Positions 1 through 64,000 of a stretch of 64,000 nucleotides of DNA are shown here, piece by piece. The stretch spans positions 496,001 through 560,000 of the forward strand of contig NZ_BSTT01000003.1 of NCBI RefSeq assembly GCF_030269685.1, in the 5' to 3' direction. The first letter of the stretch is position 1, and each line of letters starts with the position of its first letter. The DNA comes from Actinomycetospora sp. NBRC 106378. GTDB taxonomy: Bacteria; Actinomycetota; Actinomycetes; Mycobacteriales; Pseudonocardiaceae. The position numbers and the translations under genes are program-made. Under the pieces are notes generated by a model that saw only the letters and a program-made list of their open reading frames with translations, did no database searches and was not told the origin of the DNA.

Positions 1-96
1 GATGCAGTCCCGGATCAGCTCGAGCGGGACGGGGCGGGAGGGGTCGAGCCGGCGGCGGACCGCCCGCGTGGTGGTGAGGACCTCGTCGGCGTCCAC
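1..96 (-). CDS. Nitroreductase family protein, N-terminal fragment (cut by window edge)
   Basis: Only the first 32 codons are present; the gene runs off the left end. The N-terminus reads MDADEVLTTTRAVRRRLD, the usual opening of FMN-dependent nitroreductase-family proteins (DxxxxxxTxRxxRxxxxxPV), where the Arg cluster contacts the FMN phosphate. The GTG start directly follows the stop codon of the upstream NTF2-like gene, so the two are probably translated together, in one unit with the TetR gene further upstream. The catalytic part cannot be seen, so the family call rests on the N-terminus alone. Confidence 0.6.
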   Translation of the reverse strand, partial: MDADEVLTTTRAVRRRLDPSRPVPLELIRDCI

Positions 97-97
97 C

Positions 98-457
98 TCA
101 GCCACCCTCGGGCAGCGTGAACATGCCGAAGTCGGGTCGGAAGAAGGCCTGGTAGCGCGAGACCAGCCCGTCGGTGACGAGCGCCGTCGCGGTGAAGGAG
201 CCGGTGCCGCGGCCATCGGCCTCGGTGACGATGCCGTGCACCATCTCGAGGTCACCGTCGACGGCGCGCCGGTGGACGTGGTGGCGGCGACCCACCGCGG
301 GACGTCCGGCCACGTAGGCCTCCAGGTCGGCGCGGCCGGAGCCCCGCACGTCCTGCCCGGGGATCGCGATGAGGAACTCGACGTCGGGGGCGACCAGGTC
401 GAGCCCGCTGAGCGGGTCCGTCCCGTCGAGCCGCCCGTAGTACTCCTCGATGATCAT
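98..457 (-). CDS. NTF2/SnoaL-like polyketide-cyclase-fold protein
   Basis: A 119-residue protein of the size of the cone-shaped SnoaL/NTF2-like fold. It opens MIIEEYYGRLDGTDPLSGLDLVAPDVEFLIAIPG (split here as MIIEEYYGRLDGTD and then a core with VEFLIAIPG), followed by a GSGRADLEAYVAGRP segment typical of SnoaL-like proteins, where a region around the GR-D motif packs the pocket. Members are isomerases, cyclases, dehydratases or have no known activity. The gene starts 19 nt after the TetR stop codon and abuts the nitroreductase gene, so it probably belongs to the autoregulated TetR transcript. No specific substrate can be inferred. Confidence 0.72.
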   Translation of the reverse strand: MIIEEYYGRLDGTDPLSGLDLVAPDVEFLIAIPGQDVRGSGRADLEAYVAGRPAVGRRHHVHRRAVDGDLEMVHGIVTEADGRGTGSFTATALVTDGLVSRYQAFFRPDFGMFTLPEGG

Positions 458-476
458 CTGCCGTCCTCCTCTACGG

Positions 477-1112
477 TCACAGTGCCTCGGCGGCGACCAT
501 GCGGGCCGCGCAGCCCTCCATGAAGTGCGCGATGTCGTCCAGGTCCATGGCCCCGCCGGGCCGGTACCAGCGCCACACGCCGGTGATCAGTCCCAGCAGG
601 GTGCGGGCCATGACCACGGGGTCCCGGTCCGGGAACTCCCCCTCGGCGATGCCGCGTTCGAGCAGCTCGACCCAGTTGCGCTCGACGCGGGCGACGAGGT
701 CCCGCGACGCGAGCCGCTCGGTCTCCTCCCGCTCGGAGGAGCGGGACGCGGCGAGCAGACCGATGTTGGCGACGAGGATCCGGTTCTGCTGGACCTCCTG
801 CGGCGACAGCGCGTAGGCCGCCGCGACGGCGGCACGCAGGCCCTCGAGAGCGGTCGGCGCGTCGGCCGTGGCCGCGCGGAACGCCGCGTCGGAGTTGCGC
901 AGACCCAGGCGCATGACGGTGAGCAGGCAGTGGGCCTTGGACTCGAAGTAGTGGTAGAGCGCGGTCTGGCCGATCCCGACCCGGTCCGCCACCGCCGACC
1001 ACTTCGTGCCCTCGTACCCGGCCTCTCCGAAGCACTCGACCGCGGCGGCCAGGATCGCGGGCCGCTTGGACCGGGGGCCGTCGTCGGTCTCGGTGAGTGC
1101 GGCGATGCTCAT
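477..1112 (-). CDS. TetR-family transcriptional regulator of the adjacent acyl-CoA catabolic regulon
   Basis: A 211-residue TetR protein. Residues about 15-62 form the helix-turn-helix domain (AILAAAVECFGEAGYEGT, then VADRVGIGQTALYHYFESK), followed by an all-helical ligand domain. The chosen ATG at 1112 begins MSIAALTETDDG; the frame stays open far upstream, but that is antisense to the dehydrogenase gene. A perfect 13-bp palindrome TGAACCGGGTTCA lies 47 nt upstream and covers the likely -35 box, so the gene is probably autorepressed. Closely related palindromes lie before the hydratase, transporter and SDR genes, which makes this the best candidate for their regulator. The ligand is probably an acyl-CoA intermediate (inference from family habits). 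Confidence 0.88.
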   Translation of the reverse strand: MSIAALTETDDGPRSKRPAILAAAVECFGEAGYEGTKWSAVADRVGIGQTALYHYFESKAHCLLTVMRLGLRNSDAAFRAATADAPTALEGLRAAVAAAYALSPQEVQQNRILVANIGLLAASRSSEREETERLASRDLVARVERNWVELLERGIAEGEFPDRDPVVMARTLLGLITGVWRWYRPGGAMDLDDIAHFMEGCAARMVAAEAL

Positions 1113-1143
1113 GGGCGGCCCTTTCGGCAGACGGGTCGCCTCC

Positions 1144-1172
1144 ACCCTAGTCAGCGCCTGAACCGGGTTCAT
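1144..1172 (-). promoter_or_regulatory. TetR-gene promoter with overlapping operator
   Basis: On the minus strand a -35-like ATGAAC (1172-1167), a 17-bp spacer and a -10-like TAGGGT (1149-1144) precede the TetR gene. The perfect palindrome TGAACCGGGTTCA (1159-1171) covers the -35 box, which is a repressor-type layout. It also overlaps the stop codon of the upstream acyl-CoA dehydrogenase gene (1169-1171). Confidence 0.6.
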
Positions 1173-2284
1173 GTGCTCGGCAGCCCGATCGCCCCGAGCA
1201 GCGCCTCGGAGTGCCGGGCGCCGAGCAGCGCCGCGTCGGTGGCCGCGCGCCGGACGTGGAGGTGGGCGACGTGTTCCCAGGTGAACCCGGTCCCGCCGTG
1301 GACCTGGACGGTCTCGGCCGCCACCCAGGCGTACGCCTCGCCGCACACCAGCGCCGCCGTCGCGACGGCGGCGGGCGCCTCCGGCGACCTCTCGGCGAGG
1401 GCCGCCGCCGCCCACCAGGACGCGGACCGGGCGGCCTCGACCCGGACGGCCATGTCGGCGCACCGGTGCTTGATCGCCTGGAACGTCGCGATCGGACGGC
1501 CGAACTGGACCCGGTCCGCGGCGTAGGCGACGGACAGCTCCATGGCCGCCGCCGCGCCGCCGGCCTGCTCGCAGCCGAGCGCGGCCCGACCCCGGCGCAG
1601 GACGCCCTCGACGGCCTCGCGGGCGTCGCCCGGGTGGCCGACGCGGCGGGCCGGGACGCGGTCGAGCAGGACGTCGGCCAGCTGCCGGTTCGGGTCCAGG
1701 GCGCGCAGCGGCGAGCGGACCAGCCCCTCGGCCGCGCCGTCCACCACGAACACGGCCGGTTCGCCCTCGACCGCCGCGACCACGAACAGGAGGTCCGCCG
1801 TCGCCCCCTCCACGACCTGCAGCTTCGTGCCGGAGAGCCGCCACCCGCCGTCGTCGTCGCCCTCCGCCCGGGTACCGAGGTGGTCGGGGTCCCACTCGCC
1901 GTGGTCCTCGCGGAACGCGAAGGTCCCGGTCCGCTCGCCGCTCGCGAGGGACGTCAGCAGCTCGCGGCGCAGGTCCTCGGTGCCCGAGAGTTCCAGCAGG
2001 GCCCCGACGGCGAGCACGGCGGTGGAGAACCAGGGCAGCCGGACCGGTCGGCGGCCGAGTTCCTCCGCGACCACGGCGACCTCGCGGAAGCTCGCGCCGG
2101 CACCCCCGAAGTCCTCCGGTACGTCGAGGGCGGCGACCCCGAGCTCGCCGGCGAAGCGCCGCCAGAGGTCGGGGTCCCACGTCGGCTCGGCATCGCGGGA
2201 CGGCTCGCCCCGGCGCTCCAGGAGGTCGCGGACGACGGCGCGCAGGTCCTCGGCGTCGGCGTCGGGCGTGATGCGCAGGCTCAC
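1169..2284 (-). CDS. Acyl-CoA dehydrogenase family protein (small subunit type)
   Basis: A 371-residue FAD-dependent acyl-CoA dehydrogenase. The N-terminal helical domain contains LGVAALDVPEDFGGAGASF, the middle beta domain is short, and the C-terminal helical domain has the diagnostic QVHGGTGFTWEHVAHLHVRR segment seen in actinobacterial FadE partners. It starts with GTG and shares 4 nt (GTGA) with the end of the 435-residue dehydrogenase upstream. Adjacent pairs of unlike FadE proteins often form heteromeric dehydrogenases in steroid-type catabolism, and that is plausible here. It is the last gene of the long left-running operon. Substrate unknown. Confidence 0.88.
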   Translation of the reverse strand: MSLRITPDADAEDLRAVVRDLLERRGEPSRDAEPTWDPDLWRRFAGELGVAALDVPEDFGGAGASFREVAVVAEELGRRPVRLPWFSTAVLAVGALLELSGTEDLRRELLTSLASGERTGTFAFREDHGEWDPDHLGTRAEGDDDGGWRLSGTKLQVVEGATADLLFVVAAVEGEPAVFVVDGAAEGLVRSPLRALDPNRQLADVLLDRVPARRVGHPGDAREAVEGVLRRGRAALGCEQAGGAAAAMELSVAYAADRVQFGRPIATFQAIKHRCADMAVRVEAARSASWWAAAALAERSPEAPAAVATAALVCGEAYAWVAAETVQVHGGTGFTWEHVAHLHVRRAATDAALLGARHSEALLGAIGLPST

Positions 2285-3588
2285 GGGGTCTCCCCGTCGT
2301 CGGCCGCCGCCGCCAGGACCTCGGCGTAGCGCTCCCGGGACTCGGCGCGGCGGGTGGGCAGGATGTAGGGCGGGAAGAGCCCGTCGTCGGGCTCGGTGCT
2401 GCGCAGCAGGGCCTGGGCGAGGTTGACCTTGTGGACCTCGGTGGCGCCGTCGGCGAGCCCCATGTGGTACGACTCCAGGACCCACTTGCCGAACGGCAGC
2501 TCCTTCGAGATCCCCAGCGAGCCGTGGATCTGGATGGCCCGTCCGGCCGCGTCGGCGAGCACCTTCGGCATCGCCGCCTTGACCGCCGCGATGTCGGCGC
2601 GGACCTTGCGGTAGTCCTGGTAGCGGTCGATGCGCCACGCGGTCTGCAGCACGAGCAGACGGAACTGGGTGAGCTCGATCCAGGTGTCGGCGATCATCGC
2701 CTGGACCAGCTGCTGGTCGGCGAGCCGGCGTCCCTTGCTGGTCCGCGACACCGCCCGCCGCTTCATCATCTCGAAGGCGGCGGTGACGAGTCCGACCGTG
2801 CGCATCGCGTGGTGGATGCGGCCCCCGCCGAGGCGGGTCTGGGCGACGGCGAAGCCCTCCCCGCGCTCGCCGAGGATGTTCTCGGCCGGGATCCGGACGT
2901 CGGTGTAGCGCAGGTACTGGTGGGTGCCGACCGGCTCCTCGTGCCCCCAGACCGACGTGTCCCGCACCCGCTCGACCCCGGGGGTGTCGGCCGGGACGAC
3001 GAACATGGACATCGAGCGGTGGGGTTCGGCGTCCGGCTCGGTGACGGCCATGACGATGAGGAACTCCGCGAACAGCGCGTGGCTGGAGAACCACTTCTCG
3101 CCGTTGATCACCCACTCGTCGCCGTCGAGGACGGCGGTGGTGCGGAAGCCGGTCGGGTCGGACCCGCCGTGCGGCTCGGTCATCGAGAAGCTGGAGACGA
3201 TGTCACCCGCGATGAGCGGCTCCAGGTAGGTCTTCTTGAGGAAGTCGGTGCCGTAGTGGGCGAGGATCTCGGCGTTGCCGGAGTCCGGCGCCTGGCACCC
3301 GAACACCACCGGCCCGGAGTGGGTCCGGCCCAGCTTCTCGTTGAGCAGCGCGAGGCGCAGCTGGCCGTAGCCCTCGCCGCCGAGTTCCGGGCCGAGGTGG
3401 CAGGCCCAGAGCCGGCGTTCCTTGACCTGCTCCTGCAGCGGCTTGATGAGCGCGTTGCGCACCGGGTCCCGCGGGTTCCAGGCGTGCTCGACGACGAGGT
3501 CGACGGGCTCGATCTCGTCGCGGACGAACTCCTCGACCCACTCGAGCTCCGCGGCCACCTCGGGCTCGGACTCGAATCCCCAACTCAT
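2281..3588 (-). CDS. Acyl-CoA dehydrogenase family protein (ACAD10/11-like)
   Basis: A 435-residue acyl-CoA dehydrogenase. It shows the FAD/substrate loop FSMTEPHGGSDPTGFRTTA, the middle-domain VINGEKWFSS segment, and the C-terminal RAIQIHGSLGISKELPFGKW segment followed by LADGATEVHK. This C-terminal pattern is closer to ACAD10/11-type enzymes than to short-chain FadE. The ATG overlaps the thiolase stop codon by 4 nt and the gene overlaps the next dehydrogenase by 4 nt, so translation is probably coupled. With the APH-type kinase in the same operon it suggests oxidation of an oxygenated acyl-CoA (inference). Confidence 0.9.
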   Translation of the reverse strand: MSWGFESEPEVAAELEWVEEFVRDEIEPVDLVVEHAWNPRDPVRNALIKPLQEQVKERRLWACHLGPELGGEGYGQLRLALLNEKLGRTHSGPVVFGCQAPDSGNAEILAHYGTDFLKKTYLEPLIAGDIVSSFSMTEPHGGSDPTGFRTTAVLDGDEWVINGEKWFSSHALFAEFLIVMAVTEPDAEPHRSMSMFVVPADTPGVERVRDTSVWGHEEPVGTHQYLRYTDVRIPAENILGERGEGFAVAQTRLGGGRIHHAMRTVGLVTAAFEMMKRRAVSRTSKGRRLADQQLVQAMIADTWIELTQFRLLVLQTAWRIDRYQDYRKVRADIAAVKAAMPKVLADAAGRAIQIHGSLGISKELPFGKWVLESYHMGLADGATEVHKVNLAQALLRSTEPDDGLFPPYILPTRRAESRERYAEVLAAAADDGETP

Positions 3589-4742
3589 GACGGCTCCTCG
3601 CGGGTGAGCACGGTGCAGGCGGAGATGCCCGGCGCGCCGTAGACGTGGGTGAACCCGACCTGCGGGTTGCCCGGGACCTGGTGCTCGCCGGCGTCGCCGC
3701 GCAGCTGGAGCACGTTCTCGTGGACCTGGCGCAGGCCCGAGGCGCCGATCGGCTCGCCGTTGGCCAGGCAGCCGCCGTCGGTGTTGATCGGCAGGCGACC
3801 CTCGATGGCGGTGGCGCCGGAGAGGATCAGCTCCTCCTGCTCGCCGTGGGCGCACAGGCCGGTCTCGGCCATGTGCATGAGCTCGGCGCCGGACTCGGTG
3901 TCCTGGATCTGGGCGACGTCCACCGCCGACGGTGCGATCCCCGCGGCCGCGAACGCCGCCGCGGAGGCCTCGACGGTCGGCGAGTCGGCGCGGTCGAGGG
4001 CGAGCCACGGCGAGAAGACCTCGAACGATCCGTAGCGGCGGCTGCGGAAGGTCGCGGCCGCCAGGTACACGGGCCGGTCGGTGTAGTGGTGGGCGTCCTC
4101 GGCGCGGCAGAGCACCAGCGCGACCGCCCCCTCGGCCGGCGAGCAGTACATGTACTGCGTCAGGGGGTGCGAGATCATCGGCGCCGCGGCGATCTCCGCG
4201 GCCGCCATCTCCTTCCGGCGCCACGCCATGGGGTTGCGGGCGCCGTTGCGGAAGGCCTTGGCGGAGACCTCGGCCAGCACGTCGGGCTTGATGCCGTGGT
4301 CGTGCAGGTAGCGCTGGATCTTCATCCCGAAGAACTGCGTCGTCACCATCATCCCGGTCTCGCCGTACCAGGACCCGATCCCGTGGTCGGCGGGGTCGGT
4401 GTCGAACGCGCCGCGCGGGTGCTTGTCGAACCCGATGACGATGCCGAGGTCGTGCGTCCCGGAGCGGATCGCGGCGTCCGCGGCGATGAGGGCGGACCCC
4501 CCGGTCGCGCACCCGTTCGCGACGTTGATGAACGGCAGCCCGGTGAGCCCGAGCTCGGAGACGAGGGTGTCCGCGTCCCCGGCGGAGTGCGAGCCGCCGA
4601 AGCCGAACTGCATGTCCGAGAACCGGAGGCCGGCGTCGTCCAGGGCCCTCCGCGCGGCGTGCACGGCCTGGGCGCGGCCGGATACGCCCTCGGTACGGCC
4701 GAACCGGTGCATCCCGATCCCGACGATCGCGACCCCGCTCAC
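3585..4742 (-). CDS. Thiolase-like / SCP-x-type lipid-transfer enzyme with altered GHP motif
   Basis: A 385-residue thiolase-superfamily protein. The nucleophilic cysteine is present in NGCATGGSAL (about residue 87). The C-terminal motif that is GHPxGATG in thiolases reads ANGEPIGASGLRQ, with Glu in place of the catalytic His. It starts with GTG and overlaps both neighbours by 4 nt. The gene directly upstream encodes a DUF35 zinc-ribbon/OB protein, the usual partner of Ltp2-like aldolases and certain thiolases, so the two probably form one complex. It could be a thiolase, a retro-aldolase or an acyl-transfer enzyme; the sequence does not decide. Confidence 0.85.
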   Translation of the reverse strand: MSGVAIVGIGMHRFGRTEGVSGRAQAVHAARRALDDAGLRFSDMQFGFGGSHSAGDADTLVSELGLTGLPFINVANGCATGGSALIAADAAIRSGTHDLGIVIGFDKHPRGAFDTDPADHGIGSWYGETGMMVTTQFFGMKIQRYLHDHGIKPDVLAEVSAKAFRNGARNPMAWRRKEMAAAEIAAAPMISHPLTQYMYCSPAEGAVALVLCRAEDAHHYTDRPVYLAAATFRSRRYGSFEVFSPWLALDRADSPTVEASAAAFAAAGIAPSAVDVAQIQDTESGAELMHMAETGLCAHGEQEELILSGATAIEGRLPINTDGGCLANGEPIGASGLRQVHENVLQLRGDAGEHQVPGNPQVGFTHVYGAPGISACTVLTREEPS

Positions 4743-5176
4743 GGTGTGCTCCTCACGAACGCGAAGGTGTGGACCGGGCCGTCGGCGTCGTCAGGAACAT
4801 CTCTGAAGGGCACCAGGGCCAGCTCGACCGGCATGCCGATCTCCAGGCGGTCCGGGTCGGCCTCGGTCAGGCGGGACTCCACGAGCAGCTGCCCGGGGAG
4901 CTCCACGTAGCCGACGGCGTAGGGCTCGTGGGCCTCGGTGCCGGTGTAGGGCGGCTTGGGGCGGAAGCCCTGCGTGGTGAACGACCAGAGCGTGCCGGTC
5001 CGCGCGAGCGGGACGTCCTGCATGTCCGCGCCGGTGCAGCGGGGGCAGCCGCCCTGGCGGGGGAAGGTGTGGGCACCGCAGTCGGAGCACCGGCTGCCGA
5101 GCAGCGCGGGGCCCTCGGCGGTGTCGGTGAGCAGCGAGGGATCCACGAACCTGATGTCTGCTCCTGGCGCGGTCAC
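4739..5176 (-). CDS. DUF35 OB-fold/zinc-ribbon acyl-CoA-associated protein
   Basis: A 145-residue protein with an N-terminal rubredoxin-like zinc ribbon (CSDCGAHTFPRQGGCPRC, about residues 30-47) followed by an OB fold containing TGTLWSFTTQGF and YAVGYVELP. This is the DUF35 architecture. Members bind acyl-CoA and pair with thiolase-like proteins, for example with Ltp2 in cholesterol side-chain cleavage. Here it lies immediately upstream of the thiolase-like gene with a 4-nt overlap, so a heteromeric complex is very likely. It starts with GTG, overlapping the stop codon of the upstream SDR. Confidence 0.9.
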   Translation of the reverse strand: MTAPGADIRFVDPSLLTDTAEGPALLGSRCSDCGAHTFPRQGGCPRCTGADMQDVPLARTGTLWSFTTQGFRPKPPYTGTEAHEPYAVGYVELPGQLLVESRLTEADPDRLEIGMPVELALVPFRDVPDDADGPVHTFAFVRSTP

Positions 5177-5970
5177 GGCGCGGCCAGCCGTCCGCCGTCG
5201 ACGGCCAGCAGCGCGCCGGTGGTGTAGCTCGCGCCGGGCCCGCACAGGTACAGCGCCGCCCCGACGATCTCGGCGGGCTCCCCCACGCGCTCCGACGGCC
5301 AGTCCTGCGCCATCCGTGCCACGACGGCCGGGTCCCACGACCGGCTGATGTCGGTGGCGAAGGGGCCGGCGAGGATCGTGTTGACCCGGACCGTCGGCCC
5401 GTACTCCTGGGCGAACCCCGCGGTCAGCGTGTTGAGCGCCGACTTGGCGGCGGTGTAGGGCAGGTCGCCCGCCGTGGGGCGACCCGACCCCATCGAGGAG
5501 ATGTTGAGGACGACCCCGCCGCCCCGCTGGGCCATCCGGGCCCCGGCGAGCGCGGTGAGCCGGAACGGGCCCTTCACGTTCACGGCGAAGACCTTGTCGA
5601 ACAGCTCCTCGGAGACCTTCTCCAGCGAGGGGTAGGTCGGCGCGATCCCGGCGTTGTTGACGAGGACGTCGACCGGGCCGAGCTCCTGCTCGACCTCGTC
5701 GAGCAGCGTGTCCACCTGGTCCCACTGGCCCATGTGCGCGGCGTGCGCGGTGACGCGGCGCCCGGTCGCGGCGGAGAGCTCGGTGGCGAGCGCGACGCAG
5801 GCGTCCTTCTTGCGCGACGCGACCGCGACGTCGGCGCCGGCGGCGGCGAGCGCGATCGCGATCTCCCGGCCCAGGCCGCGGGAGCCGCCGGTGACCAGGG
5901 CGGTGCGCCCGGCCATCGGCTGCGGGTCGGGGCGGGCGGCCGCGACGGCGTCGACCACTGATGTCGTCAC
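5173..5970 (-). CDS. Short-chain dehydrogenase/reductase (operon SDR 2)
   Basis: A 265-residue classical SDR. The cofactor motif TGGSRGLGREIA is near residue 28, NNAG follows at VLVNNAGIAP, the catalytic Ser lies in NISSMGSG, and YTAAKSALN supplies Tyr and Lys. It ends in the usual TTGALLAVDGG segment. A likely NAD(P)-dependent hydroxyacyl-CoA or alcohol dehydrogenase. It starts with GTG and overlaps the neighbouring dehydrogenase and DUF35 genes by 4 nt, so it sits in the middle of a translationally coupled operon. Confidence 0.9.
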   Translation of the reverse strand: MTTSVVDAVAAARPDPQPMAGRTALVTGGSRGLGREIAIALAAAGADVAVASRKKDACVALATELSAATGRRVTAHAAHMGQWDQVDTLLDEVEQELGPVDVLVNNAGIAPTYPSLEKVSEELFDKVFAVNVKGPFRLTALAGARMAQRGGGVVLNISSMGSGRPTAGDLPYTAAKSALNTLTAGFAQEYGPTVRVNTILAGPFATDISRSWDPAVVARMAQDWPSERVGEPAEIVGAALYLCGPGASYTTGALLAVDGGRLAAP

Positions 5971-7196
5971 TTGGGGATGTCCTTCCAGGCCACCCCGCGG
6001 TCGGCGCGGGGTTCCGGCGGCAGCCCCAGCAGGCGCTCCGCGATGATCGTGCGCTGGACCTCGTCCGACCCGCCGGCGATCCGGTAGCCCGGGGCGCCCA
6101 GCACGTGCTCGGTCCAGCGGTAGCTGCCGTCCCCGGCGTCGGCGATCAGCCTCGACCCGAGGACGGCCGCCGCGGCCTGCGAGACCAGCGACAGGCGCTC
6201 GGTCCAGGCCAGCTTGCGCAGCGACCCGATCGCGCCGTTCTCCTCGCCGGCCAGGCGGGCCTCCCGGTCGCGCTGTGCGGACACCGCGGCGACCTTCTCC
6301 GCCGCGTACACGGCCGCGAGCAGCCGGCGGACCTCGGGATCGGCGAGCCGGCCCAGCCGTCGTGCGTCGTCGAGCAGCTGGTCGAACCCGCCGCCCAGGT
6401 CGGCGTTGGCCCCGGAGTGGCCCCGCTCGAAGCCCAGCGTCGCGAGCGTGACGCCCCAGCCGCCGCCGACCTCGCCGAGCCGCCACGAGTCCGGGATCCG
6501 CACCTCGTCGAGGAACACCTCGCAGAACGACGTACCGCCCGACATCTGGCGCAGCGGCCGGACGTCGACGCCGGGGGTGTCCATCTTGAGCAGGAAGGCC
6601 GTCAGGCCCTTGTGCTTCGGCACGTCGGGGTCGGTGCGGCAGATCAGCTCGCCCCAGTCGGCGAACTGGGCGCCCGAGCTCCAGACCTTCTGCCCGGTGA
6701 CCACCCAGCCGTCGCCGTCGCGGACGGCCTTCGTGGCGAGCCCGGCGAGGTCGGACCCGGCGGCGGGCTCGGAGAACAACTGGCAGGCGGTGACGTCGCC
6801 GCGCAGGAGCGGGCGGACCAGCTCCTCGGTCTGCGCCGGGGTGCCGAACATCTGCACCGTGGGGGCGACGAGGGCCGTGGACACCGAGGTCAGCTCGTGC
6901 TGACCCGGCGTCGAGAACTCGCGCTCGACCTCCGCGAACGCCTCCTCGTGCAGGCCGGAGAGGCCGGCGCCGTGGTGCTCGGTGGGCCAGGAGAGCGCGC
7001 CGTACCCGGCGTCGAAGCGCGTACGCAGCCACCCGCGGATGCGGTCGATCAGCGCCCGCTCCTCCTCGAAGGGCAGGTCGTGGAACACCGCGACCGAGCG
7101 CCGGTCGTCGTCGCCGCGGGGCGGCACGGTGTCCGCGAGCCACTCCCGGGCCCGCTCGGTGAACTCGTCGAGCTCGGTCTCGCTGACGGTGGTCAT
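5967..7196 (-). CDS. Acyl-CoA dehydrogenase family protein (FadE17-like C-terminus)
   Basis: A 409-residue acyl-CoA dehydrogenase. It contains LFSEPAAGSDLAGLATKA (FAD loop), VVTGQKVWSSGAQFADWG (substrate/flavin region), and ends in APGYRIAGGSDEVQR followed by TIIAERLLGLP, the C-terminal signature of many actinobacterial FadE proteins. The ATG at 7196 overlaps the stop codon of the upstream SDR. It is the third dehydrogenase of this operon, so two or more different alpha,beta-oxidation steps may be served. Confidence 0.9.
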   Translation of the reverse strand: MTTVSETELDEFTERAREWLADTVPPRGDDDRRSVAVFHDLPFEEERALIDRIRGWLRTRFDAGYGALSWPTEHHGAGLSGLHEEAFAEVEREFSTPGQHELTSVSTALVAPTVQMFGTPAQTEELVRPLLRGDVTACQLFSEPAAGSDLAGLATKAVRDGDGWVVTGQKVWSSGAQFADWGELICRTDPDVPKHKGLTAFLLKMDTPGVDVRPLRQMSGGTSFCEVFLDEVRIPDSWRLGEVGGGWGVTLATLGFERGHSGANADLGGGFDQLLDDARRLGRLADPEVRRLLAAVYAAEKVAAVSAQRDREARLAGEENGAIGSLRKLAWTERLSLVSQAAAAVLGSRLIADAGDGSYRWTEHVLGAPGYRIAGGSDEVQRTIIAERLLGLPPEPRADRGVAWKDIPK

Positions 7197-7960
7197 CGTG
7201 CCGTCCACCCTCCGTCGACGGTGAGGATCTGTCCGGTGAGGTAGCTGCTGGCCGGCGAGCACAGGAAGAGCAGCGCGGTGTCGAGCTCCGCGGGCTCCCC
7301 GGCGCGGCCGAGCATCGTGTTGCGGCCGATCCAGCGCACGGAGCGCTCGTCGGCGAACAGCTCGTCGTTCATCTCGGTGCGGAACCAGCCGGGGGCCAGG
7401 GCGTTGACCCGGACCCCGCGGCGGCCCCAGTGACCGGCCAGCTCGCGGGTCAGCCCGAGCAGTCCGGCCTTGGACGCGGCGTAGCTCGCCCCGCCCATCG
7501 GCGCGGCCGACACCAGCCCGAGGATCGAGCTGACGTTGACCACCGCCAGGCCCTGCGGTCCGGGCACCTCGGCGGCCATCCGGGCCAGGTGGAACGGACC
7601 CACGAGGTTGGTGCCGAGGACCTCGGCGAAGCGCTCGGAGGTCTCGTCGGCGGGCTTCGCGCCGCTGTCCACCCCGGCGTTGTTGACCAGCAGGTCGATG
7701 GTGCCCGAGCCCGCCCGGACGGTGTCGATCACCGTCCGGCGGCCGTCCTCGGTGCCGAGGTCGGCGGCGACGGGGCGGAACAACGGCTGGTCGGCGGCGA
7801 GCTCGTGCAGCCGGTCCTTGCGGCGGGCGGTGGTCCACACCGTCGCGCCGGCCGCGGCCAGCACGGCGGCGAAGCGGGCGCCGAGGCCCGACGAGGCGCC
7901 GGTGACGACGGCGGTGCGCCCGGTGAGGTCGAAGAGCTCGGCGGGCGAGTTCACGGTCAT
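7193..7960 (-). CDS. Short-chain dehydrogenase/reductase (operon SDR 1)
   Basis: A 255-residue classical SDR with TGASSGLGARFA (nucleotide binding, about residue 20), VNNAGVDSG, the Ser region VNVSSILGL, and YAASKAGLL for Tyr/Lys. The C-terminus SYLTGQILTVDGGW is standard for the family. It overlaps the phosphotransferase gene upstream and the dehydrogenase downstream by 4 nt. In Lva/ACAD11-type pathways an SDR acts next to the kinase on 4-hydroxyacyl-CoA derivatives, a possible role here (inference). Confidence 0.9.
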   Translation of the reverse strand: MTVNSPAELFDLTGRTAVVTGASSGLGARFAAVLAAAGATVWTTARRKDRLHELAADQPLFRPVAADLGTEDGRRTVIDTVRAGSGTIDLLVNNAGVDSGAKPADETSERFAEVLGTNLVGPFHLARMAAEVPGPQGLAVVNVSSILGLVSAAPMGGASYAASKAGLLGLTRELAGHWGRRGVRVNALAPGWFRTEMNDELFADERSVRWIGRNTMLGRAGEPAELDTALLFLCSPASSYLTGQILTVDGGWTAR

Positions 7961-8973
7961 GACGCGCCGTCCAGCAGCCCCCGCGCGGACTCGATGAGGG
8001 CCGCGATGGTCGGCGGGAGCTGCTCCTGCACCGGGTCGTGGTGGCGGCCCTCACGGTGACGCCGCAGGTTGTGCCCCATGATCGCCGCCATCTTCATGCG
8101 GGCCAGCGCCCGGAACCACGGCGTCTGCGGCTGCGTCCCGCCCGCGGCGCGGTAGAGCTCGCCCAGCTCGTCCTCGGACGGCAGCCCCGGGACCACCCGA
8201 CCCACGCCGGGGAAGAGCGTGCCGTCGGTGAAGACCCCGAACCAGCCGAGGTCGACCCGCGGGTCGCCCACGCCCCAGATCTCCCAGTCGACGAGGGCGG
8301 TGGGCTCGACCCCGGCGCAGAGCAGGTTGCCGAGGCGGAAGTCGCCGTGCACCAGCACGGGCGCCGCGGGGTCCGGGACGTCCGCGTGCAGGGCCGTGAG
8401 GAGCTCCTCGGAGCCGGGCCGCAGCTCGAGCGGCACGGCGTGCATCGTCTCCTCCCAGCGGAGGAGTTCGTCGCCCGGCGTCGCCGGGTCGGGCAGCGCC
8501 CCACCCGCCGTCCGCACCCCCTCGGCGAGGGCGTCCAGGGGCACCGCGTGCAGGGCACCGAGCACCCGGGCGGCGCGGGTCATCCGCTCCCGGGCGAGGT
8601 CGGGAGCGAGAGCGGTCGCCACGTCGAGCACCGGCTCGACCGCCTCCCCCGCCGCCAGCTCCATGGCGAACCAGGCCGGCGCGACCTCGTCCCGGGCCGT
8701 CACCGCCGGGATCGGCAGCCCACGGCCGGCGAGCGCCGAGAGCACGTGCGACTGGCGGAGGACGTCGTGGCGGCCCCTCGCCGGCCGCCCGGGCGGGACG
8801 GCCTTCACCACGTGCCCCGACCCGCCGTCGTGCAGGACGTAGGTGAGCCCCGACCGGCCACCCTCGAGGACGGTCAACGGCCCGGCGTCCGGGGCGTCGA
8901 GCGCCGTGCGGACGCGACCCGCGAGGGCGGGGTCCGCGTCGTCGGTGCGCACCGGCACCGTCTCCTGCGTCAT
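7957..8973 (-). CDS. Aminoglycoside-phosphotransferase-fold kinase (ACAD11/LvaA-like)
   Basis: A 338-residue APH-fold phosphotransferase. It has a Gly-rich loop (LEGGRSGLTYVL), the catalytic loop VLVHGDFRLGNLL with Asp and Asn, and the metal-binding VDWEIWGVGDPRVDLGW segment. I chose ATG 8973 because GGAAGG precedes it; an in-frame ATG lies 15 nt further upstream. Kinases of this type fused or linked to acyl-CoA dehydrogenases (ACAD10/11; LvaA in levulinate catabolism) phosphorylate 4-hydroxyacyl-CoAs. Its place within three ACAD genes and two SDR genes supports such a role rather than antibiotic resistance. The actual substrate is unknown. Confidence 0.85.
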   Translation of the reverse strand: MTQETVPVRTDDADPALAGRVRTALDAPDAGPLTVLEGGRSGLTYVLHDGGSGHVVKAVPPGRPARGRHDVLRQSHVLSALAGRGLPIPAVTARDEVAPAWFAMELAAGEAVEPVLDVATALAPDLARERMTRAARVLGALHAVPLDALAEGVRTAGGALPDPATPGDELLRWEETMHAVPLELRPGSEELLTALHADVPDPAAPVLVHGDFRLGNLLCAGVEPTALVDWEIWGVGDPRVDLGWFGVFTDGTLFPGVGRVVPGLPSEDELGELYRAAGGTQPQTPWFRALARMKMAAIMGHNLRRHREGRHHDPVQEQLPPTIAALIESARGLLDGAS

Positions 8974-9006
8974 CGGGTTCCTTCCCACCGGATCGTCGTC
9001 GGCCCG

Positions 9007-9038
9007 GGCGGCCCCGCCGGCAGCCCGAGCGGGCCGCC
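9007..9038. other. GC-rich inverted repeat between hydratase and kinase genes
   Basis: An 8-bp perfect stem, GGCGGCCC (9007-9014) with GGGCCGCC (9031-9038), loop 16 nt, in the 84-nt gap between the hydratase stop and the kinase start. It could be an attenuator or processing site that lowers expression of the downstream operon, or mere GC-rich coincidence. There is no U tract. Confidence 0.3.
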
Positions 9039-9057
9039 GGCGTCGATCAGGACCGGC

Positions 9058-9846
9058 TCAGCGGCCGGTCCACTTCGGGTCGCGCTTCTCCAGGAAGGCG
9101 GACACGCCCTCGGCGGCGTCGTCGGAGTTCAGCGTGACCCCGACCGCGAGGTGCTCGAGCACCATCAGCGAGGCGATGTCCGCGTCGAGACCGCGGTCGA
9201 CCGCCATCTTCGTGAGCTTCATCTGGAACGGGCTCTTGTCGGTCAGGTGGGAGACGAACTCCTCCACCGTGGCGTCGAGCTGGTCGGCGGGGGCGCTGGT
9301 GTTGACGAGGTCGAACGCCGCGGCCTCCTGGCCGGTCAGGAGCTTGCCGGTGAGCATGAGCTCCTTGGTCTTGCGGATGCCGATCATGCGCGGCAGCCGG
9401 TAGATCGGTCCGGCGCCGCCGAAGAGGGCCCGGCGGATGTGGAAGTCGCCGATCAGGGCCGCGTCGTCGGCGATCGCGAAGTCGCACGAGATCATGACCT
9501 CGAAGCCACCCGCGGTCACGTAGCCCTCGAGGACCGCGACCGACGGCTTCGACATGTTGTAGAAGCGGTCGCACACCTTCGCCGAGACGACGGCGACGTC
9601 CATCGCCGTGCTCGAGCCGATGAAGTCCGACTGCAGGCTGTCGAGGTCGAAGCCCGAGGAGAAGGTGTTACCGCGGCCGCGGACCACCACGGCGCGGATC
9701 TCGTCGTCGCCCTCGATCTCGGTGATGATCTCGTCGAGCCGGTGCAGCATCGGCACCGTGATGCAGTTGCGCTTGTGCGGCCGGTTGAACCAGACCCGGG
9801 CGATGTGCCCGTCGCGCTCGAACTGGATGTCGTCCTCGACTGCCAT
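9058..9846 (-). CDS. Enoyl-CoA hydratase/isomerase family protein
   Basis: A 262-residue crotonase-fold protein. The oxyanion-hole segments are GRGNTFSSGFDLDSLQ and YVTAGGFEVMISCDFAIADD; the second departs from the usual GxAxGGGxE by lacking the third Gly. It ends FLEKRDPKWTGR, a typical crotonase tail. ATG 9846 is preceded by AGGAGG at 5-nt spacing, so this is the first gene of the left-running catabolic operon. Two TetR-type palindromes lie directly upstream. Downstream genes follow after an 84-nt gap containing a possible hairpin. Confidence 0.9.
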   Translation of the reverse strand: MAVEDDIQFERDGHIARVWFNRPHKRNCITVPMLHRLDEIITEIEGDDEIRAVVVRGRGNTFSSGFDLDSLQSDFIGSSTAMDVAVVSAKVCDRFYNMSKPSVAVLEGYVTAGGFEVMISCDFAIADDAALIGDFHIRRALFGGAGPIYRLPRMIGIRKTKELMLTGKLLTGQEAAAFDLVNTSAPADQLDATVEEFVSHLTDKSPFQMKLTKMAVDRGLDADIASLMVLEHLAVGVTLNSDDAAEGVSAFLEKRDPKWTGR

Positions 9847-9861
9847 CGGAGCCTCCTAAGT

Positions 9862-9874
9862 TGAACTGAGTTCA
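9862..9874. promoter_or_regulatory. TetR-type operator palindrome, hydratase-proximal
   Basis: Perfect 13-bp palindrome TGAACTGAGTTCA, immediately upstream of the Shine-Dalgarno of the enoyl-CoA hydratase gene. It matches the operator in front of the TetR gene in the outer half-sites TGAAC and GTTCA. Confidence 0.65.
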
Positions 9875-9889
9875 GGTCGAAGCTTGAGC

Positions 9890-9902
9890 TGAACCGGGTT
9901 CG
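9890..9902. promoter_or_regulatory. TetR-type operator palindrome, second copy
   Basis: TGAACCGGGTTCG, differing from the TetR-promoter palindrome only at the last base. It starts 28 bp from the start of the hydratase-proximal palindrome, so the two lie on nearly the same helix face after about 2.7 turns, compatible with a cooperating operator pair. Confidence 0.6.
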
Positions 9903-9933
9903 ATGTCAAGCGTCGACAGCGGCATTCTGGGAC

Positions 9934-9963
9934 TTGAACTGAGGTCAGTTCAGTGTCTACCGT
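9934..9963 (+). promoter_or_regulatory. Transporter promoter with embedded 18-bp operator
   Basis: -35 TTGAAC (9934-9939), 18-bp spacer, -10 TACCGT (9958-9963). The near-perfect palindrome TGAACTGAGGTCAGTTCA (9935-9952, only the central GG unpaired) starts in the -35 box and fills the spacer, so a bound repressor would block RNA polymerase. The transporter start lies about 50 nt downstream with its own GAAGGAG ribosome site. Confidence 0.6.
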
Positions 9964-10016
9964 CACGTCTCGTCGAGGACGACGGGTCCCCGGCGCCGAG
10001 CGCGAAGGAGCGCCGC

Positions 10017-11363
10017 ATGACGACGAGCACCCGGACCGACCGGGAGGTGGTCGCCCGCCGGGCCAGCACGGCTGCGGCCGTCGGCACCGCCATCGAGTAC
10101 TACGACTTCGCGATCTACGGCTCCCTCGCGGTGGTCCTCGCGAAGCTCTTCTTCCCCGCCACCCAGGGCTTCGTGGCGCTCCTGTCGACCCTCGGGGTGA
10201 TCGCCGGCGCGTACGTGATCCGGCCGCTCGGTGGTCTGATCTTCGGTCGCATCGGTGACCGCCGGGGCCGCCGCACCGTGCTCCTCGCGACCGTCGCGCT
10301 CATGGGGATCGCGACGGCGCTGACCGGGCTCCTCCCGACCTACGCCTCGATCGGTGTCGCGGCGCCGGTCCTGCTGACCCTCCTGCGCCTGCTGCAGGGA
10401 CTCTCGGCGGGCGGGGAGGTCGGCGGTGCCGTGTCGCTGTCCACCGAGTCCGCGCCGTCCAAGCGACGCGGCCTGTTCGGCTCCTCGACGTCCATCGGGG
10501 TCGCGATCGGCCTCGCCGGCGCGGCCGCCGTCGTCGGGACCGTGAGCGCGCTGACGACCGCCGAGCAGATGGCGAGCTGGGGCTGGCGCATCCCCTTCCT
10601 CATTGCCGCACCGCTGCTCGTCGCCGCCGTGATCTACCGCCTCAAGGTCGAGGACTCGCCGCTGTTCCTCAAGATGGTCGAGGAGTCGGCCCCGCCCAAG
10701 GCGCCGCTCACCGAGGTCGTCCGCGACCACAAGGGCAGCCTGCTGCGCATCATCGGTCTGGCCTACTCCACCCTGACGACGGGCGCCCTCGCCTCGGTCT
10801 ACCTGGTCGTCCACCTCTCGGGGGTGCTCAAGTACTCGCTCTCGAGCAGCCTGTGGCTGACGGTGCTCATCATCCTGGTGCCGATGGGGCTCATCCCCTG
10901 GGCCGGCGCCCTGAGCGACCGCTTCGGCCGCAAGCGGGTGGCCGCCACCGGCATGATCGGCTTCGTCGTGCTGTCGGTGCCCTGCTTCTGGCTCATGCAG
11001 CAGAACTCGCTCCTGCTCGCGATCATCGCCGCGCTCGTGCTCAACGTGCCCTTCGCCATCCAGCAGGGCGTCGTCTACACGATGTACGCCGAGCAGTTCC
11101 CGACGCGCGTGCGGTACTCGGGGGTCTCGCTGGGCTTCAACCTCGGCGGCATCATCGGCACCGGCACCGCCTCCCTGGTGGCTGCCTCCCTCGTCGCGGC
11201 CACCGGCGTGACGATCGCCCCGGCCTTCTATGCGGTGTTCGCCGCCGTGGTCGGGCTGCTGATGCTGCTCACCATCACCGAGAGTGCCGGGAAGCGGCTC
11301 GTGAACGGCACCCCGTCCGAGGAGGACGGGCCTGCCCCCGTGCCCGCCCCGGCGGAGCGCTGA
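10017..11363 (+). CDS. MFS transporter, metabolite:H+ symporter (MHS) type
   Basis: A 448-residue polytopic membrane protein with about 12 hydrophobic segments. The N-terminal AAAVGTAIEYYDFAIYGSLA and the loop motif GRIGDRRGRRTVLLAT are the hallmarks of the MHS group (ProP, ShiA, KgtP relatives), which import carboxylates and similar organic acids with protons. A second loop motif, GALSDRFGRKRVAATGM, separates the two halves. ATG 10017 follows GAAGGAG. Its promoter carries a TetR-type operator and it is divergent from the catabolic operon, so it probably imports the substrate of that pathway. Confidence 0.9.
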   Translation: MTTSTRTDREVVARRASTAAAVGTAIEYYDFAIYGSLAVVLAKLFFPATQGFVALLSTLGVIAGAYVIRPLGGLIFGRIGDRRGRRTVLLATVALMGIATALTGLLPTYASIGVAAPVLLTLLRLLQGLSAGGEVGGAVSLSTESAPSKRRGLFGSSTSIGVAIGLAGAAAVVGTVSALTTAEQMASWGWRIPFLIAAPLLVAAVIYRLKVEDSPLFLKMVEESAPPKAPLTEVVRDHKGSLLRIIGLAYSTLTTGALASVYLVVHLSGVLKYSLSSSLWLTVLIILVPMGLIPWAGALSDRFGRKRVAATGMIGFVVLSVPCFWLMQQNSLLLAIIAALVLNVPFAIQQGVVYTMYAEQFPTRVRYSGVSLGFNLGGIIGTGTASLVAASLVAATGVTIAPAFYAVFAAVVGLLMLLTITESAGKRLVNGTPSEEDGPAPVPAPAER

Positions 11364-11368
11364 CCGCG

Positions 11369-12115
11369 GTGCGTCGACTCGAGGGGCGCCGGGTCGTCCT
11401 GACCGGCGCCACCGGAGGTCTCGGCACCGCTATCGCGCGCCGGCTCGTCGACGAGGGCGCCTCGGTCGCCCTCACCGACGTCGTCGGGACCGGGCTGGAC
11501 GAGCTCGCCGCCGCCCTCGGTGGCTCGACGCTGGTGGCGACCCTCGACGTGGCCGACCCCGAGGACTGGTCCCGCGCGGTCACGGCCGTGCAGGAGCGGT
11601 GGGGCGCGGCCGACGTGCTCGTCAACAACGCCGGCATCGGCAGCCTCGGTACCGTCGAGACCGAGACCCGGGATCGCTGGGACCAGGTGGTCGCGACCGA
11701 TCAGCTCGGGGTCTGGCTCGGCATGCAGCACGTCGGTCCGGTGATCGAGGCCGCCGGGGGCGGCTCGATCGTCAACGTCGCCTCGATCCTGGGCGCGACC
11801 GGCGGGTTCGGGAACAGCTTCTCGTACGCGGCGGCGAAGGGCGCGGTCCGCGCCATGACCCGGAACGCCGCCCTGCACTGGGCCCGACGCGGCGTCCGGG
11901 TCAACGCCGTGGTCCCCGGCTTCATCGGCACCGCACCGCTGCTCGAACGCTTCGAGGGGACCGAGCGCCACCGGGCGATGCTCGACCACACGCCCATGGC
12001 CCGCCTCGGCCGCCCGGAGGAGGTGGCCGCCGCGGTCGCCTTCCTGGCGAGCGACGACGCCACCTACACCACCGGCTCGGAGCTCTGGGTGGACGGCGGC
12101 TGGGGCGCCCGCTAG
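11369..12115 (+). CDS. Short-chain dehydrogenase/reductase
   Basis: A 248-residue classical SDR: TGATGGLGTAIA near residue 13, LVNNAGIGSLG, the Ser region NVASILGATGG, and YAAAKGAVR for Tyr/Lys, with the terminal TTGSELWVDGGW. The GTG start lies 5 nt after the transporter stop codon, so the two genes form one transcript under the operator-bearing promoter. Its stop codon overlaps the stop of the convergent alcohol dehydrogenase in a shared CTAG. A likely oxidoreductase for the imported compound. Confidence 0.88.
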   Translation: MRRLEGRRVVLTGATGGLGTAIARRLVDEGASVALTDVVGTGLDELAAALGGSTLVATLDVADPEDWSRAVTAVQERWGAADVLVNNAGIGSLGTVETETRDRWDQVVATDQLGVWLGMQHVGPVIEAAGGGSIVNVASILGATGGFGNSFSYAAAKGAVRAMTRNAALHWARRGVRVNAVVPGFIGTAPLLERFEGTERHRAMLDHTPMARLGRPEEVAAAVAFLASDDATYTTGSELWVDGGWGAR

Positions 12116-13155
12116 GACCGCCGCCGGGTCCCCGCGGGCACCAGGACCGCGCGGCCGAGCAGCCGACCTCCCCGGAGGTCCTCGAACGCGCGGTCCGCGT
12201 CCGTCAGCGGGTAGATCGTGGTCCGGGGCGTGAGCGCGCCGCCCCGGGCCACCCCGACGACGGCCTCCAGCTCGGGCCGCGAGCCCCAGAACGGCACGCG
12301 CACCACGGCCCCCGAGGGCAGCACGCCGGGCTTGGACACCGTGAGCGCGCCGCCGCCACTCCCGACGACGACGAGCTCACCCGCCGTCCGGAGCAGGGAG
12401 ACCGCGAGGTCCAGGCTGCTCTGTGCCCCTGCGAAGTCGAAGACCACGTCGGCCCCGTGACCACCGGCCCCCGTCACGGCCGCAGCCGCGTCGCCCGGCA
12501 GCACCGCGACGTCCGCGCCGCACTCCCGGGCCAGGCCGAGCGCCTCCGCACGGGTGTCGACCGCGACGACCGTCGGCGACCCGAGGGCCCGCAGCAGGCC
12601 GATCGCCAGGTGCCCGAGACCACCCACGCCGATCACGACGGCGAGCGCGTCCGGCTCGGCGAGCGCCTCCCGGGCGCCCTGGATCGCGTGGAACGAGGTG
12701 AGGCCGGCGTCGGTCAGCGTCGCGGCCACCACCGGGTCCAGCCCGTCCGCGGGCACCACCCGGGCCCGGTCGAGGACCATCGCCTGCGCCATCCCGCCGT
12801 CGAGTCCGAGCCCGAGACCCGCGGCGGGCAGGCTCGCCCGCAGGTCGCAGTAGTTCGTCCGGCCCGCCGCGCAGCGCGGGCAGTGCCCGCAGCCGAAGGG
12901 GGCGTGCACGACGACCTGCTCCCCCACCGCCAGGTCGTCGACGCCCTCCCCCAGCGCCGCGACCCGCCCGCACGTCTCGTGCCCGAGCGTGAACGGCAGT
13001 TCCCACCGCGCCGCCCCGCCGTGCAGGACGGCGAGGTCGGAGTGGCAGACGCCGGCCGCCAGGACGTCGAGACGGACCTGACCCGGGCCCGGCTCGGGGA
13101 GCGGCACCTCCACCAGCTCCGCCGATCCCGGCGCGGTCATGCGGTACGCGAGCAC
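12112..13155 (-). CDS. Zinc-dependent alcohol dehydrogenase (MDR superfamily)
   Basis: A 347-residue medium-chain dehydrogenase. Catalytic zinc ligands are seen in AGVCHSDLAVLHGG and FTLGHETCGRV; the structural zinc site has four cysteines (CGHCPRCAAGRTNYC); the Rossmann motif is VIGVGGLGHLAIGL. The GTG start at 13155 is preceded by GAAGGAG. It lies 40 nt downstream of the SDR gene at 13196-13951, so both probably share the promoter near the operator at 13981. The end overlaps the convergent SDR stop codon by the palindrome CTAG. Confidence 0.9.
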   Translation of the reverse strand: MLAYRMTAPGSAELVEVPLPEPGPGQVRLDVLAAGVCHSDLAVLHGGAARWELPFTLGHETCGRVAALGEGVDDLAVGEQVVVHAPFGCGHCPRCAAGRTNYCDLRASLPAAGLGLGLDGGMAQAMVLDRARVVPADGLDPVVAATLTDAGLTSFHAIQGAREALAEPDALAVVIGVGGLGHLAIGLLRALGSPTVVAVDTRAEALGLARECGADVAVLPGDAAAAVTGAGGHGADVVFDFAGAQSSLDLAVSLLRTAGELVVVGSGGGALTVSKPGVLPSGAVVRVPFWGSRPELEAVVGVARGGALTPRTTIYPLTDADRAFEDLRGGRLLGRAVLVPAGTRRRS

Positions 13156-13195
13156 GATGTGCCTCTCCTTCGAGGAACGGATGTCGGGGTGGCGG

Positions 13196-13951
13196 TCAGA
13201 CCGCGGTGTAGCCGCCGTCGACCGCGAAGGACGCGCCGGTGGTGAACGCGGCCCGGTCGGAGAGCAGGAACGCGACCATGCCGGCGATCTCCCCCGGCGA
13301 GCCGGGGCGGCGCAGCAGGGGCGTCACCCGACCCGCGATCGCGGTGCGCGGCACGGACGACAGGCCGGCCGGATCGGCCGCGCTGTGCGCGGCGAGGTCG
13401 GTGGCGACGAGACCGGGGCACACGCAGTTGACCCGGAGTCCCCGGTCGGCGTATTCGGCGGCGAGGCTCCGGCTCAGGGCGACCACCCCGCCCTTGGTGG
13501 CGTCGTAGGCGGCCGACCGACCGGCGGCGACCAGGCCACCGACCGAGGCGACGGTGACCACCGCTGCGCCGTCCTCGCGCAGGAGGTGGGGCAGGCAGGC
13601 GCGGACGGCGAGGAACGTGCCCGTGAGGTTCACGTCGAGCAGGCGCCGCCACGTCCGCAGACTCATCTCGTCCGTCGGCGACCCGTCGGTCACACCGGCA
13701 CAGGTGACGAGCCCGTCCACCCCGCCCATCCGGGCGGCCGCCTGCTCGACGGCCGACGCGACCGCGTCCTCGTCGGCGACGTCGCAGCTCAGCGACAGCA
13801 CCGCGTCACCTCGGACGACGGGCGAGGACGCCGGGGTGCGCAGGTCCAGCGTCGTGACCCGTGCGCCGTCGTCGAGCAGCTGCTCGACCACCGCCCGCCC
13901 GATCCCGCTCGCCCCTCCGGTGACGACGACCCGCCGCCCCGTCTCCGCCAT
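13196..13951 (-). CDS. Short-chain dehydrogenase/reductase
   Basis: A 251-residue classical SDR: TGGASGIGRAVVEQ near residue 12, VTCAGVTDG (Cys in place of the second Asn of NNAG), the Ser region TVASVGGLV, and YDATKGGVVAL for Tyr/Lys, ending TTGASFAVDGGY. The ATG at 13951 is preceded by GGGGAG at 5-nt spacing; a GTG six bases upstream is an alternative. It is divergent from the SMP-30-like gene and an operator-like palindrome lies in between. Confidence 0.88.
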   Translation of the reverse strand: MAETGRRVVVTGGASGIGRAVVEQLLDDGARVTTLDLRTPASSPVVRGDAVLSLSCDVADEDAVASAVEQAAARMGGVDGLVTCAGVTDGSPTDEMSLRTWRRLLDVNLTGTFLAVRACLPHLLREDGAAVVTVASVGGLVAAGRSAAYDATKGGVVALSRSLAAEYADRGLRVNCVCPGLVATDLAAHSAADPAGLSSVPRTAIAGRVTPLLRRPGSPGEIAGMVAFLLSDRAAFTTGASFAVDGGYTAV

Positions 13952-13980
13952 GCCCACTCCCCGTCTTGACGACCTCCGAC

Positions 13981-13993
13981 TGAAACGAGTTCA
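13981..13993. promoter_or_regulatory. TetR-type operator-like palindrome in divergent promoter region
   Basis: TGAAACGAGTTCA, two mismatches from the 9862 palindrome TGAACTGAGTTCA, placed 29 bp before the SDR start and 51 bp before the SMP-30-like start. It is the weakest copy of the set but its location supports a shared regulon. Confidence 0.5.
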
Positions 13994-14044
13994 CTTCACC
14001 ACAACCCGGCGGGGCGGGCCACCCACTCGACACAGGAGTCGCGC

Positions 14045-15631
14045 ATGACCGTCGACGACACTCGCCCGGACCTCGCACCGCGCCGGCAGATGCTGGGCCG
14101 GACGCCGGCTCGGCCCATCGGTGGCGCGAACGGCCTGCGCATCGGCCCGGACGGGGCGCTCTACAACGCCTCGGCCTTCGGCAACCAGGTCTCGCGGATC
14201 GACCCCGACACCGGCGCGGTCACCGTCGTGTCCGCCCGCGGGAGCGCCATCGTCTCGCCGGACGACCTCGCGTTCGACAGCGACGGCGTCCTGTACGTGG
14301 CCGAGTGCATGGACGCCCGCGTCACCGCGTTGCGCGACGGCGTCTACACCGTCATCGCCGACGACGTCCTCGGCGCCAACGGCATCACCGTGTTCGAGGA
14401 CCGCATCTTCGTGGGCCAGTTCATCCCCGGGGGCTCGATCCTCGAGGTGTACCGCGACGACCGGCCCGCGCGCCTGGTGGCCGCGGGCCTCGACGGTCCG
14501 AACGGCCTGACGATCGGCCCGGACCGGCTCCTCTACACCGCACTGCCCTTCGCCAGCGCCGTCGCGCGGGTGTCGATCGACGGCGGCGAGGTGGAGACCG
14601 TCCTCGAGGGCCTCGCCGCGCCGTGCTCCTGCCGGACCGGGCCCGACGGACGCATCTACGTCGGCCTCGGTGGCTCGGGCGAGGTCGTGGCCTTCGACCC
14701 GGGGACGTCGGTCACCGAGTCCGTGGGACACGGTCGGCCCGGGATGGACAACCTCGATCTCACCGCGGACGGCCGCCTCTTCGCCTCGTACTACATCGAC
14801 GGGGCGGTGTACGAACTCCTTCCCGACGGCGGGTCGCGGGAGATCGTGGCCCCGGGTCTGATGGCGCCCTACGGGCTCGCGGCCACGACGGCCGGCCTCT
14901 GCGTCGCGGACGGGCTCGGCGCCGCCCGCATCACCTCGGACCTCACCCTGGAGCGGACGGACAAGATCACCGACCCGGGCTTCCCCGGCTACGTCCGCGG
15001 GCTCTGCGCGTCCCCGGACCGCACGGCGATGTTCGTGACCAACAACCTCGGCATGGTCACCCGGCACGCCGCCGGGGCGTGGACCGCGTCCGAGACGTGG
15101 GCCGAGGGGCTCGGGGAGATCACGGGCGTCGCGGCCCGGGGTGACGGCGTGGTGGTGGCCGACTCCGGAGGCGGCCGCGTGCTCGGGCTCCCCCGGGCCG
15201 GCGAGACCCTGGAGCTCGCGACGGGGCTCGGACGGCCGAGCGACGTGGCGGTGACCGCCGACGACCGCGTCTACGTCTCCGACGAGGCACGGGGCACCGT
15301 CGAGCTGATCGGCCCGGACTCGACCCGCACCGTGTTCGCCGACGACCTGCGCATCCCCCAGGGCATCGCGGTGGACGGCGACGGCCTCCTGGTGTGCGAG
15401 GTCGGTCGCCGTCGGGTGGTGTGGCTGCCCTTCGACGGCGGCGGACCCCAGGTCGTCGCGGACGACCTGCCCGTCGGCGAGAACGGCACGGTGCGTCCGA
15501 CCGTGAACGGCCTGCCGATGATGATCCCCGGGCCGATCGCCCCGTTCGCCGGCGTCGAGGTCGACGAGGACGGCACCGTGTACGTCGCGGCCGACCAGGA
15601 AGGCAGCGTGATCGCCCTCCGGCGGGCCTGA
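14045..15631 (+). CDS. SMP-30/gluconolactonase-like beta-propeller protein
   Basis: A 528-residue protein made of repeated propeller blades with NGLRIGPDGALYNAS, NGITVFEDRIFVGQF, NGLTIGPDRLLYT and a second run of blades from about residue 330 (VRGLCASPDRTAMF, DVAVTADDRVYVSD, GIAVDGDGLLVCE). The N-terminal half resembles SMP-30/gluconolactonase/LRE enzymes. At 528 residues it is longer than the usual 300, consistent with two propellers or an enlarged one. No signal peptide is visible. AGGAG precedes the ATG. It may act as a lactonase in the adjacent pathway (inference from context). Confidence 0.75.
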   Translation: MTVDDTRPDLAPRRQMLGRTPARPIGGANGLRIGPDGALYNASAFGNQVSRIDPDTGAVTVVSARGSAIVSPDDLAFDSDGVLYVAECMDARVTALRDGVYTVIADDVLGANGITVFEDRIFVGQFIPGGSILEVYRDDRPARLVAAGLDGPNGLTIGPDRLLYTALPFASAVARVSIDGGEVETVLEGLAAPCSCRTGPDGRIYVGLGGSGEVVAFDPGTSVTESVGHGRPGMDNLDLTADGRLFASYYIDGAVYELLPDGGSREIVAPGLMAPYGLAATTAGLCVADGLGAARITSDLTLERTDKITDPGFPGYVRGLCASPDRTAMFVTNNLGMVTRHAAGAWTASETWAEGLGEITGVAARGDGVVVADSGGGRVLGLPRAGETLELATGLGRPSDVAVTADDRVYVSDEARGTVELIGPDSTRTVFADDLRIPQGIAVDGDGLLVCEVGRRRVVWLPFDGGGPQVVADDLPVGENGTVRPTVNGLPMMIPGPIAPFAGVEVDEDGTVYVAADQEGSVIALRRA

Positions 15632-15659
15632 CCCGCCCGGGTCCCTACGCTGATCGACC

Positions 15660-16226
15660 ATGACCCGACGGCTGGTCCTCCTGGCGGTGCTGGCCCTGCT
15701 GGCCTGCTGCGCCGGGTGCGGCACCATCGCGTCGCCGGACGCCGCGGCCGGTCCCTGGGATCCCGTCGTCGGGGTGATGGCCGACCGGCTCGCGACGGCC
15801 GACACGGTGGCGGCGTCGAAGTACGTCTCGAAGGCCGCCGTCGAGGACCCCGCCCGCGAACGCGTCGTCCTCGACGCCGCGGCCGCGGCCGGGGCCTCCC
15901 GTCGTCTCGACCCGGCGGAGGTGGCCGCGGTGCTGGGCGACCAGATCGCGGCGAGCAAGGTCGTGCAGTACGGCCTGCTCGAGGACTGGACCGACCGGCC
16001 GACCACGGCGCCGACCACGCCGCCCGACCTCGCCGCCGTCCGCACCACCCTCGACGCCGTCACCCCGCGGCTCGTCGAGGCGCTCGCCACCGCGCAGGCC
16101 GCGCGCACCGATCCCGTCTGCCGGGGCGAGGTGACCTCGGCGGCGGTCCGCGTCGCGGCGGCCCGGTCGCTCGACACGCTGCACCGGCGGGGCCTCGAGC
16201 GGGCGGTCCGCTCCCTCTGCGCCTGA
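15660..16226 (+). CDS. Secreted AroQ-gamma (MtCM-type) chorismate mutase, likely lipoprotein
   Basis: A 188-residue exported protein. The N-terminus MTRRLVLLAVLALLACCAGC is a signal peptide with a lipobox-like end. The mature part carries the all-helical AroQ core: VVGVMADRLATADTVAASKY, RLDPAEVAAVLGDQIAASK and VVQYGLLEDW, matching the *MtCM (Rv1885c) pattern of Arg, Lys and DQI residues. It converts chorismate to prephenate outside the cytoplasm, where its role is unclear even in mycobacteria. A -10-like TACGCT lies 8 nt before the ATG, so the mRNA is probably leaderless. Confidence 0.88.
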   Translation: MTRRLVLLAVLALLACCAGCGTIASPDAAAGPWDPVVGVMADRLATADTVAASKYVSKAAVEDPARERVVLDAAAAAGASRRLDPAEVAAVLGDQIAASKVVQYGLLEDWTDRPTTAPTTPPDLAAVRTTLDAVTPRLVEALATAQAARTDPVCRGEVTSAAVRVAAARSLDTLHRRGLERAVRSLCA

Positions 16227-16348
16227 CGCTCCTCCCCCCACGGGTGGAGGCCGGAGATCGTTCCGTGGACCGAGGATCTCCGGGGCCGTGGCGATCATCG
16301 TGGCAGCACACGGCACCGACCCGCGGTGCCCGGCCCGAGGAGCACCTC

Positions 16349-16543
16349 GTGTCGATCACGGCCGACACACCGCTCGCCCCCGTCCCGCACCGACCCCGGG
16401 CGGTGTTCCTCCCCGCCGACCTGATCGCCGCCGGGCCGGTCGGCCTCGTCGTCGTGGGGCGCACCCCGGGGTGCCGGTATGCGGTCGACGTCGTCGCGCC
16501 GACCGTGGTCGAGCGCACCGCGACGGCGGGTGAGGCACGATGA
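16349..16543 (+). CDS. Small hypothetical protein upstream of sensor kinase
   Basis: A 64-residue reading frame starting GTG after GAGGAG at 6-nt spacing and ending in a 4-nt overlap with the sensor-kinase gene. The sequence VFLPADLIAAGPVGLVVVGR has a hydrophobic stretch but no recognised domain. Ribosome site, codon bias and overlap argue that it is translated and coupled to the kinase. Function unknown; it might be an accessory sensor or simply a coupling leader. Confidence 0.5.
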   Translation: MSITADTPLAPVPHRPRAVFLPADLIAAGPVGLVVVGRTPGCRYAVDVVAPTVVERTATAGEAR

Positions 16544-17763
16544 CCGCGATCATGACCACCGTCGGTGAACGTCGCACCTGGCTCGACCGGGCCGTCGAGG
16601 CCGTGCGCCGGCACCCGCTCGTGGCCGATGCCGTGCTCGCCGCGCTCGTCGCGGCCGTCTCGCTGGGCTGGGCGACGGACGGCCACGTGGCGCGGGCCGA
16701 CCGGGTCGCGGGCTTGGTCTGCGCCGTGCTGTTCGCCCTCCCCGTGGTCGTCCGGCGGCGCGCCCCGCTGCCCGTCGCGGTCGGCGTCGCCGTCGCGGCC
16801 GCGATCGCCATGCTCACGGTGCCCGGCGTCAGTGCGACGATCGTGCTGCCGGTGCTCGTGATCGGCTACTCGGTGGTGGTCCACGGGCCCCGCTGGGCCG
16901 GACCGGTCACCGCGGCCGTGCTCGTGCTCGGCGGAGTGCTGCCCGTCGTCCTGCGGCTCGGAGCGCCGGGCGCCGGGTCCGCGGCGGGTGTCCTCGCGCT
17001 GGTCGGCGCCCTGTTCGGCGTCATCGTCTGGCTCCTCGGAGCCCTGCGTCGCGCCCAGCTGCGGTCGGTCGAGCAGCTGCGTGAGCGGGCCCGGCTGCTC
17101 GAGGAGGGCCGCCGTCAGGAGGTCCGGCTGGAACTGCTCGCCGAGCGCTCCCGCATCTCGCGGGAGGTGCACGACATCGTCGGGCACTCGCTGTCCGGGA
17201 TCATCGCCCAGGCCGACGGCGGCCGGTTCGCCGCCGCCCGGGACCCGCAGCGGGCGGTCGAGGTCCTCGGGGGCATCGCCGACGCCGGTCGGGACGCGCT
17301 GGGCGACATCCGCGCGCTGCTCGGCACCTTGCGCGACAGCCACGCCGACGACCCCGACGGGGCGACCGCCCCGACCGTCGACGACGTCCCGGCGCTCGTC
17401 GCGCAGGTCCGGGCGGGCGGGCTGCCCGTCACCCTCGAGGTCACCGGCACGCCGCGTCCCCTCGCGGCCGGCACCGGACTGACCGTCTACCGGGTCGTGC
17501 AGGAGGGACTCACCAACGTGGTCAAGCACGCCGGGGTCGCGACCCCGACCCGCGTCACGCTCGCCTGGGGACCGGAGCTCGAGGTCGCCGTGCGCGACGA
17601 CGGCCCGCGCGGCCCCCGCCCCGCCGCCACCCGCGACGGCTACGGCCTGGTCGGGATGCGCGAGCGGGCGGCCCTGCAGGGCGGCTCGCTGGAGGCCGGG
17701 TCCCGGCCCGACGGCGGGTTCGCGGTCCGGGTGCGCCTGCCCCTCCCGGTCGGGGCACCGTGA
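16540..17763 (+). CDS. Sensor histidine kinase, DesK/NarL-partner type
   Basis: A 407-residue membrane histidine kinase. About five hydrophobic segments span residues 25-170, followed by a coiled linker and the HisKA_3 phosphoacceptor SRISREVHDIVGHSLSG. The HATPase domain shows YRVVQEGLTNVVKHAG (N box), VRDDGPRG and GYGLVGMRERAALQGG. The signal sensed is not predictable. The stop codon overlaps the GTG of the cognate response regulator, so they are an operon pair. Confidence 0.93.
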   Translation: MTAIMTTVGERRTWLDRAVEAVRRHPLVADAVLAALVAAVSLGWATDGHVARADRVAGLVCAVLFALPVVVRRRAPLPVAVGVAVAAAIAMLTVPGVSATIVLPVLVIGYSVVVHGPRWAGPVTAAVLVLGGVLPVVLRLGAPGAGSAAGVLALVGALFGVIVWLLGALRRAQLRSVEQLRERARLLEEGRRQEVRLELLAERSRISREVHDIVGHSLSGIIAQADGGRFAAARDPQRAVEVLGGIADAGRDALGDIRALLGTLRDSHADDPDGATAPTVDDVPALVAQVRAGGLPVTLEVTGTPRPLAAGTGLTVYRVVQEGLTNVVKHAGVATPTRVTLAWGPELEVAVRDDGPRGPRPAATRDGYGLVGMRERAALQGGSLEAGSRPDGGFAVRVRLPLPVGAP

Positions 17764-18428
17764 CCGCGGTCCGGGTGATGCTGGTCGACGACCAGCACCT
17801 GGTGCGGGCGGGCTTCGCCATGGTCCTGGAGTCGGCCGACGACCTGACCGTCGTCGCCCAGGCCGGCGACGGGCAGGAGGCGCTGGACCTGCTGGCGACG
17901 ATCGAGGTGGACGTCGTCCTCATGGACGTGCGCATGCCGGTCCTCGACGGGATCGAGGCGACCCGGCGTGCCGTCGCGTCCCGTCCCGGCGTCCGGATCG
18001 TCGTGCTCACCACCTTCGACCTCGACGAGTCCGTGACCGCGGCCATCGCGGCCGGCGCCAGCGGCTTCCTGCTCAAGGACGCGGCCCCCGAGGACCTCAT
18101 CGAGGCCGTCCGCACCGTGGCCCGCGGCGACTCCGTGATCGACCCCGTCTCCACCCGGCGGCTCCTGGCCCACGCCGCCCCCCTGCTGGCCGCGCCGACC
18201 ACCGCGCCGGGGTCGGCCGCCGCCCCGGAGCTCGACCTGCTCACCCCGCGCGAACGGGAGGTGCTCGTGCTGATGGGCGAGGGCCTCACCAACGCCGAGA
18301 TCGCGGAGCGGCACGTCGTCAGCGAGGCGACGGTGAAGACCCACGTCGGCCACGTGCTGGCCAAGACCGGGTCGCGGGACCGGGTCCAGGCCGTGGCCCT
18401 GGCGTTCCGCGCCGGCCTGGTGCGCTGA
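17760..18428 (+). CDS. LuxR/NarL-family response regulator
   Basis: A 222-residue response regulator. The receiver domain has VDDQHLVRAG, the phospho-acceptor Asp in VVLMDVRMPVLDG, and Lys in FLLKDAAPEDL. The C-terminal LuxR helix-turn-helix reads LTPREREVLVLMGEGLTNAE through ATVKTHVGHVLAKTG. The GTG start overlaps the stop codon of the kinase by 4 nt. It ends 9 nt before the stop of a convergent membrane-protein gene. Confidence 0.93.
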   Translation: MTAVRVMLVDDQHLVRAGFAMVLESADDLTVVAQAGDGQEALDLLATIEVDVVLMDVRMPVLDGIEATRRAVASRPGVRIVVLTTFDLDESVTAAIAAGASGFLLKDAAPEDLIEAVRTVARGDSVIDPVSTRRLLAHAAPLLAAPTTAPGSAAAPELDLLTPREREVLVLMGEGLTNAEIAERHVVSEATVKTHVGHVLAKTGSRDRVQAVALAFRAGLVR

Positions 18429-18437
18429 GCGGGCGGA

Positions 18438-18935
18438 TCAGCGCGCCCGCTCCATCGTCATCGCCGGCGCGCCCGGCAGGGACCGCGCCCGCTGCAGCGT
18501 CACCAGGCCCTGCGCGCCGAGGCTCACCGCGATGAACAGCAGGATGCTCGAGGAGTTGAGCGTGGCGGCCGACGGCGCGACCACGCCCGCGAGCAGGTCC
18601 AGCCCCACGTGCACGGCGATCCCGAGCACCCACAGCCCGGCCGTCCCCCAGTGGCCCTGGGTGAACACCCGCCCGTCGGCGACCCAGAGGTTCACCGTCG
18701 CGGCCCGCAGCAGACCCAGCACCGCCCCGACGACCAGTCCGCTGACCAGCAGCGTCCAGCCCAGCGCCGACGCCGGGTGCGTCCCGACCGCCTGCACCAC
18801 CTCGACCAGGCCGACGATCCCGAGGATCGCCGCGACCCGCACCCGCCGCGGCGTGAACTCCCGGACCCGCAGCTGGTTCCAGATCACCCAGCACAGCACC
18901 GCGACCCCGATGACCGCCGAGAACGCCCCGTTCAT
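18438..18935 (-). CDS. Small integral membrane protein (DUF1453/CcdC-like)
   Basis: A 165-residue protein with about five hydrophobic segments and an N-terminal MNGAFSAVIGVAVLCWVIWN. The charged REFTPRRVRVAAIL loop after the first helix recalls CcdC/DUF1453-type proteins, but the match is by feel only. The ATG at 18935 is preceded by GGGAG. It is divergent from the second sensor-kinase gene, with a 128-bp shared promoter region, and convergent with the first response regulator. Confidence 0.55.
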   Translation of the reverse strand: MNGAFSAVIGVAVLCWVIWNQLRVREFTPRRVRVAAILGIVGLVEVVQAVGTHPASALGWTLLVSGLVVGAVLGLLRAATVNLWVADGRVFTQGHWGTAGLWVLGIAVHVGLDLLAGVVAPSAATLNSSSILLFIAVSLGAQGLVTLQRARSLPGAPAMTMERAR

Positions 18936-19063
18936 GGCTCCCGCCCCTTCCGTCGATGGTGCACCCAGCGTGCTGCGGCGCGGACCGCGCGACGTCCGCC
19001 CGCGGGTGGAGACGGGGTGGAGACCCGTCGTGTCGCAAGCGCCGCGGGTCCACACTCGACGGC

Positions 19064-20278
19064 GTGACCGCCACGACCAACGCGCGCCGGGAACCGCCGC
19101 CCCGCATGGCCTTCCAGACGGCCGGGGTGCCGCGCGACGAGCAGGTGTCGTCCCGCGCCCGCCTCGCCGACGGGCTGCGCCCGCTGCTCTGGCTCGGGCT
19201 CGCCGCAGGCACCGTCTGGCCGCTCACGCCCGGGTCGCTGGTCGCGGCGGGCCTCGTCCTCGCCGGCGCCGGGTGCTCCGTCGCGGCCGCCCGCGACCCC
19301 CGGATTACCACCGAGGCCGCCGCGGGCGACCGGCGACGGACGGCGCTGCTCGCCCTCTGCGCCGTCGCCTCGCTCGTCGCCACCTACCTCGTCCCGGTCG
19401 GCGCGGCCTACGCGGGCGTGTTCGTCGCCGCAGGGGTCCTCGGGCGCATCGTCCTGGACTCCCGCCTCGTGTGGGGCTTCGCGGCGGGGTTCGGCGTCGC
19501 GCTGTCGATCGTGTTCGCGCTGGCGGTCGGCTCGTCCTGGGGCCTGTTCCTCGGACTCGTGGTCCCCGTCGTCGCCTCCCAGTCGCTCAACCGCGCCCGG
19601 CTCCACCGGGAGCACGCCCGGGTCGTCGCCCTGCTCGCCGAACGGGACGCGCTCCGCGAGGCCGAGCTGGCCGGGGCCGCCGCCCAGGAGCGCGCGCGGA
19701 TCGCCCGCGACCTGCACGACGTCCTCGCCCACAGCCTGTCCGGTCTCTCGCTGCACCTGCAGGCCATCCGCGCCGTCCTGGCGAAACGCCTCGGTCCCGA
19801 CGACGCCGTGGTCACCTCGGTCGACACCGCCGCCGACCTGGCGCGCTCCGGGCTCGCCGAGGCGAAGCAGGCCGTCGCCGCCCTGCGGGAGACACCGGCC
19901 CCGACCGCGGCCGACCTGCGTTCGCTCGCCGACGGCCACGCCGCGACCCTGACCGTCACCGGCGATCTCGACGCCGCGCCGGAGCGGCTGCGCGAGACCG
20001 TCTACGCCACCACGCGCGAGGCCCTCACCAACGCGGACCGCCACGCCCCCGGCGCCGCGGTGACCGTGACCCTCGGCGTCACCGACGAGCTGGTGCTCGA
20101 CGTGGCCAACGCCCGGCCGCACCCGCCGTCGGGACCCAGTGCCGACGGCGGCGGGAACGGCCTCGTCGGGCTGCGGGAGCGCGCGGCGCTGGTCGGCGGG
20201 ACGCTGCACGCCGGTCCCGACGACGGCGGATGGCGGGTGACGCTGCGGGCACCGGTGTCGGGCAGGGTGACCGCATGA
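19064..20278 (+). CDS. Sensor histidine kinase, DesK type (second two-component system)
   Basis: A 404-residue membrane histidine kinase with about five hydrophobic segments (residues 35-175), phosphoacceptor ARIARDLHDVLAHSLSG, N box YATTREALTNADRHAP and G box GGNGLVGLRERAALVGG. The GTG start follows a -10-like CACACT at 7 nt, fitting a leaderless mRNA; no ribosome site is seen. Its last codons overlap the ATG of the next response regulator by 4 nt. It is similar in layout to the kinase at 16540 but clearly a different protein. Confidence 0.9.
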   Translation: MTATTNARREPPPRMAFQTAGVPRDEQVSSRARLADGLRPLLWLGLAAGTVWPLTPGSLVAAGLVLAGAGCSVAAARDPRITTEAAAGDRRRTALLALCAVASLVATYLVPVGAAYAGVFVAAGVLGRIVLDSRLVWGFAAGFGVALSIVFALAVGSSWGLFLGLVVPVVASQSLNRARLHREHARVVALLAERDALREAELAGAAAQERARIARDLHDVLAHSLSGLSLHLQAIRAVLAKRLGPDDAVVTSVDTAADLARSGLAEAKQAVAALRETPAPTAADLRSLADGHAATLTVTGDLDAAPERLRETVYATTREALTNADRHAPGAAVTVTLGVTDELVLDVANARPHPPSGPSADGGGNGLVGLRERAALVGGTLHAGPDDGGWRVTLRAPVSGRVTA

Positions 20279-20910
20279 TCCGGATCGTGCTCGCCGACGA
20301 CCAGGCCGTGGTCCGGGACGGGCTGTCGATGCTGCTCGGCGCGGCGGACGACCTCGACGTCGTCGCCACCGCCCCGGACGGGACGGCGGCGGTGACCGCG
20401 ATCGCCGACCACCGGCCCGACGTCGCCCTCGTCGACCTGCGCATGCCGGGCCTCGACGGCGCGGAGGTCACGGCAGCGGTGGCGGAGCGGGCGCCGGAGG
20501 TGCGCGTGCTGATCCTGACCACCTACGCCGAGGACGACGCCGTCCTCCCCGCCCTGCGCGCCGGGGCCGCGGGGTACCTGACGAAGGACACGACCGGGGA
20601 GGCGCTGTGCGCGGCGATCCGGACGGTGGCCGCCGGTGGCTCGGTGCTCGACGCGGCGGTGCAGGCGCGGCTGGTCGCCCTCGTGGGCGCACCCGTCGCC
20701 GCGCCGACCGCGATCCCGGACGGGCTGACCGCCCGTGAGGTGGACACGCTGCGCCTGGTCGCGCAGGGCCTGTCGAACCACCAGGTCGCCTCGAAGCTCT
20801 ACGTCAGCGAGGCGACCGTCAAGACCCACGTCAACCACCTGATCTCCAAGCTCGCCGTGGACGGCCGCCCGGCCCTCGTCGCGTGGGCGTGGCGCAACGG
20901 TGTGACCTGA
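20275..20910 (+). CDS. LuxR/NarL-family response regulator (second system)
   Basis: A 211-residue response regulator: acidic pair in LADDQAVVRDGLSMLLG, phospho-acceptor in VALVDLRMPGLDG, Lys in GYLTKDTTGEAL, and LuxR helix-turn-helix LTAREVDTLRLVAQGLSNHQ through ATVKTHVNHLISKL. ATG overlaps the kinase stop codon, so the two are a cognate pair. A sigma-factor gene follows after 18 nt. Confidence 0.93.
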   Translation: MIRIVLADDQAVVRDGLSMLLGAADDLDVVATAPDGTAAVTAIADHRPDVALVDLRMPGLDGAEVTAAVAERAPEVRVLILTTYAEDDAVLPALRAGAAGYLTKDTTGEALCAAIRTVAAGGSVLDAAVQARLVALVGAPVAAPTAIPDGLTAREVDTLRLVAQGLSNHQVASKLYVSEATVKTHVNHLISKLAVDGRPALVAWAWRNGVT

Positions 20911-20928
20911 CGCGGTGTTCTCCCCACC

Positions 20929-21489
20929 GTGAACGACCTGCACCCCGGCCTCGTCGCCGCCCTCGTCGTCGACCTCGACGCCGGGTTCGCGGACGTCGTG
21001 CGCGCCTACCAGGGGCTGCTCCTCGGCACCGCGCTGCGGTTGACCGGCGACCGGCCCGCCGCGGAGGACCTCGCCGCCGAGGCGTTCCTGCGGGCGTTCC
21101 GGGCGCTGCGCGACTACGACGCCGAGCGCATCGCCGCGCTCGAGCTGCGGGGCTGGCTGGTCACGGTCCTGCTCAACGAGCACCGCAACACGGTCCGGAC
21201 CGCCACCCGGCGCCCGGCGCTCTCCGGCGCGCCGCTCCCGGAGCGGGCCGCGCGGGAACCGGGTCCGGCCGAGGTCGCCACCCGCGGCGACCCCGATCTC
21301 GCGGCCGCCCTCGCGGCGCTGCCCGCCGTCCAACGCGACGCGGTGGTGCTGCGCCACGTCGCCGACCTCGACGTCCCGGCCGTCGCGGCCGCGCTCGGCG
21401 TCGGCGAGGGCACCGCCCGCTCGCACGTCTCCCGCGGGCTCGCGCGCCTGCGCACCCTGCTCGCCTCCCCCGATCGGAGCGCCCCATGA
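20929..21489 (+). CDS. ECF-type RNA polymerase sigma factor
   Basis: A 186-residue sigma-70-family protein with only regions 2 and 4. Region 2 shows LLLGTALRLTGDRPAAEDLA followed by EAFLRAFRALRDYD; region 4 shows LPAVQRDAVVLRHVADLDVP and GVGEGTARSHVSRGLARLR. The GTG start lies 18 nt after the response regulator. Its stop codon overlaps the ATG of the Ogt-Ada protein by 4 nt. No classical anti-sigma gene is present, so the coupled DNA-methyl-transfer protein is the only visible candidate for control. Confidence 0.88.
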   Translation: MNDLHPGLVAALVVDLDAGFADVVRAYQGLLLGTALRLTGDRPAAEDLAAEAFLRAFRALRDYDAERIAALELRGWLVTVLLNEHRNTVRTATRRPALSGAPLPERAAREPGPAEVATRGDPDLAAALAALPAVQRDAVVLRHVADLDVPAVAAALGVGEGTARSHVSRGLARLRTLLASPDRSAP

Positions 21490-22205
21490 GCGACCCCCTG
21501 CTCGCCCGCCTCACCCCGCCCGACGTCGGGCCGGACCTCGCCCGCCAGGTGGTCGACACGTTCACGACGACGACGGGACCGCTCGGCGACGTGCTCGTGG
21601 CGCGCTCGTCCGAGGGCGTGACCTACGTGCGCCCCGTCTCCGACGACGGTGACCACGCCGGCTTCCGCGCCGAGTACCGCCGCCGGCTCGGCCGCCCGCT
21701 GGTCCCCGACGACGCGGCGGTGCCGGCCGTCGGGGCCCGCACCCGGGTCGACCTGCGCGCCTGCTCGCCCTTCGAACGCGACGTGCTCGACGCGACCGCC
21801 TCGATCCCGGCCGGGCAGACCCGGCCCTACGGCTGGGTGGCCCGCGAGGTCGGACGGCCCGCCGCGGTCCGCGCGGTGGGCACCGTGCTCGCCCGCAACC
21901 CCGTCCCCCTGATCGTGCCGTGCCACCGTGTGACGAGGGCCGACGGCTCGCTGGGCCGCTACATGCTCGGCGAGGCCGCGAAGGCCCGCCTGCTCGCCGA
22001 CGAGGGCGCGGACCTCGAGCGGCTCGCCGCCTTCACGACGGCCGGTGTGGTGCTGGTCGGCAGCGACACCACCGGCATCGCGTGCCTCCCCTCGTGCCAC
22101 CACGCCCGGCGGATCACCGACGCGCACCGGGTGCCGTTCCGGTCGGCGACGGCGGCCCGGGAGGCGGGCTACCGGGGCTGCCGGGTGTGCCGCCCCGGGG
22201 TGTGA
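21486..22205 (+). CDS. O6-alkylguanine-DNA alkyltransferase fused to a C-terminal Ada metal-binding domain
   Basis: A 239-residue protein. Residues about 90-180 form the alkyltransferase (ATase) domain, with PYGWVAREVGRPAAVRAVG and the active-site VPLIVPCHRVTRADGSLGRY. Residues about 190-238 match the Ada N-terminal zinc domain: TTGIACLPSCHHARRITDAH then AGYRGCRVCRPGV, giving the four Cys (C-x3-C and C-x2-C) that bind zinc, one of which accepts methyl from phosphotriesters in E. coli Ada. The order is reversed relative to Ada and no AraC domain is present. Coupled to the ECF sigma gene, it may report alkylation damage to it (inference). Confidence 0.88.
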   Translation: MSDPLLARLTPPDVGPDLARQVVDTFTTTTGPLGDVLVARSSEGVTYVRPVSDDGDHAGFRAEYRRRLGRPLVPDDAAVPAVGARTRVDLRACSPFERDVLDATASIPAGQTRPYGWVAREVGRPAAVRAVGTVLARNPVPLIVPCHRVTRADGSLGRYMLGEAAKARLLADEGADLERLAAFTTAGVVLVGSDTTGIACLPSCHHARRITDAHRVPFRSATAAREAGYRGCRVCRPGV

Positions 22206-22206
22206 C

Positions 22207-22929
22207 CTACAGGGTCTGGCCGCCGTCGACCGTGAGCGTCTGGCCGGTGATCGCGCGGGAGGTCACGAGCCCGACCACGGCCGCGGCGACGTCCTCCACG
22301 GTCGTCTCCCGCCCCGTGACCGCGGACTGCGCGAGGGTGCGGCCGCGCTCCTCCTGGCCCGCCCACCACCGGGTCAGCACCAGGCCCGGGGCCACCTCGT
22401 TGACGCGGACCGGCGCCAGCGCGTTGGCGAGGGCGCGGGTCAGTCCGGAGAGCGCGGCCTTCGAGACCACGTAGGGCACCGAGGACCCGCGTCCGGCGGC
22501 CGCGGCGATGCTGCCGACGTTGACCACGCACCCGTCGTCGGCGGCCCGCAGGTCCGCCGCGCACGCCTTCGCGCAGTGCCAGGCCGACAGCGTGTTGAGC
22601 CGGAACAGGCGCTCGAAGACCTCGTCGGTGACGGCGTCGAGGTCCGCCATCGGGATGTGCTCCGTCCCGCCGGCGTTGTTGACCAGCACCGACACCGGCC
22701 CCAGCGACGCCCGCACCTCCTCGACGGCCGCGCGCACCGCGCCCTCGTCCGTGACGTCCGCACGGACCGCGCGGGCCGCGCCACCCGCCGTCGTGATGGC
22801 CTCGACGGTGGCCGCGGCGTCGTCGTCCGAGCGGCTGTACAGCACGGCGACGGGATGGCCGAGGCGGGCCAGCGCCTCCGAGATCGCCCGCCCGATACCC
22901 GTCCCGCCGCCGGTGACCAGTGCCGTCAT
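22207..22929 (-). CDS. Short-chain dehydrogenase/reductase
   Basis: A 240-residue classical SDR: TGGGTGIGRAISEAL near residue 7, VLVNNAGGTEH, the Ser region NVGSIAAAAGRG, and YVVSKAALSGL for Tyr/Lys, ending ITGQTLTVDGGQTL. It resembles FabG-like reductases. The ATG at 22929 is back-to-back with the GNAT gene on the other strand, so the two promoters must overlap the coding starts. Convergent with the Ogt-Ada gene (one base between stop codons). Confidence 0.88.
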   Translation of the reverse strand: MTALVTGGGTGIGRAISEALARLGHPVAVLYSRSDDDAAATVEAITTAGGAARAVRADVTDEGAVRAAVEEVRASLGPVSVLVNNAGGTEHIPMADLDAVTDEVFERLFRLNTLSAWHCAKACAADLRAADDGCVVNVGSIAAAAGRGSSVPYVVSKAALSGLTRALANALAPVRVNEVAPGLVLTRWWAGQEERGRTLAQSAVTGRETTVEDVAAAVVGLVTSRAITGQTLTVDGGQTL

Positions 22930-22945
22930 GACCGATGATCGTGGC

Positions 22946-23422
22946 GTGCCGCCGACGATCCGACCAGCCGAGCCCACCGACGTCCCGACCCTCGTCCGCT
23001 TCGTCCACGACCTCGCGGACTACGAGCGGGAGCCGGACTCGTGCCTGCTCACCGTCGACCACCTGCACGAGGCCTTGTTCGGTGACACCCCCGCCGTGTT
23101 CGCGACGGTCGCGGTCCACGACGACGAGGTGGCGGGCGCCGCGATCTGGTTCCTGACCTACTCCACGTGGACCGGGGTGCACGGCATCCACCTCGAGGAC
23201 CTCTACGTCTCCCCCGCCCACCGCCGGCACGGCGTGGCCCGCGCCCTGCTCGCCGAACTGGCGCGCACCTGCCTGCGGCGGGGCTACGCCCGTCTGGAGT
23301 GGGCGGTCCTGGACTGGAACACCCCCGCGCTGGACTTCTACGCGACGCTCGCCTCGGAGCCGCTCGACGGGTGGACGACGCACCGGGTGGACGGCCCGGC
23401 CCTGGACGCCCTGGCGGGGTGA
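22946..23422 (+). CDS. GNAT-family N-acetyltransferase
   Basis: A 158-residue GNAT protein similar to diamine/thialysine acetyltransferases (SAT-like). It starts with TIRPAEPTDVPTLVRFVHDL; the acetyl-CoA motif is LEDLYVSPAHRRHGVARALL; the C-terminal part has RLEWAVLDWNTPALDFYATL. I chose GTG 22946, which has a -10-like GATGAT 6 nt upstream; ATG 22928, overlapping the divergent SDR start, is the alternative. The expected second Gly pair of the Q/RxxGxG/A motif is RRHGVA, which fits. Confidence 0.85.
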   Translation: MPPTIRPAEPTDVPTLVRFVHDLADYEREPDSCLLTVDHLHEALFGDTPAVFATVAVHDDEVAGAAIWFLTYSTWTGVHGIHLEDLYVSPAHRRHGVARALLAELARTCLRRGYARLEWAVLDWNTPALDFYATLASEPLDGWTTHRVDGPALDALAG

Positions 23423-23466
23423 GTCGAGTTCGCGGGTTCGGAACGACACGACACGGGCACTGAACC

Positions 23467-23480
23467 GACGTCCGGACGTC
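23467..23480. promoter_or_regulatory. Perfect 14-bp palindrome GACGTCCGGACGTC
   Basis: A perfect palindrome in the 109-nt gap between the GNAT gene and the membrane-anchored protein gene. Its size and position 52 nt before the start at 23532 suit an operator; a terminator role is less likely because the loop is nil and no T run follows. Confidence 0.35.
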
Positions 23481-23531
23481 TACACGTCGCCCGATCGGGT
23501 GGTGTGATGGCGGGACCGGCGGAGGGAGTCA

Positions 23532-24101
23532 GTGGTGGACGGGACCGTGCTCACGATCGTGATCGTCGCCGTGGTGGTGATCGTGCTCGGGGTGGTGCTG
23601 ATCCTCGTCGCCCGCTACCGGGCGCGGGCCACCACCGCCTCGCTGCGCAGCCGCTTCGGGGACGAGTACGACCGGGTGGTCGAGCAGTACGGCAAGCGCG
23701 ACGGTGAGAAGGAGCTCCGGGCCCGGCTCAAGCGCCGCCAGGAGCTGGAGCTGCGCGACCTCGGCGCCGACGAGCGGGACCGCTACGCCCGCGCCTGGGA
23801 GTCCGCGCAGTCGACGTTCGTCGAGAACCCGCCGACCGGGCTGCGCGACGCCGACCTGCTCGTCCAGCAGGTGATGCGCGACCGCGGCTACCCCTCCGAG
23901 CGGTTCGAGGAGCGGGAGAAGCTCGTCTCGGTCGACTACCCGGACCTGGTGGAGCACTTCCGGTCCGCCCACGCGGTCGCGGTGGCCGACGAGCAGGCCG
24001 ACCAGTCCCTCGAGGACCGCCGCCAGGCCATGGTGGACCACCGCTACCTCTTCGACGCGCTGCTCGGCGGCGGTGACGCCGAGCGGACCCGCCGGCTGTG
24101 A
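23532..24101 (+). CDS. Membrane-anchored hypothetical protein upstream of Ser/Thr kinase
   Basis: A 189-residue protein with one N-terminal transmembrane helix (LTIVIVAVVVIVLGVVLILV, residues about 7-26) and a highly charged cytoplasmic part with SLRSRFGDEYDRVVEQYG, a pattern seen in uncharacterised actinobacterial proteins. The C-terminal half is rich in Arg/Glu/Asp and probably helical. It starts GTG GTG after GGAGGGAGTC. It overlaps the kinase gene by 4 nt, so it is a likely partner or substrate of that kinase (inference from coupling). Confidence 0.6.
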   Translation: MVDGTVLTIVIVAVVVIVLGVVLILVARYRARATTASLRSRFGDEYDRVVEQYGKRDGEKELRARLKRRQELELRDLGADERDRYARAWESAQSTFVENPPTGLRDADLLVQQVMRDRGYPSERFEEREKLVSVDYPDLVEHFRSAHAVAVADEQADQSLEDRRQAMVDHRYLFDALLGGGDAERTRRL

Positions 24102-25192
24102 CCCGGCCCTACACCGGCGCGTACGACGGCGCCGACGACCGTGCCGACGACCGTGCGGACGACCCCGCCGATGCTCGCGGTCCGGTCGTGCTGGGTGACC
24201 GCTACGAGCTGGTCGAGCTGCTCGGCCGGGGCGGCATGGCCGAGGTCCACCGCGCGCACGACCGGGAACTCGGGCGGGTCGTCGCGGTCAAGCTCCTCCC
24301 GGAGGACCGGCGCGGGGACGACACCGACGCCCGGCGTCTGCGGGACGAGGCGCGGGCGGCGGCCGTCCTGAGCCATCCGCACGTCGTCGCCGTGCACGAC
24401 GTCGGGACCTCCCCGCACGGCGCGTACGTCGTCCTGGAGCTCATCACCGGACGGACCTGGGGCGAGACGGTGCGGGAGTCGGGCGGGCCGGGCCTGGTCG
24501 ACGCGGCGCGGGTGGGCGCGGCGGTCGCGTCCGCGCTGGCCCACGCCCACGAGCACGGCATCGTGCACCGGGACGTCAACCCCGAGAACGTCATGCTCCT
24601 CGCCGACGGGACCCCGAAGCTCATGGACTTCGGTATCGCCAAGGCCGAGAACGTCCCGGGGCTCACCGAGACCGGCAAGGTGGTCGGCACCGTCGCCTAC
24701 ATGTCGCCCGAGCAGGTCCGGGGCGAACGGCTCGACGGCCGCTCCGACGTGTACTCGCTGGGCTGCTCGCTCTACGAGCTGCTCACCGGGCAGCCGCCGT
24801 TCCGCGGCGTCGGCGCGGCGGAGGTCGCCGCGCAACGCCTGCGCCAGCCGCCCGTGCCGCTGCGCCAGATCACCCCGTCGATCCCGATCTCCTTCGAGGA
24901 CGTGGTGCTGCGCGCGATGGCCCTCGACGCCCGTGACCGGCCCGACGCGGCGACGCTGAGCCGCACCCTCGGCGACCTCTCCGAGCGCTACGCCGCCCCG
25001 TCGCCCGAGCAGACGACCGAGGTCATCGACGCCCAGCCCGACCGACCCGCCGGCCGGGGCACCGACGACGCCGCTCCCCCGTCCCCCGCCGAACCGTCCC
25101 GGGGCTCGGGCTTCCGGACGGCGGGTGTGGCCCTGGTCGTGCTCGGGGTGCTGGCGCTGCTCGCGGTGGTCGTCATGCTGCTCGTGCGCTGA
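24098..25192 (+). CDS. Ser/Thr protein kinase (PknB-like) with Asn in catalytic loop
   Basis: A 364-residue membrane kinase. The kinase domain (about 33-295) shows LLGRGGMAEVHRAHD (Gly loop), VAVKLLPED (ATP Lys), HEHGIVHRDVNPENVML (catalytic loop), LMDFGIAKA (DFG) and GTVAYMSPEQVRG. The catalytic loop has Asn where HRDxKPxN kinases have Lys. After a Pro-rich linker, one transmembrane helix near the C-terminus (VALVVLGVLALLAVVVMLLV) leaves no extracellular sensor domain. The GTG overlaps the membrane-protein gene, and the last 20 nt overlap a convergent gene. Confidence 0.88.
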   Translation: MTRPYTGAYDGADDRADDRADDPADARGPVVLGDRYELVELLGRGGMAEVHRAHDRELGRVVAVKLLPEDRRGDDTDARRLRDEARAAAVLSHPHVVAVHDVGTSPHGAYVVLELITGRTWGETVRESGGPGLVDAARVGAAVASALAHAHEHGIVHRDVNPENVMLLADGTPKLMDFGIAKAENVPGLTETGKVVGTVAYMSPEQVRGERLDGRSDVYSLGCSLYELLTGQPPFRGVGAAEVAAQRLRQPPVPLRQITPSIPISFEDVVLRAMALDARDRPDAATLSRTLGDLSERYAAPSPEQTTEVIDAQPDRPAGRGTDDAAPPSPAEPSRGSGFRTAGVALVVLGVLALLAVVVMLLVR

Positions 25193-25709
25193 ACAACCGC
25201 ACCGCCGCGACGGTGCTGGGCAGGAGCAACGTGATGCCGGAACCGAACCCGGCGACGAGCGCGACCACGTCGGCCGACCCGGCGCCTCCGGCCAGGCCGA
25301 CGACGAGGCCGATCACCCCGAGCATCGTCATGACCCCGCCGATCCCGAGGAACGTCCGCTCCCCGGGCAACCACCACACGGCGAAGGCCACGAAGTGCAG
25401 CCCGACGACCAGGGCCACCCATGCGATCGGGAGCTGCGGGGCGACGCGGGCCAGCAGCGGCGCGCCGACGACCAGCGCGACCACCTCGACCGCGACGATG
25501 CGCAGGTAGGCGGCCCGGTGCATCGGGGGCCCGACCGCCCCGGGCAACCCCCGGCTGCGCTGCACGGCCACGACGATCACCACCGCGGCGACGACGCCCA
25601 CGACGACGACGGGCAGGCGCGCGGGCCCCAGGAGCTGCGAGTTCGCCACCACGAAGACCAGCCCGAACCCCGCGGCGATCAGGTCCCCGGGGTGCAGGGG
25701 TCGGACCAT
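25173..25709 (-). CDS. Multi-pass membrane protein of unknown function
   Basis: A 178-residue protein with about five hydrophobic segments, starting MVRPLHPGDLIAAGFGLVFV. It has no recognisable domain. It starts 4 nt after the sortase stop codon and so forms the third gene of the sortase operon. Its last 20 nt overlap the end of the convergent Ser/Thr kinase gene. Whether it helps the sortase or is merely co-transcribed is unknown. Confidence 0.6.
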   Translation of the reverse strand: MVRPLHPGDLIAAGFGLVFVVANSQLLGPARLPVVVVGVVAAVVIVVAVQRSRGLPGAVGPPMHRAAYLRIVAVEVVALVVGAPLLARVAPQLPIAWVALVVGLHFVAFAVWWLPGERTFLGIGGVMTMLGVIGLVVGLAGGAGSADVVALVAGFGSGITLLLPSTVAAVRLFSARAA

Positions 25710-25713
25710 GCGG

Positions 25714-26370
25714 TCACCGTAGCGAGATCTCCCGGGCGAACACGACGGTGTTGTCGCGGTAGCTGCGCGCGGCCGCGTCGAAGGAGCCGCTGCACGTGAT
25801 GAGTCGTAGCTCGGGGCCGGCGGTCCCGGAGTAGACGTCGGCGGTGGGGAACGCGTCCTTCGCGACGGCACGGGTGGCGTACACCGCGAACGTGACCACC
25901 CGTCCGTCGGCCCGCGTCACGTCGACCGTGTCGCCGGGCGCGAGTGCCCCGAGCCGGAAGAACACCGACGGGCCGTTCTCCGCCGAGTCGATGTGTCCGA
26001 TGATCACCGACGGGCCCTGCTGTCCGGGCGTGACCGAGTAGCGGTACCAGGCCGCGAGATCGTAGAGCGGTCCCTTCGCCGGGACCTCCATCGTGCGGTC
26101 GGGGTTGAGGCCGACCGACGCGACCGGCGAGTCCACCCCGATCTTCCCGACGACGATGCGCGCCGGAGGCGAGGGCGGGGGCCCGGCCGGGGTGGTGGGC
26201 GTGGCCGCGGCGCTGGTGGTCGGAGGCACGGGTAACGCGCCCGCGTCCTGCTCGACCGGCGCCCGCTGCTGCAGCGCCACCCCGACGACCACGGCGGCGA
26301 TCCCGACGACGGCGAGCAGCGCCGCCACCGCGAGCAGCACCACCCGCCGTCGGGAACGGGCGGGGGGCAC
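25714..26370 (-). CDS. Class F sortase
   Basis: A 218-residue sortase. An N-terminal membrane anchor (VVLLAVAALLAVVGIAAVVV) is followed by a Pro/Thr linker and the catalytic domain. Catalytic residues are visible: His in VIIGHIDSAENG, Cys in LRLITCSGSFD and Arg in RSYRDNTVVFAR. The ITCSG context and single anchor are typical of actinobacterial class F sortases, transpeptidases or proteases at the cell surface whose substrates are mostly unknown. It lies between a likely surface substrate and a membrane protein, all co-directional. Confidence 0.88.
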   Translation of the reverse strand: MPPARSRRRVVLLAVAALLAVVGIAAVVVGVALQQRAPVEQDAGALPVPPTTSAAATPTTPAGPPPSPPARIVVGKIGVDSPVASVGLNPDRTMEVPAKGPLYDLAAWYRYSVTPGQQGPSVIIGHIDSAENGPSVFFRLGALAPGDTVDVTRADGRVVTFAVYATRAVAKDAFPTADVYSGTAGPELRLITCSGSFDAAARSYRDNTVVFAREISLR

Positions 26371-26412
26371 CGACGCCGCGGCGTCGGTGCCCTCCGGTCC
26401 GGTCGTCAGGCC

Positions 26413-26973
26413 TCAGTCCTCGGTGCGACGACGGGTCGCGGCGACCGCGACCCCGCCGGCCGCGAGCAGCGCGAGACCGCCGAACCCGAACAGCTCCGGG
26501 TGCTCGACGCCGGTGGTGCTGCCGCCACCGGTCTGCACACCGCCGGACGGGGTCTGGCTGGGCGCACCGCCCGAGCCGTTCGAGCCCGTGCCGCCCGTGC
26601 CGTTGGTGCCCGAGCCCGCGCCACCGGTGCCGCCGGCGCCGCCCTGGCCCGACTGGGCGTTGCTGCCGGGCGTGCCGTTGGTCCCGGTCCCGTTGTTGCT
26701 CGGGTCCGGGCCGCCCGCCTGGCCGTTGGAGTCGCCCGCGGCGCCCCCCGAGGCCCCGCCGGCGGCCCCGTCCGCTCCCGGCTGGCCCGGGGCGGGCTGA
26801 CCCGGTGCCGGGGCGGTACCGGGAGCCCCGGACGCCGCCGGAGCGCCGGAGGGGGCGGCGCCGGGCGCGGGCGCGGCCGCGTCACCGCCGCCGGAGCAGG
26901 CGGTCAGGGCGCCGATCGACAGCACGGCAGCGGCGGCGGTGTAGCCGACGCGGCGTCGCGTGGTGCGCGACAT
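26413..26973 (-). CDS. Gly/Ala/Pro-rich surface protein, putative sortase substrate
   Basis: A 186-residue low-complexity secreted protein. The N-terminus has a signal peptide ending in a lipobox-like SIGALTACSGG. The middle (about 30-150) is a Gly/Ala/Ser/Asn/Pro-rich stalk. The C-terminus has GVEHPELFGF, a hydrophobic helix LALLAAGGVAVAA and a terminal TRRRTED, the layout of a cell-wall sorting signal, but without LPxTG. It starts after GAGGAG and lies 42 nt upstream of the sortase gene. A surface protein anchored at both ends is an alternative view. Confidence 0.65.
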   Translation of the reverse strand: MSRTTRRRVGYTAAAAVLSIGALTACSGGGDAAAPAPGAAPSGAPAASGAPGTAPAPGQPAPGQPGADGAAGGASGGAAGDSNGQAGGPDPSNNGTGTNGTPGSNAQSGQGGAGGTGGAGSGTNGTGGTGSNGSGGAPSQTPSGGVQTGGGSTTGVEHPELFGFGGLALLAAGGVAVAATRRRTED

Positions 26974-27082
26974 GGTGTCCTCCTCGATCTCGGTCCGATC
27001 ACGATCGGGAGGTTCATACCCGCTTCACACCGGTCGATCCGGCCCGAAACACGAATTGCGCACGGCGGATCGCGGAGATCGG

Positions 27083-27877
27083 TCAGCGGTCGCTCCGCTC
27101 GCCCGCCTCGACCGCCACGTGCAGGACGTTGTCGGCCGGCGGCAGCGGGCAGGTGGCGAACGCGGTGAGCGCGCACGGCAGGTTCACGGTGCGGTTGAGA
27201 TCGACGACGACCGTGCCGTCGGCGTCCGGGTCACCGGTCCGCAGGATGCGGCCGCCGCCGTAGGTCGACACTCCGCTCGTGGCGTCCCGGAAGTGCAGCG
27301 ACAGCCCCTCGCCCTTGCCCGCGAGCGCGATCAGCTGCTGCTCGGCGCCGTCGAGGGTGAAGGTGACGGTGCCGACCGCCGTCGGGAAGTGCGCCAGCCC
27401 GTCGACCACGGCGCCGACGGTGATCCGCCGCGGCTCCGGGTAGGCCTCGAACCGTCCGGTGACCACCCACCGCTCGTCGACCGGGAAGGTCGGCACACCC
27501 GTGAACGCGTGCCGGGTCGGCGCCTCGGGGTCGCGCACCCGCAGCGCGTAGGAGTCCGTGCGCCGCGCCAGCTCGACGACGCGCTCGCCGACCCCGACCA
27601 GCACACCCGGCGCCCCGTCGACCGGCGTGACCGTGGCGGTGCCGTCGACGGTCGCCCCATCGACCACCACCCCGTCGGCGGCCGCGGCGGTGATCTCCAC
27701 CGTGCCGTCGCCCGCCGCGCGCCACGTCCCGGGCAGGTCGGCGATCGGGCGGGCCGTGTCGTCCAACCACTCCAGGGCGGTCAGGGACAGCCAGCCGTGC
27801 GGCTCGCGCAACATCGCCTCGCGCTCGTCGTGCCAGCGCTGCCAGTCCGTGGTCAGGTCCTCCGCGACGCTCGTCAT
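27083..27877 (-). CDS. DUF1684 family protein
   Basis: A 264-residue DUF1684 protein. It opens with WQRWHDEREAMLREPHGWLS, and contains RWVVTGRFEAYPEPRRI and the C-terminal TVVVDLNRTVNLPCALTAFA followed by CPLPPADN. Those are the family's conserved segments. Function is unknown for the family. It stands alone between the sortase operon and the aconitase gene, with a GAGG ribosome site. Confidence 0.88.
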   Translation of the reverse strand: MTSVAEDLTTDWQRWHDEREAMLREPHGWLSLTALEWLDDTARPIADLPGTWRAAGDGTVEITAAAADGVVVDGATVDGTATVTPVDGAPGVLVGVGERVVELARRTDSYALRVRDPEAPTRHAFTGVPTFPVDERWVVTGRFEAYPEPRRITVGAVVDGLAHFPTAVGTVTFTLDGAEQQLIALAGKGEGLSLHFRDATSGVSTYGGGRILRTGDPDADGTVVVDLNRTVNLPCALTAFATCPLPPADNVLHVAVEAGERSDR

Positions 27878-27916
27878 ACGGGGTGCAACCTCGGGCGGAC
27901 GACGACGATTCCTGGC

Positions 27917-29869
27917 TCAGGCCGTCCCGTCGCCCCGCTCGCCCCGCTCACCCCGCAGCCGCGCGATCGTGCCCCCCGCCAGGAGCGTGGCCCGTTCGCG
28001 GGGCGCGAGGCGCAGCCGCAGCCGGATTTCGCCGGCGTCGGTGGCGGCCGTCAGCTCCTCGGTGCCCGACTCCACGGCGTCGCGCAGCCCCTCGACGGTC
28101 CAGGTCTGGTCGGTCTCGGCGCGCCCGTGGTCCTCGGCGTCGACGAACTCCAGCGGCACGATCCCCTGCGCGATGAGGTTGGCCCGGTGGATGCGCGCGA
28201 AGCTCGCCGCCACCACGGCTCGAGCCCCGAGGTCCAGCGCCGCCTGGGCCGCCTGCTCCCGCGAGGACCCCTGCCCGTAGTTGTGGCCGCCCACGATAAC
28301 GCCGTGCTCCCGCTCCAGCGCCCGGTCGTGGAACCCCGGGTCCTGGCGGGCGAACATCGACCGCGCGCACTCGGGGATGTTGGACCAGTCGCTCATGCCC
28401 ATGCCGTCGGGCGCCATGTCGCCGGTCGAGACGTCGTCGCCGACCACGATGAGCACCGGGTCGGCGAGCCGGTCGGGCACCTGCGCCCCGGCGGGCGGCG
28501 ACACGATGTTCGGGCCGCGGACCACCTCGACCTGCGCCGCCTCGTCGTCGGGAAGGGGCGTGAGGATCTGGTCGTCGACGCGGCGCGGGTTCATCGACGG
28601 CGGGTCGAACGAGGGCACCTCGCCCAGGTCGCGCGGGTCGGTGATGACGCCGTGCAACGCGGTCGCGGCGGCGGTGGGCGGCGAGCAGAGGTAGACCTCG
28701 TCGCCCGCGGTGCCGCTCCGGCCGGGGAAGTTGCGGTTGAACGTGCGCACCGACGGCTTGCCCGCGCTGGGCGCCTGGCCCACGCCGATGCACGGCCCGC
28801 AGACCGGTTCGAGCATCCGCGCCCCGGCCGCGACCAGGTCGGCGTAGACGCCGCCCCGGGCCACCCGGTCGAGGATCTGCCGCGAGCCCGGCGTCACCGT
28901 CATCTCGATCGCGGGGTGGACGATCTCGTCGCGCAGCACCGCGCCGACGATCGCGAGGTCCTCGTAGGACGAGTTCACCGAGGACCCGACGCAGACCTGC
29001 ACCACCTCCGTGCCCGCCACCTCCCGCACCGGGACCACCGACCCCGGCGACGAGGGGCACGCGATCAGTGGTTCGAGGTCGCCGAGCTCGATCACCTCGT
29101 GCTCGTCGTAGGTCGCGTCGGCGTCCGCGGCGACCTCGGCGAAGTCGTCCTCGCGCTCCTGCGCGCGCAACCACGACCGGACCTGCTCGTCGGCCGGGAA
29201 CACCGCGGCCAGCGCGCCCAGCTCGGTGATCATGTTGCAGATCGATCCGCGCTCGAGCACCGACAGCGTCGCCGCGCCCGGCCCGGTGAACTCGTAGGCC
29301 CGCCCCTGCCCGCCGCGCACCCCGTGCCGGCGCAGCAGCTCCAGGATCACGTCCTTCGCCGCCACCCACGGCGGCAGCTCCCCCCGCAGCTCCACGTTCA
29401 CGACGGCGGGTGCGGCGGTCGCGACGCCGTGCCCGGCCATCGCGACGGCGACGTCGAGCCCGCCCGCGCCGAAGGCGACCATCCCGACCGCGCCGGACAT
29501 CGTCGAGTGCGAGTCCGCCCCCAGCAGCAGCGCGCCGGGCCGGGCGAAGCGCTCCAGGTGCACGTAGTGCGAGATGCCGTTGCCGGGGCGGGAGAAGTGC
29601 AGGCCGTAGCGGGCGGCGAAGGTCTGCAGGTAGCGGTGCTCGTCCATGTTGCGGCCGTCGATCTGCAGCACGTTGTGGTCGACGTACATCACCGACGGCG
29701 AGACGGCGACGCGGTCGACGCCGAGCTCCTCGAACTGCAGCGCGCACATCGAGCCGGTCGCGTCCTCGATGAGGACCTGGTCGACGTCGAGCACGATCTC
29801 CTGCCCCGGCGTCAGCTCCCCCTCGCGGAGGTGGTCGGCGAGGATCCGCCTGATCAGGTTCTCCGGCAC
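27917..29869 (-). CDS. Aconitase-family hydratase, short (about 650 aa) type
   Basis: A 650-residue fused-domain aconitase. The three 4Fe-4S cysteines are seen in VCVGSSVNSSYEDL and in MLEPVCGPCIGVGQAPS; the swivel domain has GGHNYGQGSSREQAA with the active-site Ser-Arg. It starts with GTG after GAGGAGGAG. The length is well below AcnA (about 900) and AcnB (about 860) and fits the shorter 'putative aconitate hydratase' family, so citrate/isocitrate is likely but homoaconitate or methyl-substituted substrates cannot be excluded. Divergent from a small hypothetical gene. Confidence 0.88.
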   Translation of the reverse strand: MPENLIRRILADHLREGELTPGQEIVLDVDQVLIEDATGSMCALQFEELGVDRVAVSPSVMYVDHNVLQIDGRNMDEHRYLQTFAARYGLHFSRPGNGISHYVHLERFARPGALLLGADSHSTMSGAVGMVAFGAGGLDVAVAMAGHGVATAAPAVVNVELRGELPPWVAAKDVILELLRRHGVRGGQGRAYEFTGPGAATLSVLERGSICNMITELGALAAVFPADEQVRSWLRAQEREDDFAEVAADADATYDEHEVIELGDLEPLIACPSSPGSVVPVREVAGTEVVQVCVGSSVNSSYEDLAIVGAVLRDEIVHPAIEMTVTPGSRQILDRVARGGVYADLVAAGARMLEPVCGPCIGVGQAPSAGKPSVRTFNRNFPGRSGTAGDEVYLCSPPTAAATALHGVITDPRDLGEVPSFDPPSMNPRRVDDQILTPLPDDEAAQVEVVRGPNIVSPPAGAQVPDRLADPVLIVVGDDVSTGDMAPDGMGMSDWSNIPECARSMFARQDPGFHDRALEREHGVIVGGHNYGQGSSREQAAQAALDLGARAVVAASFARIHRANLIAQGIVPLEFVDAEDHGRAETDQTWTVEGLRDAVESGTEELTAATDAGEIRLRLRLAPRERATLLAGGTIARLRGERGERGDGTA

Positions 29870-29899
29870 GACCGCTCCTCCTCGGTGAGACTGCGCGAC

Positions 29900-30250
29900 A
29901 TGGTCGATCCCGCCGCCCGGCGCCTCGTGGTGGTCGGCGTGCTGCGACTGCACCTGAGCCGCGTCCTCGGCCCCGCCGGGCTACCCCGGGACCTGGACGA
30001 CGACGCCCTGCTGCGCGCGGCGGCATCGCTCGCGACCGACGTGGACACGCGCGCCGGGCTGCACCGCGTGCGCTTCGATCCGCCCTACCCCGGCGCCGGC
30101 ACGATCGAGGAGGTCCGCCACGGCCGGCGGCTCGTCCTGCGGACCGCAGCGTGGGACGAGGACGGCAGCACGCTCGGCGTCGTGCTGACCGTCCTCATCC
30201 CGGGGCGGGAGCCGCAGGTGCAGATCAGTCCGGAGATCAGCCCAGCGTGA
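29900..30250 (+). CDS. Hypothetical protein
   Basis: A 116-residue frame with strong third-position GC bias. It is divergent from the aconitase gene and its last 14 nt overlap the convergent aldehyde dehydrogenase. The sequence is amphipathic with no motif I recognise (DPAARRLVVVGVLRLHL at the N-terminus, a possible beta-rich C-terminal half). A GTG 15 nt upstream is another possible start. Function unknown. Confidence 0.5.
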   Translation: MVDPAARRLVVVGVLRLHLSRVLGPAGLPRDLDDDALLRAAASLATDVDTRAGLHRVRFDPPYPGAGTIEEVRHGRRLVLRTAAWDEDGSTLGVVLTVLIPGREPQVQISPEISPA

Positions 30251-31709
30251 ACGGGTCGCGCGTGCCGCCGGAGAGCTCGACCCAGACCGACTTGGTCTCC
30301 AGGTACGGCTCCAGCCCGGCGTGGCCGTTCTCGCGCCCGAGGCCCGACATCTTGTAGCCACCGAACGGCACGCTCGGCGCGACCGCCCGGTAGGCGTTGA
30401 TCCAGACCGTGCCCGCGCGGATCTTGCCGGCCACCCGGTGCGCCCGGTGCACGTCCTTGGTCCACACCGCGCCGGCGAGGCCGTACGGCGTGTCGTTGGC
30501 GAGCTTGATCGCCTCCTCCTCGTCGGTGAACGTCACCGCCGAGAGGACCGGCCCGAAGACCTCCTCGCGGAAGACCGTGTCGCTCGGCTTGACCGTCAGC
30601 ACCGTGGGCTTCACGAAGTAGCCGCCGAGCGCCTCCTCGGCCGACCCGCCGTACTGGATCGTCGCGCCCTCGTTCCGCGCCGTCTCCAGGTAGCCCAGCA
30701 CCTTCTCGTACTGCGGCTTGTTCGCGACCGGCCCCATCTCGGTCTCCTCCCCGAAGGGATCGCCCAGCTTGATCTGCTCGGCGCGCTCGGCGACGAGCCG
30801 CACGAGCTCGTCGTGGACGTCGGCGTGCACGACGAGGCGCGAGCCGGCCATGCAGGTCTGCCCGGTCGCGGCGAAGACGCCCGCGACGAGGCCGTTCGCG
30901 GCGGCCTGCAGATCGGCGTCGGGGAACACGACCTGGGGCGACTTGCCGCCCAGCTCGAGGGTGACCGGGTTGAGGTTGTCCATCGCGGCGTGCCCGACCT
31001 TGATGCCGGTGGCGGTCGAGCCGGTGAAGGCGACCTTGTCCACGCCGGGGTGGGCGGCGAGGTGGCCGCCGACCTCTCCGCGCAGGGTGGTGACGACGTT
31101 GACGACGCCGGCCGGGATGCCCGCCTGCTCGATGAGCTCGGCGAACCCGAGGGTGGATCCCGGGGCGTGCTCGCTGGGCTTGACGACCACGGTGCACCCG
31201 GCGGCCAGCGCCGGCGCGACCTTCCAGCTCATCAGCAGCAGCGGCGAGTTCCACGGCGTGATGCAGGCGACCACGCCGACCGGCTCGCGCTTGGTGTAGA
31301 CCAGGTAGTTCGGGTTCGGCGACGGGGGCTGCGCGCCCTCGATGGCCGTCGCGAGGCCCGCGTAGTAGTGGTACCAGCCGCCCAGCGCGTTGAGCTGACC
31401 CAGCATCTCGCGGTAGAGCTTCCCGGAGTCGTTCACCTCGAGGCGGGCGAGCCGCTCGGCGTTCGCGGTGATGAGGTCGCCCAGCCTGCGCAGGCAGGCC
31501 GCGCGGGCGAACGCCGTCATCGAGCCCCACTCGCCGTCGAAGGCGGAGCGGGCGGCCGCGATCGCGGCGTCGATGTCGTCGGTGTCCCCGTCGGGGATGA
31601 CCGCCCAGCTCTCGCCGGTGTAGGGGTTCTGCGACTCGAAGGTCTTCCCGGAGATCGCGTCGACGGGCTTGCCGCCGATCAGCATCCGCAGGGTTTCCAG
31701 CTCGCTCAC
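30237..31709 (-). CDS. NAD(P)-dependent aldehyde dehydrogenase
   Basis: A 490-residue aldehyde dehydrogenase. NAD-binding FTGSTATGIKVG, general base in VTLELGGKSPQVVF, catalytic Cys in FAATGQTCMAGSRL, and the C-terminal EVFGPVLSAVTF and PFGGYKMSGLGRENG segments are all present. The GTG at 31709 follows GGAGG at 5-nt spacing; the open frame upstream of it has no ribosome site. It is close in pattern to betaine-aldehyde/phenylacetaldehyde-type enzymes, but substrate is not predictable. It ends within the last codons of the convergent hypothetical gene. Confidence 0.92.
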   Translation of the reverse strand: MSELETLRMLIGGKPVDAISGKTFESQNPYTGESWAVIPDGDTDDIDAAIAAARSAFDGEWGSMTAFARAACLRRLGDLITANAERLARLEVNDSGKLYREMLGQLNALGGWYHYYAGLATAIEGAQPPSPNPNYLVYTKREPVGVVACITPWNSPLLLMSWKVAPALAAGCTVVVKPSEHAPGSTLGFAELIEQAGIPAGVVNVVTTLRGEVGGHLAAHPGVDKVAFTGSTATGIKVGHAAMDNLNPVTLELGGKSPQVVFPDADLQAAANGLVAGVFAATGQTCMAGSRLVVHADVHDELVRLVAERAEQIKLGDPFGEETEMGPVANKPQYEKVLGYLETARNEGATIQYGGSAEEALGGYFVKPTVLTVKPSDTVFREEVFGPVLSAVTFTDEEEAIKLANDTPYGLAGAVWTKDVHRAHRVAGKIRAGTVWINAYRAVAPSVPFGGYKMSGLGRENGHAGLEPYLETKSVWVELSGGTRDPFTLG

Positions 31710-31790
31710 GGGGGCCTCCGGGTCGGCGGTGACGGTCCCCGGGACTCTGCCAGCACCCACCGACGGTGTCGCCCGAAGCACGACGCGGGC

Positions 31791-31825
31791 CCGGCGACCC
31801 ACCCTCCGATCGGACGGGTCGCCGG
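31791..31825. terminator. Hairpin terminator after YegP-like gene
   Basis: A 10-bp perfect stem, CCGGCGACCC (31791-31800) with GGGTCGCCGG (31816-31825), loop 15 nt, starting 21 nt beyond the YegP-like stop codon on the minus strand. No U tract, as is usual in high-GC actinobacteria. Confidence 0.5.
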
Positions 31826-31845
31826 CCCCGCGGGACCGCGCGCGC

Positions 31846-32022
31846 TCAGACCTCGGTGACCGCCGCGCCGTCGGCGGCCTTCTGCACGGACTCGCAGCCC
31901 TTCTTGGCCGCGGCCTTCGTCTCGTAGGCCTCGCCGCTCGCCACGATCTGCCCGTTGCTCGCCTTGAGCCGGAACCGGAACTTGCCCGACTTGTCCTCGT
32001 AGACCTCGAACTTGCCCGCCAT
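31846..32022 (-). CDS. YegP/DUF1508 family small protein
   Basis: A 58-residue single-repeat DUF1508 protein. The signature runs KFEVYEDKSGKFRFRLKASN, GQIVASGEAYETKAAAKKG, then a helix ESVQKAAD. E. coli YegP has two such repeats; this form has one, common in actinobacteria. The ATG follows GGGGAGG. Function is not established (stress or nucleotide-related roles have been proposed for relatives). Confidence 0.88.
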   Translation of the reverse strand: MAGKFEVYEDKSGKFRFRLKASNGQIVASGEAYETKAAAKKGCESVQKAADGAAVTEV

Positions 32023-32180
32023 GACGGCCTCCCCGTACCAGGCTTGTGTGTGAACCTGCTGGTCAGCGGCGCAGGCTAGCGTCCCCGGGGCGTCAGCGCG
32101 AGAGCCCGACACGCGGCGCGTCGGCCGGGGTCGGGGCACGGGAGCCGCGTCAGGCGGCGCGTGCGGGCCCCGCCGCGATT

Positions 32181-32194
32181 TCACACGGATGTGA
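32181..32194. promoter_or_regulatory. Inverted repeat TCACA(N4)TGTGA upstream of permease
   Basis: TCACACGGATGTGA, 5-bp perfect half-sites, about 68 nt before the permease ribosome site and 33 bp before a -10-like TAGCGT (32227-32232). A plausible operator for permease control; the binding protein is unknown. Confidence 0.35.
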
Positions 32195-32261
32195 CGCCCG
32201 GTGACCGCAAGCGCATACGTGATGGTTAGCGTTGCTGCCGATCACGACCGGGGAGGTACCC

Positions 32262-33761
32262 ATGGCACGCCCGACGGCCACGTCGTCGTCCAACGCCGAC
32301 GAGTACGACGCGTCGCTCGCCCACGAGGAGGAGGGGTACGAGAAGGCCCTCAAGCCCCGCCAGGTCCAGATGATCGCGATCGGCGGGGCGATCGGGACGG
32401 GGCTCTTCCTCGGCGCGGGTGGTCGGCTGGCCAGCGCCGGGCCCGGCCTCTTCCTCGTGTACGCCTTCTGCGGGGTGTTCGTCTTCCTCATCCTGCGGGC
32501 GCTGGGCGAGCTGGTCCTGCACCGACCGTCCTCGGGCTCGTTCGTCTCCTACGCCCGGGAGTTCTACGGCGAGAAGGCCGCCTATGCCGCCGGGTGGCTG
32601 TACTTCCTGAACTGGGCGATGACCTCGATCGTCGACACCACCGCGATCGCCACGTACATGCACTACTGGACGGCCTTCGAGTCGATCCCGCAGTGGACGA
32701 TCGCGCTGATCGCCCTCCTCGTCGTCCTGACGATGAACCTGATCTCGGTGAAGCTCTTCGGCGAGATCGAGTTCTGGGCCGCCCTCATCAAGGTCGCCGC
32801 CCTGGTCCTGTTCATCATCGTCGGGGCCGTGTTCCTGGTCGGCCGCTTCGAGGTCGACGGGCGACCGACCGGGTTCGGCATGGTCGCCGACACGGGCGGC
32901 TTCCTGCCCACCGGCGCCCTGCCGCTCGTGATCGTGGTGAGCGGCGTCGTGTTCGCCTACGCCGCGGTGGAGCTCGTCGGCACGGCAGCAGGTGAGACCG
33001 AGAACCCCGAGAAGGTCATGCCGCGGGCCATCAACTCGGTCATCGCCCGCATCGCGATCTTCTACGTGGGCTCGCTGGTGCTGCTCGCGCTGCTGCTGCC
33101 CTACACCGACTACTCGAAGAGCGAGAGCCCGTTCGTCACGTTCTTCTCGCACATCGGCGTCGGCGGCTCGGGCTCGATCATGAACCTCGTCGTCCTGACC
33201 GCCGCGCTGTCCAGCCTCAACGCGGGCCTGTACTCGACCGGCCGCATCCTGCGCTCGATGGCGATGAACGGCAGCGCACCGCGGTTCACCGCCCGCATGA
33301 ACGGCAACGGTGTCCCCTGGGGCGGCATCGTGCTCACCGCCTGCATCACGCTGCTCGGCGTCGTCCTCAACGCCTTCGAGCCCGGCGAGGCGTTCGAGAT
33401 CGTCCTCAACATGGCCTCGCTCGGCATCATCGCCTCCTGGGCGACGATCGTGCTCTGCCAGCTCCGGCTGTACTCCTGGTGGAAGCAGGGGCGCGTGAAC
33501 CGACCGTCGTTCCGGCTCCCCGGCGCGCCGGTCACCGGCTGGTTGACCCTGGCGTTCCTCCTGGCGGTGCTGGTGCTGACCGCGTTCGACTACCCGATCG
33601 GCACGTACACGGTGGCCACCCTGGTGATCATCGTCCCGGCACTGATCGGCGGCTGGTACTACTTCCGGGAACGCATCCGGGTCGCGGCCCTGGAGCGCAA
33701 CGCGATCACCGGGAACTACCCGGTGGTCGCCGAGCGGCCGCCCCGCGAGGACGACGTCTAG
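32262..33761 (+). CDS. Amino-acid permease (AAT family, APC superfamily)
   Basis: A 499-residue, 12-helix permease. The first helix carries [19 protein letters not shown], the substrate/ion-binding motif of the AAT family, followed by [20 protein letters not shown] and [17 protein letters not shown]. Relatives import asparagine, GABA, aromatic or other amino acids. The ATG is preceded by GGGGAGG. Its stop codon shares CTAG with the convergent tryptophan dioxygenase, so tryptophan or another amino acid is a reasonable but unproven substrate. Confidence 0.9.
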
Positions 33762-34597
33762 AGGGCGGTCCGTACCGCGTACAGCTCGGGGAAGAACGTC
33801 AGCTCCAGGGCCCGGCGGAGGAAGCCCGCCCCGCTCGACCCGCCGGTCCCGGTGCGGAACCCGATGGTGCGCTCGACCGTCTTGAGGTGGCGGAACCGCC
33901 AGAACTGCACGTTCTCCTCGAGGTCGACGAGCTCCTCGCAGGTCTCGTAGAGGTCCCAGTGGCGGTCCGGATCGGCGTAGATGCCGCGGAACACCTCCAC
34001 CAGGCCCGCGTTCTCGACGTGCGCCCTCGTCACGTCCCGTTCCAGCAGTTCCGCCGGCACCGGGTGGCCGCGCCGGGCGAGCAGGCGCAGGAACTCGTCG
34101 TAGAGACTGGGCCGCTCGAGTGCCTCGGTGAGCACCCGCAGCGCGGTCGGGTCGTCGGCGAAGAGCTCGAGCATCGCGGCGTTCTTGTTGCCGAGCACGA
34201 ACTCCACGGCGCGGTACTGGTAGCTCTGGAACCCCGAGGACGTGCCGAGGAACCCGCGGAACTCCCCGTACTCGCTCGGGGTCAGGGTGGCGAGCACCGA
34301 CCACTGCTCGATGAGCTGGCGCTGCACGTGCTTCACGCGCGCCAGCCGCTTGAGCGCGAGCGGCAGGTCGTCGCGGGCGAGGTCGTCGCACGCGGTCGCG
34401 AGCTCGTGCAGCGCGAGCTTCAGCCAGAGCTCCGAGGTCTGGTGCTGGATGACGAACAGCATCTCGTCGTGGTGGTCGCTGCGCGGGTGCTGCGCGGCGA
34501 GCAGCTCGTCGAGGTGCAGGTAGCGCCCGTACGAGAGGTTCTCGGTGAAGTCCCGGACGATCCCCTGTTCGAGGTCCCGCGTGTTCTCGGTCGTCAT
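33758..34597 (-). CDS. kynA: Tryptophan 2,3-dioxygenase
   Basis: A 279-residue heme dioxygenase. The family signatures are obvious: [35 protein letters not shown] (substrate/heme region), [20 protein letters not shown] and the C-terminal [20 protein letters not shown]. It oxidises L-tryptophan to N-formylkynurenine. Its ATG overlaps by 4 nt the stop codon of a 43-codon zinc-ribbon gene. No kynurenine formamidase or kynureninase is in the window. Convergent with the permease gene, overlapping at the stop codons. Confidence 0.95.
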
Positions 34598-34725
34598 CGC
34601 TCGATCTCCTCGCCGCACCGGGGACAGGTTCCCGACGCCGGGTCCTCCGGATCGGGCATGGCCCCGCACGCGGGGCACAGGAGGTGGGCCCAGCAGACGG
34701 GGTCGCCACCCTGCTCGTCGGACAT
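34594..34725 (-). CDS. Zinc-ribbon microprotein coupled to kynA
   Basis: A 43-residue protein: [15 protein letters not shown], then [12 protein letters not shown], giving two CxxC knuckles of a zinc ribbon. The ATG follows a purine-rich GGGAG and the stop codon overlaps the kynA start by 4 nt, so it must be translated just before kynA. It could be a metal or heme chaperone, a regulator or a structural partner of the dioxygenase; nothing in the sequence decides. Confidence 0.7.
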
Positions 34726-34771
34726 GGCTCCCAGGGTGCACCAGGACCCGGCGTCGGGAAGGCTCGCCCGC

Positions 34772-35914
34772 GTGCGCCTGGAGACCCTGCTCCCGCTCGG
34801 CAAGGTGGATCCCGGACTGCGGGCCCCGGAGACGCCGCTGGACCTGCACGCGGTCGCGGAGACCGCCCGGTTCCTGGAGGAGATCGGGTACGGCGGGATC
34901 GCCGTGGAGGAGACGAAGGACGACCCGTTCGTCGTCCTCGCCCTCGCGGCCGCGGCCACGCAGCGGCTGCGGACCACGACCGCCGTCGCGATCGCCTTCC
35001 CGCGCAGCCCGACGGTGACGGCCCTGCAGGCCTGGACCCAGCAGAAGCTCTCCGGCGGGCGGTTCACCCTCGGCCTGGGCACCCAGGTGCGCGGGCACAT
35101 CCGGCGGCGCTACGGCATGGAGTGGCACCCGCCGGCACCCTGGATGCGGGAGTACGTGCAGGCCGTGCGCGCCGTGTGGCGGACCTGGCAGCACGGGACG
35201 CCGCTGGCGTTCCACGGTGAGCACTACCGGCTCGACCTCATGGTCCCGCTGTTCGACGCCGGCCCGATCGAGCACCCGGACGTCCCGATCCACCTCGCCG
35301 CGGTGAACCCCCGCCTGTGCGCCGTGGCCGGGGAGGTCGCCGACGGGATGCGCCCGCACCCGGTGTGCACCCCGAGCTACATCGACGAGGTGATGCTGCC
35401 CGCGGTCCGTCGTGGGGCGGCCCGGTCCGGGCGGTCCCTCGACGGGTTCCGCGTGTGCATGAAGCCGCTGGTGGCCTCCGCGCGCACCGACGAGGAGCTC
35501 GCACGCAAGGTCGAGGACGCCCGGGCCCGGATCGCGTTCTACGCCTCGACGCCGGGCTACCGCGCCGCCTTCGACCACCTCGGGCTCTCCGACCTCGCCG
35601 ACGCGGCGAAGGAGCTCTCCAAGGCGCAGCGGTGGGAGGACCTGCCGGCGATGATCGACGACGAGACCCTGGAGCGGTTCGTGGTGATCGGGCGGCACGA
35701 CGAGATCGGTCGGCGCCTGCTCGACCGGTACGCGTCGGTGGTGACCGACGTCGAGTTCTCGATCGCGGTGCGGGACGACACCGACCGGGACACGCTGCGC
35801 ACCCTCGCGACGGTGGTGCAGGGTGCCGACGACGCGGCGGCGCGCGCCGCGATCACGGGAGACGGAGCGCAGCGCCCGACCGCTGCCGACGGGAAGGGAT
35901 CTGCCGATGTCTGA
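34772..35914 (+). CDS. LLM-class F420/FMN-dependent oxidoreductase (TIGR03617-like)
   Basis: A 380-residue TIM-barrel flavin/F420 enzyme of the luciferase-like group: [60 protein letters not shown] and [20 protein letters not shown]. In actinobacteria these usually use coenzyme F420. GTG 34772 is preceded by GGGAAGG; an in-frame ATG 48 nt upstream, overlapping the divergent microprotein gene, is less likely. Its end overlaps the next enoyl-CoA hydratase by 8 nt, so they are co-transcribed; a role in an acyl-CoA or terpenoid pathway is possible. Confidence 0.88.
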
Positions 35915-36686
35915 CGAGGTCCGGGTCGAGCACGAGGACGGCATCACCGTCATCACCCTCGACCGCCCGAAGGCGCTGAACGCGATCAACTCCTCGGTCG
36001 CGACGGCGCTCGGGCGGGCGCTGCGGGCCGCGGACGACGACGAGGCGGTGCGGGTGATCGTCGTGACCGGCACCGGCCGCGCCTTCAGCGCCGGAGCCGA
36101 CCTCAAGGCGGTGGCCCAGGGCGACACGCTCTCCGACGCCGACCACCCGGAGTGGGGCTTCGGCGGGTTCGCCCGGCAGGCCGTGGCCACGCCGATGATC
36201 GCCGCCGTCAACGGCCTGGCCTTCGGGGGCGGCTGCGAGCTCATGCTCGCCTGCGACCTCGCCGTCGTCGACGAGAGCGCCCAGCTCGGGCTGCCCGAGG
36301 TCACTCGCGGGCTCGTCGCGGCCGCGGGCGGGCTGATCCGGCTGCCGCAGCGCATTCCACGGGCGGTCGCACTCGAGATCGCGATGACCGGCGCGCCGAT
36401 CACGGCTGCCCGGGCCTACGAGCTCGGGCTCGCGAACCGGGTCGCGCCGGCCGGGACCGCGCTCGAGGCCGCCCGGGCGATGGCGGCGACGATCGCCGCG
36501 AACGCGCCCGTCGCCGTCCGCGAGTCCAAGGGCCTCATGATCGCCGCCGCCCACCAGGACGAGCTCGGCGACGACGCCTGGGCCGCCAACGCCGAGGTCC
36601 GAAAGCGGATCTTCGCGAGCGAGGACGCGAAGGAGGGGCCGCGGGCGTTCGCCGAGAAGCGTGCCCCACGGTGGACCGGCCGCTGA
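35907..36686 (+). CDS. Enoyl-CoA hydratase/isomerase
   Basis: A 259-residue crotonase. Oxyanion-hole segments [16 protein letters not shown] and [19 protein letters not shown] are intact; the catalytic Glu region is [16 protein letters not shown]. It ends [12 protein letters not shown]. The start lies inside the last codons of the LLM oxidoreductase gene after GGGAAGGGAT, showing translational coupling. A beta-oxidation-type hydratase or isomerase. Confidence 0.93.
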
Positions 36687-36734
36687 GTAGTCTCCCGCTC
36701 CCCGCGGCGCGGCCGGGCCGCGAGGGTCGGCGTC

Positions 36735-37076
36735 GTGACCGAGTTGCTGCGGGTGAACGTGATGGTGCTCGTCGTCCTCGGGGGCTTCGTGTGCCTGGCC
36801 GCCCTCCCGGCCTTCGCCATGGCCAACGCCGATCCGGCCAGCGGGCCCATGCTCCGGAACGGGCTGCTCCAGGTGCCGGCCTACCTCGCCTGGTGGGGAT
36901 GGCTCTACCTCGGCGTCCGGGAGGCCTACCGGGCCCTCGCGCTGACGGGCGGCGAGGCGCTGCTGGCCGGCGCGCTCGGGTGGGGCATCTGGGTCGGCGG
37001 CGCGGCCGCGACCATGACGGTGTTCGCGGGCCTGGTCCGCATCGACCTGCGCATCGCCCGACGGCGGGAGCGGTGA
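36735..37076 (+). CDS. Small membrane protein
   Basis: A 113-residue protein with three to four hydrophobic segments (VMVLVVLGGFVCLAALPAFA, LLQVPAYLAWWGWLYLGV, and a third from ALLAGALGWGIWVGGAAA). The GTG start follows a GAGGG. No domain recognised. Followed by the HD-like gene, probably an independent transcript because a -10 box lies between. Confidence 0.55.
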   Translation: MTELLRVNVMVLVVLGGFVCLAALPAFAMANADPASGPMLRNGLLQVPAYLAWWGWLYLGVREAYRALALTGGEALLAGALGWGIWVGGAAATMTVFAGLVRIDLRIARRRER

Positions 37077-37128
37077 TGGTGGTCGTCGGCGTCGCGGTGA
37101 TCGTCGGACGGGGCTAGCGTCGCCCTCC

Positions 37129-37656
37129 GTGCCGCCGGACCTGCCGTCCTTCGCCGCGTCGCGGGCGCTCGCCGAGACCCTGCTGGCCGACCCGCTCCCC
37201 GAGCGGTGGCGCCACACGCAGGCCACGGCCCGGGAGGCGATCCGGCTCGCGGAGCTGCCCGGGGTGGACCGCGAGCCGCTGATCCACGCCGCGGTCCTGC
37301 TCGACCTCGGCCGCTCCCCCGTCGCCGTCCGCACCCGCTTCCCGCCCCTGGACGCTGCCCGATTCCTCCGCGTCCGTGGCTACCCGTCGCGGGTGCTCGG
37401 GCTGGTCGCGCACCAGCTGGCCGCCGACGTCGAGGCGGAGCAGGTCGGCGTGGACCTCAGCGCGTTCGAGCCGGAGGACTCCGCCACCGTGGACACGCTC
37501 TGGTGGTGCGCCCTCGTCGCGGACACTGCCGCCGCCCCCATCGACGCCTCCGACGGCCGCACCGACACCGGTGGCCGGCGCCGGGGCGCGACCCGGGGCG
37601 CGGTCGCCCGCACCCGCGCACGGATCGAGGCCGCCGGGCTGCCCGTCGTGGCGTGA
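37129..37656 (+). CDS. HD-domain-like protein with degenerate metal site
   Basis: A 175-residue protein resembling small actinobacterial HD-domain phosphohydrolases. The first His is in RWRHTQATAREAIRLAE and a Leu-rich helix follows, HAAVLLDLGRSP, where active proteins have HAAxLHDIG: the HD His is replaced by Leu while Asp remains. It may therefore be a non-catalytic nucleotide-binding relative. The GTG lies 8 nt after a -10-like TAGCGT (37115-37120), fitting a leaderless mRNA. The last 277 nt are overlapped by the antisense end of the aldo/keto reductase frame. Confidence 0.65.
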   Translation: MPPDLPSFAASRALAETLLADPLPERWRHTQATAREAIRLAELPGVDREPLIHAAVLLDLGRSPVAVRTRFPPLDAARFLRVRGYPSRVLGLVAHQLAADVEAEQVGVDLSAFEPEDSATVDTLWWCALVADTAAAPIDASDGRTDTGGRRRGATRGAVARTRARIEAAGLPVVA

Positions 37657-38714
37657 TCAGGCCACGGGGGCACGACGGGGACGTCGAGCCGGTCGCGCCG
37701 ACCGCCCCGGACCGCGTCCAGTGACGCCAGGTTCCCGTCGTGCGGGCTCCCCGGCTCGGGCGCGCTGAGCCGGTCGAGCTCGTCGAACTGCGCCGGGGTC
37801 ACCGTGAGGGTCAGCGCGGCCAGGTAGTCGTCGAGGTGCGCGAGGGAGCGCGGGCCCACGACCGGGAACGCCGGCGTGACGAGACGCCGGCAACGTTCGA
37901 GGAGCCACGCCGTCGCCACCTGCGCCGGGGTGGCGTCGAGGTCACCGGCGAGCCGGATCACGGCGTCCAGCACCGCGGTCGTCCGGGCCGAGGACTCGGC
38001 GTGCACCAGCATCCCGAGTTCCGAGGCCCGTCCGAAGGCATCGTGGCGGTACGTGCCCGTGAGCAGCCCGCCGCCGAGCGGGGACCACATCGCCACGCCC
38101 AGGCCCAGCGCCTCGGCCATGGGGACCAGTTCCCGATCGGCACCGCGCTCGACGAGGCTGTACTCGGTCTGGATCCCGGCGACCGGCGCCCGCCCCCGGA
38201 CGTCCGCCAGCAACGAGGCTCGGGCCACCCGCCACGCCGGGAAGTTCGAGAAGCCGATGTGCAGGACCTTGCCCGCGTCGACCAGACCCGACGGACCGCG
38301 CAGCACCTCGTCGATCGGGGTCAGCCCGTCCGGGCGGTGGACCCAGAGCACGTCGAGGCGGTCCGTGCCGAGGCGCCGCAGGCCGCCCTCCACGGCTGAG
38401 CGCATGCTCGCGAGCCCGTTGCCCTTCGCTGACGACGGTCGGGCGGGGTCGGGGCCGAAGCCGAACTTCGAGGCGAGCACCACGTCGTCCCGCACCGACC
38501 TCACGAAGTCCCCGACCAGCTCCTCGGACTGCCCGCCCTGATAGACGTTCGCGGTGTCGATGACCGTGCCGCCGGCCTCGACGAACCGGTCGAGGATCCG
38601 CCGGGCCTCGTCGGGCTCGGTGCCGTGTCCCCACCGGGTCCCGAGGTTGCCGGTGCCGAGCGCGATCCGGGAGATCTGCAGTCCGGTCCTGCGGCCGAAG
38701 GTCGTGTAGCGCAC
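37380..38714 (-). CDS. Aldo/keto reductase with unusual antisense C-terminal extension
   Basis: A frame of 444 residues. Residues 1-350 are a normal AKR barrel: RYTTFGRRTGLQISRIALGT, FVEAGGTVIDTANVYQGGQS (Asp and Tyr), KFGFGPD (Lys), DVLWVHRPDG (His) and IGFSNFPAWRVARA. Real AKRs of this type end near the LDVPVVPPWP segment (about position 37650). No stop is met there and the frame continues 90 codons antisense through the HD-like gene as an Arg/Ser/Pro-rich tail. Either a stop codon was lost or an indel is present. ATG 38714 is a normal start. Confidence 0.82.
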   Translation of the reverse strand: MRYTTFGRRTGLQISRIALGTGNLGTRWGHGTEPDEARRILDRFVEAGGTVIDTANVYQGGQSEELVGDFVRSVRDDVVLASKFGFGPDPARPSSAKGNGLASMRSAVEGGLRRLGTDRLDVLWVHRPDGLTPIDEVLRGPSGLVDAGKVLHIGFSNFPAWRVARASLLADVRGRAPVAGIQTEYSLVERGADRELVPMAEALGLGVAMWSPLGGGLLTGTYRHDAFGRASELGMLVHAESSARTTAVLDAVIRLAGDLDATPAQVATAWLLERCRRLVTPAFPVVGPRSLAHLDDYLAALTLTVTPAQFDELDRLSAPEPGSPHDGNLASLDAVRGGRRDRLDVPVVPPWPDHATTGSPAASIRARVRATAPRVAPRRRPPVSVRPSEASMGAAAVSATRAHHQSVSTVAESSGSNALRSTPTCSASTSAASWCATSPSTRDG

Positions 38715-38883
38715 GGGGAACTCCCAGGTCGAGCGAGGTGACGGTGTGCGGCCGAGCGTCGACCCGGGGACTTGGCGCGCACGTGGCGCCCGCTGGTCGG
38801 CAGTGGGTTCGCCGGCGCGGCGTGATCTACCCGCCCTCCGGACGACATCGCCCCGTCACGACGGCGGCGGAAGCTCCTCGCCC

Positions 38884-39264
38884 ATGACCGCCGCACCCGA
38901 GCCCGTCGAGCTCGTCGTCACCGACACCACCACCGCGGAGTGGCAGGACTTCCCGGTGCCCGCGATCGACGCCGTGCTCGAGCACGTCCCGCTCGTCGAC
39001 GACCCCGAGACCGGCATGATGATGGTCAAGATGGTCTACCGGGCCGGCTTCACGAACCCGTGGCACACGCACCCCTGCGGACACGGCATCTACGTGCTCT
39101 CCGGGACGCTGCGGACACATCAGGGCACCTACGGCCCGGGCAGCTTCGTGTGGTTCCCGGAGGGTGGGTCGATGGAGCACGGCGCCACCGACGACGAGGA
39201 CTGCACCTTCCTGTTCGTCACGAACAAGCCCTTCGACATCCACCATCTCCACCCGACGGCCTGA
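38884..39264 (+). CDS. Cupin-domain protein (ChrR/acetylacetone-cleaving type)
   Basis: A 126-residue single cupin. Motif 1 is NPWHTHPCGHGIYVLSGTLR and motif 2 follows with GPGSFVWFPEGGSMEHGA, supplying His/Glu metal ligands. The end, DIHHLHPTA, adds two further His residues. Similar to small ChrR-like cupins and dihydroxyacetophenone-dioxygenase-like proteins. GGAAG precedes the ATG. The last 47 nt overlap the convergent DUF222-HNH gene. Confidence 0.82.
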   Translation: MTAAPEPVELVVTDTTTAEWQDFPVPAIDAVLEHVPLVDDPETGMMMVKMVYRAGFTNPWHTHPCGHGIYVLSGTLRTHQGTYGPGSFVWFPEGGSMEHGATDDEDCTFLFVTNKPFDIHHLHPTA

Positions 39265-41191
39265 CGAGCTGCCAGGGTCGGTTGTGTCTGAGGGTGCGGG
39301 TGGGGTCGAGCCAGGCCGGTGGTCGGAACCAGGGCAGGTGATCGACCATGATCACGTCCCAGCCGCTGTGGTGGACCAGGTCGTGGTGATACCGGCACAG
39401 ACACACCAGGTTGTCCGGCTCGGTCTCGCCGTCGTGGGCCCAATGCTGGATGTGGTGGATTTGGGCGGTGCGGGCGCGGCGGCGGCAGCCGGGGAACGCG
39501 CAGTGCCGATCCCGGACGGTGACGGCGCGGCCGGTGGCGGTGGGGATGGCCCGGGTTTTGCGGCCGACGTCGAGGACCTCACCCTTCGAGCCGAGGACGA
39601 TCGGGATGACGTCGGCGTCGCACGCCAACCGGCGCGCGGTCTCGGGGCGGATCCAGGTGGAGTCCCCGAGTAGTGCGAGCGCGGTGCTGGTGTCGGTGAG
39701 TTGTTGGCGCAGCGTCTCGTAGTTCAGGGTGACGGTGAGGGTGACCCGTTCCCGCCCGGGCAGGGTCATCGCCGCCGGATCCGGTGGAGTCCACGGCCGG
39801 TGCGGCGGAGGCTGGTCGCCGGGATCCTCGGGTGGGTCCGGGTCGGGTGCCCCGGCACCGAAGGGCGGCCGCTCGTAGTCGGTGGCCTCGGGGTCGGTGG
39901 CCTCGGGGTCGGTGGCCTCGGGGTCGGTGGCCTCGCGGTCGGTGGCCTCGCGGTCGGTGGCCTCGCGGTCGGTGGCCTCGCGGTCGGTGGCCTCGCGGTC
40001 GGTGGCCTCGCGGTCGGTGGCCTCGCGGTCGGTGGCCCGATGCGTGGTGCTGTTGCCGGGGAGGGGTTCGTCGACGTCGGTGTCGCCGCGGCTGGTGTCG
40101 GGGTCGTCGAGGTCCGGGAGCGGCATGGAGGCGGTGGGGCTGCCCGGGGCCTGCTCGTCGTCGGTGTGATCCAACCCCGCCCGGTGCGACGCCGAGATCA
40201 GGTCGAGCATCCCGCAGGCTTCCCGGGCGGGTTTGGTGTCACGGGCCTCGTCCCGCACTACCTGACCGGGCTCGAGGTCGGGGTCGGCCACCGCCGCCGA
40301 GGCCGGGGGCGGGGTGGCGGCGCGGATCGCGTCGTCGAACAACGCCGCCGCGGCCGGGTCGCGCAGCACCAGCTTCGCGTGCAGATTCCCGTTGCGCCGC
40401 GTCGCGTAGTGCAACTCGTTCCCCGCCGGATCGTCGTCCTTCGGGGCGGCCCCGTCCGGGTCGAGCCGATCCGCGATCACCTGGGCCGCCGCATACAACC
40501 GCTTCGGGGAATGCGTCGCGGCCAGCGCGGCGAGCTGCTCCTCGGCCACGGTGAGTACGGCGTCGTCCAACCCGGAAACCTTTCGCAGCCGGGTCATGAC
40601 CTTGTCGATGACCTCGACATGATCGGAATCGACCACCCCGTCCTCCACCGCGGCTGAGGTCGCGGGCAGCGAAGCAGGCGTCGTCGCGCCGGTGGGAGTG
40701 ACCGTGTCGTGCAACGCCTCCGCGTGCCGATCCAGCCGCACCACCGCGACCCGGTCGAGGCGCACGTGGTCCTCGAGCAGCGGCGCGAACTTGCGGTACC
40801 CGGACTCGGCCAGCACGTTCCCCGCGCGGACCGCGGTGAACGCCCGGTACACCCGCGCCCCGGCCAGCCGTTGGGCTCGGACGGCGTCGGACAACTCCGC
40901 GAGCTCGGCCAGCGACTGCGCCGACAGGCCCTCCTCGGGCGGCGCCTCGTCCGACACTCCCGGGACCGCCCAACCCGGTTCGGGTGCAACCAGCTCCTCG
41001 GGCTCGTCGTCCCACGGGCACTGCTCGCCGACCGGGACGACGCGGTCGAGGTACTCGAGCCAGGCGAGTTCGTCGCCATCGAGCGGCTCGAACGCGGGCT
41101 CGTCAGGGTCCTCGTCCCACGACGGTGGCGCAGGCAGCGGTAACCCCATGTCGGGGTCCCACCCTGCCTCGATCGCCATACAACTCATCAT
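39218..41191 (-). CDS. DUF222 / HNH endonuclease protein (13E12-repeat family)
   Basis: A protein of about 657 residues. The N-terminal DUF222 part includes SDAVRAQRLAGARVYRAFTA and a following LLEDHVRLDRVAVVRLD; the C-terminal HNH part has TVRDRHCAFPGCRRRARTAQ, then IHHIQHWAHDGETEPDNLV and CRYHHDLVHHSGW. Between them is an acidic linker with ten five-residue repeats (DREAT x7, DPEAT x3). A LexA-type box TCGAAC(N4)GTTCGA covers the region just upstream. I place the start at ATG 41191, next to the box; nearby in-frame ATGs at 41200, 41188 and 41179 are alternatives. In mycobacteria this family is SOS-controlled and thought to be mobile-element derived. Confidence 0.85.
   Translation of the reverse strand: MMSCMAIEAGWDPDMGLPLPAPPSWDEDPDEPAFEPLDGDELAWLEYLDRVVPVGEQCPWDDEPEELVAPEPGWAVPGVSDEAPPEEGLSAQSLAELAELSDAVRAQRLAGARVYRAFTAVRAGNVLAESGYRKFAPLLEDHVRLDRVAVVRLDRHAEALHDTVTPTGATTPASLPATSAAVEDGVVDSDHVEVIDKVMTRLRKVSGLDDAVLTVAEEQLAALAATHSPKRLYAAAQVIADRLDPDGAAPKDDDPAGNELHYATRRNGNLHAKLVLRDPAAAALFDDAIRAATPPPASAAVADPDLEPGQVVRDEARDTKPAREACGMLDLISASHRAGLDHTDDEQAPGSPTASMPLPDLDDPDTSRGDTDVDEPLPGNSTTHRATDREATDREATDREATDREATDREATDREATDREATDPEATDPEATDPEATDYERPPFGAGAPDPDPPEDPGDQPPPHRPWTPPDPAAMTLPGRERVTLTVTLNYETLRQQLTDTSTALALLGDSTWIRPETARRLACDADVIPIVLGSKGEVLDVGRKTRAIPTATGRAVTVRDRHCAFPGCRRRARTAQIHHIQHWAHDGETEPDNLVCLCRYHHDLVHHSGWDVIMVDHLPWFRPPAWLDPTRTLRHNRPWQLVRPSGGDGGCRRACS
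39881..40030. repeat. Ten-unit 15-bp tandem repeat inside the DUF222-HNH gene
   Basis: Ten in-frame copies of a 15-bp unit, GGTGGCCTCGCGGTC (seven copies) or GGTGGCCTCGGGGTC (three copies), with an 11th partial unit. On the coding strand they encode DREAT/DPEAT in the linker. The array is uniform, so recent slippage expansion is likely and copy number may vary between strains. Confidence 0.9.
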
Positions 41192-41206
41192 CGAACACAT
41201 GTTCGA
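41191..41206. promoter_or_regulatory. LexA/SOS box
   Basis: TCGAACACATGTTCGA, an exact match to the actinobacterial SOS-box pattern TCGAAC(N4)GTTCGA. It lies directly at the start of the DUF222-HNH gene, so LexA would block initiation of that transcript and DNA damage would release it. Confidence 0.8.
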
Positions 41207-41349
41207 GAAGATCAAGCGGCAGATGGAGCAACTTCCGGACCGGGCCCTGCGCCAGACACGCCACTCGACGGCCTATGCGCCTCACTGTCGGGACGAGGAG
41301 TCCGCCCTGACCGGCCGGATGCGGCCACCGGGTGACCGCTCCACCCGCC

Positions 41350-42291
41350 ATGCTGCGTCCCGTGACCACCACCTCCGCGCGGACGTTGACGCTCCTGTCA
41401 CTCCTCGGCACCGGTCGCACCTACTCCGGGCGGGAGCTGCGGGAGCGACTCGAGGTGTCGGAGCGGACCCTGCGCCGGGACGTCGACACCCTCCGCGCGC
41501 TGGGCTACGCCGTCGAACCGGTGAAGGGCGTGCACGGCGGTTACCGGCTCGGACCCGGAGGGGCGATCGCGCCGATCGTGTTCGACGAGGACCAGGCCGT
41601 GGCCACGGTCGTCGCGCTGCAGATCGCCACCGCGACGCTCGTGGGCATCGAGGAGTCGGCCCGCCGGGCCCGGGACACCGTCTCGCGGGCCCTCCCCCGT
41701 CGTCTGCAGCACACTGCCGACGCCTTCACCGTCACGGTCGTACCGAACCAGTGGGAGTTCCCGGCCGAGCCGATCGACGCCGACCTCGTCGAGCAGGTCG
41801 GGCGGGCCGTCCGGCAGCACCGGACGCTCCGGCTGGAGCACGGCGAGGAGCAGTTGCGCGTCGAACCCCACCACCTCGTGGTCTGGGCCGCCCGCTGGTA
41901 CCTGGTCGCCCACGGCGAGGACGGGTGGCGTGTCCTCCGGCTCGACCGCGTCCGGCTGCACGCCCCGACCAACGCCCGCTTCGAGCCCCGGGCCCTCCCC
42001 GAGGACCCGGTGGACCTCGTCCGCCGCACCCCCGACCGCGGCGACCATCCCGCACCCTGGCCCTGCCTCGGGTCCGCCGATCTCGCGCTCCCGGCGCCGA
42101 CGGTCTCCGAGTTCGCGCCCGGCGGCGCCGTCGTCGAGGCCGTCTCCCCCACCACCTGCCGGCTCACGATGGGGGCCTGGTCGTGGATCGGGCTCGCCGG
42201 GCTCTACCTCACCTTCGGTGCCCGCCTCTCGCGTGTCGAGCCCACACCGCTGCGGGACGCGTTCGCCGAGGCGCGCACGCTCACTCCATGA
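41350..42291 (+). CDS. WYL-domain transcriptional regulator (YafY type)
   Basis: A 313-residue protein. The N-terminal helix-turn-helix is TLTLLSLLGTGRTYSGRELR through VSERTLRRDVDTLRALGY; the middle WYL domain has HLVVWAARWYLVAHGEDGWR and VLRLDRVRLHA, and the C-terminal WCX region follows. Such proteins sense nucleotides or DNA ends and control defence, repair or catabolic genes. I chose ATG 41350; GTG 41362 is an alternative. It overlaps the end of the convergent DHA2 exporter gene by 11 nt. Confidence 0.88.
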   Translation: MLRPVTTTSARTLTLLSLLGTGRTYSGRELRERLEVSERTLRRDVDTLRALGYAVEPVKGVHGGYRLGPGGAIAPIVFDEDQAVATVVALQIATATLVGIEESARRARDTVSRALPRRLQHTADAFTVTVVPNQWEFPAEPIDADLVEQVGRAVRQHRTLRLEHGEEQLRVEPHHLVVWAARWYLVAHGEDGWRVLRLDRVRLHAPTNARFEPRALPEDPVDLVRRTPDRGDHPAPWPCLGSADLALPAPTVSEFAPGGAVVEAVSPTTCRLTMGAWSWIGLAGLYLTFGARLSRVEPTPLRDAFAEARTLTP

Positions 42292-43873
42292 CGGCGGGTC
42301 CCGACGACGGGTTCGGCGCGGGTCCCGAGCGCAGGCGGAACGCGAGCAGCACGCCCAGCGCGGTGAGCACGGCCGTCACCATCATGATGTCGTCGATCGC
42401 CGTCACGAAGGCGTGCGCCTCCACCTGCGAGTAGCTCATGTACTGCTGGAGCATCGGGGTGTGCGCCGACATGTGCATCGCCGCACCGGTGTCGCTGCCC
42501 TCCTGGGCCTGGGCAGAGGACAGCAGCGCCGTGAGCGCCGCGAGGCCCATCGCCGAGGTCGTGCGCTGGGTGACGTTGTTGAACGCACTGGCGCCGGAGA
42601 CCCGGTCGGGCGGCACGGCGGAGATGCCACCGGTCATGATCGGCATCATCGCGAGACCCATCCCGACCGCCCGGAACACGAGGATCCACCGCAGCTCCGA
42701 CCACGACGTGTCGATCGACAGGTCGCGGAGCATCCACGTCCCGAGCGCGAGGATCGTCAACCCGATCACGGCCGGCCATCGCGGCCCGATCTTGTCGTAG
42801 AGGCGGCCCGCCACGGGCATGAGGATGCCCATCACCACGGCCTGCGGCAGGAGCAGCAGGCCGGTGTCGAACGCGCCCAGCCCCTGGCTCTGCTGCAGGA
42901 ACAGCGGGATGAAGAACAGCACCCCGAACAGGCCCACCGACAGCACCGCGATCAGCAGCAGCGAGTTGGTGAAGGCCCAGTACGAGAAGACGCGGACGTC
43001 GAGCAACGGCTGGTCGACCTCGAGCTCGATCACCACGAAGAGGGCGAGCGAGAGCAGCCCCACCGTCAGCAGGATCAGCACCGGGTACGACGTCCAGCCC
43101 CACGACTGCCCCTCGGAGAGCGCCAGCAGCAGGGAGAACAGGCCCACGGCGATCGTCAGGAACCCGAGGACGTCGAAGCGCTTGCCGCGCACGCCCTTGC
43201 CCATGGGCAGCCACACCACGGCCGCGATCGCACCCACGATGCCGATCGGGACGTTGATGAAGAAGATCAACCGCCAGTCGACGTACTCGACGAGATAGCC
43301 GCCGAGGGTCGGCCCGACGGCGGGCGCGAAGACGATCCCGAGTCCGTAGAGACCCATCGCCGCGCCGATCCGCTCCCGCGGGACGATCTGATAGACCATC
43401 GAGAGGGCGACGACCGGGATGATCCCGCCCGGGATCGCCTGCAGGATGCGGAACGCGATCATCGAGTTGATGTCCCAGGCGAGCCCGCAGAGCGCCGACC
43501 CGAGACCGAACCCGACCAGCGAGAACACGTAGGCGCGGCCGAGCCCGAGCCGCTCCCCCAGCCACGCGCTGACCGGGACGATCACGCCGAGCGCCAGCGA
43601 GTAGGCCGTGGACACCCACTGGATGTCGTCGGTGGTGACGCCGAAGTCCTTCTGCATCGCCGGGATGGCGACGTTGACGATGCTGACGTCGAGCACCGAC
43701 ATGAACATGCCGGTGACGAGCACCAGCAGCGCCAGCAGCCAGGGGGTCCCACTGCCCGTTCCCGACGACGGGTCCTGCCGCGGCGGGGCGGGCGCCGACG
43801 GGCGCGTCGCGCTAGGCGCCGGGGCGGTGTCGACGGCAGTGTCGACGGCGGGGGCGTCCGCGGTCGTCGTCAT
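42281..43873 (-). CDS. DHA2-family drug:H+ antiporter (EmrB-like, 14 TMS)
   Basis: A 530-residue MFS exporter. It contains VTGMFMSVLDVSIVNVAIPA (motif D1), WVSTAYSLALGVIVPVSAWL, the motif C-like LYGLGIVFAPAVGPTLGGYL and WRLIFFINVPIG, all typical of 14-helix EmrB/QacA-type pumps. Long soluble N-terminus rich in Ala/Pro/Thr. ATG 43873 follows no clear ribosome site. It exports hydrophobic drugs or dyes with protons. Its neighbour on the right is a truncated TetR gene on the same strand, which may once have regulated it. Confidence 0.9.
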   Translation of the reverse strand: MTTTADAPAVDTAVDTAPAPSATRPSAPAPPRQDPSSGTGSGTPWLLALLVLVTGMFMSVLDVSIVNVAIPAMQKDFGVTTDDIQWVSTAYSLALGVIVPVSAWLGERLGLGRAYVFSLVGFGLGSALCGLAWDINSMIAFRILQAIPGGIIPVVALSMVYQIVPRERIGAAMGLYGLGIVFAPAVGPTLGGYLVEYVDWRLIFFINVPIGIVGAIAAVVWLPMGKGVRGKRFDVLGFLTIAVGLFSLLLALSEGQSWGWTSYPVLILLTVGLLSLALFVVIELEVDQPLLDVRVFSYWAFTNSLLLIAVLSVGLFGVLFFIPLFLQQSQGLGAFDTGLLLLPQAVVMGILMPVAGRLYDKIGPRWPAVIGLTILALGTWMLRDLSIDTSWSELRWILVFRAVGMGLAMMPIMTGGISAVPPDRVSGASAFNNVTQRTTSAMGLAALTALLSSAQAQEGSDTGAAMHMSAHTPMLQQYMSYSQVEAHAFVTAIDDIMMVTAVLTALGVLLAFRLRSGPAPNPSSGPAVME

Positions 43874-43921
43874 GCGCGAAGTGTGCCACCAACGCCGCCC
43901 CACGGACGAGGAAACTGCAGG

Positions 43922-44197
43922 TCAGGGCCCTGATACACCCGGTTCGTCCGCTTTGTCGGCCCGCAGGCCCGCGACGACGAGGTCGAGGAGACGCTCCGCC
44001 TGCCCGCCCTCGGGGACCCGCCACACCGAGCTCATGAGCATGAGGACGTCGTCGGGGTCGAGGCCCGGACGGATGCTCCCGTCGGCCTCGCCGGCCGCGA
44101 GGAGCTCGGCGATCGCGGCGATCACCGGGCCGTGGGACTCCGCGGCCGCCGCCGCGTGGTGGGCCGCGGTCAGCGCGTCGCCGAGGCCGCGCTTGAG
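43922..44197 (-). pseudogene. TetR-family regulator, C-terminal remnant
   Basis: Only the ligand-binding C-terminal part of a TetR protein remains: LGDALTAAHHAAAAAESHG, PVIAAIAELLAAGEADGSIR and DVLMLMSSVWRVPEGGQAER through LVVAGLRADKADEPG. Upstream of about 44197 the frame becomes the antisense of the aldo/keto reductase remnant and no helix-turn-helix can be found in any frame. Located beside the DHA2 exporter gene, it was probably its repressor. Confidence 0.7.
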
Positions 44198-44636
44198 ACG
44201 AGGGCGTCGGCACGATCGTCTGGAGCCCGCTCGCCCGCGGCCGCCTCGCCCGGCCCTGGGACGACGCCCGGGCCACCGCCCGCGCCGAGACCGACGGCGA
44301 CTACGCCGACCTGCTCTACCCGCCGTCGACCGAGGCCGCGGACCGTGCGGTCGTCGACGCCGTCGGCACCATCGCCCGCGCCCACGGCGTGTCCCGCGCC
44401 CGGATCGCGCTCGCCTGGCTGCACCGGCAGCCCGTGGTCGCCGCACCGCTGGTCGGCGCGGGCAGCATCGCTCAGATCGACGACGCCGTCGCCTCGCTCG
44501 ACGTCGAGCTCACCGACGACGAGGTCCGCGCGCTCGAGGCGCCGTACACACCCCGAGGTACGACGTCCAGGGCATCTCCGACGAACGGGAGCTGGCCGCG
44601 ATCCGGGCCCGCGTCCCGGGCATGGCCCTGACCTGA
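44198..44636 (+). pseudogene. Aldo/keto reductase, C-terminal remnant with frameshift
   Basis: The C-terminal half of an AKR barrel: EGVGTIVWSPLARGRLARPW, then a segment ARAHGVSRARIALAWLHRQP and VAAPLVGAGSIAQIDDAVAS, ending near LEAPYTPR. The N-terminal half with Asp/Tyr/Lys/His is missing. After PYTPR (about 44552) the natural tail, YDVQGISDERELAAIRARVP, continues only in another frame, so a one-base frameshift is present. It faces the TetR remnant at the same breakpoint. Confidence 0.72.
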
Positions 44637-44637
44637 G

Positions 44638-45963
44638 TCACGGGACGACCATCGGCTCCGGGTCGTCCGGGAGCGCGAGCGTGCGGCGCGGCGACGGCCG
44701 GTGACCGAGGAAGTCGGGCCGGTTCGCGTGGCCGAACAGCAGCGGCAGCAGCTCGTCGGCACCCACCCGCCCGTACCAGCCCGCGGCGGCGGACGACTCG
44801 CCGAAGGCGGTGACCGGGTCGGGCCGCACGGTGGGGCCGGCGACGACGAGCGGGGTCGGGTCGCCGGTGTGCAGCACCCCGCCCGTCGAGGGCGTCGCGT
44901 GGTCGCCGGTGACGGCCACGACCGCGTGGTCGGCGAGGTCGAGCAGCCCGGCGAGACCCCGGTCGGCCGCCTCCAGGACCTCGAGCTTCGCGCGCGGCCG
45001 CTTCGTGTGGCCCGCCTCGTCGGTGGCCTTCGTGTGCACGTGGACGAAGCGGGCGCCGGCCGCGATCAGGTCCCCGGCCGCGGCGAGCCGGGCCGCGAGG
45101 TCGATCCCGACGTCGGGCGCGGGCGCCAGGTGCCGCGCGGACATCCCGAGCAGGGCGGCGATCCCGCGGTAGAGCCCGGTCGAGGTCACGGCCGCTCCGG
45201 CGACGCCCGTGAGCTCCGTGAACGACGGCACCGGGTCACGACGGCCCGACCATTTCGTGGTCAGCACGTCCAGCGGCGGACGCCCCCAGCGTCGGCGGTT
45301 CACGGGGTGCCCGACCAGCATCCGTCGGGCGGCGAGCAGGAACGCGGTCAGATTCGAGGCGGTCGGGCCGGCCGTCGGGGTGCACGGCTGCACGGCCAGC
45401 CAGGGATGGCGGTCCTCGAAGAAGGGATCGGAGTCGGTCACGGCCCAGTCGTCGTGACCCGGCAGCGTCAGCAGCGCCTCCCCGCGCCGTCCGAGCGACC
45501 GGAGCTCGACGCCGTGCTCCGCGGTCACCGGCGCCAGCGCGTCGAACAGCGCCGCCGCGTCGGCCGCGTCGTCGGGCGCACACCGACCGGTGATCCACAC
45601 CTGGTCCTGCTCGACCCGGGAGGGGCGCAGCGCGGCGTACGACACCGCTACCCCGAGAGGGACCTCCAGGCCCGCGCCGAGCGCCTCGAGCACCGCCCGG
45701 CCCGGGAACGGCACCGCGCCGAACCCGAACATCGACCAGTGCGCGAGCTCCGAGGCGGGCGCGCGGCCCCACCCGAACGGCAGGTGCCACCCGGAGCAGC
45801 CGCGGGTGGCCAGCGCGTCGAGCACCGGGGTGTGCGCGGCCTCGGCGGGGGTCCGTTCGCCGAGCTCCGGGACCGGACGGTCGCCGAGCCCGTCGAGGAC
45901 CACCAGGACGACCGGCATCCGGTCGTCGACGAGCCGGGGCTGGTTCTCGCCGTACGCGTTCAC
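44638..45963 (-). CDS. apgM: Archaeal-type cofactor-independent phosphoglycerate mutase-like metalloenzyme
   Basis: A 441-residue alkaline-phosphatase-superfamily protein. The N-terminus has VVLDGLGDRPVPELGERTPA followed by EAAHTPVLDALATRG; the putative Ser nucleophile is in ASELAHWSMFGF; and the C-terminal metal sites are KATDEAGHTKRP and VTGDHATPSTGG. This is the aPGAM pattern. Bacterial genomes normally use dPGM or iPGM, so it may act on another phosphosugar. It starts GTG, overlapping the NadM-like gene by 4 nt. Confidence 0.78.
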   Translation of the reverse strand: MNAYGENQPRLVDDRMPVVLVVLDGLGDRPVPELGERTPAEAAHTPVLDALATRGCSGWHLPFGWGRAPASELAHWSMFGFGAVPFPGRAVLEALGAGLEVPLGVAVSYAALRPSRVEQDQVWITGRCAPDDAADAAALFDALAPVTAEHGVELRSLGRRGEALLTLPGHDDWAVTDSDPFFEDRHPWLAVQPCTPTAGPTASNLTAFLLAARRMLVGHPVNRRRWGRPPLDVLTTKWSGRRDPVPSFTELTGVAGAAVTSTGLYRGIAALLGMSARHLAPAPDVGIDLAARLAAAGDLIAAGARFVHVHTKATDEAGHTKRPRAKLEVLEAADRGLAGLLDLADHAVVAVTGDHATPSTGGVLHTGDPTPLVVAGPTVRPDPVTAFGESSAAAGWYGRVGADELLPLLFGHANRPDFLGHRPSPRRTLALPDDPEPMVVP

Positions 45964-46463
45964 AGCAGCGTCCGCAGCAGCGGGACGGTCGCGGCGGGGA
46001 CCAGAGGCTCCCACGACCCGTCGTCGAAACCCCGTCGGATGTCGGTCGCGTCCAGCTTCACGGCGGGGTCGCCGTCGAGCACGGTCACCGTGTAACCGCC
46101 GGCGCGCAGCTGCTCGGCCTTCTCCCGTTCCCACGCCGAGTACGCGCGGACGTAGTGGTGGGCGTCCAGCGGCACGTAACCGGCCCAGACCTCGGGACGG
46201 GTGAGGTCGAACGGGACGACCGTCGCGCTCAGGCCCGCGTCGGCCAGCGCCGCCGTGAGCAGCCGGACCCGCTCGAAGTACGTGAACGGGTTCGCCGCGT
46301 CGGTGTGCCGGTGGGTGGAGGTCGGTTCCCGACGACGGGCCTGCGGGTCCGGGTTGGTCACCGCCACCACGAGCTCGTCGTGGTGGGCGAGCGCGTGGGC
46401 GAACAGCTCGAGGTGCTGCGCGTGGACGGGCTGGAAGCGGCCGGTGACGGCGGCCAGGCTCAC
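45960..46463 (-). CDS. Nucleotidyltransferase, NadM-like (NMN adenylyltransferase family)
   Basis: A 167-residue HxGH-type nucleotidyltransferase. It begins VSLAAVTGRFQPVHAQHLEL, the GRFQPxHxxH motif of archaeal-type NMN adenylyltransferases, and has KLDATDIRRGF near the C-terminus in place of the ISSTxIR motif. It overlaps the dehydrogenase gene upstream and the apgM-like gene downstream by 4 nt. NMN is the family substrate, but in this operon it may serve a different phosphometabolite. Confidence 0.75.
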   Translation of the reverse strand: MSLAAVTGRFQPVHAQHLELFAHALAHHDELVVAVTNPDPQARRREPTSTHRHTDAANPFTYFERVRLLTAALADAGLSATVVPFDLTRPEVWAGYVPLDAHHYVRAYSAWEREKAEQLRAGGYTVTVLDGDPAVKLDATDIRRGFDDGSWEPLVPAATVPLLRTLL

Positions 46464-47779
46464 CGCAGCAGCCCCCGCGCGATCGCGTTGCGCTGGATCT
46501 CGTCGGTCCCGGCTGGGATCTTGAGGTTGCGCGCGATGCGGAAGAGCTTCTCCTCCGGCGAGCCCTTCCGGAGGCCCGCGCCGCCGTGCACCTGCATCGC
46601 GCGGTCGGCGACCCGGAAGAACGCCTCGTCGTTGATCACCTTGAGCAGGCTCATCAGGCGCGGGCCCGCGGGATCGAGCGGCACCGCGGCGGGTCCGCCG
46701 GGCAGCGCCTCGAGATCGACCTGGAGCTGCAGCGACGCCGCCCGCGCCGTGTACACGTCGGCGTCCATGTCCGCGAGCATGTGCGCGACGACCTGCTGGT
46801 CGGCGATCGGGCGCCCGCCGACGGTGCGGGTGCGCGCCCGGTCGACCGCGCGCTCGAGGAGCCACTGCCCCCACCCGGCGCACATCCCGCCGCGGATCAT
46901 CCGGCGCCAGTTGATCCAGGTCATGGCGAGCGCGAACCCGTCGCCCGGCTCCCCCACGACGTCCTCGGCCGGGATGCGCACCCCGTCGAAGTGGAGCTCG
47001 CCGGTGAGGCCGTCGTCGAGCATGGTCGGGATGTCGCGGCCTCGGGTGACGCCCGGTGCGTTCGCGTCGACCAGGAACATCGTCAGGCTCCGCGTGCCGG
47101 TGCCCGGGTCGGTCACCGCGGTCACCTGGATGACGTCGCAGAAGTGCGCGTTGGTGATCCAGGCCTTGTGGCCGTCGAGGATCCAGTCGTCCCCGTCGCG
47201 GCGGGCGTGGGTGGAGATCGCCAGGACGTCGGTGCCGACGCTGGGCTCCGTGTTGGCGAACGCCGCGGTGATCTCGGCGCGCTTCAACGGGTCGACCCAG
47301 TGCTCGCGCGCGGTGGGCGTGCAGTACTCGATCGCGTCGTTCGGGCCCTCGGTCCACGCCAGGGCCGCGAGTCCGAGGCCGAGCCCGCTGCGGTGGTAGA
47401 CGAACTCCTCGACGTGCTGCATCTCCGGGCGGGTGAACCGTGTCGTGTCCGGCCCCGGGACGTGCGGCGCGTACAGCCCGGCCGCCGCCGATCGGCGCTG
47501 CGCCTCCCGCCGCGCCTCCCAGACGGCCGGGTGCATCCGGCCGGCCTCGTCGAGGTGCGGGTTGAAAGGCGTGCCGACGTCCTGCCGGGCCAGCTCCTCC
47601 TCGAGCGGCCCGACCTCGACGGTGAGGAACGTGCCGAACCGCTCCCGGTAGTGCTCGACCCGCTCGGTCCGCCCCGCTGCTGCGGCACGCAGCGGAGCGG
47701 AGCTGCCGCGCGGAACGCCCGCTGCTGCGGCACGCAGCGGAGCGGAGCTGCCGCGCGGGACGCCGGATGCTGTGGTCAT
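46460..47779 (-). CDS. Acyl-CoA dehydrogenase with duplicated N-terminal repeat
   Basis: A 439-residue acyl-CoA dehydrogenase: AAFANTEPSVGTDVLAISTH, WILDGHKAWITNAHFCD, MQVHGGAGLRKGSPEEKLFR and the final IPAGTDEIQRNAIARGLL. The N-terminus has two exact 15-residue copies of GVPRGSSAPLRAAAA (residues 6-35), which other family members lack. The gene starts the ACAD/NadM-like/apgM-like operon, with 4-nt overlaps at both junctions. No acyl-CoA pathway partner is nearby, so the operon's purpose is unclear. Confidence 0.88.
   Translation of the reverse strand: MTTASGVPRGSSAPLRAAAAGVPRGSSAPLRAAAAGRTERVEHYRERFGTFLTVEVGPLEEELARQDVGTPFNPHLDEAGRMHPAVWEARREAQRRSAAAGLYAPHVPGPDTTRFTRPEMQHVEEFVYHRSGLGLGLAALAWTEGPNDAIEYCTPTAREHWVDPLKRAEITAAFANTEPSVGTDVLAISTHARRDGDDWILDGHKAWITNAHFCDVIQVTAVTDPGTGTRSLTMFLVDANAPGVTRGRDIPTMLDDGLTGELHFDGVRIPAEDVVGEPGDGFALAMTWINWRRMIRGGMCAGWGQWLLERAVDRARTRTVGGRPIADQQVVAHMLADMDADVYTARAASLQLQVDLEALPGGPAAVPLDPAGPRLMSLLKVINDEAFFRVADRAMQVHGGAGLRKGSPEEKLFRIARNLKIPAGTDEIQRNAIARGLLR
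47676..47765. repeat. 45-bp tandem duplication
   Basis: Two adjacent 45-bp units (47676-47720 and 47721-47765), beginning GCTGCTGCGG and differing at one base plus the last position. They encode the repeated 15-residue segment at the N-terminus of the acyl-CoA dehydrogenase. Confidence 0.9.
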
Positions 47780-47789
47780 GGGCAGTGAT

Positions 47790-49238
47790 CTACCGGTCCG
47801 TCCGCCCGAGCGCCACCTCCCGGGGCCGCAACCCGACGGCGGCCGCCACCACCGCGACGCCGGCGAGGACGGCCGGGACGACGTAGCCCGTGGCCGCAGC
47901 CGCGTCGAGCGACCCGGCGAGGGCGGACCGCGGTCCGGGCCCGAGGCGGACCAGCTCGTCCACCCCGCCGTCGACGACGCGGGAGAAGGACGCCGAGAGG
48001 ACGGCGGTCACCGTCGCGACGCCCAGCGCCGCCGCCAGCTGCTGGGCCAGGGCGAGCAGGGTGGTGCCCTGGGCGGTGTCCGGGCCCTCGAGGTCGCGCA
48101 GGGCCGTCGTCATCGTCGGCGCGACGGTGGCGCCCGACCCGAGTCCGAGCAGGACCGTGCCCGCCACGAGCACGGCGTAGCTCGCCCCGGCCGCGGTCGC
48201 CGCAGCGAGGACGGCGAGTCCCACCGCGGCCACGACCGTCCCCGAGAGGACGATGCGGCGCGGGGGGACCCGGTCGACCAGGCGCGTCGCGACCTGCAGG
48301 GTCGCCCCGACGGCGAGGGCGGCGGGGATGCCGAGGGCACCGGCCGTCGCGGCCGGGTCCCCGCGGACCGCCTGCACGATCAGCGGCAGCACCGTGATCG
48401 CCCCGAAGTAGGCCGCCCCGAAGAGGACCAGCACCGCGAGCCCGGCCCCGGTCGCCCGATGTCGCAGCAGGCGAAGCGCGAGCAGGGGCTCCCGGGTACG
48501 CCGGGCGTGCCCCACGAAGGCGAGCACCAGGACCACACCCGACGCGAGGGCCGCGACCGCACCCGCCGTCGGGAACCCGGGATCGCCGAGCAGGGTCGCG
48601 CCCGCGACGAGACCGACGGCGCCGGCCGGAAGGAGCGCCAGCCCGACCCGGTCGAGGCCCGCGCGGGCACCGTCGTCCGGCACGTCGGCGGGGACGAACC
48701 GCAGGCACAGCGCCACGGTCAGGAGTCCGACCGGGAGGTTGATCAGGAAGATGGCGCGCCAGGACACCGCGTCGACCAGCCATCCCGCGAGCGGCGGGCC
48801 CAGCACCGGTCCGACGAGGACGGGCAGTCCGAGGAGGCTCATCATGCGGCCGCGCTCGGAGCGGGGCACGGCCCGGAGCCCGATGGCCTGGCCGACCGGG
48901 TTGAGCAGCCCGCCGGCGAGCCCCTGCAGCACGCGGGCGGCGACGAGCAGGGCCGGGGTCGGGGCGAGTCCGGCCGCCACCGAGAACGCGGTGAACGCCG
49001 CGAGCGCGCCGACGTAGACGCGCCGGTCGCCGAACCGGGCGGCCGCCCGACCCGCCGTCGGGATGACCGCGACGACGCCGAGGAGGTAGCCGGTGGTCGC
49101 CCAGCTGACCACCGGCAGGGTCGTCCCCAGGTCCGAGACGATCGCCGGGACCGCGACCACGGTGACGGTGGTGTCGAGCACGACGAGCAGCCCGCCCAGG
49201 GCGAGGACGAGGCCGACCGTCCGGCCGCGGCTCCTCAT
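47790..49238 (-). CDS. DHA2-family MFS exporter
   Basis: A 482-residue MFS transporter with about 14 hydrophobic segments: LVVLDTTVTVVAVPAIVSDL, VSWATTGYLLGVVAVIPTAG and GLPVLVGPVLGPPLAGWLVD, the last matching antiporter motif C. It exports drugs or metabolites by proton exchange. The ATG overlaps the FMN-reductase stop codon by 4 nt, so both are made from the MerR-controlled promoter. The pair suggests quinone or other redox-compound handling. Confidence 0.9.
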   Translation of the reverse strand: MRSRGRTVGLVLALGGLLVVLDTTVTVVAVPAIVSDLGTTLPVVSWATTGYLLGVVAVIPTAGRAAARFGDRRVYVGALAAFTAFSVAAGLAPTPALLVAARVLQGLAGGLLNPVGQAIGLRAVPRSERGRMMSLLGLPVLVGPVLGPPLAGWLVDAVSWRAIFLINLPVGLLTVALCLRFVPADVPDDGARAGLDRVGLALLPAGAVGLVAGATLLGDPGFPTAGAVAALASGVVLVLAFVGHARRTREPLLALRLLRHRATGAGLAVLVLFGAAYFGAITVLPLIVQAVRGDPAATAGALGIPAALAVGATLQVATRLVDRVPPRRIVLSGTVVAAVGLAVLAAATAAGASYAVLVAGTVLLGLGSGATVAPTMTTALRDLEGPDTAQGTTLLALAQQLAAALGVATVTAVLSASFSRVVDGGVDELVRLGPGPRSALAGSLDAAAATGYVVPAVLAGVAVVAAAVGLRPREVALGRTDR

Positions 49239-49801
49239 GCCACGAAGGGACGGTCGCGGCGGGCGTCGTGTAGCGTGTCGGCCCACCAGAGCAGCTCGTG
49301 GAGGGCCGCGTCGGCCGCCCGTCCGGTCCGGTCGTCGGGCCGGTAGCCCGTGTCGTCGAGGTCCTCCCAGGGGCAGCGCAGGCCCACGACCCGCCGGGTC
49401 GTGACGACGTGCAGCTCGGCCAGGACCCCGCGCAGGTGCTCGGTCGCGAGGAGCCCGCCCTGGACGCCGTAGGAGACGACGGTGGCCGCCTTGAACATCC
49501 ACTCCGTGTAGTGGGCGTCGATCAGCCGCTTCAGCGCGGCGGGGTAGCTGTGGTTGTACTCCGGGGTGACCAGGACGAACCCGTCGGCGCGGTCGATCAG
49601 GTCGGCGACACCCGAGCGGGGCCCGCCGCCCGGCTCGAGCGAGGACTCCGCGGGCAGCGCGCACGATGCCGGGTCGATCACCTCGACCGTGGGCCGGCCG
49701 GGATGGGCCCGGGCGCGGTCGGCCGCCCACTCGACGATCCGGTGCCCGACCCGACCGTCCCGGACGCTGGCTCCGATGATCACGATGTTCGTCGCTGTCA
49801 T
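49235..49801 (-). CDS. NADPH-dependent FMN reductase
   Basis: A 188-residue flavodoxin-fold reductase of the NADPH-FMN reductase family: IVIIGASVRDGRVGHRIVEW (phosphate-binding loop) and ADGFVLVTPEYNHSYPAALK followed by IDAHYTEWMFKA. It reduces FMN, quinones or similar compounds. The ATG at 49801 coincides with the predicted transcription start of the MerR-type promoter, so the mRNA is probably leaderless. It is coupled to the MFS exporter gene. Confidence 0.9.
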   Translation of the reverse strand: MTATNIVIIGASVRDGRVGHRIVEWAADRARAHPGRPTVEVIDPASCALPAESSLEPGGGPRSGVADLIDRADGFVLVTPEYNHSYPAALKRLIDAHYTEWMFKAATVVSYGVQGGLLATEHLRGVLAELHVVTTRRVVGLRCPWEDLDDTGYRPDDRTGRAADAALHELLWWADTLHDARRDRPFVA

Positions 49802-49808
49802 GGGACCG

Positions 49809-49847
49809 AGGCTCGACCTTGAACATTGGTTGAAGTCAAGCCACGCT
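49809..49847. promoter_or_regulatory. MerR-type divergent promoter-operator
   Basis: On the minus strand TTGACT (49839-49834), a 19-bp spacer and GAGCCT (49814-49809) form the over-long promoter that MerR proteins activate; the start codon lies 7 nt further. The spacer holds the inverted repeat CTTGAACATTGGTTGAAG (49818-49835). On the plus strand TTGAAC (49819-49824), a 17-bp spacer and CACGCT (49842-49847) precede the MerR ATG by 6 nt. Confidence 0.65.
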
Positions 49848-49853
49848 GGCGAC

Positions 49854-50216
49854 ATGACCACGGCACTGTCCGAGCTCACGGTCGGCGAGGTGGCCCTCGA
49901 GGCCGGCGTGGCGCCCTCGGCCGTCCGGTTCTACGAACGCCACGGCCTCGTCACGGCGGTCCGCACCTCGGGCAACCAGCGTCGGTTCGCCGCGTCGGCG
50001 CCGTGTCTGATCAAGGTCGCCAAGGTGGCCCAGCGCGTGGGGCTCTCGGTGCGCGAGATCGCCGACCTCTTCGCCGCGCTGCCCGCCGACCCCGCCCGCG
50101 ACGACTGGGCGTGGGTCTCCCGGACCCTCGTGGACCAGGCGCAGGCGCGGGTCGACACCCTTCGCGCGACCCTCGACGACCTCGACTCCGACACCAAGCT
50201 CTGCGACCTCGCCTAG
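49854..50216 (+). CDS. MerR-family regulator (SoxR-like, no iron-sulfur cluster motif)
   Basis: A 120-residue MerR protein. The winged helix begins LTVGEVALEAGVAPSAVRFY, then ERHGLVTAVRTSGNQRRFA, as in SoxR, followed by a dimerisation helix VSRTLVDQAQARVDTLRATL. SoxR's C-terminal cluster of four Cys is absent; only two isolated cysteines (PCLIK and LCDLA) exist. It therefore probably senses a redox or electrophilic ligand by other means. It faces the FMN-reductase/exporter operon across a shared operator. Confidence 0.88.
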   Translation: MTTALSELTVGEVALEAGVAPSAVRFYERHGLVTAVRTSGNQRRFAASAPCLIKVAKVAQRVGLSVREIADLFAALPADPARDDWAWVSRTLVDQAQARVDTLRATLDDLDSDTKLCDLA

Positions 50217-50227
50217 GGTCGCGCACC

Positions 50228-50743
50228 ATGCCGGCGCTCACCGCGGAGGACTCGGTCCTGCTCGTCGTCGACCTGCAGGAGCGGCTGATGCCCGCGATCT
50301 CGGGGGCGCCCGAGGTGCTGCGCAACGCCGGGCGGCTGGTCCGGGCGGCGTCCCGGTTGGCCGTGCCCGTCACGACGACCGAACAGGACCCGTCGAAGCT
50401 CGGGCCCACGGTCGCCGAGATCGCGGAACTCCTGCCCGCACCTGCCGTCGGGAAGTCGACGTTCGCGGCGGCGCTGGAGCTGCCGCGGGCGCGGGCCGTG
50501 GTGTGCGGATGCGAGGCGCACGTGTGCGTGCTGCAGACCGTGCTCGCCCTGCGCGCGAACGGATCCGAGGTCGCCGTGGTGGCCGACGCCGTCGGCAGCC
50601 GGGCGCCGGAGAACCGCGACGCCGCGATCGCGCGGATGCGCGACCACGGCGTCGACGTGGTCACCACCGAGATGGTGGTCTTCGAATGGCTCGGCGCGAG
50701 CACGAACCCCGCGTTCCGGGAGGTCCAGGGCCTGATCAAGTAG
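50228..50743 (+). CDS. Isochorismatase-family hydrolase
   Basis: A 171-residue cysteine hydrolase: DSVLLVVDLQERLMPAISG (catalytic Asp), KSTFAAALE (Lys) and VVCGCEAHVCVLQTVLALRA (nucleophile Cys in EAHVCV). This is the YcaC/isochorismatase-like group, with unknown natural substrate. The ATG lies 8 nt after a -10-like TAGGGT (50214-50219), which overlaps the MerR stop codon, so an own leaderless transcript is possible. Confidence 0.9.
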   Translation: MPALTAEDSVLLVVDLQERLMPAISGAPEVLRNAGRLVRAASRLAVPVTTTEQDPSKLGPTVAEIAELLPAPAVGKSTFAAALELPRARAVVCGCEAHVCVLQTVLALRANGSEVAVVADAVGSRAPENRDAAIARMRDHGVDVVTTEMVVFEWLGASTNPAFREVQGLIK

Positions 50744-50783
50744 TGGCGCCGTCGGCGACACGCGGCGACACTCACCGAGCACG

Positions 50784-51938
50784 TCAGCGCAGCGCGTCCG
50801 GGTAGGGCAGGAACTGGAGTCCGCCGTCGGTGGTGGATCCGGTGATCACGGTCCCGCCGGTGGTGGGGTCGACGGCGACACTGTTGGGCTGGCGCACCGT
50901 CGGGATCGCCACCCGGTGCGAGACCTGGGTTCCCGAGAGGGTGAGCCCGAGCAGTTCGTTGCTGCCGGTGAGCGTGACCCACAGCGTGTGGCGTGCGGTG
51001 TCGTAGGCGTCGCCGTAGGGCTTGGAGCCCGCGCCGGTGGGGATGGTCGCCACCTGGCGGGGCCCGTCGGGCGTCGCCTCGAAGCCCAGGACGGCGTCGC
51101 CGTTGGTGTCGTTGACCCAGAACAGGTCGTCGTCGCCGGCCACGGTGTGGGTGGGTCCGGCGCCGCAGTCGGCGGTGCCGACGACGTCGCCGGTCGCGGT
51201 GTACTCCGTGATCTGTCGACCCCGCACGCCCACTCCGACCGCGTAGCGGCCGTCGGCGGTCGCGGCGCCCCCGCCGGGTTGCAGCGGGGTCGGCACGGTG
51301 CGGACGACCCTGCGGTCGCGGATGATCGAGAAGGAGTTGCCGAACTCGTTGGCCACGAAGATCGTGCCGTCCCCGACCGCGAAGGCCTCGTGCGGCGCCG
51401 GTCCGGTCGTGGGCACCGTGTACTCGATCTGCCCGCCGGGTAGATCGATCACCGACAGGGTGCCGTCCTTCTCCCCGGCCGAGAGCGCCGGGCCGTCCGG
51501 GCCGTCCAGGGTCAGGTGCCGCCCCTCGCTCCGCAGGGGGATGAACCTCGGAGTCGCGGTGATCGGGGCCGAGCCGCCGGGGCCGAGTGCCAGGATGTCG
51601 AGTCCGTCGGGGTTGCGGACGTTGACCGCCACCGTGCCCGCCGCCGTCACCGCGATCCCCTCCGGCGCTCCTGCCAGCGGGACGAGCGTGCCCGGCAACG
51701 CGGCCTGCGCGGGCGGGGACACCGCCGGCTCCGGCGCCTCGGCCAGGGGGGTCGGAGCCGGCTCGGCCGTGGGCGCGGACGGGGGCGCCGACGTGGGTGT
51801 GGAGGAGGCACCCGACGAGCCGCAGCCGGCGAGCAGACCGGAGGTGACCACGAGCGCTGCCACGGCCACACCCACCCTCCGCCGTCGACCGCCCGTTCCC
51901 GAGGTGCAGGAGGGGGGACGATCCCGGGTGATGGCCAT
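50784..51938 (-). CDS. Secreted YncE-like beta-propeller lipoprotein
   Basis: A 384-residue lipoprotein. Signal peptide with lipobox GLLAGCGSSG (Cys about 39), a Pro/Ala/Thr linker (residues 45-80), then a propeller with blades such as GAPEGIAVTAAGTVAVNVRN, GDGTIFVANEFGNSFSII, DDLFWVNDTNGDAVLGFE and QPNSVAVDPTTGGTV. Probably a seven-bladed YVTN/YncE-type surface protein without enzymatic motifs. It is divergent from the Dmm-like operon. Confidence 0.75.
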   Translation of the reverse strand: MAITRDRPPSCTSGTGGRRRRVGVAVAALVVTSGLLAGCGSSGASSTPTSAPPSAPTAEPAPTPLAEAPEPAVSPPAQAALPGTLVPLAGAPEGIAVTAAGTVAVNVRNPDGLDILALGPGGSAPITATPRFIPLRSEGRHLTLDGPDGPALSAGEKDGTLSVIDLPGGQIEYTVPTTGPAPHEAFAVGDGTIFVANEFGNSFSIIRDRRVVRTVPTPLQPGGGAATADGRYAVGVGVRGRQITEYTATGDVVGTADCGAGPTHTVAGDDDLFWVNDTNGDAVLGFEATPDGPRQVATIPTGAGSKPYGDAYDTARHTLWVTLTGSNELLGLTLSGTQVSHRVAIPTVRQPNSVAVDPTTGGTVITGSTTDGGLQFLPYPDALR

Positions 51939-52076
51939 GGTCCGCGTTCGGCGCGGACGGCGCCGGGGTTTGCCGTCGGCTGCGCCGACGTCGGCCGAGT
52001 GCGGCCCGGTCGCCTGCCCTCGAGGTGCTGCCGGTGCGCCGACGCGGGTTCACCTGCGATGCGTACGGTGCCGGGC

Positions 52077-52418
52077 GTGGACCCGGCACCGTGCCTCGTG
52101 CTCGACGCCGCCACGGTGCGCGTCGACGACGTCGGCCCGGCCCTCGCCCGGCTGACGACGGGTTGGCGGCTGCGGATCGTCGGCCCCCAGCGAGAGGTCC
52201 TGCTCCTGCGCGCGGCGGCGCTGGCCCACGGGGCGCTCGACGCCGAGATCACCGTCGAGGTCGTCGACCGCGACGCCCGCACCGTCTTCTGCGCCCACTG
52301 CCACCACCTCTTCCCGACGTCGGGTGGGTCGGTGCGGTGCCCGGGCTGCGGTCTCGCGCTCCGGGTCGCCGACCACGTGTCCCGCCGGCACGGCGCGTAC
52401 CTCGGTGAGCCCGCGTGA
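52077..52418 (+). CDS. DmmA-like zinc-ribbon subunit of an amine monooxygenase/N-demethylase
   Basis: A 113-residue protein. The C-terminal domain CAHCHHLFPTSGGSVRCPGC, followed by ADHVSRRHGAYLGEPA, matches the DmmA C-terminal domain that accompanies dimethylamine monooxygenase/HODM operons. The GTG lies 7 nt after a -10-like TACGGT (52064-52069). Its stop codon overlaps the reductase start by 4 nt. Confidence 0.75.
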   Translation: MDPAPCLVLDAATVRVDDVGPALARLTTGWRLRIVGPQREVLLLRAAALAHGALDAEITVEVVDRDARTVFCAHCHHLFPTSGGSVRCPGCGLALRVADHVSRRHGAYLGEPA

Positions 52419-53293
52419 TCCTGCAGGTCACGGCGGTACGGACCCCCTCCCCCGGTCTCCGCGCGCTCACCCTCGTCGGGGACGACCTGCCGTCGTACCC
52501 GCCGGGTGCGCACCTGCCGGTGGAGTGGGCGCCGGGCCGGGTCAACCCGTACTCGCTGACCGGGCTCGGGATCGCCCCGGAGACCTACGAGATCACCGTG
52601 GCGCGGCGCTCCGGCGGATCGGCGCGGCTGCACGGGCTGGAGGTCGGCGACCCGGTGCACGCCCGCTCGCCGCGCTCGGGGTTCCCGCCGGTCGAGACCG
52701 CGGCGCACCACGTCCTCGTCGCGGGCGGCGTCGGCGTGACGCCGCTGCTCGGCCACGCCCGCTGGCACGCGTTCTGGGGGCACTCCTTCGAGGTCCTCGC
52801 GGTCGGCGCGCCCCACCTCGGCACGCTCCGCGAACTGGGTCCGCTCACCGTGGCGCGCGACCGGCGGGAGCTGGCGGACCTGCTGCGACCCGTCGTCGGG
52901 AACGCGCCGTGGAACAGCCACGTGTACACCTGTGGCCCGCCGGGGCTGATCGCCGCCGTGGCGGCGGCGGCGCGGGCCGCGCACTGGGTCGACGCGCGGA
53001 TCCACGCCGAGCCGTTCGTGCACGAGCCCGCAGGAGCACCGTTCGAGGTGCTGCTGCGCCGTTCCCGACGGCGGGTCCGGGTCGCGGCCGATGAGTCCCT
53101 GCTGGACGCGGTGGACCGGATCGGGCTCCCGGCGCCGCGGCTGTGCCGACAGGGCGTGTGCGGGGAGTGCCTGACGACGCTCCTCGCCGGGACCGCCGAG
53201 CACCACGATCACGTCGACGCGGCCGAGCACGGGCGCATCGCGCCGTGCGTGTCGCGCGCGGCGCCCGGGGAGACGCTGGAGCTGGACCTGTGA
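52415..53293 (+). CDS. Class IA oxygenase reductase (DmmB/VanB-like)
   Basis: A 292-residue flavin/2Fe-2S reductase. The flavin domain carries NPYSLTGLGIAPETYEI, the pyridine-nucleotide domain AGGVGVTPLLGHAR and CGPPGLI, and the C-terminal plant-type ferredoxin domain CRQGVCGECLTTLL with the fourth Cys in IAPCVS. It passes electrons from NAD(P)H to the heme oxygenase subunit downstream. GTG start, 4-nt overlaps with both neighbours. Confidence 0.9.
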   Translation: MILQVTAVRTPSPGLRALTLVGDDLPSYPPGAHLPVEWAPGRVNPYSLTGLGIAPETYEITVARRSGGSARLHGLEVGDPVHARSPRSGFPPVETAAHHVLVAGGVGVTPLLGHARWHAFWGHSFEVLAVGAPHLGTLRELGPLTVARDRRELADLLRPVVGNAPWNSHVYTCGPPGLIAAVAAAARAAHWVDARIHAEPFVHEPAGAPFEVLLRRSRRRVRVAADESLLDAVDRIGLPAPRLCRQGVCGECLTTLLAGTAEHHDHVDAAEHGRIAPCVSRAAPGETLELDL

Positions 53294-54222
53294 CCGAGGT
53301 GGGCGGAGCGACGGGGGAAGGCGCCTATCCCTTCCCGCTCGCGCGCGACACCTACCGGATCAGCGCGAACGTGGAGCCCGCATCGGCGCCGATGCTGCAC
53401 GTCGGCGCGGACCACGCCGACGTGCTGGCGCTGCGGTCGCGGATCCTCGACGCCGAGCCCCGGCGCTTCGTCGCGGCCCCGCACGCGGCGGCGGCGTCGT
53501 GGGACGCGCTCGTGTGGCTGCTCGACCGGACGGCGCGGGAACAGGACGGGGTGTCCCTGGAGCGCGACGGGCTCCGGTACCGGTGGACCGATCCGCGGCG
53601 TGGTGTCGAGCAGGAGTTCGTGTTCGGGGACGCCTCGACCCTGCCCGAGCACCCGCTGACGTTCGCGGGACGACAGGTCGAGGAGGACGTCGTCGTGCTC
53701 GGCGCCCGCGACGACCGCCTGTGGCTCGATGCCGGCATGGTGGTGTTCGCGTCGGTGTGGTCGCTCGCGTTCGACCACGGGATGAGCTTCGCGGAGCTGC
53801 ACGGACCGGTGCCCTCGCCGGAGGTGTTCGCGCGGGCGGAGCGGTTCCTGCTCCGGATGCAGCCCGGGGACGCGTACCGCCGGCTGAACTGGGGCCTGCA
53901 GCTCGACGACCGGCCGGACCTCTCGCTCGACGCCCACCCCGCGTGGGGGCCGCGGCGTGCGCGGCTGGAGGTCCACGACGTCGGGTCCGAGGTGCACCTC
54001 CGCACGGAGGTCCAGCACCTGGTGCGGCTGCCGATGTCCGGTGCCGTGCTCTTCCTCATCGGCGTGCGGCTGCTGCCGTTGGCGGAGGTCGCGACGGTGC
54101 CGGCCTGGTCGGCGCGGCTGGTGTCGGTGCTCGACACGCTGCCGGAGGAGGTTCGCTCGTACAAGGATCTCGGGGTGCTCGGCTCGATGGCGGCGGACTG
54201 GCTGCGACGATCATCGGCATGA
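53290..54222 (+). CDS. Heme-dependent oxidative N-demethylase alpha subunit-like (DUF3445)
   Basis: A 310-residue HODM/DUF3445 protein: MLHVGADHADVLALRSRIL, SWDALVWLLDRTAREQDG, WLDAGMVVFASVWSLAFDHG and RLNWGLQLDDRPDLSLDAHP. In HODM this subunit is a PAS-fold heme oxygenase that demethylates dimethylamine. With the DmmA-like and reductase genes before it the module is clear. No GcvT-like tetrahydrofolate delta subunit follows, so the fate of the released C1 unit differs or the substrate differs. Confidence 0.82.
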   Translation: MTEVGGATGEGAYPFPLARDTYRISANVEPASAPMLHVGADHADVLALRSRILDAEPRRFVAAPHAAAASWDALVWLLDRTAREQDGVSLERDGLRYRWTDPRRGVEQEFVFGDASTLPEHPLTFAGRQVEEDVVVLGARDDRLWLDAGMVVFASVWSLAFDHGMSFAELHGPVPSPEVFARAERFLLRMQPGDAYRRLNWGLQLDDRPDLSLDAHPAWGPRRARLEVHDVGSEVHLRTEVQHLVRLPMSGAVLFLIGVRLLPLAEVATVPAWSARLVSVLDTLPEEVRSYKDLGVLGSMAADWLRRSSA

Positions 54223-55037
54223 CCACACGACCCACGGCGTTCTTCCGGGCCGACGGCGAGCACCTGGTGCCGCTGCCGCGGGCGACGAGCGGGTGGGGCG
54301 GTTCCGACGGGCCGGGCCAGCTGCGCGGGACCGCGGTGAGCGGGCTGCTGGCGCGCGGCGCCGAGCGGGCAGCGGCGCGGCTGGACGGTGCCGACCGCTT
54401 CCGGCCGGTGCGCTGGACCGTCGACCTGTTCCGGCCGGGCGCGATGGTGCCGGGCACGGTGGAGGCGACGGTCGTCCGGGGCGGGCGGCGGCTGCGGCTG
54501 GTCGACGTGACGCTGGTGCAGGCGTCGGGGACCGTCGCCCGCGGGTCGTTGCTGTTGCTGGCCACGGGTGGACCGACGAGCGGGACGACGTGGACGGCGC
54601 CGCTGCCGGCGGTGCCCGGGGCGCCGCCCGCCGAGCTGGTCCCGGACCCGGAGGAGCCGACGCTCTACCGCAGCGACGGCGACTGGACCGACGACCGCCG
54701 CCAGGAGAACGCGCACCGCAAGGCGACCTGGTTCCCCGCCGCGCCGATCGTCGAGGGCGAGGAACCGAGCGGCCTCGCCCACCTCGCGGCGATCGCGGAC
54801 GCGGCCAACCTGACCTCGAGCTGGGGCACCCTCGGGGTGGAGTACATCAACGCGGACCTGACGCTGGCGATCGCGCGCGTGCCCGCCGCCGGCGACGGGG
54901 TCGGGGTGTTCGCGGAGTCGCGCGTCGAGTCCGACGGGATCGCCCTCGGCACGGTGACGATGTTCGACCGTCACGGCGCGCTCGGGACCGTGGCGATCGC
55001 GACGCTGGCGAACGGGGCGCAGGTCGTCACACCGTGA
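54219..55037 (+). CDS. Thioesterase-family (hotdog) protein
   Basis: A 272-residue protein resembling acyl-CoA thioesterases of the TesB-like/4HBT_3 type: RFRPVRWTVDLFRPGAMVPG, VEATVVRGGRRLRLVDVTLV, and a C-terminal hotdog half with LTSSWGTLGVEYINADLTLA. Its ATG overlaps the HODM-like stop codon by 4 nt, so it is translated with that operon. A thioesterase in an amine-demethylation operon is unexpected and hints at an acylated or fatty amine substrate (inference). Confidence 0.72.
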   Translation: MTTRPTAFFRADGEHLVPLPRATSGWGGSDGPGQLRGTAVSGLLARGAERAAARLDGADRFRPVRWTVDLFRPGAMVPGTVEATVVRGGRRLRLVDVTLVQASGTVARGSLLLLATGGPTSGTTWTAPLPAVPGAPPAELVPDPEEPTLYRSDGDWTDDRRQENAHRKATWFPAAPIVEGEEPSGLAHLAAIADAANLTSSWGTLGVEYINADLTLAIARVPAAGDGVGVFAESRVESDGIALGTVTMFDRHGALGTVAIATLANGAQVVTP

Positions 55038-55070
55038 TTGCTATTGACCCGATGGTCAGTAATATTGACC
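55038..55070 (+). promoter_or_regulatory. AT-rich promoter with TTGACC/GGTCA operator
   Basis: -35-like TTGCTA (55038-55043), 16-bp spacer, -10 TAATAT (55060-55065), predicted start about 7 nt on, at the ATG 55073. Inverted half-sites TGACC (55045-55049), GGTCA (55054-55058) and TGACC (55066-55070) overlap it. The stretch stands out as the most AT-rich of the region and is the likely target of the TetR encoded downstream. Confidence 0.6.
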
Positions 55071-55072
55071 GC

Positions 55073-55474
55073 ATGGCCAACAATGCTGCTCGCGTGGTTC
55101 CCGACCTCCGGGGCGTCTCGACGCTCGTCGCGGCCTACGTCGCGATCACGGTGGCGACGCTCGTCGTCCTGGCGGTGCTGAGTGGGGCGGCCCCGACCCT
55201 GGCCACGGGTGAGGCGTGGGGGCACGCGGTGATCGTCGGGGTGTTCGCGGTCGCGCTGCCGCTGCGTCTGCGGGCCGCGCGGCGGGGCGCGCGACGGGCG
55301 CTCACCGCTGTCGTCGTGATCGCGTCCGTTCTCGCCCTGGTCAACGTGGTCGAGGCGCTCCTGCCGGCGTTCCCGGGGTGGATGCGCGGGGAGATGGTCG
55401 TCGTCGCCGCGCTGATGGTGGGCGTCGGGGTCCTCGCGGGACGGGCCCGGGCACGGGGGACGCTGGGGGCATGA
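55073..55474 (+). CDS. Small multi-pass membrane protein co-encoded with TetR
   Basis: A 133-residue protein with four hydrophobic segments (ATLVVLAVLSGAAPT, HAVIVGVFAVALPLRL, ALTAVVVIASVLALVNVV, MVVVAALMVGVGVLAG). No domain recognised. It starts at the predicted transcription start, so it is probably leaderless; ATG 55052 upstream lies inside the promoter. Its stop codon overlaps the TetR start by 4 nt. Confidence 0.65.
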   Translation: MANNAARVVPDLRGVSTLVAAYVAITVATLVVLAVLSGAAPTLATGEAWGHAVIVGVFAVALPLRLRAARRGARRALTAVVVIASVLALVNVVEALLPAFPGWMRGEMVVVAALMVGVGVLAGRARARGTLGA

Positions 55475-56082
55475 CCGAACGCCCCCGGCGGCGGCTGAGC
55501 GAGGACCAGCGGCGGACCCAGATCCTCGAGGCGACCGTGGCGACGGTCGCCACCCTCGGCTACGACCAGGCATCGCTGGCGCGGATCGCCGAGCGGGCCG
55601 GCGTGTCGAAGGGCCTCGTGTCGCACTACTTCGGGACGCGGGAGGACCTCATGGCCGAGACGGCCACCGCCACCGTGCGGACCGTCCGCGAGGCCATCGG
55701 CGCGGCGCTGGACCTCACCGCCCCGGTACCGCAGGTGATCCGGGCCGCGATCCACCACGCGGCGCGCCTCCACCTCACCCACCGCGAGGCCCTGACGGCG
55801 CTCGCCCAGATCACCGGCAACCTGCGGTCCCCGGACGGTACGAGGCGCCTGAGCCTCGCGGACTACGAGGAGACCTACCGGGCCCAGGAGGCGCTGTTCC
55901 GCCGCGGCCAGGCGGAGGGGAGCCTGCGCGACCTCGATCCGCGCCTGATGGCGGTCACGTACCAGGGCGCGGTCGACGCCATGCTCGGGTACGCCGAGGC
56001 GCACCCCGACACGGACCTCGACCACTACGCCGACACCCTCGCCGACCTGCTCCTCGGCGGCATCGCGATCGGGTCGGGGTGA
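55471..56082 (+). CDS. TetR-family transcriptional regulator
   Basis: A 203-residue TetR protein. The HTH is RRTQILEATVATVATLGYDQ then IAERAGVSKGLVSHYFGTRE; the C-terminal domain resembles the BetI-like group. It is co-transcribed with a small membrane protein whose promoter carries TTGACC/GGTCA half-sites, so it likely controls itself and that protein. The inducer is unknown. Confidence 0.9.
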   Translation: MTERPRRRLSEDQRRTQILEATVATVATLGYDQASLARIAERAGVSKGLVSHYFGTREDLMAETATATVRTVREAIGAALDLTAPVPQVIRAAIHHAARLHLTHREALTALAQITGNLRSPDGTRRLSLADYEETYRAQEALFRRGQAEGSLRDLDPRLMAVTYQGAVDAMLGYAEAHPDTDLDHYADTLADLLLGGIAIGSG

Positions 56083-56085
56083 GAG

Positions 56086-56445
56086 TCAGGCGTAGAGGTC
56101 GTTGCCCCGGGAGAACTCGACGAAGGTGCACGGCTCGTCCCCGACGCTCCAGGCATCGTGGCCCGGCGGCAACAGCATCACGCTGTGCGGGCCGAACTCG
56201 TCCTCGGAGCCGTCGTCCATGACCACGTGCAGGGTGCCCGAGAGCACCAGCGCCACGTGCGGCAGCTCGCAGGAGCTGGTGCCGACGTCGGGCTTGAGGT
56301 CCGTGGACCACTTCGCACCGACACCGAACGTCACCTCGGTGACGCTGACGCCGTCCAACTCGACGGTCTTCTTGGAGATGGCGCCGTGGGTGTCGGCCGG
56401 GGCGGCCCCGAGGTCGCCCTTCTGCATGCCGGTGGTCGCGGTCAT
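56086..56445 (-). CDS. Cupin-domain protein
   Basis: A 119-residue single cupin. Motif 1 region is SSCELPHVALVLSGTLHVVM, motif 2 is FGPHSVMLLPPGHDAWSVGD, followed by CTFVEFSRGNDLYA. Metal ligands look reduced (His and Glu partly missing), so it may be a binding protein rather than an enzyme. GAGGAG precedes ATG 56445; ATG 56427 is an alternative. It is convergent with the TetR gene. Confidence 0.78.
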   Translation of the reverse strand: MTATTGMQKGDLGAAPADTHGAISKKTVELDGVSVTEVTFGVGAKWSTDLKPDVGTSSCELPHVALVLSGTLHVVMDDGSEDEFGPHSVMLLPPGHDAWSVGDEPCTFVEFSRGNDLYA

Positions 56446-56551
56446 CGCGCGGCTCCTCGTGGTGGAGACGGTGGATGCCGGGAAACTCTGCCCCGGATTC
56501 GCGCGTCTGCGACGACGGGTGTGACGCGCACCTCCCGACCGCGCCACGTCG

Positions 56552-56971
56552 TCAGCCAGCGCCCCCGCAGGCCGCGTCCTCACTCGAGGGTCCGAGCGGG
56601 TCGGTGGCGTCGACCGCGAGGACCCGACCGTCCGGTGCACGGAGCTCGCAGCTCAGGATCGTGCGCGGGTTCCGGTCGGCCGGGCCCGCGACCCGGGTCC
56701 AGACCCAGTTGCCGGCCCGACGGGGCACGGGCACCACGGCGGACGGATGCGCCGGGGTCAGCTCCACCGGCGTGGCGTCGACGCTGGGCCCGTTCAGACC
56801 GGACGGGCTCCGCTCACGGACGTCGAACCACACGGTCATCGGGGCCGGGGTCACCGCCGACACCGTCAGGGTCAGCGGCGGACCCGGATCGGTCACGGCG
56901 GCGCACCCGGAGAGCACGCAGGCGCCCGCTCCGCACATCGCGGCGAGTCTCGTCAGACACGTCCTGATCAC
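56552..56971 (-). CDS. Putative lipoprotein
   Basis: A 139-residue protein with a short signal peptide ending in lipobox ACVLSGCAAV (Cys about 22) and an immunoglobulin-like beta-rich body with TLTVSAVTPAPMTVWFDVRE. Two further Cys occur near the C-terminus (LSCEL and DAACGG). The GTG at 56971 follows AGGAG. No recognised domain. Divergent from the Rpf gene across a 318-nt region. Confidence 0.6.
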   Translation of the reverse strand: MIRTCLTRLAAMCGAGACVLSGCAAVTDPGPPLTLTVSAVTPAPMTVWFDVRERSPSGLNGPSVDATPVELTPAHPSAVVPVPRRAGNWVWTRVAGPADRNPRTILSCELRAPDGRVLAVDATDPLGPSSEDAACGGAG

Positions 56972-57925
<954 letters not shown>

Positions 57926-57955
57926 CCACGGCTCGCGGGGCCCGCGACTGGCACG

Positions 57956-58085
57956 TCAGGCACGCCGACGGGCCGCACGGCCTGCCTCATGTCGCACTCG
58001 CGAACGGAGCACCGCCTCCCACCGGCGCGAGACGCACGCCAGGCACGCCGACAGGCCACACGGCCTGCCTCACGGAGCACTCGCG
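57956..58085. repeat. Direct repeat pair of hairpin-forming 47-bp units between convergent genes
   Basis: Two near-identical units (57956-58002 and 58039-58085), each containing the hairpin arms AGGCACGCC and GGCCTGCCT around a 12-nt loop (GACGGGCCGCAC or GACAGGCCACAC) and ending in CACTCGCG. They lie between the ends of the Rpf and acetoacetyl-CoA synthetase genes; the second enters the last codons of the latter. A bidirectional terminator pair is the simplest reading. Confidence 0.6.
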
Positions 58086-59995
58086 GACAAGGCCGCCCGC
58101 TCCGCGAACGCCGTCAGCGCCGAGGGGTCGTCGACGGCCCCGGGGCTCGCGACCTCCTCGACGGGCCGGCCCCGGAGGATCTGCTTCACCGGCTTCTCGA
58201 GCTTCTTGCCCGTCATCGTGCGCGGCACCGCGGGGACCGCCTCGATGACGTCGGGCAGATGGCGCGGCGACAGCTCGGAGCGCAGGGCGCCGCGGATCCG
58301 CGCGAGCAACCCGTCGTCGAGAACCCCTCCCCCCGCGACCACGACGAAGAGCAGCAGCTCCCCCGGTCCGCCGTCGGAGGCCTCGAGGTGGACGACGAGG
58401 GAGTCGGCGACCTCCGGGAGCTCCTCGACGACGGCGTAGAACTCGGCTGTCCCGAGCCGGACGCCGCCGCGGTTGAGCGTCGCGTCGGACCGGCCGGTGA
58501 TCACGAAGCTGCCGCGGGCGGTGTGGATCGCCCAGTCGCCGTGGCGCCAGACGCCGGGGAACTCGTCGAAGTAGGACTCGCGGTAGCGGGCGTCGCCCGG
58601 GTCGTTCCAGAACCGCACCGGCATCGACGGCATGGGTGCCCGGATGACCAGCTCGCCGACCTCGTCGACGACCTCCCGGCCCGCCTCGTCGAACACCGTG
58701 ACGTCCACGCCGAGGCACGGCCCGGCCAGCTCTCCGCGGTACACCGGCAGCCACGGGTTGCCGGCGACGAAGCCCGAGCAGACGTCGGTGCCGCCGCTCA
58801 TCGAGTTGACCAGCACCCCGGTGCCGAGCTGCTCGGCGGCCCAGTCGAACCCGTCGTCGGGAAGGGGGGAGCCGGTGATCCCGAGGAGCCGCAACGACGA
58901 CAGGTCCCCGACCGCCGGTGGCTCGACGCCGGCCTTGCGGCAGGCCATGAGGTAGGCGGGGCTGGTGCCGAGGTGGGTCAGACGGGCGTCGGCCGCGATG
59001 TGCCACTGCGCGGTGAGGTCGGGGTACAGGAAGTTGCCGTCGACCAGCACGATCGCCGCCCGGCAGAGCAGGCCGGAGACCAGGATCGGCCACATCGTCC
59101 AGGCCGTGGTGGTGAACCAGCAGAAGCGGTCGCCGGGGCGCAGGTCGAGCGCCAGGGCGTGGTTCTTGTAGTGCTCGAGCAGGATGCCGCCGTGGCCGTG
59201 GACGATCGCCTTGGGCAGCCCGGTGGTGCCCGAGGAGAAGAGCACGGTGAGCGGGTGGTCGAACGGCACCGGCTCGAACGCGAGCTCGGCCGCCTCCCCC
59301 AGCAGGTCGTCCCACGGCGTCGCGTCCGGCACCTCCCACGACCCGTACGGCACCGCGACCACGTGCCGCACCGTCGGCAGCCCGGCCCGGATCGTCGCGA
59401 CGTCGGCGGTCTTGTCGATCGGCTTGTCGCCGTAGACGTAGCCGCCGATCGTGAGGAGCACGGTCGGCTCGACCTGCGCGAACCGGTCGATCACGCTGCG
59501 GGCCCCGAACTCCGGGGCGCACGCGGCCCACACGGCGCCGAGCGACGCGCAGGCGAGGTAGGCGACGACGGCCTCGGGGATGTTCGGCAGGAACCCGACC
59601 ACGCGGTCGTCGCGCCCGACGCCGAGCCGCCGCAGGCCGGCCCGGCACCGCGCGACCCGGTCGGCGAGGTCGCCGAAGGTCAGCTCGCGCCTCTCCCGGG
59701 TCTGGGAGTACGCGACGACCGCCGACTGCTGCGGATCGCCCTGCAGCAGGTGGGCGGCGTAGTTGATCGCACTGCCCGGGAACCAGGTCGCACCCGGCAT
59801 CTCCCGGCCCACCAGCACCTCGTCGGACAGGCCCTCGACGCCGAAGTGGTCGCGGATCGCGCGCCAGAACCCGTCGAGGTCCTCGACCGACCAGCGGTGG
59901 AGCTCGGCGAAGTCGGCGAACGACCGGTCCAGGCCGGCGAGGAACTCCCCCAGGGCGGTGCCCTCGAGCGGGCCGGCCCCCCGGATCACGGTCAT
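58070..59995 (-). CDS. aacS: Acetoacetyl-CoA synthetase (acetoacetate-CoA ligase)
   Basis: A 641-residue ANL-superfamily ligase: ATP motif LTVLFSSGTTGLPKAIVHGH, the TTTAWTMWPILVSGLL region, GGTDVCSGFVAGNP, and the C-terminal SDATLNRGGVRLGTAEFYAV with MTGKKLEKPVKQIL (acylation Lys). Length and the N-terminal WSVEDLDGFWRAIRDHFGVE match acetoacetyl-CoA synthetases. It activates acetoacetate or related 3-oxo acids, which would feed products of the window's many beta-oxidation enzymes to acetyl-CoA. A lone gene with no partner. Confidence 0.92.
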   Translation of the reverse strand: MTVIRGAGPLEGTALGEFLAGLDRSFADFAELHRWSVEDLDGFWRAIRDHFGVEGLSDEVLVGREMPGATWFPGSAINYAAHLLQGDPQQSAVVAYSQTRERRELTFGDLADRVARCRAGLRRLGVGRDDRVVGFLPNIPEAVVAYLACASLGAVWAACAPEFGARSVIDRFAQVEPTVLLTIGGYVYGDKPIDKTADVATIRAGLPTVRHVVAVPYGSWEVPDATPWDDLLGEAAELAFEPVPFDHPLTVLFSSGTTGLPKAIVHGHGGILLEHYKNHALALDLRPGDRFCWFTTTAWTMWPILVSGLLCRAAIVLVDGNFLYPDLTAQWHIAADARLTHLGTSPAYLMACRKAGVEPPAVGDLSSLRLLGITGSPLPDDGFDWAAEQLGTGVLVNSMSGGTDVCSGFVAGNPWLPVYRGELAGPCLGVDVTVFDEAGREVVDEVGELVIRAPMPSMPVRFWNDPGDARYRESYFDEFPGVWRHGDWAIHTARGSFVITGRSDATLNRGGVRLGTAEFYAVVEELPEVADSLVVHLEASDGGPGELLLFVVVAGGGVLDDGLLARIRGALRSELSPRHLPDVIEAVPAVPRTMTGKKLEKPVKQILRGRPVEEVASPGAVDDPSALTAFAERAALSASAP

Positions 59996-60084
59996 GGCTC
60001 CACGCTCCGTCGGCGTCGTCGCGGCAGGGAGGCCCGATCATCGCGCGCGGAGCGCCCGCGTGGGGACCGTCCTTCCGCCGGCCG

Positions 60085-60126
60085 GTGATCACCGGACCCC
60101 GGAGGGCCCTCAGGCCCGGTGATCAC
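60085..60126. terminator. Strong hairpin terminator after FkbM gene
   Basis: An 11-bp perfect stem, GTGATCACCGG (60085-60095) with CCGGTGATCAC (60116-60126), with a 20-nt loop that itself contains GAGGGCCCTC. It starts 14 nt past the FkbM stop codon. The stem arms also hold the palindrome GTGATCAC. Confidence 0.6.
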
Positions 60127-60139
60127 GGAGCGGGCTCCC

Positions 60140-61030
60140 TCAGCGGCGGCGGCGCCAGAAGCTGTTGTACGGCGTGAGCTTGTCGACGAAGGTCCAGCCC
60201 GTCGCCTGCAGGTAGCCGATCACCGCGTGGTCGACGAAGTCCTCGACCAGCAGGAACGCCTCCGCGGCGCGCGAGGTCGTCGCGAGGGCACCGTCGAGGA
60301 CCGGGATCTCGTAACCCTCGACGTCGATCTTGAGCACCACGACGTCGTCGGCCCGCACCTCGGGCAGCCCGGCGAGCGTGGCGTCGACCGTCGTCACGGC
60401 CACCTGCTCGTGCCGGGCGCCCGCGACGAGGTCGGCCCGCACGCCGCTGCTGCCCGGTTCCTCGGCGTCGAAGGTCAGCACGGTGTGGTCGACCGTGCCG
60501 TCGCCGCAGGCCGCGCGGACCCGGTGCACGCGATCGGCGACCCCGTTGAGCTCCACGTTGTGGGCGAGCAGGCCGTGCGACTCGTAGGCGGGTTCGAAGG
60601 CCACCACCGTCACCGCCGGGTCGTGGCGGGCGACGGTGACGGTGTAGGTGCCGAGGTCGGCCCCGATGTCGAGGAAGGTGACGGTGCGCCCGGCGGCGCG
60701 GAGGCGGTCGAGCTCGGCGAGCAGGCGGTCGACGTCGGGACGCTCGAAGGCGGGCGACGCACAGGCGGCGTCGATGGTGCCCGGGCGCACCGCGAAGCGG
60801 CCGAAGCGGGAGTCGACCTCGTCGATGTGCAGGCCCTTCAGCGGCGCCGGCCGGCGCCCCGCGAACCGCGCGACCGAGTAGGACCATTCGTAGGCCGCGA
60901 GACGCAGCCGGTGCGACCGCACGTCCGTGACCATCCCCAGGGTCTTGTCCCGGACGTAGGAGGCGACGAAACGGGCCCGGTCACGACGCCGGAAGCCGAA
61001 GGATCGGGACGGTGCCGACGAGAGCATCAT
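60140..61030 (-). CDS. FkbM-family SAM-dependent methyltransferase
   Basis: A 296-residue FkbM methyltransferase. The SAM motif is VTFLDIGADLGTYTVTVARH, followed by VVAFEPAYESHGLLAHNVEL and the FkbM hallmark VVVLKIDVEGYEIPVLDGAL. The N-terminal 90 residues are basic. The family methylates hydroxyls of sugars, polyketides or lipids. It stands alone with its own terminator; there is no glycosyltransferase or polyketide cluster in the window. Confidence 0.9.
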   Translation of the reverse strand: MMLSSAPSRSFGFRRRDRARFVASYVRDKTLGMVTDVRSHRLRLAAYEWSYSVARFAGRRPAPLKGLHIDEVDSRFGRFAVRPGTIDAACASPAFERPDVDRLLAELDRLRAAGRTVTFLDIGADLGTYTVTVARHDPAVTVVAFEPAYESHGLLAHNVELNGVADRVHRVRAACGDGTVDHTVLTFDAEEPGSSGVRADLVAGARHEQVAVTTVDATLAGLPEVRADDVVVLKIDVEGYEIPVLDGALATTSRAAEAFLLVEDFVDHAVIGYLQATGWTFVDKLTPYNSFWRRRR

Positions 61031-61184
61031 GCGCCGAATGTCGCAGAGGGGAGCGGTTCACGTTAGGCCGAACGCGTGAGCAACACTCGGTCGAGTGGCG
61101 ATCGTGACCCGTCGTCGGGAAAGCGGAACCGAGGGTCACGAGGACGAAACAGACATTCGGCGCACTGCATGTGACGATCGCCCG

Positions 61185-62543
61185 ATGGCTGACGCCCCCG
61201 CAGGGACCGCGACCGCGGCCCACGAGACCAGGCTGAAACGCACGGTGGGCACCGTCCTGCTGTTCTTCTTCATCGTCGGGGACACCCTCGGCGCCGGCAT
61301 CTACACGCTCGTCGGGACGATGGCCGAGGACGTCGGCGGCATGTTGTGGCTGCCTCTCGTCCTCGCGCTCGTCCTCGCGCTGCTGACCGCGGGCACCTAC
61401 GCGGAGATGATCACGAAGTACCCGCACGCGGGCGGCGCCGCCCGGTACGCCGAACGGGCCTTCAAGGTCCCGTTCCTCACGTTCCTGGTCGGCTTCTTCA
61501 TGCTCTCCTCGGGGATCACGACGGCGGCGCTGCTCGCGAGCGCGTTCTCCGGCGACTACCTCACCGAACTCGTCGACGTCCCCGCCGCCCCGGTGACCGT
61601 GATCTTCCTGCTCCTGCTGACCGCCATCAACCTGCGCGGGGTGAAGGAGTCGCTCTCGGCCAACGTGGTGGCCAGCGTGATCGAGGTCAGCGGCCTGGTG
61701 CTGGTGATCGTCGTGGCGGCGATCGTGTTCGGCGGCGGCGGGGGCGACGTCGCCCGCGTCCTCACGCCGTCCCCCGACCAGCCCATCCTGTACGGCGCCT
61801 TCGCCGCGTCGGTGACGGCGTTCTTCTCGTTCCTCGGCTTCGAGGCGGCCGCGAACATGGCCGAGGAGGTCAAGGAACCGAGCCGCTCGTACCCGCGGGC
61901 CCTGTTCGGCGCGATCGGCACCGCCGGCGTGATCTACCTGCTCATCGCGCTGGGCTCCGCGATCGTCGTGGACCCGCTGCGCATGGCGGAGTCCACCGGC
62001 CCGCTCCTCGAGGTGATCACCGCCTCCGGCCTCGCCATCCCGGGCTGGGTGTTCTCCCTGATCGCCCTGGTCGCGATCGCGAACGGGGCCCTGCTGTTCA
62101 TGGTGATGGCCAGCCGGGCCACCTACGGGCTCGCCGAGGCGGGGCTGCTCCCGTCCGTCTTCGGCAACGTCGCCCCCTCGCTCCGCACGCCGTGGGTGGC
62201 GATCCTGGTGGTCGGCGGCGCCACCATCGGCATGAGCTTCGTCGGCGGGATCGGCACCCTCGCGGACATGACCGTGCTGCTGCTCGTGTTCGTCTTCATC
62301 TCGACGAACGTCTCGTGCCTGGTGCTCAAGGACGACCGGGTCGACCACCCGCACTTCACCATCCCCCGGGTCGTCCCGGTACTAACGATCATCGCCAGCG
62401 TCGCGCTGCTCTTCCAGCAGTCCGCGGAGATCTGGCTGCTCGCGGCCGTCTACCTCGTGGTCGGCACCGTGCTGTTCCTCATCGCCCGTGCCGGGCGCCG
62501 GCGCTTCGACCAGGGTCCGCACGAGACGTCGTTGACCTTCTGA
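61185..62543 (+). CDS. APC-superfamily amino-acid permease
   Basis: A 452-residue permease with about 12 hydrophobic segments: GTVLLFFFIVGDTLGAGIYT (first helix), TAGTYAEMITKYPHAGGAAR, FFSFLGFEAAANMAEEVKEP (helix 6, unwound binding region) and ASRATYGLAEAGLLPSVFG. This is the basic APA/CAT-like pattern, distinct from the AAT permease at 32262. ATG 61185 has no strong ribosome site. Substrate unknown. It ends in a strong terminator shared with the sugar porter. Confidence 0.88.
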   Translation: MADAPAGTATAAHETRLKRTVGTVLLFFFIVGDTLGAGIYTLVGTMAEDVGGMLWLPLVLALVLALLTAGTYAEMITKYPHAGGAARYAERAFKVPFLTFLVGFFMLSSGITTAALLASAFSGDYLTELVDVPAAPVTVIFLLLLTAINLRGVKESLSANVVASVIEVSGLVLVIVVAAIVFGGGGGDVARVLTPSPDQPILYGAFAASVTAFFSFLGFEAAANMAEEVKEPSRSYPRALFGAIGTAGVIYLLIALGSAIVVDPLRMAESTGPLLEVITASGLAIPGWVFSLIALVAIANGALLFMVMASRATYGLAEAGLLPSVFGNVAPSLRTPWVAILVVGGATIGMSFVGGIGTLADMTVLLLVFVFISTNVSCLVLKDDRVDHPHFTIPRVVPVLTIIASVALLFQQSAEIWLLAAVYLVVGTVLFLIARAGRRRFDQGPHETSLTF

Positions 62544-62572
62544 CCGACCCCGACGGCGGAAGGGCGGGTTCC

Positions 62573-62603
62573 CGACGGCGGGTGGCGCGGCCACCCGCCG
62601 TCG
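62573..62603. terminator. Bidirectional terminator between permease and sugar porter
   Basis: A 14-bp perfect stem, CGACGGCGGGTGGC (62573-62586) with GCCACCCGCCGTCG (62590-62603), loop GCG. It fills the space between the convergent stop codons and is partly formed from a copy of the recurrent 16-bp motif. Confidence 0.75.
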
Positions 62604-63986
62604 TCACGCCTGCGCGGCGGGGGCCGGTTCCCCGGTCAGCGAGCGCTCGATCTCCTCGAGGCTGCGGCCCTTCGTCTCGGGCAGCAGGCGCTGGACGAAG
62701 ACGAACGCCAGGAACGTCATCACGGCGAAGAACAGGAAGTTCCAGCCGGCCCCGAAGGCGTCGAGCAGCGACGGGAAGGCGAGCGCCACGGCCATGTTGA
62801 ACAGCCAGTTGAACGTGACGCAGATGCTCACCCCGGCGGCCCGCACCCGCAGCGGGAAGAGCTCGGGCAGGGCCACCCACTGCACCGGGCCCCAGGAGAT
62901 CGAGAACGAGGCGATGTAGACGACGATCCCGACCAGCGTCAGCGTGAGCAGCAGCGGCCCCTGCGCGAGCCCGACGAGGTTGGTGACCGTCAGCAGGATC
63001 ATCGCCGCGCACATGCCGAGCGCCCCGAACAACAGCAGCGGACGCCGACCGGCACGGTCGATGAGGTACATGCCGGGCAGCGTCATCAGCATGTTCACCG
63101 CACCGATGGCGACGTTCGCGAGGATGGCGCCGCCGGCCGCGAAGCCGACGTTCGTCAGCAGCGTCGGCGCGTAGTAGATGATCGTGTTGATCCCGACGAA
63201 GTTCTGGAAGAACACGAGCAGCATCCCGACGACGAACACCGGGCGCAGGCGGGGCCCGAGCAGCGCCCTCGGGCCGAGGTCGTCGGAGGCAGACTCGTCG
63301 CCGACCGAGGCGTGGATGTCGGCGAGCTCCGCGTCGGCCGCCGCCTCGCTCCCCCGCAGCCGGGTCAGCACCTTCCGGGCGTCCTGCTCGCCGCCGGGCT
63401 TGTTCGCCACGAGCCACCGGGGGCTCTCCGGCTGCGTGTAGATCCCGACCGCGAGCAGCACGGCGGGGACCACCCCGATGCCGATCATCCAGCGCCAGCC
63501 GTGGCTGTCGGAGAAGGCGTAGTCGGTGACGTAGGCCAGGAAGATGCCGATGGTCACGAGCAGCTGCATCAGCGACGTCAGGCGCCCGCGGATCTCCTTC
63601 GGCGCGAGCTCGGAGAGGTACATCGGGACGACGACGGAGATGATCCCGACCCCGATCCCCATGACGAAGCGGAACCCGATCAGCATCGCCGCGTTCAGCC
63701 CGAGGGCCGCGCCGAGCGTGCCGATCACGAACACCACACCGCCGGCGAAGATCAGCCGTCGTCGGCCGAGGCTGTCGGCCAGCCGGCCGGAGATCCCGGC
63801 ACCGAGCATCGCCCCGACGAGCAGGCCGGACACGACCAGGCCCTGGAGCAACGGGCTCAGCGGGATGTCGTCGGGGATGTAGAGCAGCGCCCCGGAGATC
63901 ACGCCGGTGTCGAAGCCCCAGAGGATGCCGCCGAGGGCGCCGAAGAACCAGATCGCGGCGGTCCGTCCGCGCTGCTGCGTCGCCAT
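62604..63986 (-). CDS. Sugar porter MFS transporter (XylE/GlcP-like)
   Basis: A 460-residue, 12-helix sugar porter: GALGGILWGFDTGVISGALL, GRLADSLGRRRLIFAGG (motif A), the PESPRWL motif at QPESPRWLVANKPG, VFFQNFVGINTIIYYAPTLL and PETKGRSLEEIE near the C-terminus. These are the standard sugar-porter signatures for proton-coupled uptake of xylose, glucose or related sugars. No sugar kinase or isomerase is visible in the window. ATG 63986 is near the right edge. Confidence 0.93.
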   Translation of the reverse strand: MATQQRGRTAAIWFFGALGGILWGFDTGVISGALLYIPDDIPLSPLLQGLVVSGLLVGAMLGAGISGRLADSLGRRRLIFAGGVVFVIGTLGAALGLNAAMLIGFRFVMGIGVGIISVVVPMYLSELAPKEIRGRLTSLMQLLVTIGIFLAYVTDYAFSDSHGWRWMIGIGVVPAVLLAVGIYTQPESPRWLVANKPGGEQDARKVLTRLRGSEAAADAELADIHASVGDESASDDLGPRALLGPRLRPVFVVGMLLVFFQNFVGINTIIYYAPTLLTNVGFAAGGAILANVAIGAVNMLMTLPGMYLIDRAGRRPLLLFGALGMCAAMILLTVTNLVGLAQGPLLLTLTLVGIVVYIASFSISWGPVQWVALPELFPLRVRAAGVSICVTFNWLFNMAVALAFPSLLDAFGAGWNFLFFAVMTFLAFVFVQRLLPETKGRSLEEIERSLTGEPAPAAQA

Positions 63987-64000
63987 GCGAGACCCCGATC

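Follow-up and report, generated by a model that had tools for sequence, protein, structure and literature searches.

The window analysed here, a 64,000-nucleotide stretch of Actinomycetospora sp. NBRC 106378, holds close to its left end a gene for a TetR-family regulator among the following members of its predicted regulon (window coordinates):

98..457, minus strand: SnoaL-like protein, downstream of tetR (Pfam SnoaL_2)
477..1112, minus strand: tetR, proposed autoregulated repressor (Pfam TetR_N 1.6e-14, TetR_C_24 2.1e-16)
1169..2284, minus strand: acyl-CoA dehydrogenase, IpdE2/PimD-like, under the curated cut-offs
2281..3588, minus strand: acyl-CoA dehydrogenase of ACAD10/11 (LvaC) type (8v3u 2.3e-72; catalytic Asp and Arg/His signature)
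3585..4742, minus strand: thiolase of lipid-transfer-protein type
4739..5191, minus strand: ChsH2-like zinc-ribbon/OB-fold protein
5173..5970, minus strand: SDR oxidoreductase
5967..7196, minus strand: acyl-CoA dehydrogenase, PimC-like, under the curated cut-off
7193..7960, minus strand: SDR oxidoreductase
7957..8988, minus strand: APH-family kinase resembling the ACAD11 kinase domain (Pfam APH; 8v3v 4.2e-13)
9058..9846, minus strand: enoyl-CoA hydratase, first gene of a nine-gene operon (Pfam ECH_1 4.3e-43)
10017..11363, plus strand: MFS transporter, metabolite:H+ symporter-like, under the curated cut-off
11360..12115, plus strand: SDR oxidoreductase
12112..13155, minus strand: zinc alcohol dehydrogenase
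13196..13957, minus strand: SDR oxidoreductase
14045..15631, plus strand: SMP-30/NHL-repeat protein, possible lactonase (Pfam SGL 1.8e-9, NHL 2.7e-12)

The regulator joins an N-terminal TetR_N helix-turn-helix to an all-helical ligand domain and, by sequence, has a palindromic operator near its own gene, as is typical of the TetR family. Its structure model (mean pLDDT 91.5) is closest in fold to PfmR, DarR and KstR2, and the helix-turn-helix/recognition stretch is near-invariant in 32 sequences, namely the window protein plus 31 aligned orthologues out of the 80. TetR repressors that control both acyl-CoA catabolism and their own gene are an established type, and the window protein falls below every curated family cut-off tried, here the NCBIfam equivalogs ScbR (48.1 of 150), BetI (41.2 of 201.3), MftR (35.1 of 224.9), KstR (33.4 of 280) and FadR (31.6 of 200).

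A first-pass annotation had marked five TGAAC(N3)GTTCA-like palindromes, at 1159, 9862, 9890, 9935 and 13981. Each is present at its position and together they are non-random, the window containing five 13-mers with at most one mismatch against a mean of 0.36 and a maximum of 2 in 100 dinucleotide shuffles. The predicted operators, with their motif-model scores, are as follows:

-655 to -638: strong predicted site, left of the window, ahead of a SnoaL/EthD/CoA-ligase operon
1159..1171: predicted tetR operator, a lone 13-mer TGAACCGGGTTCA, exact match, overlapping the upstream gene's stop codon
9862..9879: predicted operator of the hydratase-led operon, TGAACTGA-GT-TCAGGTCG, score 28.0
9885..9902: weak operator or remnant, containing the 9890 palindrome, score 14.3
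9935..9952: predicted operator of the transporter gene, 18-mer TGAACTGA-GG-TCAGTTCA, score 28.7
13981..13998: predicted operator of the divergent SDR/SMP-30-like gene pair, lying between the two, TGAAACGA-GT-TCACTTCA, score 22.2

As operators the palindromes are unequal: those at 9862 and 9935 score highest, the one at 9890 is weak and the lone 13-mer at 1159 reaches no more than 3.1 under the long-form model; the 22.2 of the 13981 site is not above the best of 40 shuffles (23.0). Within the window the assertion that such palindromes are confined to promoters is borne out, all five being intergenic apart from the overlap of the 1159 site with the end of the acyl-CoA dehydrogenase gene, but it fails genome-wide, as the 13-mer with at most one mismatch is found at 33 places, five in the window, one directly to its left and 27 elsewhere. 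The exact word TGAACNNNGTTCA does remain confined to the cluster, which holds both of its occurrences in the whole 6.3-Mb genome, while the relaxed 13-mer is not cluster-specific. The 27 outlying places would be the argument for palindromes that arose by chance where intergenic DNA is richer in AT, an explanation that the shuffle test, the cross-species footprint and, strongly, the conservation described below make next to impossible.

The exact 18-mer pattern has two matches in the genome, at 9935 and 13981. Since with at most two mismatches it has 124 places genome-wide, part of them listed, against 50 for a reversed control pattern, distant regulon members may exist elsewhere in the genome. 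Five further genomic 18-mers with one mismatch were rejected as operators, scoring only -1.8 to 13.7, where scores of at least 13 are expected by chance about 0.3 times per 84 kb and some 24 times per genome. A 13-mer with one mismatch at window position -1089 (C3:494911) was likewise rejected, with a motif-model score of 0.2. Position inside or outside genes did not discriminate among off-cluster sites (14 of the 27 + 5 off-cluster places examined), because GC-rich DNA is rich in long open frames and the cluster sites fall there too.

We describe the typical operator, as predicted from the sequences, as two overlapping 13-mers with centres 5 bp apart that jointly form the 18-mer TGANNYGA-NN-TCRNNTCA. 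Among 93 non-redundant upstream regions, a two-strand EM run without a supplied motif recovered the word in 91 at a posterior above 0.9, missing it ahead of tetR in L032 and ahead of the hydratase gene in L101. Over 91 sites, 64.6% of pairs are symmetric about the 13-mer centre, 57.4% about the second 13-mer centre and 62.0% about the 18-mer centre between both, the next best centre reaching 38.1%. Symmetric models centred on the 18-mer have the higher log-likelihood at widths 24 and 26 (1120.3 and 1143.2, against 1013.0 and 1054.2 for odd-centred widths 23 and 25), whereas at smaller widths the odd-centred models (19, 21 and 23: 942.5, 979.0 and 1013.0) exceed the even-centred ones (18, 20 and 22: 880.3, 925.2 and 968.5). 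The idea that the 18-mer replaces the 13-mer was dropped, as this ranking flips with width and three symmetry centres were found; the composite description is used because likelihoods and symmetry counts favour neither form alone. Two overlapping palindromes per operator are also what dimer-of-dimers binders of the QacR/DarR type have. A model trained without the genus places 9935, 9862, -655 and 13981 as its top scorers over 84 kb, and on an annotated Rhodococcus plasmid outside the training set all eight matches with a score of 20 or more have a start codon no more than 160 bp away, and seven are intergenic.

The conservation extends well beyond the window. The orthologue set comprises 80 tetR loci, three from the genus, which are related rather than independent and span 20 actinobacterial genera as named in database records (Actinomycetospora, Pseudonocardia, Streptomyces, Rhodococcus, Nocardia, Gordonia and others). 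Of the 80, 56 have the 13-mer with at most two mismatches close to the tetR start, and 36 of the 37 testable loci have it close to that of the hydratase gene, compared with 7.4% of background windows; 24 of the 80 tetR upstream regions have no 13-mer better than three mismatches. In the genus, TetR is present in five of 18 genomes, the same five that carry the PimC-like dehydrogenase, and nine of the ten exact 18-mers in the 18 genomes are at the TetR locus of those five, the reversed control pattern giving one exact match. The operators are strongly conserved among congeners: across five genus genomes no column of 13 varies at 1159, two of 18 vary at 9862-9879 and one of 18 at 9935-9952, and 13981-13998 is identical in all three genus genomes aligned, while the 9885-9902 site is not conserved in one genome (G004).

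Actinobacterial SOS boxes have the form GAAC-N4-GTTC, and their GAAC/GTTC half-sites lend some colour to the idea that another regulator, such as LexA or one acting globally, occupies the palindromes and TetR is a bystander. We regard this as very improbable, as the palindromes have N3 spacing within the composite form and neither they nor the EM consensus are of the N4 type, the exact sites are cluster-confined in the genome and co-occur with TetR in the genus, and in two loci (L106 and L109) the word persists upstream of tetR although tblastn finds no other window gene. On these sequence patterns, TetR very probably binds the listed sites.

The local regulon of about 18 genes proposed in the first-pass annotation is upheld as a local regulon, its size becoming about 23 predicted genes because the strong -655 site adds the CoA-ligase operon. 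The accompanying suggestion that a -35 box lies inside two of the palindromes fares poorly: a consensus scan found no sigma-70 promoter at the three places scanned, and by eye the 9935 site is overlapped by TTGAAC (9934-9939), with TACCGT 18 bp further on. A second hexamer, TTGACA (9909-9904, minus strand), is by eye one base from the 9890 site, and both are kept in all five genus genomes carrying the cluster. Some TetR-family proteins activate, FasR being one in the literature excerpts available, and the placement of the 9885-9902 site beside a -35-like hexamer rather than over the start site could fit a TetR that binds but acts mainly as an activator or mixed regulator. This is quite improbable: the 9862 site precedes the hydratase start codon by 16-33 bp and the 9935 site lies over the transporter's -35-like hexamer, positions that suit repression, which we consider highly likely.

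With respect to the pathway, the LADG Asp and RLGGGRIHHAMR of the 2281-3588 dehydrogenase align with D753, R626, H634 and R637 of mouse ACAD11 (chain residue numbers one below those of PMC12440821), giving it the catalytic Asp in place of Glu and the phosphate-binding Arg of the ACAD10/11-LvaC type, residues whose roles in ACAD11 are set out in the available part of PMC12440821. The HGDFRLGN of the kinase aligns with mouse D220, the catalytic Asp in HGD of the ACAD10/11-LvaA type. The two are not fused in a single chain as in ACAD10/11, the kinase (7957-8988) and dehydrogenase being encoded by separate genes, as they also are in the lva operon according to the same excerpt of PMC12440821. Kinase/ACAD modules acting on 4-hydroxy acids are described from mammals and Pseudomonas (PMC12440821 and PMC11342911, in their accessible portions). 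A dehydrogenase with ACAD11-like motifs is found in 68 of the 80 loci with a pattern loosened after the strict first pattern had matched only 12, and is absent from the stretch examined in the other 12; distant loci carry Tyr where the signature has its second His. An APH-like kinase of at least 45% identity is found in 64 of 80. Because dehydrogenase and kinase keep the ACAD11 catalytic residues, the regulon probably serves 4-hydroxyacyl-CoA catabolism.

The same repressor may instead govern degradation of alicyclic or steroid-like acyl chains, with the kinase/ACAD pair in another role. The PimC-like and IpdE2/PimD-like dehydrogenases, the lipid-transfer-type thiolase and the ChsH2-like OB protein do resemble side-chain and ring degradation sets, and KstR2 is among the TetR relatives of known structure, but the conserved kinase Asp and ACAD11-type Asp/Arg, together with the presence of both genes in most TetR loci, make this the less likely reading. 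With a cyclic 4-hydroxy acid as substrate, the two readings could be compatible. A lactone-fed pathway was also considered and is weak, because the SMP-30 gene (none of 80 loci by tblastn) and the MFS gene (eight of 80 at 45% identity or more) lie outside the shared core; both are found in congeners.

We propose, with a probability of roughly 0.82, that TetR is a local, autoregulated repressor of a composite-operator regulon for degrading 4-hydroxy acids, released by a pathway intermediate. TetR would bind composite 18-mers at the hydratase-operon, transporter and SDR/SMP-30 promoters and, immediately left of the window, at that of the SnoaL/EthD/CoA-ligase operon; ahead of its own gene it would bind the lone 13-mer. 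The CoA ligase would activate the acid, the APH-like kinase would phosphorylate the 4-hydroxyl, the ACAD11-type dehydrogenase would eliminate the phosphate and the remaining enzymes would carry out the end of beta-oxidation or a retro-aldol cleavage. A pathway intermediate would release TetR, an acyl-CoA thioester being the foremost candidate, at about even odds. A wider version, in which TetR marks a widespread but unrecognised actinobacterial 4-hydroxy acid/gamma-lactone regulon, senses 4-hydroxyacyl- or 4-phosphoacyl-CoA or a lactone, and in the genus binds as two dimers on overlapping 13-mers at catabolic promoters and as one dimer at its own, is doubtful; if true, repressor level and target repression would be set separately. 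The model links a TetR regulator to a split ACAD10/11-type module and makes a predicted operator and regulon testable for a TetR subfamily across 20 actinobacterial genera. Furthermore, a ligand-responsive repressor of this kind could be a possible sensor for 4-hydroxy acids or lactones. Among the open-licence literature matches listed we found neither regulation of an ACAD10/11-type module in actinobacteria nor an earlier description of the window regulator and its DNA word; the type of switch is common.

Several known systems share parts of this arrangement. KstR2, repressor of cholesterol ring catabolism, has a TetR fold and an acyl-CoA catabolic regulon and is one of the closest relatives with a solved structure (4w1u, 2e-11; TM over the query 0.74-0.77), but is 26% identical and has another operator, AnCAAGnnCTTGnT, and another gene set. 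Bacillus FadR and Sulfolobus FadRSa are likewise TetR repressors of acyl-CoA catabolism. The operator of Bacillus FadR, TGAATGANTANTCATTCA, has its inner TGA one base closer than the window word. Among the open-licence literature matches listed, neither TGAATTCAGTTCA as a known motif nor the FadR consensus appears, and the available parts of papers dealing with EdcR, Mce3R, steroid motifs in Nocardioides and lactone desaturation in Rhodococcus contained nothing that matched. Whether FadRSa binds as one dimer or two depends on its operator (PMC6449355, in excerpt), and DarR, a mycobacterial and rhodococcal TetR structurally related to that of the window, binds overlapping palindromes as a dimer of dimers (PMC10636190, in excerpt), which by analogy may serve as a model for the overlapping 13-mers here; DarR differs in its operator, ATACT-N4-AGTAT, and its ligand, c-di-AMP, according to the same excerpt. 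BkaR, a mycobacterial TetR of a branched-chain keto-acid operon, is also autoregulated, controlling ten genes in M. smegmatis with a 24-bp palindrome in its own promoter, and differs in its operator core GTTA(N)T(N4)A(N)TAAC (accessible text of PMC3920632). The lactone-sensing QsdR of Rhodococcus erythropolis represses an operon for lactone catabolism that includes a CoA ligase (PMC6262395, in part); its QsdA/QsdC gene set is different, and its structure 4ZA6 is not among the best 60 of 70 structure matches to the window TetR, nor among the 18 of a second search. Finally, the lva operon (LvaA kinase, LvaC dehydrogenase) and mammalian ACAD10 and ACAD11 likewise have a kinase and an ACAD with catalytic Asp and Arg signature, as far as the available portions of PMC12440821 and PMC11342911 describe them, while the window module is distinguished by separate kinase and ACAD genes beside a TetR gene, a thiolase/ChsH2-like pair and extra dehydrogenases.

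We propose a revised operator for the putative, autoregulated TetR repressor encoded at 477..1112 (-), in which the palindrome of the TGAAC(N3)GTTCA type (the 13-mer) described in the first-pass annotation is one of two overlapping words but not the whole site. All five palindromes reported there are present where they were placed, and TGAACNNNGTTCA at no more than one mismatch occurs 5 times in the window, whereas 100 dinucleotide shuffles average 0.36 and never exceed 2. In the 6.31-Mb genome, where the window occupies C3:496001-560000, the search it had suggested favours a local motif when exact matches are counted (2, both in the cluster) but not when one mismatch is allowed (33, of which 27 are outside the cluster region). 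Two-strand EM run without a seed motif on 117 upstream regions, reduced to 93 non-redundant ones, converges on nAnTnGAACTGAnTTCAnnTCAGnTn, and the posterior exceeds 0.9 in 91 of the 93; the regions missed are those of tetR in locus L032 and of the hydratase in L101. Across the 91 model-placed sites, nested pairs are complementary about motif columns 16 (64.6%), 13.5 (62.0%) and 11 (57.4%), the next best symmetry centre reaching 38.1%. The outer centres are those of the 13-mers, 5 bp apart, and the middle one is that of an 18-mer (TGANNYGA-NN-TCRNNTCA); with three symmetry centres the operator is therefore a composite of two overlapping 13-mers. Symmetric models alone are undecided between the centres, the odd and the even form each being better at different widths. 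The case for a regulon is unaffected, since the composite form bears on the description of the operator.

Predicted operator sites by window start (negative positions lie left of the window), scored with an even-centred model of 24 columns (training set: 89 regions, genus left out) and scanned over 84 kb, the window plus 20 kb to its left
9935: score 28.7; 1 of 18 columns variable (5 genomes)
9862: score 28.0; 2 of 18 columns variable (5 genomes)
-655 to -638 (L016:19345-19362): score 26.6; 5 of 18 columns variable (4 genomes)
9857: score 24.9; overlaps 9862
13981: score 22.2; 0 of 18 columns variable (the 3 genus genomes alignable here)
9885 (contains palindrome 9890): score 14.3; weaker
1159-1171: score 3.1; weaker; 0 of 13 columns variable (5 genomes)

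Forty shuffles gave a mean maximum score of 11.2 and a highest of 23.0, so that 13981 is not decisive by score alone. The site at 1159, which contains the stop codon of the acyl-CoA dehydrogenase gene upstream of tetR, has near-identical counterparts of its form (TGAACCCGGTTCG) in the corresponding position of 5 of 7 Pseudonocardia loci (L035-L038, L040) and none in L041 and L042. An identical tetR operator is seen in the congener G002, farther from the matched end of the upstream dehydrogenase gene. The site at -655 to -638 is a strong extra predicted operator ahead of a SnoaL/EthD/CoA-ligase operon and, lying outside the window, could not have been seen in the first pass.

Scanning genome contigs gave 110 TetR relatives; the 80 best loci, from 20 genera by title and with identities of 50-91%, were used. 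Three of them come from Actinomycetospora, the genus of the closest named relatives. A 236-nt stretch about the tetR start contains the 13-mer at no more than two mismatches in 56 of the 80 loci, and one about the hydratase start in 36 of the 37 that include this region; background windows of the same loci carry one in 7.4%. Scores of at least 16 average 3.5 per locus, with at least one in 80/80 (reversed sequence: 0.49, 32/80), a count in which many upstream regions also trained the model. On an annotated Rhodococcus qingshengii plasmid, a check partly dependent in that related Rhodococcus loci are in the training set, every one of the 8 matches with a score of 20 or more has a start codon within 160 bp. 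Of these, 7 are intergenic and 1 falls in the end of the ligase gene, 50 bp ahead of tetR; three weaker matches (10.8-14.9) are located inside two genes and over one gene start. There the orthologous cluster (L131:12670-21351) is followed by EthD, metallo-beta-lactamase-fold hydrolase and ABC transporter genes, with motif sites ahead of the EthD and solute-binding-protein genes. A Streptomyces plasmid has 4 matches scoring at least 12, in a record without a gene table there.

Within the genus, TetR and the PimC-like dehydrogenase (5967..7196, -) occur in the same 5 of 18 genomes. The restricted presence of TetR suggests that the cluster was gained or lost as a unit; 3 of the 13 TetR-less genomes are less than 90% complete. 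Of 10 exact 18-mers, 9 belong to the five TetR genomes and sit at the locus without exception, and the tenth is in the TetR-less G003; the reversed control gives 1 match, in the window's own genome. Of 14 exact 13-mers, 13 belong to the five TetR genomes (10 inside the locus and 3 outside it) and one to the TetR-less G015, with 0 control matches. Gene order is mostly conserved in the four congeners with TetR; the stretches taken from G014 and G004 gave no SDR4 or SMP-30, and G014 has additional DNA ahead of the left SnoaL gene.

Nine same-strand genes run from the hydratase (9846) to an acyl-CoA dehydrogenase and are followed by tetR, a SnoaL-like gene and a gene named nitroreductase-like from ORF reading, which has no NCBIfam match. 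MFS transporter and SDR genes diverge from the hydratase, and SDR and zinc alcohol dehydrogenase genes from an SMP-30-like gene. Left of the window, on the strand of the nine-gene run, lie SnoaL, EthD and CoA-ligase genes (family search) with SDR, VOC-like and SDR genes (ORF reading). A local regulon is supported, but its earlier count of about 18 genes gives way to a predicted 3 + 9 + 2 + 2 + 1 + 6 = 23, left-of-window operon included, on the assumption that every run forms a single transcription unit. Right of the cluster, 16540-20910 apparently holds two histidine kinase/response regulator pairs by ORF reading.

The likeliest predicted use of the cluster is a 4-hydroxy acid pathway, because of conserved signatures, kinase and ACAD presence in TetR loci and a published conversion: excerpts of PMC12440821 and PMC11342911 have kinase/ACAD pairs of this type turning 4-hydroxyacyl-CoA into 2-enoyl-CoA. 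For the dehydrogenase encoded at 2281-3588, the match to mouse ACAD11 is at 2.3e-72 (best outside four ACAD11-like chains, 6.8e-44), and the protein conserves the catalytic Asp, Arg and H-MR signature, as the APH-family kinase (7957..8988, -) does the HGD Asp. The strict ACAD11-type signature is found in 12 of the 80 loci; a looser one, devised after those results were seen, gives AP-D/E-S/T-GN with R..GR in 68 and the Asp pattern in 65, Tyr replacing the second His in distant loci. If flanks truncated at the end of a contig or stretch are scored absent, the kinase at 45% identity or more is present in 64 loci, thiolase in 65 and hydratase in 63. By tblastn the MFS transporter (8/80) and SMP-30-like protein (0/80) are outside the shared core; the latter could possibly feed the pathway from lactones, without support outside the genus.

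TetR regulators of similar style are well known; for this motif or regulator no report was found among the matches listed in open-licence papers. TetR reaches no NCBIfam cut-off, its structure model is confident (mean pLDDT 91.5), and the modelled fold appears nearest to PfmR, DarR and KstR2 among the best 50 of 945, with AibR and Bacillus FadR lower. Around the recognition helix, hardly any variation is seen among 32 sequences, the one from the window plus 31 of the 80 orthologues. Between a conserved TTGACA and the hydratase start codon lies site 9862, 16-33 bp ahead of the latter. The earlier placing of a -35 box inside two palindromes is weak: by eye, 9935 overlaps a promoter-like TTGAAC-18-TACCGT pair, but consensus scans found nothing. 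With promoters so assigned by eye, both positions would fit repression by TetR from 9862 and 9935. By analogy, the overlapping 13-mers may represent an arrangement reminiscent of the dimer-of-dimers binding described, in the excerpts available, for DarR and for FadRSa.
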